Source: Xestospongia bergquistia (Eukaryota; Porifera; Demospongiae; Haplosclerida; Petrosiidae). Taken from it: a stretch of 64,000 nucleotides of DNA. This document shows positions 1-64,000 of this stretch, piece after piece (positions within the stretch are counted from its first letter, which is position 1; each line of letters begins with the position of its first letter). The stretch covers positions 4,181,677 to 4,245,676 of the forward strand of contig OZ014419.1 in NCBI GenBank assembly GCA_963965975.1. Direction: 5' to 3'. The notes under the pieces are model-generated. The model was not told the origin of the DNA. It saw only the letters and a list, made by a program, of their open reading frames with translations, and ran no database searches. The translations under genes were made by a program, and so were the position numbers.

Positions 1-469
1 ACCATTCTTATGTGAGGTAACAGCCATATAACCTACACTCCTGTAGTAAGAGATAATACATTAGATGTAACACATATACATGTATGCTACTTACCCTTAT
101 ACTTTAGGAACATAGAACCACAATTCCTCAAAGGAGTAGTCAGAATAAGGCTATAAGTAGATTATTCTTTCATATGACTGCTATCAATCTGTCCATCTGT
201 CCATCCATTGATTCACTTAGCATCATTATAGAAATTGACTGATAGACATGGTTTGTTCCTAATATACATAATATAAACTCAATCTGTTTACTGACAACTG
301 GAGTATATGTTGTCTTTAGTTCAAGATCTGATGTATTAGAATAAACAGAACAATCTGATTAAAACATATAACAGATAAATGATTAGATTAATAGATAGCT
401 AGATGTATGAATGGATCAATACCAATAGCTGTATTCTTTTCATACATTTAACAGTGTATAGATTAGAAA
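1..469. other. No gene seen; CCAT-type simple repeats
   Basis: AT-rich sequence without a convincing coding exon. It contains short runs of the CCAT/ATGG tetranucleotide (about 190-215) that recur throughout the window as microsatellite seeds. Nothing else is recognised here. Confidence 0.5.
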
Positions 470-888
470 TTCATGTTCATTATTCTTTTTCAGTATGGAC
501 TTTCTCCATTACAACTTCACCTTTACATTCTCTGTTAGTCAAAGTACAAGCTTACAAAAGGTACATGTAGACATAGTGTTGTATCTACAAACCACTTACT
601 GATGCATGATTATTGGTGGTGGAAAAACATGAGTAATAATTACACTGTCAGTGACTGTTGGTGGAGAGTAACATATCTAGTTATGTTCTGAGTCTCTTCC
701 TGATCTTTTGTCTAAATAAGGAAGTAGATAGTTTGTAATGATCTATTAGTTAACGACCTTGAGAAATAAATCGAAGTGAAGAAATGGATCCTTGAGTATA
801 TTCTAGTAATGAAAATCATTACTGGAATATACTTTTGGATAAATACTTAGGATATTGTCTAATAATTAGGAACATTAAAACTGGTAAT
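470..888 (+). repeat. Foldback repeat, copy A
   Basis: About 420 bp found three times in the first 3.2 kb. Bases 470-772 recur inverted at 1240-1546 (copy B), with an unrelated spacer of about 470 bp. All of 500-888 recurs inverted but with its two blocks in swapped order at 2838-3208 (copy C). Bases 798-834 form a hairpin of two ~17-bp arms (GTATATTC..AGTAATGA and its complement) around a 3-bp loop. No coding content is recognised. A non-autonomous foldback or MITE-like element is likely; its true termini are uncertain. Confidence 0.7.
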
Positions 889-1239
889 ACAACTCACCAT
901 AACTTGTTTTGCAAGTTGAGCTCGTAGAGTTCAAGAAACGAGGGCTAACAACTTTGAAATAACAGCTGGAAAATTTAATAGTTCCTCTTCACTAGAAATT
1001 CCTTCTAAATAAATTTAAAAAGTGATAACAAGATTATTGAATGTTGTCCTAGTCAAGATTACTGAGTAGATTACTGAGTAGATTACTGATCACTGTTTTC
1101 TACTGTGTGTATTTATTCAAAATTGGAACTTGAGAAGATCACAGTTATTGAGAATATACAAGTGAGTGCTAGCATGCTTAACAGTGGTGGTAGTCATATA
1201 ACATACTTGTTATAATGGTGAGGCAAAAACAAACCGACA

Positions 1240-1546
1240 AATTTATTTCTCAAGGTCGTTAACTATAATAGGTCATCACGAACTATCTACTTCCTTATTT
1301 AGACAAAAGATCAGGAAGAGATTCAGAGCATAACTAGATATGTTACTCTTCACCAACAGTCACTGACAGTGTAATTATTACTCATGTTTTTCCACCACCA
1401 ACAATCATGCATCAGTAAGTGGTTTGTAGATACAACACTATGTCTACATGTACCTTTTGTAAACTTGTACTTTGACTAACAGAAAATGTAAAGCTGAAGT
1501 TGTAATGGAGAAAGTCCATACTGAAAAAGAATAATGAACATGAATT
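1240..1546 (-). repeat. Foldback repeat, copy B (inverted to copy A)
   Basis: Reverse complement of 470-772 with a few percent divergence, running from the ATTTATTTCTCAAGGTCG end to the AATGAACATGAATT end. With copy A it makes a large inverted pair able to form a cruciform or a long RNA hairpin if transcribed. The spacer 889-1239 has no gene I can support. Confidence 0.75.
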
Positions 1547-1604
1547 AATCTAAATAATCTAAGTACCTCAATTTTACAATCTTTTTGCATAGCAACAGTA
1601 GTAG

Positions 1605-1613
1605 TTGAACAGG
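1605..1613. repeat. 9-bp target-site duplication, left
   Basis: TTGAACAGG occurs immediately left of the MULE-like element and again at 2362-2370 on its right. A single copy (as CCTGTTCAA) is present at 4176-4184 inside an inverted, uninterrupted version of the same flanks. That proves a 9-bp target duplication, the length typical of Mutator-like elements. Confidence 0.85.
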
Positions 1614-2361
1614 TTTATAGCCATTTCGTCTAACAAAATGTACAGTTGTCCCATTTTGTCTAAAAACTAAATTGATTTAAATAACAGTAATTACAAAGAT
1701 ACCCAATGGCTATATGCCCTAAGTTCTTTTAACATATAATCTCCTGCTTCATACTTTTCCTTAATAGTTTTCAGGCTGTTCTTGTGGTTTCTGTACTTTC
1801 TTCTCCTTCTTCTTGGAAGCCCTCCTGCAGCCAACTGCATTAAACTGACTTCTGTTGCAGCTTGTTCAGACTTGAAAAGGGTGACTGCCTCGTAAATGTT
1901 TGGGTGTGATTTCCCAGCAAGTTTCTTCATTTTACTATGGTATCCTTCAGCATTGTTATTAATGCAAGGACCCTCTTGTGTATAAACATAGCACGAACAA
2001 ATAGGAAAGTGGACATCTATCCATGTACTTTCAAAGTACTGAACAAAACTCTCCTTGTTGTCAAAGTCTGGAGAGTTCTCTTGTAATCCACTCCAAGATA
2101 ACCTGACAAAAGCTGGGGGAACAAAGGCAATTGCTATCACTTGATGAATGTACAACTTGAACTCCATTGATTCAATATGTTGTATGTATGAAATGGCTCC
2201 TCTTAAGTACTTTATCTTTAAAGACATAAGCTTTTTTAGAATTCCATCACCTTTACTGGCCTTAATCCACTTATCTTAGACCTTTTACACTATTAGACAA
2301 AATTTGGGCAAAAGTCCATTTTGTTAGATAAAATGGGATTAGACGAAATGGCATGAGATCA
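1614..2361. mobile_element. MULE-type DNA transposon, short 748-bp copy
   Basis: Flanked by 9-bp target duplications. The ends carry inverted repeats: GCCATTTCGTCTAA near 1619 and its complement near 2340-2352. They extend into blocks of CCCATTTTGTCTAA and ACAAAATG, so the terminal repeats are about 40 bp and imperfect. The interior is mostly one minus-strand reading frame of MULE transposase type that lacks the N-terminal part. Length, ends and target duplication all fit a Mutator-like element shortened by internal deletion. It is probably immobile unless a full-length relative supplies transposase. Confidence 0.8.
1691..2227 (-). CDS. MULE transposase, C-terminal fragment
   Basis: A 178-codon frame inside the 748-bp MULE-like element. 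Around residues 87-120 it reads NNNAEGYHSKM, then GKSHPNIYEAVTLFK, then SEQAATE. This matches the stretch after the catalytic core of MULE transposases (usual pattern N-N-x-x-E-G-W/Y-H, then S-H-P-x-I-W, then a Lys/Glu helix). A basic RRRRRKYRN run lies near residues 138-147. The DDE catalytic centre and the zinc-binding N-terminus, expected in a protein of several hundred residues, are absent, so this is a remnant rather than an active enzyme. The initiator is only the first Met in the open frame and may not be used. Confidence 0.75.
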   Translation of the reverse strand: MSLKIKYLRGAISYIQHIESMEFKLYIHQVIAIAFVPPAFVRLSWSGLQENSPDFDNKESFVQYFESTWIDVHFPICSCYVYTQEGPCINNNAEGYHSKMKKLAGKSHPNIYEAVTLFKSEQAATEVSLMQLAAGGLPRRRRRKYRNHKNSLKTIKEKYEAGDYMLKELRAYSHWVSL

Positions 2362-2370
2362 TTGAACAGG
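2362..2370. repeat. 9-bp target-site duplication, right
   Basis: Second TTGAACAGG copy. Beyond it, CATAGTAGCGGGTTGATCAG continues the interrupted flank, whose uninterrupted inverted counterpart is at about 4130-4175. Confidence 0.85.
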
Positions 2371-2837
2371 CATAGTAGCGGGTTGATCAGGTTGACCCAG
2401 TACTTCAATTTGTCTAGTTTGTATGTTATTTTGAACTCCATGTAACTCACTGTTCATCAACTTTAGATACTACGAGAGTGTTCCAACCATCATGACTAGT
2501 AACCAACTTACTCTATAAACAGCATTTAAAAGAATATTTACAGTAGATGGAAATATTCAAGCTGTTTTTGTCAGGTTTAACAAAAGGAGATAACATTGCT
2601 ATATGATAGTAGATAGAAGCACTAAGTACTTTTCTATATCTCTCTCTTTATCTAATCATGTATAAATCCATTCTTCTGCTTAAAATCTTAATCCATCCAT
2701 CCATCCATCAATCTACCCATCTGTCCATCTATTCATCCATTCTTACTTCAGAGTTCTTCTGGTTATCAATATGAATGGAGGCTATTGCTACCACCTCCAC
2801 TTTTTGAATACTGAAGTGCAAACATGACAGATGAGTT
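2371..2837. other. Interrupted copy of the 4.1-kb flank; no gene
   Basis: Bases 2371-2420 and about 2800-2840 are inverted matches to adjacent parts of 4085-4175, so roughly 390 bp lie inserted between them here. The insert has no coding content I can recognise and holds a CCATCCAT microsatellite near 2695-2745. Confidence 0.5.
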
Positions 2838-3208
2838 GTTAACTAATAGGTCATTACAAACTATCTACTTCCTTATTTAGACAAAAGATCAGGAAGAGAC
2901 TCAGAGCATAACTAGATATGTTACACTCCACCAACAGTCACTGACAGTGTAATTATTACTCATGTTTTTCCACCACCACCAATCATGCATCAGTAAGTGG
3001 TTTGTAGATACAACACTATGTCTACATGTACCTTTTGTAAGCTTGTACTTTGACTAACAGAAAATGTAAAGGTGAAGTTGTAATGGAGAAAGTATTATCA
3101 GTTTTAATGTTCCTAATTATTAGACAATATCCTAAGTATTTATCCAAAAGTATATTCCAGTAATGATTTTCATTACTAGAATATACTCAAGGATCCATTT
3201 CTTCACTT
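2838..3208 (-). repeat. Foldback repeat, copy C (blocks in swapped order)
   Basis: Bases 2838-3093 are the reverse complement of about 500-765, and 3096-3208 the reverse complement of about 775-888. In a simple inversion the second block would come first, so this copy is permuted relative to copy A. The 37-bp hairpin recurs near 3150-3186. No coding content. Confidence 0.7.
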
Positions 3209-3483
3209 CTCTGTTTGTCTATTTATTCAACCACCATTCATGCCTTCATATAACTGCCCATCCATTTGTCCATCTATCTGTTCATTCATCCATCCATTCA
3301 TTTGTTAAGCCAGCCACCTATCCATTTATCCAATAATCTATATAATTTATTTATTTATTTAATTTAGGTAATGAAGTACATATTATAGTTAATACTAAAA
3401 AATGATGCCAGTTATTATTGTCTGCATGTACACATACCATGTGCTGTTGCCCAAGAGGTAATGATATCTCTTAATTCTTTAGA

Positions 3484-3553
3484 CTATATTCTCTCTCACT
3501 CTCTCTTTGTCTCTCTTTCTATCCCCCCCCCCCTCTCTCTTTCCCTCTCTCTA
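3484..3553. repeat. (CT)n polypyrimidine tract
   Basis: CT microsatellite with a poly-C interruption, ending in a CTCTAG splice acceptor for the next exon. The equivalent tract in copy 2 (8502-8527) is the point where the two copies lose collinearity. Confidence 0.85.
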
Positions 3554-4175
3554 GATGGTCCTGGTACATGCAGCATTGTTCGATATGGTCACAATATCTG
3601 TTCCAAACTTAATGTAAAGGGATCCCCACTGTCTAAAGGGAATAAAATTGAAGGTATTGAAATGGTACATCTGTAAAGATACATGATTTTTAGTGAATGA
3701 AATGACTCTCCCTCTCACTCTTTGAGGTTGAAAATGATGATACCTGGTTAAAACTCTCCCCTGATAGTCTAAAAAAGCACATCCATTCAGACTCCAAAGG
3801 ATGGACTCTTGTTGTTAATCCCAATCTTCATATTTTCTTAATACAAGAAGCTATGACAGCTACAAAGCATTTGAGTTCTCAAATACTTCTTCTGTCTATT
3901 TAAAGATTCATCCTGAATTATTGAAAGAGAAAACAGGTCCTTGAACACAGAAAAGAAAATTGAAAATGATGAATAAGAAGAAAAAGTTGCTGCAAGTCAA
4001 AACAGGAGAAATTTTTTGCCCTCTACTTTCCTCGCCACTTATCATCTTGTGATATTTTGAGATCAGATCTCTCAGACGGTCATCAACAACTCATCTGTCA
4101 TGTTTGCACTTCAGTATTCAAAAATGAACTAGACAAATTGAAGTACTGGGTCAACCTGATCAACCCACTACTATG

Positions 4176-4184
4176 CCTGTTCAA
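4176..4184. other. Empty target site matching the MULE insertion
   Basis: CCTGTTCAA occurs once here. Its flanks (4132-4230) are the reverse complement of the sequences on both sides of the 748-bp MULE-like element at 1614-2361, so this is the uninterrupted paralogous site. Confidence 0.85.
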
Positions 4185-7100
4185 CTACTACTGTTGCTAT
4201 GCAAAAAGATTGTAAAATTGAGGTACTTAGATTATTTAGATTATTGACTTCACTAGTAAAGTCAATTAATGTACTGTTACATGATTCATTCATCCACTCA
4301 ATTCAAAGAAGGAGAGGAAGAAAAGACAGATTCTGACTTAGAACAAGCAGAAGTTGAACCATCTTCAATGGCCAATATTTTCTACAACAAGAGTCATCAT
4401 CTCTGTGGTCTACTAAAGGCAGTCTATCAACATATCATAGACTCATGTATTATTCTTCCATATATTAAAACAAGTTACTTTGCTACAATGACTAATGTGA
4501 CAATCTTACTACCTCTGGGTTATAGTGCTATAGCTGAGGCAGTTAATTCAGCTGCTACTACCAATCACCTAGACTGTTATTGGTAAAGTACTGTCTGTAC
4601 AAGTTAACAAGTGAAGGGGCAGGGCTCCAATATATGCAGGTGAATTTTACATGTACATGTGCAATAATGTCATCAATTAAGTTGCCCAATGGTACTTAGA
4701 TGAATAAAGTTCCACCATACATAGTTACTAATACATTGTTTATACATGTACATAATATGAACATTACACATACTAGTGATAATATTATAACTATGTGTTA
4801 TTTGTATCATTATATTAGAAACTCACTGGTAATACTGCTGTGACTGCAATGACACTGGAAACTCTTAAAGATCTCAACCTGTTGTAGGTAAGGCTCATGT
4901 TAGATGTCAACATTGATATATTCAAGGATCCATTAAACAAGAATTAGTGATAGATATAGTTAACCTAGTCAAAGATATGATGAAGTTATAAACATTAGCA
5001 TATGTACTTGTACATGTATAGGTACATGTACATTTTTGTACTTGTTACTAATGAAGCCCAAATAGCATGTGATCCTTTAAAGACTATTTCTATTTTGTAG
5101 AGCCTGTATGGTATCTATTCTCTTATTCATAGTGATTCTTATCACTTTATTGTTAGTGAATAGTGTCTAATTATGAATATTTAATAAATATCTATGAATT
5201 ATATTTTATTATATTATGTCCTTTCTCTTTGTACTTAAAGGTCAACTGAAGGATTATTTTAAGTCAGCTATTGGACAAGTTGTTATTACATTTGACAAAG
5301 ATCAATTAAGAAAGTTGTAAGATTCTGGAATGTATTCCCATAGTGTGAGATATAATACATACATGTAACATCTAACACACACACACACACAGTTCTGGCT
5401 ATGTTTAACTGCTGTATGTGTCATTGATGAAGAACATACTGGTGCTATCTCCTCAGGACAATGGCTAAGACAAGATGACAAACTTCAGATGAAGGTATGC
5501 TTGAGGAAGAGAGAACTATTAATAACATTGTTATTTTCGTCCTTTTATCCTCTATGTAATAATTATGATGATGGTGAAAATAAGGCTCTTATATTATATA
5601 ATCATTGTAGTAACTTGTGCGGAGAATGTGATTGTGTACTACATTATTACAAATGTACTGATAACAATAAATGACAAGTGAGAACTTAACTAACGTGAGT
5701 GACAATGACCTCCATCTTTCTCCAAATGTTTAAAGAAGAAGCTGTGAAAGTGGATCTTCATGAAGGGTGTGGTCATATCAAACTCTATTGGACTATATCA
5801 TTAGCTGACTTTTGTACTTTGAATGGAATGGTTGAATTATAGGAGGTAAGGAAATACAATATAAATATTCACTGATAATCACCATAGCAACATATGTGTA
5901 CATCTTAAATGCCCCATTTTGTTATAGAACTAATTGACATTAATTGATTGGTAATTATCATAGCAACAGTATCCATGACAACAGTGTCTATCTATATTAC
6001 AGGTGGAGGTAAAGGTGCTTGTAGGTTTTGTGGTACTACCAGTAATACTGGTCTGTTAGCTATTAGTAATGTTTGTAGTGATCTCAAATATCAAGAAAGA
6101 GCTAAGTCTGTTTGTGATAAGTCAATGTTTGTAGTCATCTCCATCGTGGAGTAAAAGAAGAGAAGGAGTGTCTCCTAATGTCTTCATGGGTGTGGCCCTC
6201 AAGGTGACTCCACCAACCCTCCATTAAAAAGATACTGGTGATATGTATATGATATGTTATACAGAAGAGGGACTGTCGTGTGCTCCAGCTATCCAGTTAG
6301 AGTGAGGTCTTGTTTTTCATTATCAGTATTGCTCTCAGTAAGAAGTGGTCTGGACAAAGGAATATCTTCAGGTTTATGTTATGCTCCATTTGTGAGGTAA
6401 GAGTGTAGCAGCTGTCCATTTTAACTGTATACATTTGATCCATTAATCTGTCGTCCATCCATTCTATTATCTCTGGTAGTTCATTTTGTAATCATCAATC
6501 TATTTTTTACTATACAGGACAAACCTCAAAGCTCATCTTCATCTCTCAGATGTGACCACAGCTCTGTTTGTAGTCTATAAATATCACTTTTCTTCCATCT
6601 AGTTCTATCAGAAACCACTTTAATATTCCATGTATCAACCATCATCTATTCATTCATTCATCCATCTGTTTGTCTCTATCTACCTGTTTTTATCCATCCA
6701 TTCAACATATAATGGTGGTAAAGTACATTGTGCTAGTGCTATTTTGCTGAGTTTGTTCTAACATTGGAGGTCAGGTAATATATTGTTATGTACTTCATGG
6801 GCTCATTCTCATTACTGTAAGAATGGAAATCAGTCTTCTTTCTAATGTTGTGTAGATATGTCCAAAACATGGGACTGATTTCTTGGAGTGCAAATGTTGT
6901 TACTGTTGTTCTGTGTCCGTGTACTTCTGTTTTGCTCCCATCCACTTTTTGTAACCCTCTTCACAATGATTCCTTACTTTCTGACTTACTGTCACTATGT
7001 CTTGCAATCCTACAAAATGTGCTACTAATCTACCAGTAGATAATCCTAGACTGTCTGACACACCTACAGTATAAGAACTGGTAAAATTACTTACGCCACT

Positions 7101-7539
7101 AGCAGAATGTTTGGTACTCAACTACCAAGTCTACCATTGATGAAATATGATAGAAAAGTTTTGAAAGCAGTAGATTTCTATTAAGGTGAGTATAATGGAT
7201 AAGTTAAAGATGGTTATGAGTGTCTTCATCTTTAATTATTTAGGTACAGACAATGAAGATGTAAAATTACAATTAGTTGACAGTGTAATGAAAAAAAATG
7301 ACAATCAAGCCAGATCTACTGTAAAATAATATAAGCATTTTCAAATAATCAACAGCCACTTCGTTTTAATAGAGAAATGAATATTTCAGGCCAGGGGGTG
7401 TGGTTTTCACTCTGTAAGTGTTCTTGAGACTGATCCATAAACTGGAATTACAAGTTCCTTTATTCAAGGTCAGGTGACAATCACATAACATGTACATTAT
7501 ACTATATAATTACAAGTCATATTACAGTCCTATGTCCAG

Positions 7540-9640
7540 CTCAATGTCAACATGATGTCCAGTTGTCCACATTATTAGATGTTACAGTTTTGTCTTTAGA
7601 GTGTGTACTCAGTAATGGACCAACAATAGAGACTGTTGAAATTTTCTCATCATCATTCTTAGTCTCTAATTTACTACCAACTACTATAGCTCATTTAGTA
7701 TCTATTGCTTCACTACAACTCAAGGTATTGTATCTATTTGCCCATCTGTGATCTGTCCTCTTATCCATTCATCCTTTAATCCATCCATTAATACCTTATG
7801 CTGGCTTTCTTTAGTCATTAGAAACAGTATTGGATATGGTACAATGTAGACTTCCTGTTGTATCTTCAACTGTACAAGAACTTAAAAATCTCCTTCAAAT
7901 CGCTATTTAGATGCTAAACTAACTCATCATGCTTTAGTTGAAACTGATCATCCTTACAAACAAGTCTTAGCCTTAAATTTCACACTCCAGTTTCCAGACC
8001 AGGTTCAGTAGATAACTCTGGAATTTGATCCCAAATGTTCATATTATAGTTAATACTGAAACAGAATTTGAGTAGACAGACAATCCAATCATTATATCAT
8101 CAAATGTTAACTTATTGGTTAAGAATGATCAAGAGATAGCAAACAGGTGATACTCATATGAGAATCATGTGATCAGAATACATACGTCACTATTGTCTTT
8201 CTCTTCTTGGTGTTTGTCTCTGTTGGAGAAAGAGTTAGTTACTTTGGGTGCTATGTGCACTTGTGCAATTCTATTTCAACCTTCCATATCCTTCTATTTC
8301 AACCTTCCATAACCTTCCATATCTGCATTACCATGTGCTACCACTGAGGTAATGACTAATGTACTTTGATTGACCTCTCCTTTTTCAATAGAAGAATTAA
8401 TTACCTGTTAGTTATTATCTTAATGATATTGAAAAAGCTGATATGAGAATTGTTCTAGCTGCTGTTCAAGAGATAATGATACCACTTAATTCTTTACAAT
8501 ATTCTCTCTCTCTCTCTCTCTCTCTCCCTCCTTCCCTCATGCACACAGTTCTGGCTATGTTTAGCTGCTTTGTGTGTCATTGATGAAGAACATACTGTTG
8601 CTATCTCCTCAGGACAAGGGCTAGGACAATATGGCATACCTCAGATGAAGGTATGCTTGAGGAAGAGAGAATTATTTATAACAACATTATTCTTGTGCTG
8701 TTAGCCTCAATGTAATAATTATGGATGATGGTGAAGATAAGGCTCTTATATTAAGTAATCATTGTGGTAACTTGTGTGGAGAATGTGATCATATACTACA
8801 TTGTCACAAGCATACTTATAGCTAGTGACAATGACCTCCACTTCTATTCAGATATTCAAAGAAGAAAGTTGATCTTCATGAAGGGTATGGTTTTATTAAA
8901 CTCAAATTAAATACACTGTAGGAAGTAAGGAAATACAATATAAATATTCATTGATAATCACCATACCAACATATGTGTACATCCTAAAGACCCCATTATG
9001 TTATGGAAACTAATTGACATTAATTGATTGATAATAATTATTATAGCGACAGTATCCATGAGAACATTGCCTACTTATATTACAAGTGTAGGTTAAGGTG
9101 CCTGTAGGTTCTTACCAATAATACTGGTCTGTTAGCTACTGGTATTAGTAATGTTTATGGTGATCCTGAGTGTCAAGAAAGAGCTATGTCTTTTTTTGAT
9201 AAGTTGCTGTCCACACTCTAACTAGATAGCTGGAATGTACAGTAGTCCCTCTGTATAACATATCATACACATATCGTCAGCATTATGTTTAAATGGAAGG
9301 TGGGTGTTGTCATCTTGAGTGCCATACCCACGAAGACATGGTAGATACTTCCTTTATCCCACAAGAGAGATGACTACAAGTCATGTTTTCATTGTCAGTG
9401 TTGTCACAATGCTCACAGTAAGAAGTGGTCTGAACTAAGGATTACCTTTATGTTAACGTAATGCTCCATTTGTGGCCATTTTAACTGTATATATTGATCT
9501 ATTAATCTGTCCTCCATCCATTCTATCATTTCTGTTAGTCCATTCTCAATCTATTTTTCACTCTACAGGACAAGCCCATAGCTCATTATTATCTCTTGGA
9601 TGTGGTCACACCTGTGTTTGAGGTCTATAATGATGTGAAG
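7540..9640 (+). pseudogene. MYCBP2/Highwire-like region, degenerate copy 2
   Basis: A second, more decayed partial copy of the region at 3440-6720. It opens with an open exon at about 7563-7725 (LECVLSNGPTIETVEIF and TTIAHLVSIASLQLK, donor GTATTG), followed by SLETVLDMVQCRLPVV at about 7814-7905. Bases 8450-8502 match the 3440-3490 segment. Past a CT tract, the exon VIDEEHTVAISSGQ follows at 8549-8650, then frameshifted versions of the zinc block (8703-8825), the DLHEG exon (about 8860) and the GACRF exon (about 9090-9200). Frameshifts and stops in the zinc block make coding function very unlikely. The exons found between DGPGTCS and VIDEEHT in copy 1 are missing here. Confidence 0.6.
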
Positions 9641-10016
9641 AGGAAGCAGCACCTTGATAATGATCACAATTATGTGTCCCAATATCATAATCATTAAGGG
9701 GATAAGAGAAGACAGATACTGCACCATCAATACAGTGAAGACTATCTGGTAATATGAAACCATTACTACCAAAGTATGTAATACGAGTAGCAACACTTAA
9801 ATAAAGTGTTATGTAAAAATAATTTTATTATTGTTAAAGTGAAAGTTTAATGAATACAGATTCATGTAGTACACAAGTATTTGGCCTTCTTTAGACACAT
9901 CATTTTGCCCAATGTCTGATATCTAGTCTGATGCTTTTTTGTACAATAACATCAGACTACTGTGACATGTTATCTAACATAGCCTTTAAAAAGAAATAAA
10001 TGAGTTGTTAACGCCA

Positions 10017-10358
10017 TTAACTCTACAAGCAATGACCATAAAATTATGTAAATGATGGCGACCAAGGTGATGACAGACACAAAGTTCAGAAAATGCTCTA
10101 AGTAATGGTAGTATGGTCCTCATGTTAAACCTAAACGATTTTAATCCATTTATGTTAAGTCTTCTAATTATGTATCTAGCTTCATCACACTTTTGTACTA
10201 GTCCATCAATGTCTTCAATTGTACTCTCAATAACCTATAATGACATACATGCAAGTAACAGACTATTATTGTTGTTAATGTATTACTTACCGGAGGTATC
10301 TGGACAGCACAACTAGCCAGATTCTCCCAAATAGCAGCTGTTTCTTCAACACAAGCTT
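10017..10358 (-). CDS. Two unidentified exons
   Basis: On the minus strand, an exon at 10291-10358 (after a TTATAG acceptor) reads ACVEETAAIWENLASCAVQI and ends CCTCC-G before GTAAGT. After a 56-bp intron (10235-10290, ending CATTATAG) a second exon runs from 10234 to about 10017: IESTIEDIDGLVQKCDEA, then FNMRTILPLLRAFSEL. Frames are open, amphipathic and correctly joined by consensus splice sites. I do not recognise the family. The 5' and 3' exons were not found. The FN3 receptor remnant begins about 1 kb upstream on the same strand, but no link can be shown. Confidence 0.4.
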
Positions 10359-10369
10359 CTATAACTGTT

Positions 10370-11170
10370 CAGAAATAACAGCCACATTCTATTCAATTAA
10401 CAAGTAGTATATGACTTAACAATGACTATGGAATAACATGAATGATTGTAAAATCTACTTATAATTAATTACTCCTCTCATAATAAACAGTACTGACATC
10501 TTTAAAATTGAGAGTTGGCACAAGTTATGAACAAATACAGAATGCTAGAAGACACTCAAGGCTGACAAGAGTATACTCATGGTTCATTAGTTGTCAATTG
10601 CGTTGGTGCTTGTCACCAAACATAAATTTGACTACAACAGTAGCTTTACTTTAGCTAATACTTTCTGTTGCTTATAGACTTGAAACATTAATAAATACCA
10701 AAAGTCTATTATTATTTAAAATTTATCAACTTTAAAGGTTCACATTTAGCAAGCTTTGAATAAAAATCTTAATACATACATACTTAAACATTAGTCAGTA
10801 CAATTACTACAATTAATATATATAGCTGTGGAGTCAACTCATACAGTATATATTTCACATTTAGTGATTAAAAGGTAATTAATTATTACAGGGGTTACCT
10901 GTTTTAGTTTTTCTGGAGATTAACAACTAGTGACTGCAGATCTTCTACCTGTGTTTATAGCCTGTCCAGTTTCTCGTTCAGAGTACTCTGTAAGTCAAGT
11001 AGTAAATAAATTTAATAGTAAACCTCCTAAAAAGGGTAGTTTGAATATATATACTCTATACTTATTTGCAGCACTATGCTTTTGTCTATCTAGTATTAAT
11101 TCTCAGAAGGGAAACTACTGTCTTGCAGAAGGAGGCATTGAGAAACATCATAAAGCAAAATCTTTTACTG
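10370..11170. other. No gene seen
   Basis: AT-rich intergenic or intronic sequence. A + strand open frame at 10930-11220 lies antisense to the tail exon of the FN3 receptor and has no recognisable domain, so it is not called. Confidence 0.4.
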
Positions 11171-11179
11171 AAGCCTACA

Positions 11180-13420
11180 TAACAAAATGTCTAATAGTAA
11201 CAATAACTTTGGGAGCCTGATAAGGTTGATAAGGTTGTAAGGCTCCTGTTTGTATTAAGTACATGTCGACATCAAGTAGGTTTAAACCATCCACTGTATC
11301 TACTGAATATTTCTTTACTTGTATTAGTTCCCAATGATTTGAGTCTACAAAAGTAAAAATTATTGATAACTTAAAATATTATATGTTTCACATACTGTCA
11401 GATGTATAATAATAGAAATATATTGAAAATGGAACTAGTTATCACTACAATAAACAGTATACCAACTAGTACACCCAGTACAGTAATAGTACTAATGTTA
11501 GATGAAGTAGCTGGGGAGAAATTATAAACTTAGGGATAAATCCTCATATTGTACCTACCTTTAACAGTAGTACCTAAGGATGGCTGAAGAGATATTATTG
11601 ACACTATCGTTGTAGATGGTGGCATTTGACGAGATATAGTTAACACTATGGTTGTGGGTGGTAGCATGATAAATAGTCACTGAAAATACTGTTGTAAGTA
11701 GCTCAACTAGAGTTTGATTACCAATCACTGTCCATAGTCCATAACCATTAACAATGTAACCACATACACCAAACAGATAACAGATATTACCTGTCAGATC
11801 ACATTTATACTACTTGTATTAGTTTTTATCATTTGACTAAACTCATCGCTAGGTGAACAACTACAACTAGACTGATGAACAGTGTACCCTATCTCATATG
11901 TGATAATAGGATTGGTTACAGGAATATGATACTATTGTTACTAATGATCACAATATACTCAATGATTCTACCATTACATAGATGATAATCAATCTCTTTC
12001 CATGTGATTCTATTTGATATCTTATTTAATGGAAAAGCCGTAATTGACATAGGTGATCCTCCTGGACTTGTGAATTATTGTCGACATTAATTAACCATAT
12101 TATCATGTAAATTAATTGATATTGGTTCTGTTTCACCTAATATTATTACTGGACTAGACTCTCCTAGTATGTTACCAGATGTCACTGTGACAGTATAGTT
12201 CATACCACTGAATAATTCTCTATAATGTATAACTAAATGTTGTAGTGAACTGATGAGGAGTAACAGAGATTAATGTCACATTCACTGATGATAACTCAGG
12301 ACAAGATGGACTATAGGAAATGTTGTACTGTAGTATGTTACATAGCTACCATCTTCACTACCGGGACTAGTCCATTTCACTGTAATAGTAGTGGTTGAGA
12401 CATCACTCACTGATAGATAAGTTACTGGTGTAGGAACTAGACAATCAAATAAAATCACATTGTGTTTATACTAATATCAACTCACCATCAAACCTTAACA
12501 ATCTTCGTGTACTATTAATTGAAGGAAGATCTCTATATAAATACACACTGATGTCGTAATTTGTACTTAATGTAATTCCATTGATTACAACTTCATCTTC
12601 TTTACTAGATATCTTGTTGGTAACTATTCCAGTATCCATTAGTCTGTGATGACATTGTTCAGTTGACTTTGATACTACTGTCATTTAAAATATATGTCAT
12701 CACATTAGATGGAGGACCATTGGGAACTAGAAAATGGTAAACCTAGTTAAGATGAATAACTAAATTTCACATACCTCTAATATCACAGTGTCACTGTAGT
12801 TCACTCCTTTACACATTGCTATACAGGTAACATTAACTGACACTCCCAGTGGATCAAGATATACCAGTAGTGTGTTGTTGTATATGAGGAGATCAGAATC
12901 AATTAATGTATACATTGAGTTGTATTTCATCACTCCATTCACTAACCAGTAAACATCAGTAGTAACAAGTTGTCATACAATCAATTATGATGTTGAGTGT
13001 TTTCAAGTTGAGTAGTGGATGACACAAATGTCCAATTGATTGATGAAATACCTGAAAAATAACTTGACAATAAGCAAATTTATAAACATTACAATACCTG
13101 ATGATAACATCTGTACATTAATTACATTACTAGCAGATCCTAGTATATCTTGATAGGCTCTGACTGTGATGTTATAAGTTGTTGCTGGTATCAGTCCCTT
13201 CAGTGTCATCTCATTCTGACTAACCCCCTTTACCTGTTGTGTCACAGTGTGTGTGTCACTACTCACTAGTGACATTGACTACATATCCATCAGCATCAGA
13301 TGGAACAGGTGTCCAACTGACAGTGATAGTGGTAGCTAGCTGTCTTGTTGACCAGAGTAGGAGAAGAGGTAGTGAATCTTGGAGCTGAGAAGGTTACACA
13401 TGACATCATGTATCTATAAT
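11180..13420 (-). pseudogene. Fibronectin-III membrane receptor, degenerate
   Basis: Minus-strand pieces read as an extracellular FN3 receptor. A first FN3 module at 13100-13340 has ITVSWTPVPSDADGYVVNVT and, after a shift, LIPATTYNITVRAYQD. Bases 12466-12942 give further beta-sandwich segments (VVINGITLSTNYDISVYLYR; VNVTCIAMCKGVNYSDT). Another FN3 module at 12170-12440 has VSTTTITVKWTSPGSEDG and MNYTVTVTSGNILGES. A membrane segment at 11400-11510 reads TVLGVLVGILFIVVI, followed after GTATGTG..TTTGTAG by a tail exon (about 11170-11345) with NLLDVDMYLIQTGAL. Breaks: a 4-bp AGTG repeat-type insertion near 13268 shifts the first FN3, and TAG or frame changes occur in the second near 12230-12345. 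An in-frame TGA follows the membrane segment. It may once have been a surface receptor; it could still be expressed in part. Confidence 0.5.
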
Positions 13421-13439
13421 TGTAAAAATACTTACCAGT

Positions 13440-14540
13440 TACTGTAAGGTAACAACTTCTTACAATCTCATACTAGAATTCTGATTGTTATATACATAAT
13501 GCCACTTGAAATTTTTAACAATTCCATTTTGAACACATTGAAGTGTGTATTGTTGTGGAACAACTGTCATATCAGATGCTATTGATCCAGATTTGTGCAG
13601 TTTATCTTACACAAAGGGTGATCAGGTAGCAGGACTGCTGGTGTAGATGGGCAGGCAATCCCAGGAGTTGACATTGGAATGGACATAATGGGAGTTGTTA
13701 TGCTGGTACTAACACATTAGAAATACAACTGTCCAGTGAAAATCACAATGTAGTGTGGTAATTGATAGTAACCATTTATCTTCTCTATCTTTATTTCTAT
13801 ACTGAACTATTTGGACTTGAAGTACTAAAGTTATCATGGGAAGTGATTTTTTTGGTAGGAACTTAATTGAAATTAGGAGACTAACAATGATAGTTTCATG
13901 CAACCATCTCTTCATTCTGTGGAGAATGGGGAGGGCCAGGGATTGGATACAGATTAAATGTAATGATTACACACACACCTAAAATGTTTAACAATTATTC
14001 AACAAAGAATATGCGCTTTATACCCACTGTCATCATATAAGTTCATTGTTAGTCTGGTGTTGCCACCCAAAGATGCAACAATGACTGATTAATTATTACT
14101 ATGTACTACTTGGCATAAGTTATGGGGGGCTAAAGTTTAGCCCCCTTTTCCTATCCTTACATGCATATGACAATTTGTGTGCATATATACTCATTACTAT
14201 TTATATATTTCTTTGTAATAAAACATTAAACTGAAGTCTGAAGCTGTAAAATTATATTTACATTTGATTTTCTTAGTTAATAATAAACAATTGATGGCAT
14301 GCATGTGCATGTTGAAATGTGTTGCTATTATTGTGTATATAAAAAAAAACATCCCTCCTATCCTTTGTTCTTATGTGTTCTTGTATGGAACCCTTCCTAA
14401 AAAAAGTTATAATTGCATTGTGAAAACAATTATATTTAATATACAGCAAAATATATACAAAAAACAAAACTGTTTGTAAAATTAACTTTTAATATTTATC
14501 ATTCAGTTCAGTTGCTCAACATCAAGATTTTTATAAAATT
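13440..14540. other. Intergenic; no gene seen
   Basis: AT-rich, with A-rich runs near 14340 and 14400. Open frames of 64-71 codons on both strands at 14264-14479 are A/T-driven and lack any domain signature. Confidence 0.45.
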
Positions 14541-14543
14541 ATA

Positions 14544-16463
14544 TTATCTGTTGGTAGGGGAGGAGTGATGTACAGTGTTAGCATCAAATTGATTTGAGTA
14601 AGGTAACTCCTCAACTGTTAATAAAACTATAACAATTATTATTACTGCTCCGATAATACCACCAACTACAGCACCACTAATTGAAGAACTATCTTCTGTC
14701 TACTATAAATAAGAGTCCAATTTATAATATCAGAAGAATTAATGGGAATGTTAAATAACTACCAACTTGAACCTAAACATAAAGTGGAAATGAAGAATAG
14801 GAAATATGAGATATATGTATACTTACAGTAACATTTATAACTGTATAGTGATATTTAACTGGTGGTATACATGCTATGATCTGAGACATATATCACTTGA
14901 TATCAATACATATCACATCATTCATTCATAATTTATTTGATAGAAACTCACTTCTACATTCCTCAGAGCCAACTTTTACATTTATTTCTGAACTAATCAC
15001 AGATTGAATATTACTACCCTATAAACAAATATGATAAATTATATACTGTATAGGTAGTATATTTTGCAGGGATTTAATTTTGCGAATATAAATTTCAGGT
15101 AAAACCGCGAAATATACCACCTATATGGTAAGTACATTAAGTGGAGACACTGACTTTTATCCGAACAGTCTGTGAACTATCTCCTAAATCAATATTACGA
15201 TCATTAAAATCAATTACATTGAAAGTAGAATTTGGTTTGAGAGTAAGTCTGAATTCACATTGACTACTGTCTGGTGAAGTAACTCCATCTAGTATCAATG
15301 TATAAGTCACTCTAGTATCAATGACACTAGTCACATTAACTCCACTAATAGGAGGAGCTATACATTGTAGTTTAGTACTACTAACATTAACACATTACTA
15401 TAAGAGAGAGAAGTAAAGTGATTATATTAAACTAGTATATTGGTAATACCTCAGTTGTAGTAGGATATCTAGTGTCAGTGATATGGATCACAGGAGACTG
15501 GATTACATCTATACTAGTACTAGTAAAGTTCAACTTGATATCTCCACTATATAATAAACACAACAGATCACTAAGTCTCATAATATACTCGACTTATGCT
15601 GATATAGTTATTTGATGAGTCAGTGAACTAAATGTGGGATCTGGTTTATAAAGATATGTTATTTACTGACACTATTATAGTCCTGGTACAATTAATAGAA
15701 GAAACATTAGCTGAAGTACATTGGATTTGGCTTGAGTTAATGTACCTGAGAAGTGAACCAATCTTATGTGATACCAGTGTGTACTATAGTAACTCATTAA
15801 CACTCACATAATATTGCACTCAATATCAGAACAGTGACTGCTCCTCTTTCTCCTTTTATTTGAGGAGGACTCTCTCATGATTATTTTGGTCTCTTCTTTG
15901 TTACCAATATCCAAGTTAGTTCCTTGTATTCTCACTAGAGTACCTGTGTTCTGTCATGTGGAGGACCACTTTTGTGAGTGAAGTTAGTGATGACAGGATT
16001 AGGACAGTTGCCACTCCTTGTGACTATATTGTTAGTACATACACTCCTCTCACTATACATATTACTATCACACCAACTACAGTTAAATCCAGTGTTAATG
16101 TTTAGAGCTAGTCATGAAGAACAACCATTAGGACAATTGTATAGAACCACTATATATGAGACAGAATACTCAGCAGTTTATTTTATATATTAGACTTACG
16201 ATTGATAGTATCTCCAGTAGTAATCTCTATATCATAGGATTTGGTATTAAAGATCTGTCTAAAAATGAAATGATGGGTCTGAGTCTGATTAATGACCTCC
16301 ACTAAATGACAACTGTAATAATATAATGACATATCTTCTAATAATACAATATACTTACCTCCTGACAACTGGGTATATTACATGTAATAATATTGTCACT
16401 AGTTTGTTTACTAGTTCTAACCATATTACCAAATAGACATTGGTATGTTATACTACTAGTCTG

Positions 16464-16506
<43 letters not shown>

Positions 16507-18800
16507 TTAGATGAAATCAATTAACTTGTATTTTTTTATAAAATTATATATTCTTTCTAACATAACATGATGGATATTTTTAGTTTGTTTAGTGAGTGTA
16601 GTTATGACCAATAATTTATCCACTATGTATGAAGTCTTAAAATACATCTAAACAATGTGATGTGACTTCAAAATCAAAACATCAAACTATTTTCTAATAT
16701 CCAACTAGGATAACAGAATACATCTGTCTACAATACCAAAACTTAATTCCTCAGCTTCTCACAACATTTATATCTCTCCCCCTAACCTATCAAAGATTTG
16801 TAGCATGTGTGTTTCACCTTTAGATTGCTTTCTTATCATACATGTAATTATGATATACTTACATAGTATTAAGAGTTCTTAATTGTAGGTGCTTTCTCAC
16901 ACCAACTGGTTGACTATAGCTATTACAATATAAGGGAGGTTGTAGGAGAGGACAGAGATTAGTGGAATTCTCCTCACCAGTTATCTGTGATAAAATGTAC
17001 CAGTAATAATTATACTTTTATATTATAGGATCTTACTCTTATCGAGTTATCATGTCCTCCAGTACAAGTAGCGTTATCTCCAGTACATGTAAAATCTAAC
17101 TGACACCATCCGCATATACCATCTGTTGAGACACAAGAACCACATCTGAAATTAAAAGTTGAGTAATATTAGCAAAAAGCTCAGGTAAGCAATCTAACCA
17201 AATCATGTTTATTTTATATATGAAATGATTCATTTAAAAGTACTTGTCGTGTGAATGGGAATGTTGCAAATAAACACTAAAGTTACCAGGTGTGTGTGGA
17301 TACTAGGTAGTTAGTACATGAAATAATTAATATCCATTTTTCCCATTGCTCTAATTATTGTAAACCATAACTCTGTATGAGTAACAATTACTGTAACCAT
17401 ACCTAAATAATGTATGAAATTCACACATGTATGAGTAACAAGTATTTTAACCATACCAAATTAGGATAAATAATGTATGAAATTCACAAATGTCTGAGGA
17501 ACACAAAGTATGTATGTCTATAAAAATAATCTTGTTTCTTATTGTTCATTAAAGGAACATAACTGTATTACAGATTTACTTTGTAGTAACAGAACAGTTA
17601 TAGAAGATATAATGGTCAGTATGTATGAAGAAATTCACTCCACTATGATTACTATAGATAATAAAGTTAGTGATTAAAAGAGAAACATTAAAAGATAGTT
17701 AGTAATCAATGATGTACTTTACCTAGTTGTATATCGGTGACTTGAGATATGACATTATCTACTTGACAAATGGCACTAGTACCATTTACTTGTAATGGAC
17801 TTAATATCTCAATATTTAGAGATTAAATACACAGAAATACTTCTCTCCTGATAACTTAGGAGGAGGACCAGCAGGAGAGAATGCTATATTGATCTAGATA
17901 GTAAGATTATTTAGGAAAAAATCTCAATATGACATAATACCTGGTATGGCGTTGATTCTAACTCCAGTACAAATTGAGATGGATCAATAATGACAGTACT
18001 AATACAACTGTCATTATTCCCTTGTGTCAAGAATCGTCCTGATACATTGCTATCATGACAGAAAAGTCTATAAGAACATTTACCCTCCACTACACGCCAC
18101 CCACACAGTAGATTACCCAGATTAACACACTCGTTACAACTAGTAGCACTAGCACACTCCTCTATCTTTAAAACAATTACCTATCAACAAACATTATGTT
18201 ATATAGTACAATATATATATACTAGTACTTACATCAGTAGTTCCTTTAATACCATGTATATAGTCTGAACCTTCTGACCAGATAAGATTAGTTATTGAAC
18301 TAGTCATCTCAACCTCAGTAATAAGACTAAGGTTTCCATCATTCCACAAATACTGTAGAATAGATTAATACATCAACTAGAGTATAGTATATATCTCTGA
18401 CCTTGTTAATATAGTGTTTGTTACTATCAGAGAATGCAATATAAATGAAGTTGAGATCATCTGCAGTCAGTCCAAGAATAGATTTTAGTCCATTACTTAT
18501 TGTAATGTTAGTAATAATATTGGTAGAAAAAAGATCATCAGAAGCACCTACTGTTGGGAAATTACCACTAATATGACACTATAAAAAGAAAGAACAGTTA
18601 AATGCATTAAATATCTCATAATTTAGCTCAATATTTAGCAGTATATCATCTAATGTCTTATATATCGAGTAAGCCACGAGTGATCGTACACCATCGATGA
18701 TCAAACACGCTTGTGTGCATTATGCTAACCTGAAGAGAACACTACTGCCACCAAAGTTTAAAGCAAAGGTCCCTCTACTACTGATATGGCTTTCATCCAA
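14544..18800 (-). CDS. Plexin-like ectodomain receptor (sema-end/PSI/IPT, TM, short tail)
   Basis: Multi-exon minus-strand gene with introns of about 45-100 bp. In order: an exon near 18720-18790 (LDESHISSRGTFALNFGG); exons at 18365-18580 and 18237-18356 resembling the end of a semaphorin beta-propeller (DDLNFIYIAFSDSNKHYINK; YIHGIKGTTD); a PSI cysteine module at 17945-18170 (CNECVNLGNLLCGWR); an IPT segment with AGPPPKLSGEKYFCVFNL at about 17820-17895; a second PSI at 17040-17145 (CGSCVSTDGICGWCQLDF); a third PSI at 16010-16190 (CSWCDSN); IPT exons with LVRIQGTNLDIG (about 15930) and TLILDGVTSPDSSQCEF (about 15270). A transmembrane helix follows at 14620-14680 (GGIIGAVIIIVIVLL), then about 23 cytoplasmic residues and TAA at 14544. 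The plexin GAP domain is absent, so a ligand-binding or decoy role is inference. Oddities: TGA at 16112-16114 in the third PSI, and a one-base frame problem near 15950. Confidence 0.6.
16467..16503. repeat. (GA)n microsatellite
   Basis: Uninterrupted AG repeat in an intron of the plexin-like gene, just upstream (minus strand) of the exon reading SSITYQCLFGNMVRTS. Confidence 0.9.
18640..18800 (-). promoter_or_regulatory. CpG-bearing segment near the plexin-like 5' end
   Basis: Bases 18660-18715 and 18985-19040 hold far more CG dinucleotides than the surrounding AT-rich DNA, between the first recognised plexin-like exon and the 3' end of the PHD gene, both on the minus strand. A promoter for the plexin-like gene is plausible, but no core element stands out. 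Calling it regulatory is inference from position and composition. Confidence 0.25.
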
Positions 18801-19115
18801 TTTGAAGTTTGCATTATAATAATAATAAATTAAAAAGTAAAAATTTCGAAAGCAGGTATGTTCGGTTCATTAGCATAAGTTTTCCATTCCCTCGGTTTTC
18901 TTCACACAGCAAGAGCATGAGATGGATTTATTGTAAGCCTGGACATGTTATGTCCTTGTTCTTTCTGTACAGTGAAACTCAAATGTCTCGAGCGAGTGCA
19001 GTGCTCACAGCAAAGCGACGGAGAAGACACGCCCACAAAATCGCTTTTATTACAATATTACCACAACTTAGTGAGACGGAGTATTATATGAGACATCAAA
19101 AAAACAATTTCATGT

Positions 19116-19372
19116 CTAGCAAAAATCTTGACAAAAGTAAGTTTCTGGAATTGAGCATCTGTTGGTCAGAATAGTACACTTAAAATCATACCAAGCATTA
19201 CAGTGATCACAGCAGATCCATAGGCTTTCATCATCATCTCCATACATAATACCACAACAGATATATTCAATTACACCTTATTTTCATGACTCCTGATCTG
19301 TAAAACAAATACTAGTCATCTTAACAGGTTTTGTGGACACATTCTTGCGTTTATCCTCTCTTTTCTTAGGTA
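19116..19372 (-). CDS. Lys/Arg-rich exon plus terminal PHD-like zinc-finger exon
   Basis: These are the last exons of a minus-strand gene whose upstream part is the 10.4-kb array. The exon at 19313-19372 begins after a TTATAG acceptor in phase 1: PKKREDKRKNVSTKPVK, a possible nuclear-localisation stretch. A 36-bp GTATTT..AAG intron (19277-19312) is the simplest way to skip TGA and TAA in the same frame. The final exon (19116-19276) reads LWICCDHCNAWYDFKC and ends TYFCQDFC-stop. That matches the second half of a PHD finger (W-x-x-C-x2-C-x2-W-Y-H-x2-C..C-x3-C), with Asp where His is expected and no clear second Cys in the first pair. PHD fingers read histone tails; zinc binding here is doubtful. 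The same kind of terminal exon ends the pogo-like element at 43887-44056. The intron splice sites are inferred. Confidence 0.55.
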
Positions 19373-22300
19373 CTATAACAAAATATATAAACACAGTTTG
19401 AATAAATTTCTAGCTCACCACTAGTGATTTTATAAAGGCGTCTAGTATCACCATTATCTGAGCAAAGAGTATGACCTACTAACTGTATTAACACAGATTG
19501 AATGAGTTTCTTTCACTTACTACTAGTGACTTTAGAGAGATGTCCAGTACAACCATTATCTGAGGGAAGAGTGCAACCTACAAACTGTATTAATATAAGC
19601 TGAATGAGCTTCTTTAACTTACTACCAGTGACTTTAGAGAGATGTCCAGTACCACCATTATAAGAGCTAAGAGTATCACCATTGTCTCATTGAAGGGTAC
19701 GACCAACTAAATGTATTAAGACAGGTCAAATGAGCTTCTTTAAGTTACAGTTACAATTTTTAGAGATATGCCCAGTACCACTATTATCTGAGCGAAGAGT
19801 ACGATCTACTAATATTATTAAGACAGGTTGAATGAATTTCTTTAACTTACTACAAGTGACTTTAGAGAGACGTCAAGTACCACCATTATCTGAGCTAAGA
19901 GTACCACCATTATCTGAGCTAAGAATACCACCATATCTGAGTGAAGAGTACGACCTACTAACTGTATTAACACAGGATGAATGAGTTTCTTTAACTTACA
20001 ACTAGTCACTTTAGAGAGATCTACAGTACCACAATTATGTGAGCTAAGAGTAACACCATTATCTCACCAAAGAGTACTAACTACTAACTGTATTAACACA
20101 GGTTGAATGAATTTCTTTAACTTACTACTAGTGACTATAGAGAGACGTCCAGTACCAACATTATCTGAGCTAAGAGTACCACCATTATCTGACCAAAGAA
20201 CACAATTTACTAATTGTATTAACACAAGTTGAATGAAATTCTTTAACTTACTACTAGTGACTTTAGAGAGATGTCCAGTACCACTATTTTTTTAGCTAAA
20301 ACTACGACCAGCTAAATATATATAAACACAGGTTGAATGAGCTTATTTAACTTACAATTAGTGACTTTAGAGAGATGTCCAGCACCACCATTATCTGAGC
20401 TAAGAGTGCCGCCATTATCTAAGGGAAGAGTACGACATACTAACTGTATTGATACAGGTTGAATGAGTTCTTTTTGTATTAATGTAAGTTGAAGGAGTTT
20501 CTTTAACTTACTACCAGTGACTTTAGAGAGATGTCCAGTACCACCATTATCTGAGCTAAGAATACAACCATTATCTGAGTGAAGAGTAGGACATACTAAC
20601 CATATTAACACAGGTTGAATGAGTTTCTTAAACTTACAATGAGTGACTTTAGAGAGATGTCCAGTACCATCATTATCTACCTAAAAGAACCACAATTTTC
20701 TGAGTGAAGGGTACGATCTGCTCGGTTTCTTTAACATACTACTAGAGACTATAGAGAGATGACCAATAACAACATTATCTGAGCTAAGAGTACCACCATT
20801 ATCTGAGCAAATAATATGACCTACTAACTGTATTAACACAGTTTCAATAAGTTTCTTTAAGTTACTACTAGTGATCTTAGAGAAATGTCCAATACCACCA
20901 TTATCCATACTAAAAGTACCACAATTACCTGAGTGAAGAGTACGACATGGTAAATGTGTACAGGTTGAATGAGTTTTAATAACTTACTACTAGTGACTTT
21001 AGAGAGATGTCCAGTACCACAAGTATCTGAGCTAAGAGTACCACCATTATTTGACCATAAAGTATGATCTACTAACTGTACTAACACAGGTTGAATGAGT
21101 TTCTTTAACTTACTACTAGCGACTTAGAGGAATATCCAGTACCACAATTATGTGAGCTAAGATTACTATTATTATCTGAGCGAAGAGTACAATCTACTAA
21201 CTGTATTAACACCAGTTGAATGAGTTTCTTTAACTTACTACTACTGACTTTAGAAAGACAACCAGTACCACCAATATCTGAGCTAAGATTACCACAATTA
21301 TCTGAGTGAAAACTACAACCTAATAACTGTATTAACACAGATTCAATGAGTTTCTTCAACTTACTACTAGCGACTTTAGAGAGATGTCCAGTACCAGCAT
21401 TATCTGAACTAAGAGTACCACTATTACCTAAGCAAAGAGTAAGATCTACTAACTGTATTAACGCGAGTTTGAATGAGTTTCTTTAACTTACTACTAGTGA
21501 CTTTAGTTAGATTTTCAGTACCACCATGATCTAAGCTAAGAGTATCACCATTGTCTCAGTTAAGTGTACAACCAACTAAATGTGTTAACAAAGGTTGAAT
21601 AAGTATCTTTAACTTACAATTAGTGACTTTAGAGAGATGTCCAGCACTACCATTATCTGAGCTAGAGTACCACCATTATCTGAGTGAAGAGTATGATCTA
21701 CTATTTTTTTTACCACAGGTTGAATGACTTTCTTTAACTTACTACTAGTGACTTTAGAGAGGTGTCCAGTACCCCGATTATCTTCACTAAGGTAACCACC
21801 ATTATCTGACCAAAGAGGATGACCTACTTACTGTATTAACACAGTTTTAATGAGTTTCTTTAAGTTACTACTAGTGACTTTAGAGAAATGTCCATTATCT
21901 GCACTAAGAGTACCACATATTATCTGAGCGAAGAGTATGACCTACTATCCGTGTTAACACAGGTTGAATGACTTTCTTTAACTTATTACTAGTGACTTCA
22001 GAGAGATGTCAAGTACCACCATTATCTTAGTGAAGAGTAGTGCCATTATCTGAATGAAGAGTACCATCATTATCTGATATAAAAGTATAACCTACTAACT
22101 ATATTAATACTGCATGAATGGGATTCTTTAACATACTACTAGAGACTATAGAAAGATGACCAGTAACAACATTATCTGAGCTAAGAATACCACCATTATC
22201 TGAGCAAATAGTATGACCTACTAACTGTATTAACACCAGTTTGAATGAGTTTCTTTAACTTACTTCTTGTGACTTTAGAGAGATGTCCAGTACCACAATT

Positions 22301-24406
22301 ATCTGAGCTAAGAGTATCACCATTATCTCAGTGAAGAGTACGACCTACTAACTGTATTAACACAGGTCGAATGAGTATCTTTAACTTACAATTAGTAACT
22401 TTAGAGAGATGTGCAGTACAACCATTATCTGAGATAAGAGTACTACTATTATCTGAGCGAAAAGTATGATCTACTATCAGTGTTAACACAAGTTGAATGA
22501 GTTTCTTTAACTTACTACTAGTGACTATAGAGAGATGTCCAGTACCAACATTATCTGAGCAAAGATTACCACCTTTATCTAAGCAAAGTATATCACCATT
22601 ATCGGAATGAAGAGTACGACCTACTAACTGTATTAACACAGGATGAATAAGTATCTTTAACTTACAATTAGTGAGTTCAGAGAGATGTCCAGTAGCACAA
22701 TTATCTAAGCTAAAAGTATCACTATTATCTGAGTGAAGAGTACGACCTACTAACTGTATTAAGTTATTAACACAGGTTGAATGAGTATCTTTAACTTGCT
22801 ACTTGCGACTTTAGAGGGATATCCAGTATCACAATTGTCTGAGATAAGAGTACTATCATTCTCTGAGTGAAGAGTATGACACACTAACACAGGTTGAATG
22901 AGTTTCTTTAACTTACTACTAGTGACTTGCAAAGATTACCACCATTATCTGAAAGAAGAGTACGACCTACAAACTGTATTAACAGAGGTTTAATGAGTTT
23001 ATTTCACTTATAATTAGTAACTTTAGAGAGATGTCCAGCACCTGAGCTAAGAGAACCACCATTTTTTGAGCGAAGTGTACAATCTACTAACTGTATTAAT
23101 AAAAATTGAATGAGTTTCTTTAACTTACTATTAGTGACTTTAGAGTGACGTCCAGTACCACCATTACCTGAGATAAGAGTACCGCGATTATCTGAGTGAA
23201 GGGTATGATTTAATCACTGTATTAACACATGTTCAATGAGCATTATTAACTTACTACTAGTGACTTTAGAGAGATGTCTAGCACCACGCGCTAAGATTGC
23301 CACCATTATCTAAACGAAAAGTACGACCTACTAACTGTATTAACAGAGGTTGAATGAGTTATTTTACTTACAATTACTAACTTGAGAGAGATGTCCAGCA
23401 CCACCATTATCTGAGCTAAGAGAACCACCTTTTTTTGAGCAAAGTGTACGATCTACTAACTGTATTAACAAAGGTTGAATGAGTTTCTTTAACTTACTAT
23501 TAGTGACTTTAGAGTGATGTACAGTACCACCATTATCTGAGATAAGAGTACCGCCATTAGCTGAGTGAAGAGTACGATCTACTAATTCTATTACCTCAGT
23601 TTGAATGAATTTCTTTAACTTACTACTAGTGACTTTAGAGAAATGTCAAGTACCACCATTTTCTGAGCTAACATTACCGCGATTATCTGAGTGAAGGGGA
23701 TGATTTAATCACAATTTTCTGAGCTAAGATTACCGCGATTATCTGAGTGAAGTGTACGAATTAATCACTGTATTAACACATGTTGAATGAGTTTCTTTAA
23801 CTTACTAATAGTGACTTTAGAGAGATGTCCAGCACCATGACTGTCTGCACTAAGATTACCACCATTATCTGAGTGAAGAGTACGACCTATTAACTATATT
23901 AACAGAGGTTGAATGAGTTTATTTCACTTACAATTACTAACTTTAGAGAGATGTCCAGCACAACCATTACCTGAGCTAAGAGAACCACTATTTTCTAAGC
24001 GAAGCGTACAATCTACTAAATGTATTAACATAGGTTGAATGAGTTGCTTTAACTTACTACTAGTCACTTTAGAGAGATGACCAGTACAACCATTATCTGA
24101 ATGAAGAATACCACCATTATCTGAGTGAAAACTACGACCTACTAGCTGTATTAACACAGGTTGAATGAGTTTCTTTCACTTACTATTAGTGACTTTACAG
24201 AGATGTCTAGTACTAAAATTATCTGAGCTAAAAGTACAACCATTATCAGAGCGAAGAGTACGATCTACTAACTGTATTAACGCCAGGTTGAATTAGTTTC
24301 TTTAACTTACTTCTAGTTACTTTGGAGAGATGTCCAGTAGTACAATTATCTGAGCTAATAGTACAGCCATTATCTAATGTTATCTGAGGTAATAGTACCA
24401 CCATTA

Positions 24407-24934
24407 TCAGAGTGATGAGTAGAATCTACTAACTGTATTAACACAGGTTGAATGAGTTTCTTTAACTTTAGAGAGATGTCCAGTACAACCATTATGTGAT
24501 CTAAGAGTACAACCTTTTCCTGAGCGAAGGGTATGACCTACTAACTGTATTAACAAAGGTTGAATGAGTTTCTTTAACTTACTACTAGTGACTTTAGAGA
24601 AATGTCCAGTACCACCATTATCTGAGCTAAGAGTACCACCATTATCTGCGTAAAGAGTACGACCTACTAACTGCATTAACATAGGTTGAATGAGTTTCTC
24701 TAACTTACTAATAGTGACCTTAGGGAGATGTCCAGTACCACCATTATGTGCTCTAAGAGTACTGCCCTTATCTGACCGAAGAGTAAAACATACTATCTGT
24801 ATTAACAAAGGCTGAATGAGTTTCTTTAACTTACTACTAGTGACTTTAGAGAGATGTTCAGTACAACCATTATGTGATCTAAGAGTACAACCTTTTCCTG
24901 AGCGAAGGGTAAAACATAATGACTGTATTAACAA
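24407..24934 (-). CDS. Longest open stretch in the array (about 4 units)
   Basis: 175 codons open through both exon-like and intron-like blocks of four consecutive units, repeating GCTLRSHNGCTGHLSKV and KLKKLIQPLLIQLVGHTL. It shows that the unit is divisible by three and that retained 'introns' would stay in frame. If transcripts are spliced at GTAAGT, the KLKKLIQP segments are removed. No known domain is recognised, and there is no independent start signal, so this is not a separate gene. Confidence 0.35.
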   Translation of the reverse strand: MLIQSLCFTLRSGKGCTLRSHNGCTEHLSKVTSSKLKKLIQPLLIQIVCFTLRSDKGSTLRAHNGGTGHLPKVTISKLEKLIQPMLMQLVGRTLYADNGGTLSSDNGGTGHFSKVTSSKLKKLIQPLLIQLVGHTLRSGKGCTLRSHNGCTGHLSKVKETHSTCVNTVSRFYSSL

Positions 24935-25679
24935 AAACTGAATGAGTTTCTTTAACTTACTACTAGTGACTTTAGAGAGATGCCCAGTACAACTATTATC
25001 TGAGCTAAGAGTCCAACCAGTATCTGAACGAAGATTACCACTGTTATCTCAACAATGAGTATGATCTACTAACTGTATTAACACAGATTGAATGAGGTTC
25101 TTTTAACTTACTACTAGCGACTTTAGAGAGATGTCCAGTACCACTATTATCTGAGCTACGAGTACCATCATTATCTGAGCGAAGAGTACATCCTACTAAC
25201 TGTATTAACTCAAGTTGAATGAGTTTCTTTAACTTACTATTAGTGACTTTAGAGAGATGTCCAGTACCATGATTACCTGCTCTAAGAGTACCACCATTAT
25301 CTGAGCAAAGAGTACAAACTCCTAACTGTATTAACACAGATTGAGCGACTTTCTTCAACTTACAACTAGGGACTTTAAGCAGACAACCAATACCACCATT
25401 ATCTGAGCAAAGAGTACCACCATTACCTGACCTAAGAGTACTGCCATTATCTCACTCAAGAGTACAACCTACTAACTGTATTAACGCAGCGTGAACGAGT
25501 TTCTTTAACTTACTTCTAGTGACTTTAGAGATATGTCCATTATCAAAATTATCTGAGCTAAAACTATCATCATTATCTGAACGAAGTGAACCACTTTTAT
25601 CTGAGCTATGAGTACGACCTATAGTAACACAGGTTGAGTGAGTTTATTTAACTTACCATTGGTGACTTAGAGAGATTTC

Positions 25680-25886
25680 CTAGTGACTTTAGAGAGATGT
25701 CCAGTACAGCCATTACCTGAGCTATGACTCAGATAATGGCGGTATTCATAGCTCTGGTAATGGCTGTACTGGACATCTCTCTAAAGTCACTAGTAGTAAG
25801 TTAAAGAAATTTATTGAACCTGTGTTAAAACAGTTAGTAGATTGTACTCTTGCTCAGATAATTTTTGAATACCGCCATTATCTGAG
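25680..25886. repeat. Inverted unit inside the array, bounded by two hairpins
   Basis: Bases 25728-25886 hold an array unit in the opposite orientation to all neighbours. It is bounded by inverted repeats: 25680-25727 pairs with 25747-25792 over about 48 bp with one mismatch near the middle, and 25728-25747 pairs with 25867-25886 over 20 bp. Near-perfect arms indicate a recent local inversion or template switch. Confidence 0.8.
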
Positions 25887-28800
25887 TGAAGAGTATGACT
25901 TAATAACTGCAATAACTTAGGTTGAATGAGTTCCATTAACTTACTATTAGTGACCTTAGTGAGACGTTCAGTACCACCATTATGTGCAGTACGTGTACGG
26001 CTCTTATCTGAGCAAAGAGTACGACCTATGAACTGTATTAACACATGTTGAATGAGTTTTCTGAACTTACTACTAGTGACTTTAGAGACATGTCCAGCAC
26101 AACAATTATCTGAGCTAAGAGTCCAACCCTTATCTGAACTAAGAGTACCACCATTATCTGAGCTAAGAGTCCAACCATTATCTGAACTAAAAGTACCACC
26201 ATTATCTGATCAAGGAGTATAACCTACTAACTGTATTAAAAAAAGTTGAATGAGTTTCTTTAACTTACAACTAATGAATTTAGAGAGACGTTAAGTACCA
26301 TTATTATCTGTGCTAAGAGTACCACTGTTATCTCACTGAAGTGTGTGATCAACTAACTGTATTAACATAGGTTGAATGAATTTCTTAAATTTACTACTAT
26401 TGACTTTAGAGAGATGTCCAGTACCACCATTATCTGAACTAAAAGTACAACCTGCTAACTGTATTAACACAGGTTTAATGAGTTTATTTAACTTACCATT
26501 AATGGCTTCAGACAGATGTGCATTAAATCATTATCTGAGTTAAAAGTACCACCATTATCTGAGCGAAATGTACAACTTACTAACTGTATTAACACATGTT
26601 GAATGAGTTTCTTTAAATTACTACCAGTAACTTTAGAGAGATGTCCAGTACCACCATTATCTGGACTAACAGTATAACCATTATCTGAGTGAAGACTACG
26701 ACCTATTAACTATATTAACACAGGTTGAATGAGTTTCTTTAACCTACTACTAGCAAATTTAGAGAGATGTCCATTACCACCATTCTCTGAGCGAAGAGTA
26801 CTGTCGTTATCTGAGCAAAGTGCATGACCTACTACCTGTATTAACACAGGTTGAACGAGTTTCTATAACTTACTACTAGTGACTTTAGAGAGACATCCAG
26901 TACCACCATTATCTGAGATTAGAGTACCGTCATTATCTGAGCAAAGAGTACGATCTACTAACTGTGTCAACACAGGTTCAATGAGTTCTTTAACTTGTTA
27001 CTAGTGACTTTAGAAAGATGTCTAGTACCATGATTATCTGAGATATGAGTACCGCCATTGTCTGTGTAAAGAGTACGACCTACTAACAGCATTCACATAT
27101 TAGCGACCTAAGGGAGACATCCAGCACTACCATTATATGTGCTATGAGTACCGCGCATATCTCAGAGAAGAGTACGACCTACTGTCTGTATTAACACAGG
27201 TTCAATGAGTTCTTTAAACTTACTACTAGTGATTTTAGGGAGATATCCAGTACAACCATTGTCTGAGCTTAGAGTCCAACCATTATCTAAACGAAGAGTA
27301 TCACCATTATCTGAGCTAAGAGTACGACCTACTAACTGTATTAAAAGGGGTTGAATGAGTTTCCTTATCTTACTACTGGTGACTTTAGATATCCGTCCAG
27401 TACAACCATTATCTGAGCAAGGATTACCAGTATTACCTGAGCTAAAAGTACCAACATTATCTGAGCAAAGTGTACAACTGACTAACTGTATTAACACATG
27501 TTGAATAAGTTTATTTAACTTACAATTAGTAACTTTGAGAAAAGTCCACCACCAACATTATCTGAGCTAAAAGAACCACCATTATCTCAGCAAGGAGTAC
27601 GATCTACTAACTGTATTAACAGAGGTTAAATGAGTTTCTTTAATTTACTACCAGTGACTTTAGAGAGACGTGATGTAGCACCAGTATCTGAGCTAATAGT
27701 ATGACCATTATCTAAGTGAAGAGTACGACCTATTTACTGTATAAACACAGGTTGAATGAGTTTCTTTTACTTACTACTAGTCACTTTAGAGAGATGTCCA
27801 GTACCACGATTATCTGTGCTAAGATTACCACAATTATCTAATAAGGAATATGACCTACTAACTCCAATAACACACATTGAATGAGTTTCATTAACTTACT
27901 ACTAGTGACTTTAGAGAGATGCCACTACCACCATTCTTTAAGCTAAGAGTACCATCATTACCTCAGCGAAGTGTACGATCTTCTACCTGCATTAACACAG
28001 CTTGAAAGAGTTTTTATAACCTACTACAAATGACCTTAGAGAAATGTGCAGTCCCACCAGTACCATCATTATCTGAGCGAAGACTACGACCTACTAACTG
28101 TATTAACACAGGTTCAATGTGTTTCTTTCACTTATTACTAGTGAATTTATGGAGATCTCCAGTACCATGATTACCTGAGGTATGAGTACAGCCATTATCT
28201 AAGTGAATATTACGCCGTACTAGCATCATTAACATAAGTTGAATGAGTTTCTCTAACTTACTATTAATGACCTTGGGGAGACTTCCAGTACCATCATTAT
28301 ATGCACTGCGAGTACTGCCTTTATTTGAGCGAAGACTACGACCTACTAACTGTATTAACACAGGTTCAATGAGTTTCTTTAACTTACTACTAGTGACTTT
28401 AGAGAGATGTCCAGTACAACCAATATCTGAGCTAAGAGTCCAACCATTATCTGATGGAAGAGTACCACCATTATCTGAGCTAAGAGTACGAAGTACTAAC
28501 TGTATTAAAAGAGGTTGAATGAGTTTTGTTATCTTACTACTTGTGACCTTAGAAATCCATCCAGTACAATCATTATCTGAGCAAAGATTTCCAGCATTAC
28601 TTGAGCAAAGAGTACCACCAATATCTCATACAAGAGTACAACCGACTAACCGTATTAACACAAGCTGAATAAGTTTTTTTAACTTACAATTAGTGACTTT
28701 ACAGAGAAGTCCAGCAACACCATTATCTGAGTTAAGGGTACGACCATTACCATTATCTGAGTTAATGGTACGACCATTATCTGAGTGAAGTACAGGACCC

Positions 28801-29856
28801 ACTAACTGTATAAATACAGGTTGAATGAGTTTCTTTAACTTACTACTAGTGACTTTAGAGAGATGTCCAGTACCACGATTATCTGCACTAAGAGTACCAC
28901 AATTATCTGAAAGAAGAGTACGACCTATTAACTGTATTAACACAGGTTGAATGAGTTTCTTTAACTTACTTCTAGTGACTTTAGAGATATGTCCATTAAC
29001 AAAACTATCTGAGCTAAGAGTACCACCATTATCAGACAGAAGTGTACGATCTACTAACTGTATTAACACAGGTTGAATGAATTTTTAATAAGTTACTGCT
29101 AGTGACTTTACAAATGTGTCCAGTACCACAATTATCTGAGCTAAAAATACAACCTGCTATCAGTATTAACACAGGTTTAATGAGTTTATTTATCTTACAA
29201 TTAGTAACTTTAGAGAGATGTCCAGCACCACCATTATCTGAGTTACGAGTACCACCAATCTCTGAGAGAAATGTACAACTTACTAACTCTGTTAAGACAT
29301 GTTGAATGAGTTTCTTTAACTTACTACCAGTGACTTTAGAGAAATGTCCACTACGAACATTATCTGACCTAAGAGTACCATCATTATCTAAGTGAAGTGT
29401 ACGACCTGAGTTTCTATAACTTACTACTAGTGACTTTAGAGAGACTTCCTGAACCAAAATTATCTGAGCTAAGAATACCACCATTATCTGTGTGAAGAGT
29501 GCTGTATTAACACAGGTTGAATAAGTTTATTTAACTTACTACTAGTGACTTTAGTGAGACGTCCAGTACCACCATTTTCTGACAGTACTGCCATTATCTA
29601 AGTGAAGAGTATGACCTACTAACTGTATTAAGACAGTTTGTGTGAGATTAACTTAATGCTAGTGACTTTAGAGAGATGTCCAGTACCGCCATTATCGGAG
29701 CTAAAAGTACTGCAATTATTTGACTGAAGTGTACGAGTTACTAACTGTATAAAGACAGGTTGAATGAGTATCTTTCACTTACTACTAGTGACTTTAGAGA
29801 GATATCCAGTACCACCATTATCTAAGCTAAGAGTACCGTGATTATCAGAATGAAGT

Positions 29857-29992
29857 CAGGCCAGATATTTGAGACCTGGGCACGATCTTCCCACTTCGCT
29901 CGCCGTTACTGAGGGAATCCCAGTTGGTTTCTCTTCCTCCGCTTATTGATATGCTTAAGTTCAGTGTGTAGCTCTCGCTCGATCTGAGGCCG
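29857..29992 (-). rRNA. 28S rRNA 5' end fragment
   Basis: Minus strand reads CTTAAGCATATCAATAAGCGG and TTCCCTCAGTAACGGCGAGC, the universal start of eukaryotic large-subunit rRNA. Only about 135 nt are present; at 29856/29857 the sequence passes abruptly into the 126-bp repeat array, so thousands of bases of 28S are missing. The stretch between the two conserved blocks also differs from the usual GACTACCCGCTGAA. Not functional. Confidence 0.85.
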
Positions 29993-30207
29993 CATATAGT
30001 TCAGACACTGTGCCCAGTTCTCAGGGAAATATGCACCTGCAACCGCTGGCTATAACTTCCCCACAACTCTGCACGACCACTTCACGCCAACTCACACTGG
30101 AGGTGCCCCCCTTCATTACTTCCTCAGGAAGCCAGGGGCCCTCAACCGACAGCTGACTCTCCTCTTGCTGGCAGCTAATGTCGAGAGTCGGATGGCTACA
30201 GACAATT
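29993..30207 (-). other. ITS2 spacer
   Basis: GC-rich spacer between the 5.8S and 28S sequences, about 215 bp. Boundaries are set by the flanking rRNA motifs and are approximate. Confidence 0.7.
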
Positions 30208-30366
30208 TCAACGGCCCTCAGCCGAACGTGCCCGGAGAGCTGGCAAGGCGCAATGTGTGTTCGACAATTCGATGATTCACTGAATTCTGCAATTCGCAGC
30301 ACACTGTCGCGCTTTGCTACGGTCTTCATCGATGCACGAGCCAAGGGATCCACTGTTGGAAGTTGT
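30208..30366 (-). rRNA. 5.8S rRNA
   Basis: Minus strand contains the conserved core CTTGGCTCGTGCATCGATGA, then GACCGTAGCAAAGCGCGAC and GAATTGCAGAATTCAGTGAA, ending around the ACATTGCGCCTTGCCAGC block. Length about 158 nt, as usual. It looks almost intact, unlike the flanking 18S, but lies in a truncated rDNA piece. Confidence 0.85.
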
Positions 30367-30567
30367 ACTTCCATACCTTTATAAAAAAAGACTCAGGACA
30401 CACATCACAAAATGACAACAAAATCAGCTCAACATAAATGCCCGGGGGACCCTTCAGCTCATGGAACAGGTGCCCAAACCGATCGTGCACACTCGATCGG
30501 TTGTAAACAACTACTGACCGAACCAACAGAGAACGAAACGCCAAAGTGCCTCCCGAACGCAGACCGG
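30367..30567 (-). other. ITS1 spacer
   Basis: About 200 bp between the 3' end of 18S and the 5' end of 5.8S. Moderately GC-rich, no other feature. Confidence 0.7.
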
Positions 30568-30600
<33 letters not shown>

Positions 30601-30769
30601 ATTGTTAAGACTTTTACTTCCTCTAGATGATGTATTAAGAATGACTTCTCGGAAACTCTCGGGCAACCGTCGCCGGACGCCAAGGCTCCAATCCGAAGTT
30701 CTCACTAAACCGTCCAATTGGTAGTAGCAACGGGTGGTGTGTACAAAGGGCAGGGATGTAATCAGCGCC

Positions 30770-30804
<35 letters not shown>

Positions 30805-31236
30805 CGAGATCGACAATTGCAACCATCTATCCCCAGCACGACGGAGACTCGCAAGATTGCCCGCACCTCCCGGCGAAGGACACAGGTCTGTGATGCCCTT
30901 AGATGAAGAACATCTAAGGAAATCACAGACCTGTTATTGCCTCACTCCTCCCCTGGCTGAAACGCCGAAGAAGTTGCCTGGCTGAGAGCGGGGACGCCAG
31001 CCGCCGAAGAAGCACTCACGAGACGCAGCTGCCCCGACGCTGACACGACGCCCGCCGTTAGGAAACGGCACGACTAGTTAGCAGGTTAAGGTCTTGTTCG
31101 TTAACGGTCTTGTTCGTTAACGGAATCAACCAGACAAATCACACCACCCATAGAATCAAGAAAGAGCTCTCGATCTGTCAATCCTTCCCATGTCCGGACC
31201 TGGTGAGGTTCCCCGTGTTGAGTCAAATTAAGCCGC

Positions 31237-31277
<41 letters not shown>

Positions 31278-31757
31278 TTTTCAGCCTTGTGACCATACTC
31301 CCCCCGAAATCCAAAGGCTTTGATTTCTCCAAAGGTGCCGACGGAGTTGCACCCGATCCCTAGCCAGGATTGTTTATGGTTGGGACTACGACGGTATCTG
31401 ATCGTCTTCGAACCCCCAACTTTCGTTCTTGATTAATGGAAACATCCTAGGCAAATGCTTTCGCACTCGACCGTCTTCCGTAAATCCGAGAATTTCACCT
31501 CTGACAACTGAATACGAATGCCCCAACTGTCCCTATCGACCATGACTGCTGTCCCGAAAACCAACAAAATAGGACAAAAAAAGCAGCCCTATTCCATTAT
31601 TCCTTGCTAACGTATTCAAAGCAACCGGCCTGCTTGGAACACTCTAATTTGTTCAAAGTAAACGTCTCGAACTCCCCGACCGCTGCAATCAAGAGCAGAC
31701 AAAGCCTCCGAGAGCACAGGGAGCCGCTGGGCAGTGCTCGCCTCTCGGCGGATTGAT
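30568..31757 (-). rRNA. 18S rRNA 3' two-thirds, pseudogene
   Basis: The 3' end GAACCTGCGGAAGGATCATTA is at 30568. The fragment continues through conserved 18S blocks (TTTGTACACACC, GGGAGTATGGTCACAAGGCT) to GAATAATGGAATAGGGCTGC, then stops at about 31757, so roughly the first third of a ~1.8-kb 18S is absent. Invariant sites are altered: GTCGTAACAAGG near the 3' end reads GTCTTAACAATG. Several CpG sites are TpG/CpA (ATTACATCCC; ACACCACCCGTTG). About 25 nt of the core between GGGTGGTG and GATTTGTCTGG are missing near 31142. A 16-nt block is tandemly duplicated at 31090-31121. A 22-bp foldback replaces helix sequence at 30884-30932. It cannot form a working small subunit. Confidence 0.9.
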
Positions 31758-32836
31758 GTACTTGATGGTAACATAACAGTTGTATATTATATTTTTTATA
31801 ACCTGGTATTCGACCAGGCAATAAGATTGAGTTGGCTTCTGAAAAATTTTGAATAAATGTTATTACTCTTGTTACTTCTTCAGGAGTGAATGCGTGGTGT
31901 GGTTCTCTTCCAGTGTTACCGTGTTTTCTAACAATAATAATTACAATGGTATTTCTTTATTGAATAGTTTACCTTGTTCTAACTCCATCCTTTAGGAATG
32001 ACTGCTTTATCGCCTGTAACCTTTGTTTACCAATGCCATGTAAAAACAGGAAGGTCTTTTTACATATCTGTAGAGTTTTGTTAATATTATTATTATTATG
32101 TTTAGTGATACCTTCAGTCCATTATGCATGAAATGTGCGTATGAATGGTCCCTTTCCTTTGGAAGGTGTCTCAACCTTGAAGTGAAGTTTCCCGCCCGTG
32201 TGGTAGCTATAAGCTGACCCATTATTAAAAGGTCCATTTCTTGTTTGCTTAATTCAGCCATGTCATTTCTTATAGCCCTGTAGTGTGTCTCAGAAAACTG
32301 TTCAGAGCATTTAGCTTGACACCCACACCCCTCATTGAAGAAGGTTTTACATACAGTCTCCTCTTCAATATCTATAAGTCTCTCACTAACCCCTACTTCT
32401 GTTTCAGATCTAGGAACTACAACAGCTGGAATGATGGCTGGTTCTGCAATTAAATTTCATTTTTTGTGGTTTTTGAAATAATAGAACCTTCAGATTGATG
32501 GTCAAAAGGGTCTTCGAGCTCATGTGTGAAATCTTCATTTACTTCTACTTCCATTCCAATGTCAATTATGTCTTCCATTTCTAAACCATTATCTTCATTA
32601 TAATCTGTTATTAATAACCATAATAAGTAGATTCATAGCAATTTCCTGTCAACGTGTGTGAAATACTTATTGTGTGGTAATTCATCATCCCTTTCGAAAA
32701 AATAATCTTCAATAAGGCTACGAATGCCTTCATCAAGAGTTAGTGGGATTCTGCCACTGTTAAGCAGCCGAGCGATCGCTTCTTCATTAGAGCTGGCCAA
32801 TTTAAATTTGTTTACACGCAATGGTTGCCATCGCAA
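31758..32836 (-). CDS. Multi-exon conserved invertebrate gene, 3' part replaced by rDNA
   Basis: At least four minus-strand exons. Exon 1 (32836 to about 32650): GRIPLTLDEGIRSLIEDYFF. A second exon (about 32480-32600) is acidic (MEDIIDIGMEVEVNED). After a ~45-bp intron, 32112-32450 reads NEGCGCQAKCSEQFSE, ELSKQEMDLLIMGQLIATTR and ending in GLK. After the 44-bp intron 32068-32111: TFLFLHGIGKQRLQAIKQSF. After the 45-bp intron 31928-31972: KHGNTGREPHHAFTPEEV and NSILLPGRIPGYKKYNIQLL. The LHGIG..RL and LLPGR-I/V-PG-Y/F-K motifs recur in a large family of uncharacterised cnidarian and sponge proteins, probably of transposable-element origin (memory, not a search). A 2-nt insertion near 31775 shifts LL-PSSTS out of frame just before the sequence turns into 18S rDNA, so the C-terminal half is lost. 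Confidence 0.6.
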
Positions 32837-33059
32837 CGTCTACGTAACAGTCGCAATGCAGGCCCCGTACACTATACATGAGCGAAAACTTTTGTCTCGC
32901 TTTTCACCTTACATGAAGAAAAGTAGTTCAAATTTGATCTTAAATGAATGGTAAAAATTTGTTTAACAATATTATAGGAAAAAATTAATTTCCATAAAAT
33001 TTTTATTTCTGTATGTTTTTGTGTATACTGGAAATGTACGAAATTCTCATATTGGGTCA

Positions 33060-33825
33060 TTTACTAACTACAACATAAACAAAGCAAAATAATGATTACT
33101 TCTACCTCACACTGTCCAGCTCACCCATGTCATTCCCAAATATCTCTTTTAATTCTGTCTCCCTTTTGACCTCTCTTTAATTGAGACACTCAACAGGGCG
33201 GCTGGGCCCTGTAGCTCACCCTTTTCTCCTCCTCCACTCCTCTCACCAAAGAAGCACAAACACAAAAGAAGTATCTCCTGGTCAGCAATACCTAGATCCT
33301 CACTGTTAGGTCCTCCCCATTAATGTAGCAACATGAGGAGCATGATCAATAGTGCTGGCAGCTAATAGTAACTATGACATTCTTTTAATTAGCATTTTTA
33401 CTTTCTCTATTCCTATTATACCAAGTTTAACGGAGGATTTATTTTGGTTGGTCATAAGAGTGCTGCCTCTTCATGTGGAGGTCTACTTACATAAGTGGTT
33501 TATGCTCACATGAACTATGAATGTTATTATCGAGTATGAATAATTATTAATGAATTCATTAATTATTTATTTTATGTATGTACAAAAACGATTTGACTCT
33601 TTTTTCTCTTTAGACATTCTAGTAATATTACAATGAATGAGAGTCTACTATTGCTTTGTAATAATATCATTAATAGTAATAGGAGAAGTATGTCACAGAA
33701 CAAACCAGGTATATTTAATGAATGGATGGATGGAGGGTAACAATAGATGAGAAGTGAATGACAGAGTGATGGACATATCAATGAAGTCAATGGATGGATG
33801 AGTAGATAGACTAATGGAAAGACAG
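33060..33825 (+). repeat. Segmental duplication, copy 1 (no transposon)
   Basis: About 765 bp closely matching 42622-43370 plus 48263-48280. Shared landmarks: ACTAACTACAACAT.. at the left, GGGCCCTGTAGCTCACCC, TCATGTGGAGGTCTACTTAC, the 95-nt exon at 33614, and the ATGGATGGAGGGTAACAATA segment. The right end GAGTAGATAGACTAATGGAA is the uninterrupted version of the pogo insertion site. Confidence 0.9.
33614..33708 (+). CDS. Exon of an unidentified + strand gene (copy 1)
   Basis: Between a CTCTTTAG acceptor and a CCAG|GTATAT donor: SNITMNESLLLLCNNIINSN, then RRSMSQNKPG. The duplicated copy at 43182-43276 preserves frame and splice sites with one substitution (S-M-S to S-T-S). It joins in phase to the next exon at 34239. 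Family not recognised. Confidence 0.45.
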
Positions 33826-34238
33826 GTGAACATATGGATTCATATATGGATTTACTAATGAATATTTTATTAATGAGTGCTTTGCTAATGATTGTTTTGT
33901 TTTCTTAAATGATCTACTTGATACTCGTGTGTAGTCCCTTGTTGCTCCCTCAGTCTTGTTCTGATAAGTGGGTAGTGGGAATTATGGGAAATCAAAGTGA
34001 AATTATTCAAACTGGGGAGTGATTTGGTCCACAACAATTTGAATGTCCATCAAACTGATGAAAACATCATACCACAACATTGTAAACTAAGATATATCAA
34101 AAGTAATCGTTATATTTGTGGATTTTTTTAGGTATTTTCTAACCATTCATCAATCTATGCATTTATTATTTACTTCCTCTTTTTGTCATTCTGTGTTTGT
34201 TTTTCTCTGTTGTTCATTATACAATGTACATACAACAG

Positions 34239-34406
34239 GTAAAACACCTCTTCAAATTACTCAAAATGCTTTAGATGCCTTTGCCTTTAATAGTTGTATT
34301 GATGCTTATTTAATACATGATGCATTACATGGAGGTGAAGAGGCTATCTTTTATCTCAAGCATGACCCAAACTGGACAGACCAGTTATTAATACTTGTAT
34401 TACAGG
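34239..34406 (+). CDS. Exon of an unidentified + strand gene
   Basis: After ACAACAG the frame reads GKTPLQITQNALDAFAF, NSCIDAYLIHDALHGGEEA and DPNWTDQLLILVLQ, with a donor-like G|GTTTTT at the end. The GKTPLQ-I start is ankyrin-like but no repeat follows. A further exon-like piece lies at about 34950-35008 (WSQTLLHLQLESIESAMHEE before G|GTATGG). Stops between these pieces and the lack of a first exon make a partly decayed gene likely. Function unknown. Confidence 0.4.
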
Positions 34407-34409
34407 GTT

Positions 34410-35763
34410 TTTGAGTTAATATGCCAGGTTGAAGGAGGATTTGATGTACCTGGCAATGATTAACATTCATAACAATATGTATCACTCTATTAATCTGTAT
34501 AAAAAATTATTCATTCTATTAATCCATCCATTCATAGGTATGGTACTCATATCTGCTAGTCTTCTCCTTTACCCAGTCTTCTCCCTCCTCCAATTCTCTC
34601 TGATTTTCCAACCCTTGAAGAATCAATACTGGTCACCATATACAGCTATGAATGACTCTAGGTCCCCTACTATTTTTTATCACAACTGGTCATACTATCC
34701 GCTAACTACATAACTGATGCTCCCTCTCTATCACACTCTTTTCTCTTAAGTCTACTTTAAAAGAAATTAAATTAGTATCTTCAAGAAACAAACTTAAACA
34801 AACATCTATTCTTTCTTACCTGCTGATAAACTCTCACCTGGAACTACTGACAACACTTCTCATTCGTACTTATTAATAGGGTGTGGCCACACCCAATGGC
34901 TTGAGAGCCAAGACCCAGATGATCGTACTAAACATTTACCCCAGATGTGGTCACAGACACTTCTCCATCTACAACTAGAATCCATAGAGAGTGCAATGCA
35001 TGAAGAGGGTATGGTTCTGTTATTCATTTGTTCCTCAACATCAATTTTTAATAGAATTGATTGACCCTAGCAAGGTAAGAGAGTTAACAAAGAATATTTA
35101 ACCATAGTAGCTAGTTGTCACTGGGAAGTTACTCCACTTTGTATAATGGATATTAATGGGAGGGGCCTGGGATCATTATTGCTATACACAATAAACTATT
35201 TCACTTTGTATTCTTGTTTGAATTATAGATGTATAACATTTTCAGAAGCTAGAGTAAGACATTTAAGAACAGACTAAACGAGATAGTGGAATGGCAAAAG
35301 TCAAGCTGATTTTCTACAACATATGCTGACTCAGAAAAGTGGGTGTGTTCCATCATATAACTGGAAAAGATGTGATATCTTTGGCACAGGCTGCTGTAAA
35401 ATATTGTAGAATGCTTCCATTTTAATAAATGAAAGTGCTCCTGCATCAAATAATGTAATGATGAGGAAGATGGATTGAATGGATGGATGTGTGGATCAAT
35501 GGATGGATGAACTTTTATTGTATTTTTCTTGTATTTGTTGAAACCATCTCATCCTTTACTACAACAACCTTGAGTAACTACTGAAGTTGACAAGTTGAGT
35601 TGGAATCTTTCTACAAGAGCCTCTTTCCTGCATCTCCCAAATAACCTGATCCTATTATATGTCACGGAAAACAGTTTCAAGAAATCTTAATGAGTCAGAG
35701 AGTGAGAGAGTTATATATTGATCTTTTAAATGATTATCTTTTCATTTGGATCTCTCTCTCTCC

Positions 35764-35808
<45 letters not shown>

Positions 35809-36658
35809 GGTCTTAGAGTCAAATGGAGAAGCACAAGATTGATGACTTAGAATCAAATAATTCTGAAACTATAGAACATGTTGATTATTTTATGACCGTT
35901 TATCACTTCTCCTACCACCTGACTTAAATGATTAACACTAAAGATCAAGTGATTTATCAGTCTCTTGTAGCAACAATAATTCAAACTATTTTTAATATAC
36001 ACATAGCCAGTACCACATTTATTGCAAACTAGTGATTAGATCAAATAAGTTAACAATCTCGTGCATGCTAGCCACAACCTCCTAGTATATCAGTCATATA
36101 TGTATAATGGTGACTATTAGAAGCAAACCTAATCATAAAATGTATGAAAAGGTTTCTTTTAACTTGTGTAATCATTGTTTAGAAAACAGATCTAATCATA
36201 TCATAGTGAATTATCTTATTACATATATTCACTGATTAGTTTACTATGACAATCACAGACTATCCATCCATTGTCCTTTATCATTTATCCATTCATTTTG
36301 TTATACATCCATTAAGACCTCAGAAGATGAGCTAGAGCAAAGTATAATTTGTGATAACGTCCTCATTAGTTACCTTGAATACTACAAAACCCTTCATTTT
36401 TTCTATTAAATATTCGAGACTACTTCGTAATTATGAGGTAGGTGGAATCATAGTATTGCATGAATGTTCTCTTTACTAATTCGTTGATTAAAAAAGTATA
36501 CTAATTTAAAATAATAATATAACAATGAACATACTGAATATGTTATTGTTTGTTATAAATATTTACATTGTACTGTACAAATTGAAAATAATTGTCACAT
36601 TATGATACAAGTTTCAACACTCCTTTACTTTACATTTGTATATAATCTTACTAAATTA
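34410..36658 (+). other. Decayed gene remnants and simple repeats
   Basis: Apart from the exon-like piece at 34950-35008 and a short frame after the CT tract at 35812 (VLESNGEAQD-stop), no coding exon is supported. CCAT-type tetranucleotides occur near 35460-35510 and 36260-36310. Confidence 0.4.
35752..35809. repeat. (CT)n microsatellite
   Basis: Long TC run ending in a CTCTAG acceptor-like site, the same arrangement as at 3484-3553. Polypyrimidine microsatellites appear to have grown from splice-acceptor tracts in this genome. Confidence 0.9.
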
Positions 36659-36800
36659 GATATCAATATTAGTAGATATGATATCAGCGTTGATAGGTCT
36701 GATATCAGCATTTCTAAATCAGATATCAACATAAGTAAATCAGATGTCGGTATCAGTGTACGATCAGATATCTGTGTTAAAAATCATGTTGATGCCTGTT
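36659..36800 (+). repeat. 21-bp in-frame repeats at the edge of the satellite
   Basis: At the left edge of the large satellite the + strand frame reads DINISRY, DISVDRS, DISISKS, DINISKS, DVGISVRS, DICVKNH: about six heptapeptide-coding 21-bp units built on GATATCA. The same GATATCA/AGATCAG words make up the larger ~85-bp monomers that follow, so this may be the simplest surviving form of the satellite. Confidence 0.65.
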
Positions 36801-39800
36801 TGTAGTAGATCAGATATAAACATGAGTAAATCAGATCTCGGTGTTAGATCAGGTATGAGTGTTAGTGACACATGAGATATCAATGTTAAGAATCATGTTG
36901 ATGTCAGTGTGTAGTAGATCAGATATCAACAGATGTTAGATCAGGTATCAGTGTAAAGAATCATGTTGACGTCAATGTCTAGTAGATCATATATCAACAT
37001 GACTAAATCAGATCTCAGTGTCATTTCAGATGTTAGTATTAAAAATCATGTGATGTCTGCTTGCAGTAGATCAGATATCAACATGAGTAAATGAGATCTC
37101 AGTGTTAGATCAGATATCATAGTCAGTGTCAGTTGAGACATCAGAGTTAAGAATCATGTTGATCTCACTGTGTAGATCACATATAAACATGTTAGATCAG
37201 CTATCAGTGTTAAGAATCATGTTAAAGTCAGTGTAGTAGATGATATATCAACACGAGTAAATCATATCTGTTAGATCAGATGTCAATTTGTGTTAAATCA
37301 GATGTTAGTGTTAAGAATCATGTTGATGTCTGTTTAGATGTCTGTTTACAGTAGATCAGATATCATCATAAGTAAATCAGATCTCATTGTTAGATAATCA
37401 GTGTCAAATAATATATCAGTGTTAGGAATCATGTTCATATCAGTGTAGTAGATGAGATATAAACAGATGTCAGATGAGGTCAGTCTTAAGAATCATGTTA
37501 TTGTCGGTGAGTAATAGATCAGATACCAACAGGTGTTACAGCAGGTACCAGTGTTAAGAATCATGTTGATGTCAATGTGTAGTACATCAGATATAAAGAT
37601 GTCAGATCATGTATCAGTGTTAAGAATCATGTTGATGTCAGTATAGTAGATCAGATATCAACATGAATAAATCTGATCTCAGTGTTAGATGAGATCATGC
37701 TCAGTGTCAGATAAGATATCAGCGTTAAGAATCATGTTGATGTCAGCATGTAGTAGATCAGATATCAACAGACATTAGATCAGGTATCAGTTAAAAATCA
37801 TTTTGATGTCAGTGTGTAGATCAAATATCAACATCAGTAATCAGATCTCAGTGTTACATCAGATGTTAGTATTAAGAATCATCTTGATGTCTGTTTGCAA
37901 GGGGTATCAGTGTTAAGAATCATGTTGATGTCAGTGTGTAGTAGATCAGAAATCAAGAGTAAATCAAATCTCGGTGATAAATCAGGTATCAGTGTTAGGA
38001 ATCATAAGAATCATGTTAATGTCAGTGTGTAGTAGATGATATGAGTAAACCAGATCTCAGTGTTAGATCAGGTATCAGTTTTAAGAATCTTGTTAATGTC
38101 AGTGTGTAGTATATCATATATCAACATGAGTAAATCAGATCTCAGTGTTAGATTAGTTATCATTTTCTGCGTCAGATAAGATATCAGTGTTAAGAATCAT
38201 GTTGATATCAGCATTGTGGTAGATCAGATATCAACAGATGTTAGATCAGGTATCAGTGTTAAGAATCGTCTTGATTTCAGTGTGTAGTAGATCAGATAGA
38301 TAAGATAACAAGAGTAAATCAGATCTCGGTGTTAGATCAGGTATCAGTGTAAGGAGTCATGTTAATGTTAGTGTGTAGTAGACAAATCTATTAACATGAG
38401 TAAGTCAGATCTCAGTGTTCAATCAGATATTAGTTTGTGTTAACCGAGATGTTAGTGTTAAGAATCATGTTGATCTCTGTGTAGTAGATCATATATCAGC
38501 AGATGTTAGATCAGGTATCAATGTTAAGAATCATGTTGATGTCAGTGTGTAGTAGATCATATATCAACATGAGTAAATCAGATCTGTGTTAGATAAGATG
38601 TTAGTATTAAGAATCATTTTGATGTCTGTTTGCAGTAGATCCGATATCAACATGAGTAAATCAGATCTCAGTGTTAGATCAGATTTCATAGTCAGTGTCA
38701 GATGAGATATCAGTGTTAAGAATCGTGTTGATGTCACTGTGAAGTCAATCAGAAATCAACAGTAAAGCAGATCTCGGTGTTAAATCAGGTATCAGTGTTA
38801 GAATCACAAGAATCATGTTAATGTCAGTGTGTAGTAGATGATACATTAACATGAGTAAATCAGTGTTAGATCAGATATCTGTTTGTTAAATCAGATGTTA
38901 AGAGTCATGTTCATGTCTGTTTGCAGTAGATCAAATATCCACATTAGTAATCAGATCTCAGTGTTAAATCAGATATCATAGTGTCAGATGAGATATCAGT
39001 CATAAGAATTATGATGATGTCAGTGTGTAGTAGATCAGATATCTACAGACGTTAGATCAGGTATCATTGTTAAGAATCATTTCGATGTCAGTGTGTAGTA
39101 GATCAGATAACAACAAGAGTAAATCAGATCTTGGTGTTAGATCAGGTATCACCATTAAGAATCATGTTCATATCAGTGTGTAGATCAGATATAAACATGT
39201 ATTAGATCAGATATCAGTGTTAAAAATCGTCATGATGCCAATTTGTAGATCAGAAATCAACAAGAGTAAGTCAGATCTCGGTGTTTGATTAGGTATCAAT
39301 GTTAAGAATAATGTTAATGGCAGTGTGTAGTAGATCATATGTCTACATGAGTGAATCAAATCTCAGTGTTAGATCAGATTTTAGTATTAAGAATCATGTT
39401 GATGTACATATAAACATGAGTAAATAAAATCTCACTGTTAGATCAGATATTATAGTCAGTATCGGATGAGATATCAGTGTTAAGAATCATGTTGATCACT
39501 GTGTAGATCATATATCAACATGAGTAAATGAGATCTGTGTTAGATCAGATATCATTGTGTTAAATCATATGTTAGTGTTAAGAATCAAGTTGGTGTCTGT
39601 TTACAGTAAATCAGATATCAACATGAGTAAATCAGATTTCAGTGTTAGATCAGATATCATAGTCAGTGTCAGATAAGATGTCAGTGTTAAGAATCATGTT
39701 TATATCGCTGTGTAGTAGATCAGATATAAACATGTGTTAGATCAGTTATCAGTGTTAACAATCGTGTTGATGTCAGTGTAGATCAGATATCAACAAGAGT

Positions 39801-42510
39801 AAAACGGATATTGGTGTTAGATCAGGTATCAGTGTTAATAATTGTGTTAATGTAAGTGTGTAGAAGATCAGATATCAATCTGAGTCAATCTGATCTCAGT
39901 GTTAGATGGGATATCATAGTGTCATATGAGATATCAGTGTTAAGAATTATATTGATGTCAGTGTGTATATGAGATGTCAACAGGTGTTAGATCATGTATC
40001 AGTATTCAGAATCATGTTAATGTCAGTGTGTAGTAGATCAGAAATCAAGAGTAAATCAGATGTTGGTGTTAAATCAACTATCAGTGTTAAGAATCATAAG
40101 AACCATGTTAATTTCAGTGTGTAGTAGATGATATATCAACATGAGTAAATCAGATCTCGGTGTTAGATCAGATATCAGTTTGTGTTAAATCAGATGTTAG
40201 TGTTAAGAGTCATGTTGATGTCTGTTTGCAGTTGATCAAATATCAACATGAGTAAATCAGATCTCAGTGTTAGATCAGATATCATAGTGTCAGATGAGAT
40301 ATCATAGATAAGAGTTATGTTGATGTCAGTGTGTAGTAGATATGATATCAACAGATGTTAGATCAGGTATCAGTGTTAAGAATTGTGTTGATGTCAGTGT
40401 GTAGTAGATCAGATAACAACAAGAGTAAATCAGATCTCAATGTTAGATCAGGTATCAGTTATAAGAATCCCGTTAATGTCAGTGTGTAGTAGATCGTATA
40501 TTAACATGAGTAACTCAGACCTGTGTTAGATCAAACGTTAGTATTAAGAATCATGTTTATGTCTTTTTGCAGTAGATCAGATGTCAACATAAGTAAATGA
40601 GATCTTAATGTTATATCAGATATCATAGTTACTGTCAGATGAGACATCAGTGTTAAGAATTATGTTGATGTCAGTGTGTAGTAGATCAGATATCAACAGA
40701 CGTTAGATCAGATATCAGTGTTAAGAATTGTGTTGATGTCAGTGTGTAGTAGATGAGATATCAGCAAGAGTAAATCAGATCTCAGTGTTAGATCAGATAT
40801 CAGTTTATGTTAAATGAGATGTAAGTGTGAAGAATCATGTTGATGTCTTTTTGCAGTAGGTCAATTATCAACATGAGTAAATCAGATCTCAGTGTTAGAT
40901 CAGTATCAAAGTTAGTGTCAGATGAGATATCAGTGTTAAGAATCATGTTCATATCAGTGTGTAGTAGATCACATATAAACATGTTAGATCAGGTATTAGT
41001 GTTAAGAATCGTGTTGATGTTAGTGTAGATCAGATATCAACAAGAGTATATAGGATATTGGTGTTAGATCAGGTATCAGTGTTAAGAATTGTGTTAATGT
41101 AAGTCTGTAGTATATCAGATATCAACATGAGTAAATCTGATCTGTGTTAGATGAGATATCAGTGTCATAATAGATATCAGTGTTAAGAATCATGTTGATG
41201 TTAGTGTGTAGTAGATAAGATGTCAACAGGTGTGTGATCATGTATCAGTGTTAAGAATCACGTTGATCAGTTTGTGGTACATGAAATATGAATAAGAGTG
41301 AATCAGGTCTAGGTTTTAGATCATGTATCAGTTTTAATGTCAGTGTGTGGTAGATCATATATCAACATGAGTAAATCAGATCTCAGTGTTAGATCAGGTG
41401 TTAGTGTTAAGAATCATTATGTATGTCTGCTTGCAGTAGATCAAATATCAACATGAGTTAATCAGATCTCAGTGTTAGATCAGATATCAAAGTTAGTGTA
41501 AGATGAAATATCAGTCATAAAAATTATGTTGATGTCAGTATGTAGTAGATCAGATATCATCAAATGTTAGATCAGGTATCAGTGTTAACAATCATGTTGG
41601 TATCTGTCTGTAGTAGATCAGATAACAACAAGAGTAAATAAGATTTCGGTGTCAGATGAGATATCAGTGTTAAGAATCATGTTCATATCAGTGTGTAGTA
41701 GATCACATATAAACATGTGTTTGATCAGGTGTTCGTGTTAATGATAATGTTGATGTTCGTTTGCTGTATATCAGATATGAATAAATTGGATATTGGTGTT
41801 AGATCAGGTATCAGTATTAAGAATTGTGCTAATGTAAGTCTGTAGTAGATCAGATATCAACATGAGTAAATCTGATCTGTATTAGATAAGATATCAAAGT
41901 TAGTGTCAGATGAGATATCAGTGTTAAAAATTATGTTGATGTCAGTGTGTAGTAGATCAGATATCAACAGATGTTACATCAGGTATCAGTGTTAAGAATT
42001 GTGTTGATGTCAGTTTGTTGTACATGAGATATCAACAAGAGTGAATCAGGTCTCGGTGTTAGATGAGGTATCAGTTTTAAGAATCGTGTTAATGTCAGTG
42101 TGTAGTAGATCATATATCGACATGAGTAAATCAGATCTCAGTGTTAGATCAGGTGTTAGTGTTAAGAATCATATTGATGTCTGTTTGCAGTAGATCAAAT
42201 ATGAACATGAGTAATTAGTTCTCAGTGTTAGATCAGATATCAAAGTTAGTGTCAGATGAGATATCATTGATAAGAATTATGTTGATGTCAGTGTGTAGTA
42301 GATCAGATATCAACACACGTTAGATCAGTTATTAGTGTTAAGAATGATCTTGATGTCTGTGTGTAGTAGATCAGATAGCAACTAGAGTAAATCAGATCTC
42401 GGTGTTGGATCAGGTATCAGTGTCAAGAATCCTCTTAATGTCAATGAGAGATATTAGTGTTAAGATTCTTGTTGATATCAATGTGTGGTAGATCAGGTAT
42501 TAGTGTTAAG
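36800..42510. repeat. ~5.7-kb diverged satellite (~85-bp monomers)
   Basis: Tandem monomers of about 85 bp: AGATCAGATATCAACATGAG, TAAATCAGATCTCAGTGTT, AGATCAGGTATCAGTGTTAA, GAATCATGTTGATGTCAG, TGTGTAG or TTTGCAG. Monomer variants (with TATCATAGTCAGTGTCAG inserts, or lacking the ATGAGTAAATC block) alternate, suggesting loose higher-order repeats. Stops occur in all frames at every unit, so it is non-coding. It ends at a CCATCCATTCATTC tract next to the second segmental-duplication copy. Confidence 0.9.
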
Positions 42511-42621
42511 AATCGTGTTAATGTAAGTGTCCATTCATCTATTCGTCCATCCATCCATTCATTCATTCGTCCATTTATCCATTCATCCATCCATTACAGC
42601 ACTTATAAAAACCAATGTCTA

Positions 42622-43370
42622 TTACTAACTACAACATCAACAAAGCAAATAATGATTACTTCTACCTCACACTGTCCAGCTCACCCACTTCATTCCCAAA
42701 TATCTCTCTTAATTCTGTCTTCCTTTTGACCTCTCTTTAATAAAGACACTCAACAGGGCAGCTGGGCCCTGTAGCTCACCCCTTTCTTCTCCTCCACTCC
42801 TCTCACCAAAGAAGCATAAACATGAAAGAAGTATCTCCAGGTCAGCTATACCAAAATCCTCACTGTTAGGTCCTTCCCAATAATGTAGCAACATGAGGAG
42901 AATGAGCAAAAGTACTGGCAGCTAATAGTAACTATGATACTCTTAAGTAACACAAGTAGCAGTTTTAATTTCTCTATTCCTAATATACCAAGTTTAACGA
43001 AGGATTATTTTGGTTGCATATAAGAGTGCTGCCTCTTCATGTGGAGGTCTACTTACATAACAGGTTTATGCTCACATGAACTATGAATGTTATTATCGAG
43101 TGTGAATAATTATTGGTGAATTTATTAATTATTTATTTTATGTATGTACGAAAACTGTTTGACTCTTTCTTTCTCTATAGATGTTCTAGTAATATTACAA
43201 TGAATGAGAGTCTACTATTGCTTTGTAATAATATCATTAATAGTAATAGGAGAAGTACGTCACAGAACAAACCAGGTATATTTAATGAATGGATGGATGG
43301 AGGGTAACAATAGATGACAAGTGATGACAGAGTGATGGACATGTCAATGAAGTCAATGGATGGATCAGTA
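42622..43370 (+). repeat. Segmental duplication, copy 2 (left of the pogo insertion)
   Basis: Matches 33060-33813. It stops exactly at a TA (43369-43370) where the pogo-like element begins, and continues for about 18 bp on the other side (48263-48280). The exon at 43182-43276 is intact here too. Confidence 0.9.
43182..43276 (+). CDS. Exon of an unidentified + strand gene (copy 2)
   Basis: Copy of the exon at 33614-33708, with a CTCTATAG acceptor and CCAG|GTATAT donor. The frame is open: MNESLLLLCNNIINSNRRS then TSQNKPG. The downstream exon found at 34239 is not found after this copy, since the transposon and unrelated DNA follow. Confidence 0.4.
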
Positions 43371-43757
43371 GGGTAAACGGCGATTAAACGGACGAGTCCT
43401 TTTTTCGGACGCTATATCTTCAGACCTGAAGATGCTATTGATATGGAACCAACTGAATCTGAAAGACAAGGCTTTTAAACCTTGGAGTTGCAAAAATTAA
43501 CTAGATCGCAAGTATAGCCTTGATGTTAGAGGCGGGAGAAAAGGAAGTCTTGGTAAATGTTTACTCGAACGGGTGGTACCATTGAACGGACAGCACTTAA
43601 CACTTGAGACAGAACAAACCAATTGTTCCAAATCTAACAAATATAATTTGTTCACATATCGAAATACATCTGTAATAAATTTCAGCTAAAGCTGACTACG
43701 ATGTAATTAACTATGGTCGATGAGAAATATTCAGCACGCGGGCCCATTAAACGGACA
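43371..43757 (+). repeat. Left terminal inverted repeat
   Basis: About 387 bp, reverse-complementary to 47874-48260 with only scattered differences (for example ACGAG versus ACGGG near the tip). It starts GGGTAAACGGCG and ends near GCCCATTAAACGGACA. The subterminal ATTAAACGGAC motif occurs at both edges of the repeat and could be a transposase-binding motif. Confidence 0.9.
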
Positions 43758-43886
43758 TACGTAACAAAAGGGTGTGGCTTTATTATTTTAAAGTATTAAT
43801 TTTATTGTAGCAATAGTGTATGTAGGCCTAATTATTACGTGAATACAAAAATTATAGACATTTGTCACATTACATAAATACAAAAA

Positions 43887-44056
43887 TTATTGACATTTGT
43901 CACAGGAGAAGTTGACTGTATTTTTCATCCTTAGTTTCAATCCAACACAAACTTGATGAAATCATCCTCCACAGTACTCACATTCTACCCACTTATAAGC
44001 TTTGGGATGCTCACACTTCTTATTATCGCAATTTGTAATAACTTGTCCAGTGTCTG
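43887..44056 (-). CDS. PHD-like terminal exon with TGA at the conserved Trp
   Basis: After a TGTATGCAG acceptor, phase 1: DTGQVITNCDNKKCEHPKAY, then KWVECEYCGG, a TGA, then FHQVCVGLKLRMKNTVNFSC and DKCQ before TAA. All eight zinc-ligand positions of a C4HC3 PHD finger are present; only the Trp before F-H is lost, by TGG to TGA. In a functional relative this finger would bind zinc and probably a histone tail, which could steer integration. Here translation would stop inside it. Confidence 0.7.
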
Positions 44057-47000
44057 CTGCATACAAAATATTATTTGTAAAAATTAATTATAATTACCTC
44101 TCTCATTAACATTACTGCGTGTAGATCTAGTAACTTGTTCAGTAAATCCAATAGGAACAATATCTATATCAATAAATACAACATACTCTAGTTAACTATA
44201 AAAGTACTATTACCTCTCTCATTAGTAAGTTGAGTGCATCCAGATCTAGTACCTCGCCCAGTTACTCCAGTAGGAACAACATCTGTATCATTAAATACAT
44301 TATATTCTAGTTAACTATAAAAGAACTATTACCTCTTTCTTTAGTAAGTTGAGTGCGTGTAGCTCTAGTACCTTGTCCAGTAGGAACAATATCTGTATCA
44401 TTAAATACATTATATTCTAGTTAACTATAAAAGAACTACTACCTCTTTCTTTAGTAAGTTGAGTGCGTGTAGCTCTAGTACCTTGTCCAGTAGGAACAAT
44501 ATCTGTATCATTAAATACATTATATTCTAGTTAACTATAAAAGAACTATTACCTCTTTCTTTAGTAAGTTGAGTGCATGTAGATCTAATACCTTGTCCAG
44601 TAGGAACAATATCTGTATCATTAAATACATTATATTCTAGTTAACTATAAAAGAACTATTACCTCTTTCTTTAGTAAGTTGAGTGTGTGTAGCTCTAGTA
44701 CCTTGTCCAGTAGGAACAACATCTGTATCATTAAATACATTATATTCTAGTTAACTATAAAAGAGCTATTACCTCTCACTTTAGTAAGTTGAGTGCGTGT
44801 AGATCTAGTACCTTGTCCAGTAGGAACAACATCTATATCATTAAATACATTATATTCTAGTTAACTATAAAAGAACTATTACCTCTTTCTTTAGTAAGTT
44901 GAGTATGTGTAGCTCTAGTACCTTGTCCAGTAGGAACAACATCTATATCATTAAATACATTATATTCTAGTTAACTATAAAAGAACTATTACCTCTCTCA
45001 TTAGCAAGTTGAGTGCGTGTAGATCTAGTACCTTGTCCAGTAGGAACAACATCTATATCATTAAAAACATTATATTCTAGCTAACTATAAAAGGACTATT
45101 ACATTGTTAGTAAGTTGAGTGCATGTATATCTCCTACTTTGTCCAGTTATTCCAGTGGGAATATTCTGTATGATAAATACTAGCTGAGTTATGATACATT
45201 AATCTTTTATCTTTGCTAATCATGATGAGTGCAGTTATAGAAATAGTGTCTACTATATCTGTTACTCATACAACTTCTCTAAATAATTTGATGTCAATTT
45301 GTCATGCCAACACAATATGCCAAAACCCAAGGTTTAATAAGAGTTGCCGTGATTATATAGTTCATTAGATGTCGTTCCTACTGGATTAACTGGAGGAGGT
45401 AGTAGATCTACACATACTACACTTAGTAGTGATGTTAATGAAAGAGGTTACAGTGCATATATACTATATAGTTGATTATGAATATACACAGGTCACACAC
45501 ACCTTAATTACTAACCTTGTAGTAGTAGTTTCTGTTCATGCTCTATCTTTTCTTTCTGTTTGTTAATCTTTTCCTCTTGCTCTTGAATCCGTTTCAGTTG
45601 TGCCTCAATCTTCCGTTGGTGCTGTTCTTTCTTTTCTTTGTTCTTTTCATCTCGTTTTCTTTCCCTTTCCATTTTGTTTCGTTCTTTTCTTTTGATTTCA
45701 GCGATTATTTTCTCTTCCTTTTCTTTTAATCTCTTTCGATTTTCTTCACTTGTGATCACCTTAGCAGAGGAAGAAGGATTTGATAAAACAGGTAACTTAA
45801 TAGAAGATACTTCTTTGTCCAATACTTTAGCCAATGTTCCAGTTCATTTGAGCAGATTGACAGGTTGAGCTATGTTAGTGTCAAGCTGTTTTGGAGCAGT
45901 AAATGTATGCTGTAACCTCAGCCATGTATTATAACGAGTATCAGTATCAATATCATAACCTTTCCCTTGTCTTCTTCTATACTTTGCTTCTTCTTCAGCA
46001 GCAAATACAAAGTCATCTTCTGTTATTGAGTTGTCATCATTGTTCCTCTCTGGTGATAGTGGTGAGTCATAATATGATGGATCATAACATGTTTGATGTC
46101 CACTAGCTGCAATGGTGTCGAGCGGCTTTTGAGAAGTGAACGTATGCTGTGACCTCAGCCATGCATTATAACGAGTATCAGTATCAATGTCATAACCTTC
46201 CTCTTGTCTTTTTCTATACTTTGGTTCTTCTTCAGCAGTAAATACCAAGTCATCTTCTGTTATTGAGTTGTCACTATTGTCCCTCTCTGGTGATAGTGGT
46301 GAGTCATAATAAGATGGATAATAACACGACATCCTACTTAATGATCTTAACTTTGATAGATTAGAAGGACTTAAATGACATGAAGGTGATGGTGTGATAT
46401 TGATAGAGTGCAATTGAGAATGCTCAAGGGTAGAAGGTGGAGTAGACTGATAAACATGGATATGAAAATGAGACTGGGGTTGAGGTGTCTGAAGAGGCTG
46501 CAGAAATGGGATGTGTTGATTTGATATGGGGGAGCTCTTATCTTCAGCAGGGAGCAATTTTGTCTTGTCAAGAGGGTAAATACCTGTGTTACGAAATTCT
46601 GAAATTATATTCAAAGGTGTCATAGCTTTCAGCCATGATTTGCTAAATACTGTGGAGAAAGAAAACTTAGAAACGACTTTTCCGGGGTTCTTCAACAGGA
46701 ATGCATGACATTCTTCTCTCCATGCTTGTTTAAGGGGAGAAAAAGCACCTTTATCCAATGGTTGGGTGCGGTGTGTACTATTGGGAGGGAGACACATTAC
46801 TATGATTTTCTCATTTGCTGCCCTATGTATGAAATCAGGTGTGAAATGAGATGAATGACCGTCCATTAGTATCAATAATGGACGAGCTGGTGGGGCATAT
46901 CTTAGAAAATGAAAAGTAAACCAATCAGAGAAAATTTCTTTGTTGATCCACCCACTTTCTGACAAACCATACATTGTTCCTGGAACTTCCCCTACATCCA

Positions 47001-47703
47001 TTCCATCTTGTAGTGTTTGTGATTTAAATATTACTAGAGGAGGCATGCAGTAACCTCCAGCACTAACACAGGCTAGAACAGTAACTTGGCTCTTTTTGCC
47101 ACTAGTAAGAGATGTTGGATGCTTTTGACCTTTTTTTGCAATTACTTTTGGTGGAGGTGGATCAAGTGGAATTCCTGTCTCATCTAAATTGAAGATCTGG
47201 CATGGGCACTCTTGTAATCCTTCCTTAGACAAGGTTTGACATAACAAATCAAAGTACTTTTCTAGTGCCACTTTATTTGTCCCAATAGCTCCAGCACGAG
47301 AAACACATTCACTTACTCTTAATGATAATTCTGGATGCCTACTAACAAAAGATTTCCACCAGCTAGTTGTTACATTAGCGTTTATTCCCTTTTCATTGAC
47401 CACCTGCTGTGCAATAGTAATAGCTTCTTTTCTTGTACGAGCACAGCCTAACTTTGCACAGTTTATTAAAAATGATGACAAGTTTGTTTCTTCAACAGAG
47501 TCTAAGTGCTTGTGGCGACCACGCCTAGCATTAAGTGCTACTTTACCGGACACGTGATCATAAAGAGTAGATTTGGGTATACCATACTCTTCTGCTGCTT
47601 TTCTTATCGACAAACCATCATGAACTGACTGGACTGCTCTTTTTAGTCTAACCTTATCAGGTTGGGCAGACTGCAGTGGAATAAAATCACTTTGCCGGGC
47701 CAT
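43887..47703 (-). CDS. Transposon gene: pogo transposase + mini-exon array + PHD
   Basis: Minus-strand gene model. Exon 1 is 45516-47703 (donor CAAG|GTTAGT). Mini-exons follow at 44993-45052, 44883-44942, 44773-44832, 44663-44722, 44553-44612, 44443-44502, 44333-44392, 44214-44282 and 44098-44163. The terminal exon is 43887-44056. All nine mini-exons are multiples of three (60-69 nt), phase 1 at both ends, free of stops, and separated by ~50-bp GTAATA..ACAG introns. Each encodes a variant of DIVPTGQGTRATRTQLTKER. The terminal exon reads WVECEYCGG, TGA, FHQVCVG and ends NFSCDKCQ-stop: a PHD-like C-x4-C..C-x2-C..H-x3-C..C-x2-C finger with its tryptophan codon mutated to TGA (43962-43964). A second TGA (45844-45846) splits exon 1. 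PHD-type C-termini are found on some invertebrate pogo transposases. Splicing is inferred from sequence. Confidence 0.7.
44098..45165 (-). repeat. Tandem array of ~110-bp exon-intron cassettes (10 units)
   Basis: Nine intact cassettes plus a tenth, diverged one (45103-45165). Period 110 bp for the central seven, which are nearly identical, with edge units more diverged: the pattern of amplification in the middle. Minus strand, each holds a 60-69-nt exon and a ~50-nt intron. Edge units carry two or three extra codons (for example GVTGRGTRS), so the short central form probably arose by a 6-bp loss before amplification. The tenth unit is open as NIPTGITGQSRRYTCTQLTNN but in phase 0, which would not join to exon 1 in frame. 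Confidence 0.9.
45369..45446 (+). repeat. Inverted mini-exon copy
   Basis: A 78-nt exon-like unit on the opposite strand from all others: TTCATTAG acceptor, then DVVPTGLTGGGSRSTHTTLS and SDVNER, then G|GTTACA. It is the longest version (26 codons) and resembles the first mini-exon at 44098, so it may represent the ancestral form. In the minus-strand gene it lies inside the intron after exon 1 and would not be translated. Confidence 0.75.
45516..45843 (-). CDS. Coiled-coil segment after the in-frame TGA
   Basis: Continues exon 1 in the same frame after TGA 45844-45846: TGTLAKVLDKEVSSIKLPVL, then about 80 residues dominated by Lys and Glu (KRKERNKMERERKRDEKNK; KKEQHQRKIEAQLKRIQEQE), a strong coiled coil or single alpha-helix. 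It ends at the CAAG|GTTAGT donor. Such charged segments follow the DDE domain in many pogo/jerky proteins, so the frame was probably continuous in the ancestor. Without readthrough it is not made. Confidence 0.7.
45844..47703 (-). CDS. Pogo-like transposase (HTH-psq, CENP-B HTH, DDE)
   Basis: 619 codons. Residues about 20-55 form a psq-type helix-turn-helix (LSIRKAAEEYGIPKSTLYDH). Residues about 72-130 form a CENP-B-type DNA-binding helix-turn-helix (TSWWKSFVSRHPEL). The DDE_1 catalytic core has D174 in FNLDETG, D281 in ILMDGHSSH and D317 in TQPLDKG, with 35 residues between the last two; all three acidic residues are present. It should bind the TIRs and cut and paste at TA. Residues 460-531 and 539-611 are a direct internal duplication. 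The start Met lies 171 bp inside the right TIR edge and precedes the HTH by the usual short leader. The frame ends at a TGA before a coiled coil that is in the same frame. Confidence 0.92.
   Translation of the reverse strand: MARQSDFIPLQSAQPDKVRLKRAVQSVHDGLSIRKAAEEYGIPKSTLYDHVSGKVALNARRGRHKHLDSVEETNLSSFLINCAKLGCARTRKEAITIAQQVVNEKGINANVTTSWWKSFVSRHPELSLRVSECVSRAGAIGTNKVALEKYFDLLCQTLSKEGLQECPCQIFNLDETGIPLDPPPPKVIAKKGQKHPTSLTSGKKSQVTVLACVSAGGYCMPPLVIFKSQTLQDGMDVGEVPGTMYGLSESGWINKEIFSDWFTFHFLRYAPPARPLLILMDGHSSHFTPDFIHRAANEKIIVMCLPPNSTHRTQPLDKGAFSPLKQAWREECHAFLLKNPGKVVSKFSFSTVFSKSWLKAMTPLNIISEFRNTGIYPLDKTKLLPAEDKSSPISNQHIPFLQPLQTPQPQSHFHIHVYQSTPPSTLEHSQLHSINITPSPSCHLSPSNLSKLRSLSRMSCYYPSYYDSPLSPERDNSDNSITEDDLVFTAEEEPKYRKRQEEGYDIDTDTRYNAWLRSQHTFTSQKPLDTIAASGHQTCYDPSYYDSPLSPERNNDDNSITEDDFVFAAEEEAKYRRRQGKGYDIDTDTRYNTWLRLQHTFTAPKQLDTNIAQPVNLLK
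45871..46326 (-). repeat. 237-bp tandem duplication inside the transposase
   Basis: Codons 460-531 and 539-611 repeat with a 79-residue offset: PSYYDSPLSPER, SITEDD, GYDIDTDTRYN and WLR.QHTF occur twice. The duplication sits in the acidic region after the catalytic core and keeps the frame. Confidence 0.9.
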
Positions 47704-47873
47704 GATGCTATAAAATATGAACCATAAGTAAAAAATGCCTAAATTTACTTCTATACTACCTTTTCAACGATAGATATCCTATCTTCATACACAGATTAGT
47801 CGACTGAGAGTTGACAAATTTCAAATTCAATTTTCACTTCACACACGTGCTTGTCACTCTGCTTACCGTAGTT

Positions 47874-48260
47874 GTCTGTTTAATGGGCCCCCGTGCTGAA
47901 TATTTTCTCATCTACCATAGTTAGTCACATCGTAGTCAGCTTTAGCTGAAATTTATTACAGATGTATTTCGATATGTGAACAAATTATATTTGTTAGATT
48001 TGGAACAATTGGTTTGTTCTGTCTCAAGTGTTAAGTGCTGTCCGTTCAATGGTACCACCCGTTCGAGTAAACATTTACCAAGACTTCCTTTTCTCCCGCC
48101 TCCAACATCAAGGCTATACTTGCGATCTAGTTAATTTTTGCAACTCCAAGGTTTAAAAGCCTTCTCTTTCAGATTCAGTTGGTTTCATATCAATAGCATC
48201 TTCAGGTCTGAAGATATAGCGTCCGAAAAAAGGACCCGTCCGTTTAATCGCCGTTTACCC
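47874..48260 (-). repeat. Right terminal inverted repeat
   Basis: Reverse complement of 43371-43757. It ends CGCCGTTTACCC before the TA duplication. The transposase promoter should lie in or beside it, since the transposase start is at 47703. Confidence 0.9.
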
Positions 48261-50689
48261 TAAATAGACTAATGGAAAGAAAATAAAAAGTTAATATATT
48301 AACACGTTAGAACGTATGTGTAGACATTAGAGTGTGTATGGACTTTAATGTTATTCTGTGAGGCTCCTGTTAAAGTATTTACTTGAATTACATTATAATG
48401 CATCACCAAATTCCTTGAATATGCTATATCTTGAACACTTACAACAAGAGCAAAACTGGCTTTATAGTATTGTGTCAGCTGGTAGAAAGTAGAAAGACCC
48501 TTATGATGTATTGATTCCTAGCTGTGCTCGTCACCTTCACATCTGAACCTTCAAATGCTTAATGAGTATTGTCTGCTAAATCTTCAAAACAGTCATTTCA
48601 TTTCGTTTAACAAATTAGGATTGATTGATCATTCACTTCTTTGTTGTAGGATATGGTTCTGAAAGGTACAGTACTTTTTAATATTAGATGCATAACTTTT
48701 GTAATTAGGTAACATTCACAACATGATCATTATGGATATGTAATAATACACTAACAGATACACCTTTATAATACTTTCAAATTACACATACATATATATG
48801 TAATGTTTTGTATTGCATTTAATACAAACTATAGATTATACAGCTACTGCTTAATGTAATCTCTTCTTGAAATTGAAAACCATAGACTCAGCCAAGCAAG
48901 TGAACTGAAGTAGCTGGAAGATGAACAGACAAAGTACATGAAATATATATTTACCAATTCTTGTAATTCTTTTTGGAATATTTTTGAAAATCTTTACACA
49001 TCCACCAAAGTATTTTAACATTCTATGTTTGCTTTTATACAGCATGCACCAGTAACAAACAGGTGGCCCATATCTATACAATGAAGCGATGCTGCTCATT
49101 ATACAATATGAAGAGCTGCAAGATTACCTGATGCCAGCAAGATAACTCCATCAAATTGTTTCATCTGCCGATTGACATGATTGAATGATTATTACATGTA
49201 CATGAATATTGGTTAGATGTTCCATCTTCTTTCTGATATGGTAACTTGATTTCCATAAATATTAAGTACAAGTTAATATAAGATTTGTGTATTAATGTGT
49301 ATTGGAAACACTCTTAGTATATATTATAGTCAATATTTGTACTTGTAAGGGTGCTTAGGGCTGTGTATTGGAGCTATGTTACACAGTTAAGTTTGACAAT
49401 TAAAACATACAATTAAATTACACAGACATTATTGTCATTATGAGGACACACAGTTACATGCACTAATATAAGTACAAATAGTGACTGTATAATAAATACT
49501 GAGAGTGTTTACACTTTATACTTGTTTATTGGAATCAAGTTACCACTATAGGAAGATGAAATATCTAAATTAGATGTTCCATCTTCCTATAATATAACTA
49601 ATCATTATGTTACGCTTACATACAGTTATATAATGAAAAATTTTTTAACAAGCAATTTGTACAGTTTGAACCAAACCATTTGATGGATTTTGAATTAAAA
49701 CATGAGATCTTAACATCCATTTCTTAACCAGCTCATCCGTCCATCAATCTGTTCATTCAAATATCATCTATTCATCTACTATCAATATTCATCCATCTAG
49801 TTGCAACCATTGCTCAATCAATTGCTATTTACTTCCTCTCTAATGATCTGGTTATATGATTGTGGTTTTTATTTCCTGCCAAACCAGATGGTTTTTATTT
49901 CCTGCCAAAGCAGAAGAGGGAGTATCTGTTTGTTAGGTGAAACAAATGTATTGAAGAACAGCCACTAGTTATCATTATATGGTCATAGAATGGGTCTTAT
50001 ACCATATAAATTGTATTACTATACCAATGATGCATGTACTTATATAGTATTTCAGAGTTTAGCCTGCTATGAATGTTATTGAAGAGTTTAAGAGGCATTG
50101 TTGTCTCTCAAATTCTATTAAAAGACTGTTTCCTCTAAATTACTCAATCATCTATTAAAACTCAATCACTGATTCCATGGCCAATAACAAGTGGGTATTT
50201 GTCAACAAAATTATTTCAACTAATGAACAGAATAGTCCCTCTTCTTTGGCTCAGCATCAAAGCAAATTACATAGAACTTGATCAGTGATAAAAGACATTG
50301 TTTTAAAATAGTAAATGATCAAGTAATATCAACTAAGACGATGGATTAATGGAAGAATAGATGAATGAGTGAATGGACAAATATATGAATATATGAATAA
50401 AAGAATCAGAGGAAGGATCAGATAAATGGATGGATGAAAAAATGGATAGATAGATGGATGGACTGATGATCAGGCAAAAGAAATGACTGTTCAGTTAAAG
50501 TTTGTTATATTACACAGAGAAAATTTTCACTTTACAACATTCGGAAAATGGATGGTTTATATTAGTTGTAGTATTTCTTCTAGTTAAAAGTTACCAATTA
50601 ATGTAATAGTGTTGTATCTGATGGTATTTTACCACTCTTTACTAGAATCGCTGTAGTAAATAACATGTTTTTCAGACTATTCATTTTAT

Positions 50690-51020
50690 GTTGGTTATTA
50701 ACTTACGCTAATCCAATGATTGTAATAATAGTAATAAAATGATGTAACATCAATTGAAATTAAACGTTATTTTTACGTACACTCATATTTGTGATGGTTA
50801 CTTACTTACACTAATCCAATGACTGTATTGTTACTGTAAAAGTAATGGAAATTATACATGGTTTTTCCTACAATCATATTTGTGATGGTTATTTACTTAC
50901 ACTTATTCAAAAACTGTATTATTATTGTAAAAGTAATAAAAATTATTCATTATAGTCTTAACATTGTAATTATAATATTAATTTACAATCACCAACCATC
51001 AATTGGATTATTGTTGTAAA
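50690..51020. repeat. Degenerate ~110-bp tandem repeats
   Basis: Three to four diverged units sharing GTGATGGTTACTTACTTACA, CTAATCCAATGA and TGTAAAAGTAAT..AAATTAT. No coding content. Confidence 0.6.
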
Positions 51021-52244
51021 ACCAATCATTTATTATTATTGTATATTCATTGTTGTATTTATAATATTATGAGTATCACTAATTCATTCATCATTATTAA
51101 TTGTATATACAAGGAAATTGTTGGCCAAAGGTACTCTTTGAAATGGAAAAAATTGTACTGAAAATTATTTCATTTGAAAAAAGCAATTAAGAATGCTAAT
51201 TTGAAGTGATATATACATGCCATTGGAAATCAAAGAATGAAATGTTGAATATCACTACCTTACTAATATAACCAAGCCTACATGTACACTAGCTATCTGA
51301 GTAACGTTAACATATGACTCAAAATACCAGTGTATACATGTTATATATCCCATCGTTATATATATCATTATCATATTAAATAAAATATTTATTATCTCTC
51401 CTTTACAAAAAACTGTTTTTGATCAAGGGTTTAAATAGTAATCCAATATATCTTTTGCCAGTTTAATTTTCTTGGGAAACAATTTGAAGTACTCACTAGC
51501 CACATCAACTGACACGCTGACATGAACTATAATACTATAATGAAGAATGACCTAATAAAATGAAATTAAAAAGTTCATATCATCAATTATAAATAATTTG
51601 TTATAATTAATAATTATTAATCATATATATATATATATATATATCAATTATATAAAAAGTCTTTAGCATACATCCCATTAAATCCTTAGATAAAGTATAT
51701 ACTACTTCATGTCATTAATTAGTATCATTATCAGGAAGGTTGATATGTCTTGAGACATATATATACTGCTAAGAGATGTCATACAAACATCAATAAATTA
51801 TGGTGTAGAGGTTAGTGTTATGGATGAGGTAACCCTTGACATTACCAAATATTTTCTTAAATGCCATCAACTTGGATGATATCAATAAAGTCTTATAATG
51901 GTCAACATGGAAGTTATGATTGGAACATTATCATTTTACACACAGATCTAACACTTAGCACAGTGTAATGCTGCTACATATGTTTGAGAGAGAGAGAAAT
52001 TTACACAAATATCTACCTTTTGTAACAATGATAATAATACTGATATATATGTTGTTGTACAAAGACCATGGTATGTTACATCAATATATCTTGAAAATAT
52101 AAATGACACACACACACACACACACTTAGGACAAATTGATAGTTGACGGTATTTAGTAGACATAGTTTATATGTGAACTGCTAATAGTAAGTGTGTTAGT
52201 AGTTCAATGCATGTAAGTCTGGGATACTCAATATTAATCATTTT

Positions 52245-52548
52245 ACATTTTATTAGTACTGCATTGACAATACATTGTAGTTGGTAGTCTAGTGCTTTCT
52301 TAATTACTTTTACAGTTTGTACGACTAAGTTTTTTATGAAGAGAACTCCAATATCTGTGCTGTTAATACTATCAATATTTCTTTAATGTTAGTCCTAATA
52401 GGGATAGTGAATGGATCATCTTACATTTATTTGTACTACATGGACAATACATTATAGTTCGTAGTCAGTCTAGTGCTTTCCCCATTAATTTATTAGTAAT
52501 ACATCAACAATACATTATAGTTGGTAATCTAGTACTTTCCCAATTATA
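52245..52548. repeat. Three copies of a ~60-bp repeat
   Basis: Units near 52245-52307, 52424-52489 and 52490-52548 share GACAATACATT.TAGTT.GTA and TCTAGT.CTTTCC. The last two are adjacent; the first is separated by about 115 bp. Confidence 0.7.
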
Positions 52549-53893
52549 TGAATACGGACAAGCTCCAAGTCTAAACATTGCCACCAACTTTGCTTTGTAG
52601 GAGCTTCTACATTTGATATATCCAGAGAAATATGTGGATCCTCATCATCCAACTTCTCAAAGTATTACACTACCAACTTTTGTTGTTGATGTAGTACTAA
52701 TAAATTATTAGGCAAAGGAAGGAATGCAAATTTCATAATCACAGTCATGCATACAATCTTGCAACAGAACACTAAAATTGTCCACCTTTGTGTGGGAATC
52801 TGAATTGTATTTTAAATATATAACATATTTGGTGGCATGAAACAGCATTGTCTATGTAACATGACCTCGAATAAAGGACATCTATTCACAGTTTGAAAAT
52901 CTATCGTATTCCATTTATCATAGATCCTCTGATCTGCATTTGCGTCAATATTTGAGTTGACTTTTAAATGTTGAATGTTGCATGCAAATCACATTTCTTA
53001 ATAATTAGTTGTGTGTGAGCCATATGATAATCACATGCAAGCTTCTATGATGACAGAAAATTTGATATATTGTGATTGCTTTAACATCTTATTAATTTTT
53101 ACTTAGCACACCTATAGTTCAGTGAGGTAACTACTACGATGACAAGAAATGCAGTAGCTTTAAGAATCTTTCTAATATCTTATTAGTTAGTTAATGTATA
53201 CAATATACATAACAGATAGTCTATTTTCTATTTGAATTTCAATTATAAAAAGGTGCTCTTAACTACTATATTATGTATTATGTGCACTAAAAAAGACCAT
53301 GGATTGGTTAAATCAACCTTTCTTTTGTGATATACTAATACAACACCTTTAGTAAAATACATAAGACTACTCATATTCTGTGTGACATAAACTTTGACAT
53401 TATATCTGAAAATATAGAGAATATTCTCAATTTGGTGTTATTGTGAGAAGAAAAAAAGTGTCATGCCTTGTCATATCTACCATTCAGCACAGACTTTAAT
53501 GATATATTCTTAACTAGCCTATAGTTGTAGACTACTAGTATCACAACATGTTTTGTCTGAAGTCTCAAATACATGTAACTGCATATACAAACAGTTTGAC
53601 AGAAGTGGTTCATTACAAAACAAGTTATATATTACACATTATTACATAAATTATGTACCAAAATTGTAAAAATGGATTAATCCCAAATTGATTCAATCAA
53701 TCAATAATATACAAGTTACATAATTATGAAAAATGCAAAAATAATACTATTAATTACAAATGTATTATGAAATTGAAGGTGATGTAGCTACACAAACAGT
53801 AGTACAATTCTAATTTTATGAACAGATTTTCCAATATAACAATTACTATTGTTATAACAATAACCAGGTATCGTCTTTTGCGATTTGATACAG

Positions 53894-55197
53894 CTATAAG
53901 GCCACCATGGTTTTGAAAATTCTTTTGACAAAGAAGGAAGACTGAGAATGCCTAGAACTAATCGTCATCAGAACTATTAGATTGATCCAAATCATGAAAC
54001 TCATCCAATTCATCTTCACTCGAATGATGAACTCATCTACTTCCTCTTCATAGAGGCCATCATTAGACCAACAGTGGTCTTCAAAGTGGATCTTAACGTG
54101 TTGAATGAGGCTCTTCCAACGGTCAGGTGTCACAACATCAAAATCCTCCCATGCCAGCTGCTCAACCTGACGGAGATTAAATGCACGAGTGTTGGCCTTG
54201 ATGTGACCTTTAACCTGTGCCCATGCTAACTCAATAGGATTAAGAGTGCAGTGAGCAACAGGGAGTCGGACCACCTCATGCCCTGTATGATGTACATATC
54301 AATAAATACTAAGGCTATCTTGACTAAGTTCTTACCTGCAGCAGCACCCATGTCATCAACAAGAGAGGGGTAGGTTTTAACCTTTGTATGATGCTATACA
54401 ATTCAGCTTTCAAGGCATTTGTTGGGAATTCAACTCCCTTTGCCTGAAGCCAATCTTGCATCCTTTGCTTTGTCCAACTTTTGACTGGAACAGGGTCACT
54501 ACGATGACTATGATATGAGCCGTTATCCATGACAATAAGACTGTTAGGTGGAACATTTGGGGAAAGTTTGGTAGCAAACCACTCCTCAAAATGATCAGCA
54601 CTTATCATGATAGTCACAAGTATTTTTTTGGATCTGAATATGAGAGTGGTATTAGGAATCCAACCAATCTCACGACAAGCTCCAAGAATAATAAGCTATG
54701 CAACCGTTCCCCGGAGGCCTTTTTATACCACCAAGAGTTCTGCCAGTCACATCATCCCTCTCCTCCTAATCACATTCTTTACCATCATGAGCATTGCACC
54801 AGGTTTCATCAAGGTAAACAACTGGCTTATTCTCTTGGCGGTTCTTCACCATTCAACGAAGGTAAGTGTGCCTCTATGCAATAATGCGAGGCTGTTTGTC
54901 GTAGTGGCATCTGTCTCTTATGTCTATAAAGTGCAATATTAATGGGCATCATAAGAAAAGTTATGGTGACTCACTTGAAACCCATTTCCATTAGCAAGAC
55001 AATGAGGGTTTCCTCTGACCGTGAAAGAGGTTATCCTCTTTTAAGACAACAAGCAACTTCAACAGTGTCATGTGCTCTTTGGTCTGATGGAGGTGGTATA
55101 TTTTTCATCTGATGTCTTCACAATAAAAATCATCAACTAACAGGCGTCTGGAGACTTTGTATCTTTTTGTTGGTAATGTTGTACTCAGATATTTCAT
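53894..55197 (-). pseudogene. Tc1/mariner-type (IS630-like DDE) transposase, decayed
   Basis: Read on the minus strand with frame changes, the sequence follows one transposase. At 55197 MKYLSTTLPTKRYKVSRRLL opens an HTH-like region; next DNLFHGQ.. and MGFK (about 55000). Then PRIIA-stop-RHTYLR-stop-MVKNRQ and KPVVYLDETW (first Asp, about 54810), GTLGGIKRPPG, then GACREIGWIPNTTLIF, ADHFEEWF and SLIVMDNGSYHS (second Asp, about 54540), KSWTKQRMQDWLQAKGVEF, VDDMGAAAG, a 53-bp intron (54283-54335), and VVRLPVAHCTLNPIELAWAQ (Glu, about 54250). The end is acidic (SSEDELDEFHDLDQSNSSDD). At least two stop codons and four frameshifts (near 54700, 54610, 54370 and 54020) make it inactive. Terminal inverted repeats were not found. 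Confidence 0.8.
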
Positions 55198-55559
55198 TGT
55201 CTAAATGAATAAAACAACAAGTCACATATAACTTACTATACTGTGAATTTTAAAGTCATAATATTGATATACGCTTTCATATTGATTGTCTCTAATTATC
55301 AATCTTGAAATGAAGGATGTTATCTATTACTGAATTTTGTGACAATGACCAAACCAGAAGTCAGGCTCCACATAATGTCATACACAGACCTAAAAACATC
55401 AGGAAACATTGTAGGTCTAGGTATCATGCTGTACATAGCTTAACGTTGACCAATTTCATGTTAGATATGATGTATGGAATATATCCAGCCTTATATTAAG
55501 AGATATATGTACAGCATTAAGTAATTACTGAATGTTACATAATTATTTCAATACTTCTT

Positions 55560-55700
55560 TTAGCTATATACTTACTAAAAATGGTTGACTCTGAGCCAGC
55601 TACGTGCTCTCCAGGCAGCCATGGTTCTTTATGTTTGGTGCAGCAGGTCTCGTGATACTCATGTGGTGTACAACTAGTGGAAGGAAGGTGTGGCTAGTGC
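55560..55700 (-). CDS. Possible upstream exon with Cys/His residues
   Basis: Minus strand reads CTPHEYHETCCTKHKEPWLP, then GEHVAGSESTIF, followed by TTTTTA|GTAAGTATA. The Cys/His spacing suggests a zinc-binding segment. The gap to the transposase start at 55197 and a TTTAG acceptor near 55203 allow it to be a 5' exon of the decayed transposase gene, but it could be unrelated. Confidence 0.25.
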
Positions 55701-55719
55701 CTCTGTCGGCACGCCCATA

Positions 55720-56790
55720 ACAAAATGGCTACTAAGACAGAGAGAGATTATTGTCATATCCCCTTCATTTATTACATGAAATGTAAGTGAGAATAGCTGT
55801 TAAAATATAACTGTATTATTTCTTAATTAACTCCATTAGATAACGAAAGCATTTGTACAAGTTGAAAGACAGTAGTAATAGTATCAGCTTATATTGGATG
55901 TATATGATGTCTGACATTCTTGTCCGTGAACCTGTGACTTTATAGGAACTACTGCTTGACAGTTGTTATTAAGTAGTCATCCCTTTATTATAATTCTAGA
56001 TGGTATAGTTTAAAGAAAGTCAACTTCATAGACTAACCATATCTTAGTCATTGACTGTAAACTGTAAAATATAGACATTACAGATGTGTACATCAATGAA
56101 ACTGATTTTATTTATGTTAATATGGAATATCTTGTTATATTTATATGATTTTATATTTATACTGTTTCAACGATTCTTCCTTGTGAAGCATACTTAATAA
56201 ATCATATAGTTTGCTGGCTTATGTTCCTCAATTGCTCCAAATGCTAGATAAGATATAGGGAGTTAAATTGAGCAACTTCACCCATTGTAACGAGTGATGA
56301 CATACTGCAACACAATGGCAGGGCTTCATATATTTGTGATTAATAAACTTATATTCAGACAGACAACGTTCATTGTGTACTAGATAAGATATAGGGAGTT
56401 ATATTGTTGTTACTATCATGGCGCAATATCCATGATCAACTGAGCATGCTCAGTTCGATTAGTCACACTAGTGGCGCCAAATTTGTACTAGAAATTAATA
56501 AACTTAGACGGCATTACTTCATTTTAGCAACCAGTGTGTGAAGACTTTACTTCTACAGGGCTATTTAGCAAGACAGAAGAAGGAACTGGATTCCATACAG
56601 CCAAGTCATTTGACAAGTGTTCTCTGCAGTAAATCTGAGACAATGATGTTAACAACAAAAGAGAAAGACAGTAGTAACAAAACTTCATTTTAGTAACTTC
56701 TGGTCAGAGTAGCAATACTCCATAGACAGTGATGTTCCTGGCTATGACAAAAGAGAAAGACAGTAGTAACAAATACGGTCAGAGTAGCAG
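55720..56790. other. CpG-bearing segment and small local repeats
   Basis: Around 55695-55735 CG content rises (TCGGCACGCCCATAAC) just before a + strand ATGGCTACTAAGACAG frame of 21 codons ending at T|GTAAGT, which could be a first exon. TAGATAAGATATAGGGAGTT repeats at 56247 and 56381; GACAAAAGAGAAAGACAGTA-type sequence repeats at 56658 and 56746. Confidence 0.3.
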
Positions 56791-56794
56791 TACT

Positions 56795-57576
56795 CCATGT
56801 GTGTTAGTATATCTAGCTTGCCCAACTTATCTTTTATATTCAATGAGCTTTAGTCCTTAGTTTTATTGCATCTGTTATCTGAACTAAGCCTGTTATAAGT
56901 TATTTTTATACATAATATCTCAATAGTCCTTTTCTCTGTAGTATATAGACTTTAGTAACCAGTATATTTAGTACAATGTAGCAAGTCTGAATAAAATTAG
57001 TCAAGTGTATTTATTTAGTACAAGCCTATTTCCCCCCATTGTGTCTACTTTTGTATCCATATCAGCTTGTTATGGTCAGACAATTTCTCTTCTCTTGCAC
57101 TTGTTGTGTATTGCATTATAGCATACAGATATCTCTATTATTGACAGCCTATTATCCTTTCATTATAGTAAATTGTTAGTACACCATGTTAGTACACCAT
57201 GTGTGTTAGTATATCTAGCCTGCCCAACTAACTTATAAATTGAGTGAGCTTTAGCCCTTAGTTTTAGTGTATCTGTTATCTGAACTAAGCCTGTTGTAAG
57301 TTATTTTTAAGCATAATATCTCACTAGTCCTTTTCTCTGTAATATATAGACTTTAGCAACGAGTGTATTTAGTACAATGTAGCAAGTCTGAATAAAATTA
57401 GTCAAGTGTATTTATTTAGTACAAGCCTATTTACCCCCATTGTGTCTACTTTTGTATCAGTATCAGCTTGTAATGGTCAGACAATTTCTCTTCACTTGCA
57501 CTTGTTGTGTAGTGCATTACAGCATACAAATATCTCTATTATTGAGAGCCTATTATCCTTTCACTATAGTAAATTG
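56795..57576. repeat. ~380-bp direct tandem duplication
   Basis: Copy 1 at 56795-57175 and copy 2 at 57197-57576, separated by about 20 bp made of a repeated TTAGTACACCATG. Both start CCATGTGTGTTAGTATATCT and end ATTATAGTAAATTG or close to it. A few percent divergence. No coding frame. Confidence 0.9.
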
Positions 57577-57829
57577 GTTTCATAGTATATTATATTCCCT
57601 ATAAACCTACTATACGTACAATATAAATGTAGTTACTACCGCCCATTAAATTTATTTATTGTCCTATATTTGCACTGTTTTAATATATATTTATATATAA
57701 TATAACCGTATCGTAAAATATTAAACATCTGTTGATTGTTCCCTAGCCTCTTTTTATCATAAGGACAGTCTAAACTTAATTGTATTTCAGTCAGTCCTTT
57801 TCATATATCACACTAACGCTGTCTTGTTA

Positions 57830-60450
57830 TTTCTTTACATTGTCCTTTAATTGTCCTGTCAATTGTGTCTAATGTAACTACACAACCTACAGTGTCCTAG
57901 TATAATCTTCCCATCTACTGTGTCCTAACATAATTGTTCCAATGTAACCATCAGGTCTACTGTGTCATAATGTAACTGCCCCATCTAATATGTCATTGTG
58001 TAATTGTTCCGTCTGCTGTGTCCTAATATAATTGTTCCATTTACTGTGTCCTAATGTAACATCCTGTCTACTGTGTTGTAATGTAATTGTCCTATCTACT
58101 GTGTCCTAATTTAATTGTCCTGTCAATTGAGTCTGTTACTATGCAACCGACAGTGTAATGTTCTGTCTAGTGTGTACTAACAAAATTATCAGGTCTACAT
58201 TGTGATAATGTAACTATCTGTTTTGTTTACTGTGTCCTATTGTAACAATGCCATCTACTGTGTCCAAGTATAATTGTCCCATCTACTATGTCCTAATGTA
58301 ACTGTCCCATTTACTGTGTCGTAATGTAACGTCCTATCTACTGTTTTGTAATGCATCTACTGTGTCCTTATTTAATTGTCCTGTCTATTTTGTCTAATGT
58401 AACTATGCATCCTACAGTGTCCTGATATAATTTTGCCATCTACTGTGTCCTAATATAGTTGTTCTATCTACTGTGTTCCAATGTAACCATCTGGTCTACT
58501 GTGTTGTAATGGAACTGTCTTGTCTAGTGTGTCCTAACATGATTATCAGGTCTACGTTGTCATAATGTAACTATCTGTCTTGTCTACTGTGACCCATTGT
58601 AACTATCCCATCTACTGTGTGTGTAACCTAGTATAATTGACCCATCTACTGTGTGCTAATGTAACATCCTGTCTACTGTGTTGTTATGTAATTGTCCCAT
58701 CTACTGTGTCCTAATTTAATTGTCCTGTCAATTGTGTCTAATGTTACTATGCAATCCTGGTATAATGTTACTATGCAATCCTGGTATAATTTTGCCATCT
58801 ACTGTGTCCTAATGTAATTGTTCTAACTACTGTGTCCCAATGTAACCATCTGGTCTACTGTGTCATAATGTAATGTTCTGTCTAGTGTGTCCTAACATAA
58901 TTATTAGATCTACATTGTGATATTGTAACTAACTGTCTTGTCTACTGTGTCCCAGTATAATTGTTTCATCTGCTATGTCCTAACATAACTGTCCCATTTA
59001 CTGTGTCCTAATTGTCTACTGTGTTGTAATGTAATTGTCCCATCTACTGTGTCCTAATTTAATTGTCCTGTCAGTTGTGTCTAATGTACCTATGCAACCT
59101 ACAGTGTCCTGGTATAATTTTGCCATCTACTGTGTCCTAATATAATTGTTCTAACTACTGTGTCCCAATGTAACCATCTGGTCTACTGTGTCATAATGTT
59201 ACTGTCTTGTCTGGTGTGTCCTAACATAATTATCAGGTCTACATTGTCATAATGTAAGTAACTGTCTTGTCTACTGTGTCCTATTGTAACTGTCCCATTT
59301 AGTGTGTCCTAATGTAATATCCTGTCTACTTTGCTGTAATGTAATTGTCCTATCTTCTGTGTACAAACATAACTGTCCCATCTAGTATGTCTTAACATAA
59401 TTGTCCCATCTGCTCTATCCTGATGTAAGTTTCCCTTCTACTGTATCCTAGCATAATTGTCTCAACTACTGTGTGATAATGTAATTGTCCTGTCAATTCT
59501 GTCCAATGTACTGTGTCTTAGTATAATTGTCCAGTCTTCTGTTTCCTAACGTAATTGTGCTGTCAGCTGCTAATGTAATTGTGCTGTCTACTGTGTCTTA
59601 ACATAACTGTTTTGTCTACTTTTTTGTAATGTGACTGCCTCATGTCCTAATGTAATTGTGTTGTCTGCTCCTATTTTAACTGCTTGTCTACTATCTTTTT
59701 AGGTAATTGTCCCATCTACTGTGTCCTACTGTAATTTTCCTGTCTACTGTGTCCTAATGCATTTGTCTTGTCTATTGTAATTGTCCCTTCTACTGTCTTC
59801 TATAATGTCAATACACTGTATCCAAATGTAAATGTCCCTTCTACTGTGTTCTAATGTACTTGTCTCATCTGCTGTGTCCATATGTAATTGTTTCCTCTAT
59901 TGTGTCTTAATGTAAGTCTCTCATGTCTTAATATAATTGACCTGTCTGCTGTGTCCTAATGTAACTGCTCCTCTATTGTCTCCTAATGTATTTGTATCAT
60001 CTCCTGTGATGTAATGTCATTTTTCCATTTACTGTGTCCTAATGTATTTGTCCTGTCTACTGTGTACTAAAGTAATTCTCCTATCTACTGTGTCCCTATA
60101 TAATTGTCCCATCTGCTATGTCCTAATATGACTCTTGTCTACTGTGTTCTAATGTACCTGTTTCGTCTACTCTATCCTAATGTAATCGTCCCTTCTATTC
60201 TGTCCTAACATAATTGTCTCATCTACCTATCAGTCCTGTGTAACGTGTCCTAATGTAATTGTTCCATCTGCTGTGACCTAATGTAACTTTATTGTCTACA
60301 GTATGTTCATTTAACTGTCCCATCTACTTGTCCTAATGTAATTATTCCTTCTAAATTGTCCTAATGTAATTTTATTGTCTAGTTTGTCCTAATGTGACTG
60401 TCCTGTCTGTTGTTTTCTAATGTAGCCGTCTTCTTTACTGTGTGCTTATG
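57830..60450. repeat. 28-bp satellite, block 1
   Basis: Roughly 90 units of about 28 bp: TGTCCTAATGTAACTGTCCC then ATCTACTG, with many variants (AATTGTCC, AACATAATT) and deletions. Non-coding, since the period is not divisible by three and stops recur. Confidence 0.92.
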
Positions 60451-61830
60451 TAACCAACCATCCTGTCTTTTCAAACTTGTTATATTGTATTAAATCTACT
60501 GGTTACTTATTGTTAGCTAGAATTGTTAATGTCCTGATATTGATTTTTTTATTATGCATGAATATTTAGCCATTTTTGATTGTAATTTATGTGCCTCAAT
60601 TTATTTTTCTAAGCATGATGTTATTAACTGTTTACTTACTAAGTACATGATCATTGTTTGTTACTGTGCTTTCATTTAATGTTATATATCTAGTCACACT
60701 AAACTGGTTGTAAGTTGTGTATATAACATTCTAACTAATGTTAGCCAACACTATATATTCCGTTATGTAGTTAGATTTTTATCTTCTAAGATGATCTGGC
60801 CATTTTCTCTCAACTGTTACCTTGTAAGTTTTATATATTGTACATGCAATAATGTTTTATAATTATTATATTACTGATGATCTCTTAGCTACATAATTTA
60901 ATATATACAGCCACAACAATATAATGGTGAGTTATATATAAATTTTTAACAAAATAAACATTGTTGTTTTTACATATATACACATATACAGAAAGAAAAA
61001 AATGGCTACTGGTAAGTTATACCTGATAGCAGATATTAGTATATAATAAATTTATAATCATTTAGGAACATATATTGAAGATTATGTTCCTATTAATGGA
61101 GAGTTAGGACAAATAATGTATTTGTTTTTTTTCTATGGTTGCTGCTCTATATCATGGATTATCTATCTCCTGGAGTCTCTCAGTCTCACCAACATCTTGT
61201 AAGCTATATTAATCACTTAATGATATTGGACGTTATTAATATTAAGTAAATTTTACTTATGATATAATTCTCTGATAACTGTTGTGAAATAATTTTTTTA
61301 CTATCTCTATAGTGATGTTGGTGCTTTGTTTCTACAACAAAAATGGTGATCTGAGAAGTAACAAAATTTAGTCAAGAGTAACTGTAATCACAAATATATG
61401 TATATGCATATCTTAATTGACAAGCGTTTATCTTAGCTTTCTAGAGCTTACTAATTTTATTTGAGTTGGTACATACATCGATATAAAACAATTTTCTTTG
61501 CATGCTTAGACTATGCAATGAGCCTTAAAGTACACGTATAATATGATATGTCTTAACATTATTTTTAATAGCATAGAGTATAGGTCTAGTGCATGTACTG
61601 TATAGAACTTGCCCTTATAGCTCACTCAAGGGTTAAATGTTAAAACCTACACTACAACATTAATAGCATCCTCTATATAAAATGTATAACAGTATTTAAC
61701 CAAATCTTCTTTTAAATTATTACAGTAGAGCCAGTCAACTGTCTACAGTACTAGAATATCTTCCATCTCTAGTACTTTTAGCATTAACTTTGGTAACCAG
61801 TACATTCCATCTTGTAATCATTAGTAGTCC
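60451..61830 (+). other. Spacer between satellite blocks; possible small exons
   Basis: Unique AT-rich DNA. At 61002-61011 ATGGCTACTG is followed by GTAAGT and a short intron. From 61065, GAACATATATTGAAG continues in frame as TYIEDYVPINGELGQIMYLF for about 45 codons to 61200. The start is preceded by an A-rich stretch (GAAAGAAAAAAATGGCT). It resembles a gene start, but the family is unknown and the downstream exons are not found. Confidence 0.3.
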
Positions 61831-64000
61831 TCTCTACTGTGTCCTAATATAACTCTTCCATCTACTCTGTTCTAATGTGACTGTCCCATCTACTCTGTTC
61901 TAACGTAACTGTCTCATCTGCTGTGTTCTAATGTGACGGTCCCTTTTACTGTGTCTAAATGTAACTGTTCTATGTACTTTGTCTTGATGTAATTGTCCCA
62001 TCTACTGTTTTTGTTGTAACTGTCCTATCTACTGTGTTCTAATGTAACAGTACCATCTACAGTGTTCTAATCTAACAGTCCTATCTACTCTGTCCTAAAG
62101 TAATTGTCCCATCTACAGTGTTCTAATGTAACTTTCCTCTCCACTGTGTCCTACTGTAACTCTCCCATCCACTGCTTTCTAATCTAACTGTACCATCTAC
62201 TTTGTTCTAATGTAACTGTCCCATCTTTCTAATGTAACCGTCCTATCTCCTGTATTCTAATTTAACTCTCCTGTCTACTGTGTTCTAATGTAACTCTCCC
62301 ATCTACCGTGTTCTAATGTAACTGTCCTGTCTGCTGTGTCCTATAGTAACTGTCCCATCTACTGTGTTCTAATGTACCTCTCCTGTCTATTGTGTCCTAA
62401 TACAACTGTCCCGTCTGTTGTGTCGTAAAGTAATTTTCCCATCTACTGTGTTCTAACTTAGCTGTCCCATCCACTGTGTCCTAATGTTACTGTCCCATCT
62501 GCTGTGTCCTAATGTAACTATCTACTGCATTCTAATGCAGTGGTTTCTACAGTGTCCTAATGGAACTGTTTTGTGCAATTGTCATACCTACTTTGTCGTA
62601 TAGTAACTATCCCATCTACTGTGTTCTAATGTAATTCTCCTCTCTATTGTGTTATAATGTAACTCTCCTGTCTATTGTGTCCTGATGTACCTGTCCATCT
62701 ACTGCGTCCTAAAGTAATTGTCCCATCAACTGTATTCTAACGTAACTGTCCCATCTAGTGTGTTCTAAAGCAACTTTCCATCTACTGTGTTTTAAAGTGA
62801 CTGTCCCATCTACTGTGTTCTAATGCAACTGTTCCATCTACTTTGTTCTAATGTGACAGTCCTGTCTAATGTGTCCTCATGTAACTGTTCTGTCTATTAT
62901 GTCCTAATGTAACAGTGCCATCTACTGTGTTCTAAAGTAACTGTCTCATCTTCTAATATAACTGTCCCATCTACTATGTTCTAATATAACTCTCCTGTCT
63001 GTTGTGTCCTAATGCAACTGTCCCATCTACTGTGTCCTAAAGCAATTGTCCCATCTACTATATTCTAACGTAACAGTTTCATCTACTGTGTTCTGTCCAA
63101 TCTACTGTATCCTAATGTGACTGTCTCAACTACTGTGTAAGTGTCCCATCTAAAATAACTATCCCATCCACTGTGTTCTAATGCAACTGTCCCATCTACT
63201 TTGTTCGAATGTGACTGTCCTGTCTACTGTGTCCTAAAGTAATTGTCCCATCTACTGTATTCTAACGTAACTGTCCCATCTAGTGTGTTCTAAAGCAACT
63301 GTCCATCTACTGTCCCATCTACTGTGTTCTAATGCAACTGTTCCATCTAATTTGTTCTAATTTGACAGTCCTGTCTACTGTGTCCTAATGTAACTGTTCT
63401 CTCTATTATGTCCTAATGTAACAGTGCCATCTACTGTGTTCTAAAGTAACTGTCTCATCTACTATGTTCTAATATAACTGTCCCATCTACTATGTTCTAA
63501 TATAACTCTCCTGTCTGTTGTGTCCTAAAGTAATTGTCCCATCTACTGTATTCTAACGTAACAGTCTCATCTACTGTGTTCTAATGTAAACTATCCAATC
63601 TACTGTGTTCTAAAGTGACTGTCCCATCTAATGTGTCCTAAAGTAACTGTTCCATCTACTGTGTTCAAATGTAACTGTCCAATCCACTGTGTTCTAACTT
63701 AACTGTTCATTCTACTGTGTTCTAAAGTAACTGTCTGATCTATTGCGTTTTAATGTAACCATCCAATCTATTGTGTCCTCATCTAACTGTCCGATCTAAT
63801 GTGTCCAAAAGTAATTGTCCAATCTTATGTGTCCCAATGTAACTGTCCCAACTAGTGTGTTCTAATGTAACCGTCCAATTTACTGTATCCTAATGTAACT
63901 GTTCCATCTACTGTGTCCCAATGTAACTGTCCCATTTACTGAGTTCCAATGTTCTGTCTACTGTGTCATAATGTAATTGTTCCATCTACTGTGTTCTATT
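61831..64000. repeat. 28-bp satellite, block 2 (runs off the window)
   Basis: Same monomer as 57830-60450 but with TGTTCTAATGTAACTGTCCC and ATCTACTG as the dominant form, so the two blocks have homogenised separately. It continues past the right edge. Confidence 0.92.

Follow-up and report, generated by a model that had tools for sequence, protein, structure and literature searches.

Titin (in its PEVK region), nebulin and the micro-exon genes of schistosomes are host genes with many short, phase-symmetrical exons whose lengths are multiples of three. Among DNA transposons, the Tigger elements of Porifera are given as 2288-3872 bp long in PMC9219625, and a term search through its main text and those of PMC7386202 and PMC7325037 gave no occurrence of PHD, exon, intron or tandem repeat. 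Tetris of Drosophila virilis is presented in PMC4079207 as an apparently non-autonomous element with repeats within its terminal inverted repeats, and as a transposon from which a satellite has been derived. A search of the literature at the level of titles and the opening lines of abstracts, covering for the most part papers outside subscription, returned no description of an exon array in a transposase gene. Here we describe a tandem array from a sponge genome which is very probably the amplified middle of a pogo/Tigger-type transposon gene, with exon-intron units that would be spliced between the transposase and a PHD-like finger.

An old array next to a decayed PHD-like exon

The genome searched amounts to 146.5 Mb in 21 contigs, and the window, by which we mean the entire stretch of 64,000 nucleotides analysed, is C9:4181677-4245676. 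It contains a truncated copy of an element termed F1, with the following features:

18660-19043, no strand, inverted terminal repeat at the PHD-side end of F1 (blastn, 93% identity to each end of the C10 copy)
19116-19372, minus strand, last exon of F1, Lys/Arg-rich and PHD-like, decayed, with 2 in-frame stops
19373-19418, minus strand, last intron GTGAGC...TTATAG, 46 nt, resembling the intron block of the array
19378-29855, minus strand, expanded F1 array of units made of an exon (mostly 84 nt, also 108 and 60 nt) and an intron (mostly 42 nt) (cyclic alignment)
29856-31820, minus strand, rDNA fragment truncating the F1 element (Rfam)
30212-30364, minus strand, 5.8S within the rDNA fragment (Rfam)
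30568-31820, minus strand, 18S within the rDNA fragment (Rfam)

The 5' end of the 28S, recognised by eye, directly follows the array. The initial annotation, made from the letters alone, had described a 10.4-kb array of about 80 exon-like cassettes, and cyclic alignment on the minus strand recovered 82-83 units of about 126 nt over 10.5 kb. Its description of a phase-1 block of 84 nt and of a 42-nt block running from GTAAGT to ACAGTTAG holds, and the in-phase GTGAGC/TTATAG junction to the Lys/Arg-rich, PHD-like exon is also present, though that exon carries one TGA and one TAA. It is alignable with the open version of the exon over 85/85 aa at 76% identity and scores 17 bits against the Pfam PHD cut-off of 24. 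Among the 83 main units 74 have an optional 24-nt block and 9 are devoid of it, and there are 18 additional copies of this block in the array.

The 126-nt consensus translates as SDNGGTGHLSKVTSSKLKKLIQPVLIQLVGRTLRSDNGGTLS. Its 42-nt block is open in the frame of the exon, and the consensus unit is thus open unspliced too; in the better-kept F1 relatives many of the intron blocks are 40 nt long, which breaks the unspliced reading. Given these frame shifts and the conservation of codon positions in the window array, which do not differ clearly once base identity is allowed for, we rejected a plain unspliced coding repeat of 42 aa. The units are on average 87.5% identical to their consensus, and their pairwise identity is 0.78-0.79 at all 11 lags tested, which indicates that the array is old and has escaped local homogenisation. 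Both CpG sites of the unit rank among its most decayed positions.

Exons are intact in 52 of the 81 full units and damaged in 29; exon, GT and AG are all intact in 37, with no more than three such units in a row. The 43 exons of 84 nt contain 8 stops, against 10.5 +/- 3.1 in neutral simulations, and the damaged units number 8, 10 and 11 in successive thirds of the array (27 units each). Such an even spread of stops had been named in the initial annotation as speaking against its proposal, and the notion that this array could encode thousands of residues is contradicted by their neutral rate; the fallback offered there, a relic of such a gene, fits the copy. The F1 transposase exon is absent from the window, where matches to the F1 transposase protein fall exclusively on the transposase of a second element, F2. 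With its stops at the neutral rate and its remainder cut off by rDNA, the window copy of F1 is evidently a decayed relic.

Whole copies of F1 elsewhere in the genome

The window unit has at least 756 matches in the genome. Short arrays were found on C1, C3, C5 and C10, with units 93-98% identical to the window unit among the matches listed, and together with their flanks they form four copies of a single element of 5.1-5.9 kb. These copies of F1 are 97-99.6% identical over their best-aligned pieces and are therefore not independent of one another. The inverted terminal repeats, as measured on C10, are 385 bp long and 99.2% identical, and TA flanks both ends in 4/4 copies (by eye), representing a putative target-site duplication. 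In the C10 copy a frame of 631 aa contains the Pfam domains HTH_psq (30.3 bits, cut-off 20.4), HTH_Tnp_Tc5 (26.7 bits, cut-off 22.2) and DDE_1 (92 bits, cut-off 22), on the basis of which we identify F1 as a pogo/Tigger-type DNA transposon. The motifs MDESG, LDGHSS and PLDKG in its translation are candidates for the Asp residues of the catalytic DDD triad.

The transposase frame ends in phase 1 at a GTAAGA donor, and is followed by 13 (C1), 17 (C3) or 20 (C10 and C5) array exons of 60, 81 or 84 nt, separated by GT-AG introns of 39, 40, 42 and 46 nt, and by a last exon that reads VPKKRE ahead of the PHD-like finger. Splicing in silico gives stop-free products of 1182 aa from 22 exons in C10, 1114 aa in C3 and 1018 aa in C1; in C5 stops break the transposase exon, and an open stretch of 564 aa spans the array and the whole of the last exon. 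The loci that give the stop-free products lie at C1:4014972-4018625, C3:8687755-8691860 and C10:3384875-3389308. Between 6 and 9 introns per copy are not multiples of three. When read unspliced from the donor the three frames have 44-60 stops each in C1 and 68-84 in C10, a result of the frame shift at each 40-nt intron. Introns of 42 nt are open in their own right, and if these alone were retained translation would not be halted.

A second element in the window and further families

That the gene belongs to a Tigger-type transposon with relatives, and that a second family of like design lies in the same window, goes beyond the initial annotation. The second element, F2, has the following features:

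43369-48262, F2 element, Tigger-type, 4.9 kb
43369-43757, no strand, inverted terminal repeat on the PHD side (inverted 390-bp match, 97.4%)
43887-44056, minus strand, PHD exon with one in-frame TGA (Pfam PHD 25.6 bits, cut-off 24, stop entered as X)
44057-44097, minus strand, last intron GTAATTATAA...TATGCAG, 41 nt
44147-45147, minus strand, array of 60-nt exons (one of 69) and 50-nt introns
45511-47763, minus strand, transposase, including a 639-aa frame at 45844-47763 with HTH_psq and DDE_1
47873-48262, no strand, inverted terminal repeat on the transposase side, partner of the 390-bp inverted match

The F2 transposase (DDE_1 86.8 bits, cut-off 22; HTH_psq 44.5 bits, cut-off 20.4) is about 44-46% identical to that of F1, and its frame has an in-frame TGA followed by a Lys/Glu-rich continuation to 45511. 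The array has 8 full units, all 8 with open exons; the unit of 110 nt is not a multiple of three, and its intron is rich in stops. Judged by eye, the first array unit is out of keeping with phase 1. The spliced gene model of F2 is defined from the array onward.

Searches with the last exon of F1 yielded 20 matches, 11 of them on F1 copies and nine on relatives (L029-L037). Four of the relatives (L029-L032, family F3) have arrays of 3-5 full units with 54-nt exons and 42-nt introns, and two more distant ones (L033, L034) have a transposase and a finger with no array between them; at L035-L037 no transposase match was found in a stretch of 9.9 kb. Three further loci (L043-L045) were chosen from neighbouring DDE_1 and PHD matches, paired by eye and separated by at least about 1.4 kb, and the presence of arrays in 3/3 is no unbiased rate because gap size guided the choice. 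Two of these (L043, L044) constitute family F4, with 72-nt exons, 54-nt introns and 3 and 13 full units respectively, L044 having two shifted exons and four stops. The third (L045), family F5, has 5 full units with 72-nt exons and 51-nt introns, and extra sequence ahead of the PHD-like end. The transposases of F4 and F5 are known solely from DDE_1 matches immediately upstream. Another two loci (L046, L047) were included because the F2 array search had matched both. DDE_1/PHD pairs outside the sample lie at C9:4325572, C10:4028450, C4:4207366, C1:5638225 and C2:999880, and matches to the F4 unit occur between DDE and PHD in the first two. As judged by eye, the sequences of the array exons differ among families and the position of the array is common to them, after a Lys/Glu-rich transposase tail and before the last exon.

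Over 14 array copies of the five families there are 131 full units, of which 128 have an exon length that is a multiple of three and 127 an exon intact in the predicted frame; the intron starts with GT in 129 and ends with AG in 126. The spliced frame contains 5 stops, whereas the two remaining frames have 121 and 514. The exceptions, namely these five stops and three exons that are not multiples of three, come from F2 (L047), F3 (L029) and F4 (L044). As the copies of one family are related by descent and would inherit an open founder unit, the independent evidence consists of five families and not of 131 units, and as the GT-AG boundaries were chosen by the analyst any simple probability is weakened. 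The donors of F4 (GTTATA) and F5 (GTACGC) are weak relative to the donor consensus. From these patterns we infer that the introns of the F1-F5 arrays are spliced.

The PHD-like finger

The ligands of PHD fingers follow a Cys4-His-Cys3 pattern. The last exon of F1 matches 12 distinct PDB sequences (E <= 0.01), the best being 1we9 (6e-6), with ALFIN-LIKE and MLL5 structures at E values of 4e-5 to 2e-4, and six Cys are invariant across 8 aligned relatives. At the position expected for the ligand His, located by eye from the general pattern, there is Asp in F1, F3, L033 and L034, His in F2 and F4, and Gln in F5. For F1 the Pfam PHD score is 18.9 bits (cut-off 24). Given the Asp in place of His, and scores that fall below the cut-off in F1 and just above it in F2, we refer to the finger as PHD-like. 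Such a finger may tether the transposase to chromatin.

Satellite-like arrays and their conservation

Elsewhere on C9, F1 arrays (L038, L039, L041, L042) reach 62-65 units within 9.9-kb stretches, and the F4 unit has at least 668 matches, some of them forming long runs on C3, C4 and C9. These kilobase-scale arrays evidently derive from the repeat internal to the transposon. Other arrays are additionally present in the window.

Conservation was compared across five old F1 arrays, namely that of the window and L038, L039, L041 and L042, setting aside L040 (5 units). Among the 126 hexamers, with base identity corrected for, the donor GTAAGT takes rank 1, 5, 1, 3 and 1 in conservation, and the acceptor hexamer, at 61, 17, 32, 13 and 47, is not unusually conserved; the splice-hexamer conservation proposed as a check in the initial annotation is thus seen at the donor (rank 1 in the window) and not at the acceptor (rank 61). 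Likewise after correction, the 42-nt intron block is more conserved than the exon in 5/5 of these arrays (circular-shift fraction 0.008-0.032). Without correction, exons have diverged further than introns in 8/9 groups, F3 being the exception; the introns stand at 0.012 versus 0.050 for the exons in F4, and at 0.094 versus 0.135 in the window. The ratio of exon dN/dS to its neutral expectation is 1.1-1.7 in nine groups, and none of them gave evidence of purifying selection on the array residues; the encoded residues are hence not visibly conserved by this measure, which the initial annotation had proposed as a check. The uncorrected divergence and the dN/dS were computed on units whose exon or intron had the most frequent length, with young F1 represented by C10 and L040 left out, and dN/dS covered the families other than F5. 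Together these data give the picture of donors that look constrained during array growth and of an encoded linker that does not.

Within the myosin-head genes of this genome 16/33 introns are 44-62 nt long, the smallest being 44 nt (rough estimates from adjacent profile matches, 70/101 matches taken in). With about half of this sample so short, tiny introns appear common in the host genome, and the array introns of 39-54 nt lie at or slightly below the short end of this range. The exact spliced-junction pattern of F1 (one pattern, sought as evidence of a retrocopy) had no match in the genome, and when proteins were queried with the tail, a portion of the array and the PHD exon, the 7989 candidates scored included no spliced array protein and one 624-aa protein with transposase domains.

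Origin of the arrays

In the gene as predicted from the open copies a DDE transposase exon is followed by tandem short symmetrical exons and then by a last exon with the PHD-like finger, each array exon running from phase 1 to phase 1 with a length that is nearly always a multiple of three, and being paired with a GT-AG intron of some 40-54 nt. The repeated unit is an entire exon plus its intron, so that gain or loss of units would keep the spliced frame open, and the array may accordingly grow and shrink at little cost. Copy number would change presumably by unequal exchange, and the protein would gain or lose a low-complexity linker between the catalytic core and the finger. In old copies, the window array among them, the arrays have extended to about 10 kb and decayed into satellite-like DNA. 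The array would in effect be a minisatellite with an exon-plus-intron unit, whose growth is hidden by splicing.

The main competing explanation, which we regard as improbable, is that the arrays are ordinary intronic minisatellites of no coding role, lying between the transposase exon and the PHD-like exon, that they are skipped whole, and that the exons are open by chance, through their founder unit. Skipping would keep the frame, as in F1 the donor of the transposase exon and the acceptor of the last exon share phase 1, and the exon dN/dS near or above 1, the lack of special conservation at the acceptor and the other arrays of the window are in keeping with it, as is the precedent of satellites seeded by transposon-internal repeats in Tetris (PMC4079207). 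However, in each of the five families the common unit includes a block, bounded by GT and AG as chosen by the analyst, that is a multiple of three, in phase 1 and open, and it is open in all five despite units of 96-126 nt and varying intron lengths. The top or near-top rank of GTAAGT in the five old arrays, and the lower divergence of introns than of exons, both uncorrected (8/9 groups) and corrected (5/5 old arrays), also argue against a non-coding array. The phase misfit of F2 and the missing ligand His slightly lower our confidence in a spliced array and slightly raise the standing of the non-coding alternative.

A host gene with a repetitive linker and a PHD finger, suggested by the window copy standing on its own and lacking a transposase exon, is scarcely credible, since an inverted terminal repeat adjoins the last exon in the window itself and C1, C3 and C10 carry entire elements in which a DDE_1 transposase is combined with inverted ends and flanking TA; we rejected it on the grounds of these inverted ends and whole elements. 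A further possibility, which would add to the spliced transposon gene preferred here and which we consider rather unlikely, is that the array is spliced and retained for a function, either diversity of isoforms and linker length by combinatorial exon skipping, or a truncated transposase that limits transposition by intron retention. Any subset of phase 1-1 exons would leave the frame open, retained 40-nt introns would shift it, and the design recurs in five families; against this, dN/dS is about 1 or above, near-identical F1 copies differ in exon number (13, 17, 20, 20), and neutral growth would suffice.

Comparison with known systems

In a wider sense these elements probably define a class of transposons with a "spliceable minisatellite" in the transposase gene, which would have arisen or been amplified repeatedly in the Tigger families of one genome, would provide an evolvable linker before a PHD-like chromatin reader, and would spill over into satellite DNA. 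They link the evolution of transposons, the tandem duplication of exons and the origin of satellites, which are usually separate fields. If the arrays are spliced, splicing would be what permits a minisatellite to grow within a coding gene, and this can be tested in five families of a single genome. Satellite-like arrays can, as seen here, bear conserved splice donors, and gene finders that ignore 40-nt introns would miss proteins of this kind.

The arrays of F1-F5 are reminiscent of titin PEVK, nebulin and the micro-exon genes in their short symmetrical exons of multiple-of-three length. Those are host genes, whereas the arrays described here sit in mobile elements of five families and decay in a satellite-like manner. 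With the Tigger/pogo elements of the IS630-Tc1-mariner group F1 shares a transposase with HTH_psq and DDE_1, and inverted ends flanked by TA. It differs from the poriferan Tigger elements of 2288-3872 bp given in PMC9219625 in its length of 5.1-5.9 kb, its multi-exon gene, its exon array and its PHD-like exon. As in the account of Tetris in PMC4079207, a short array internal to a DNA transposon has given rise to arrays of kilobase size; in Tetris, however, the repeats lie in the terminal inverted repeats, whereas in F1 the unit is an exon plus an intron inside the transposase gene.

Surroundings of the F1 array

The decayed exon-intron array of family F1, one of five Tigger-type transposon families, directly abuts one side of a shortened rDNA copy, whose other side is directly flanked by another transposon-like gene:

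29856-31820, shortened rDNA copy (18S and 5.8S by Rfam model matches, 28S start by eye)
31597-32456, minus strand, two ORFs ending at the rDNA
36648-42443, 5.8-kb tandem array (TRF periods mostly 66-85 nt)
57956-64000, 28-bp minisatellite reaching the end of the window

The 5.8S is complete; positions 1-1831 of the 18S model are covered by 1253 bases. An inverted duplication was noted by eye inside the 18S part, near 30885-30945. The two ORFs look by eye like pieces of a transposon-like gene; a Pfam search of them returned no match.

On the plus strand the F1 consensus unit is TACTAACTGTATTAACACAG, which bears a likeness to a branch point followed by an acceptor. The TACTAAC positions of the unit show no special conservation across the array (0.85-0.95).

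The 5.8-kb array, with the TRF repeat sequence GATCAGATATCAGTGTTAAGAATCATG..., has a strong GC skew. By eye, repeats similar to it occur in reverse complement at 9152-9734 of the F3 locus L029.

Large-scale recurrence of transposase copies

On six contigs of the same genome, copies of the transposase endonuclease domain DDE_1 that have similar stop counts come up repeatedly, most spacings being 50-225 kb and a single one 16 kb:

C5, 4.57-5.19 Mb
C6, 3.37-4.23 Mb
C7, 4.74-5.18 Mb
C10, 2.44-2.68 Mb
C13, 3.30-4.15 Mb
C15, 2.44-3.10 Mb

These spaced copies look as if they belonged to giant tandem repeats, which may be centromeric. On C9, the contig of the window, some of the F4 unit matches repeat at an offset of 38.8 kb.

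PHD-like last exons

By eye, the expected zinc-ligand His site of the PHD finger is occupied by Asp in the last exons of F1, F3 and the more distant, array-less relatives L033 and L034, by His in those of F2 and F4, and by Gln in that of F5. The F5 locus (L045, C4:5326800-5329500) has further sequence between the array and the PHD-like end, with a likeness, judged by eye, to a Ulp1-like protease region.
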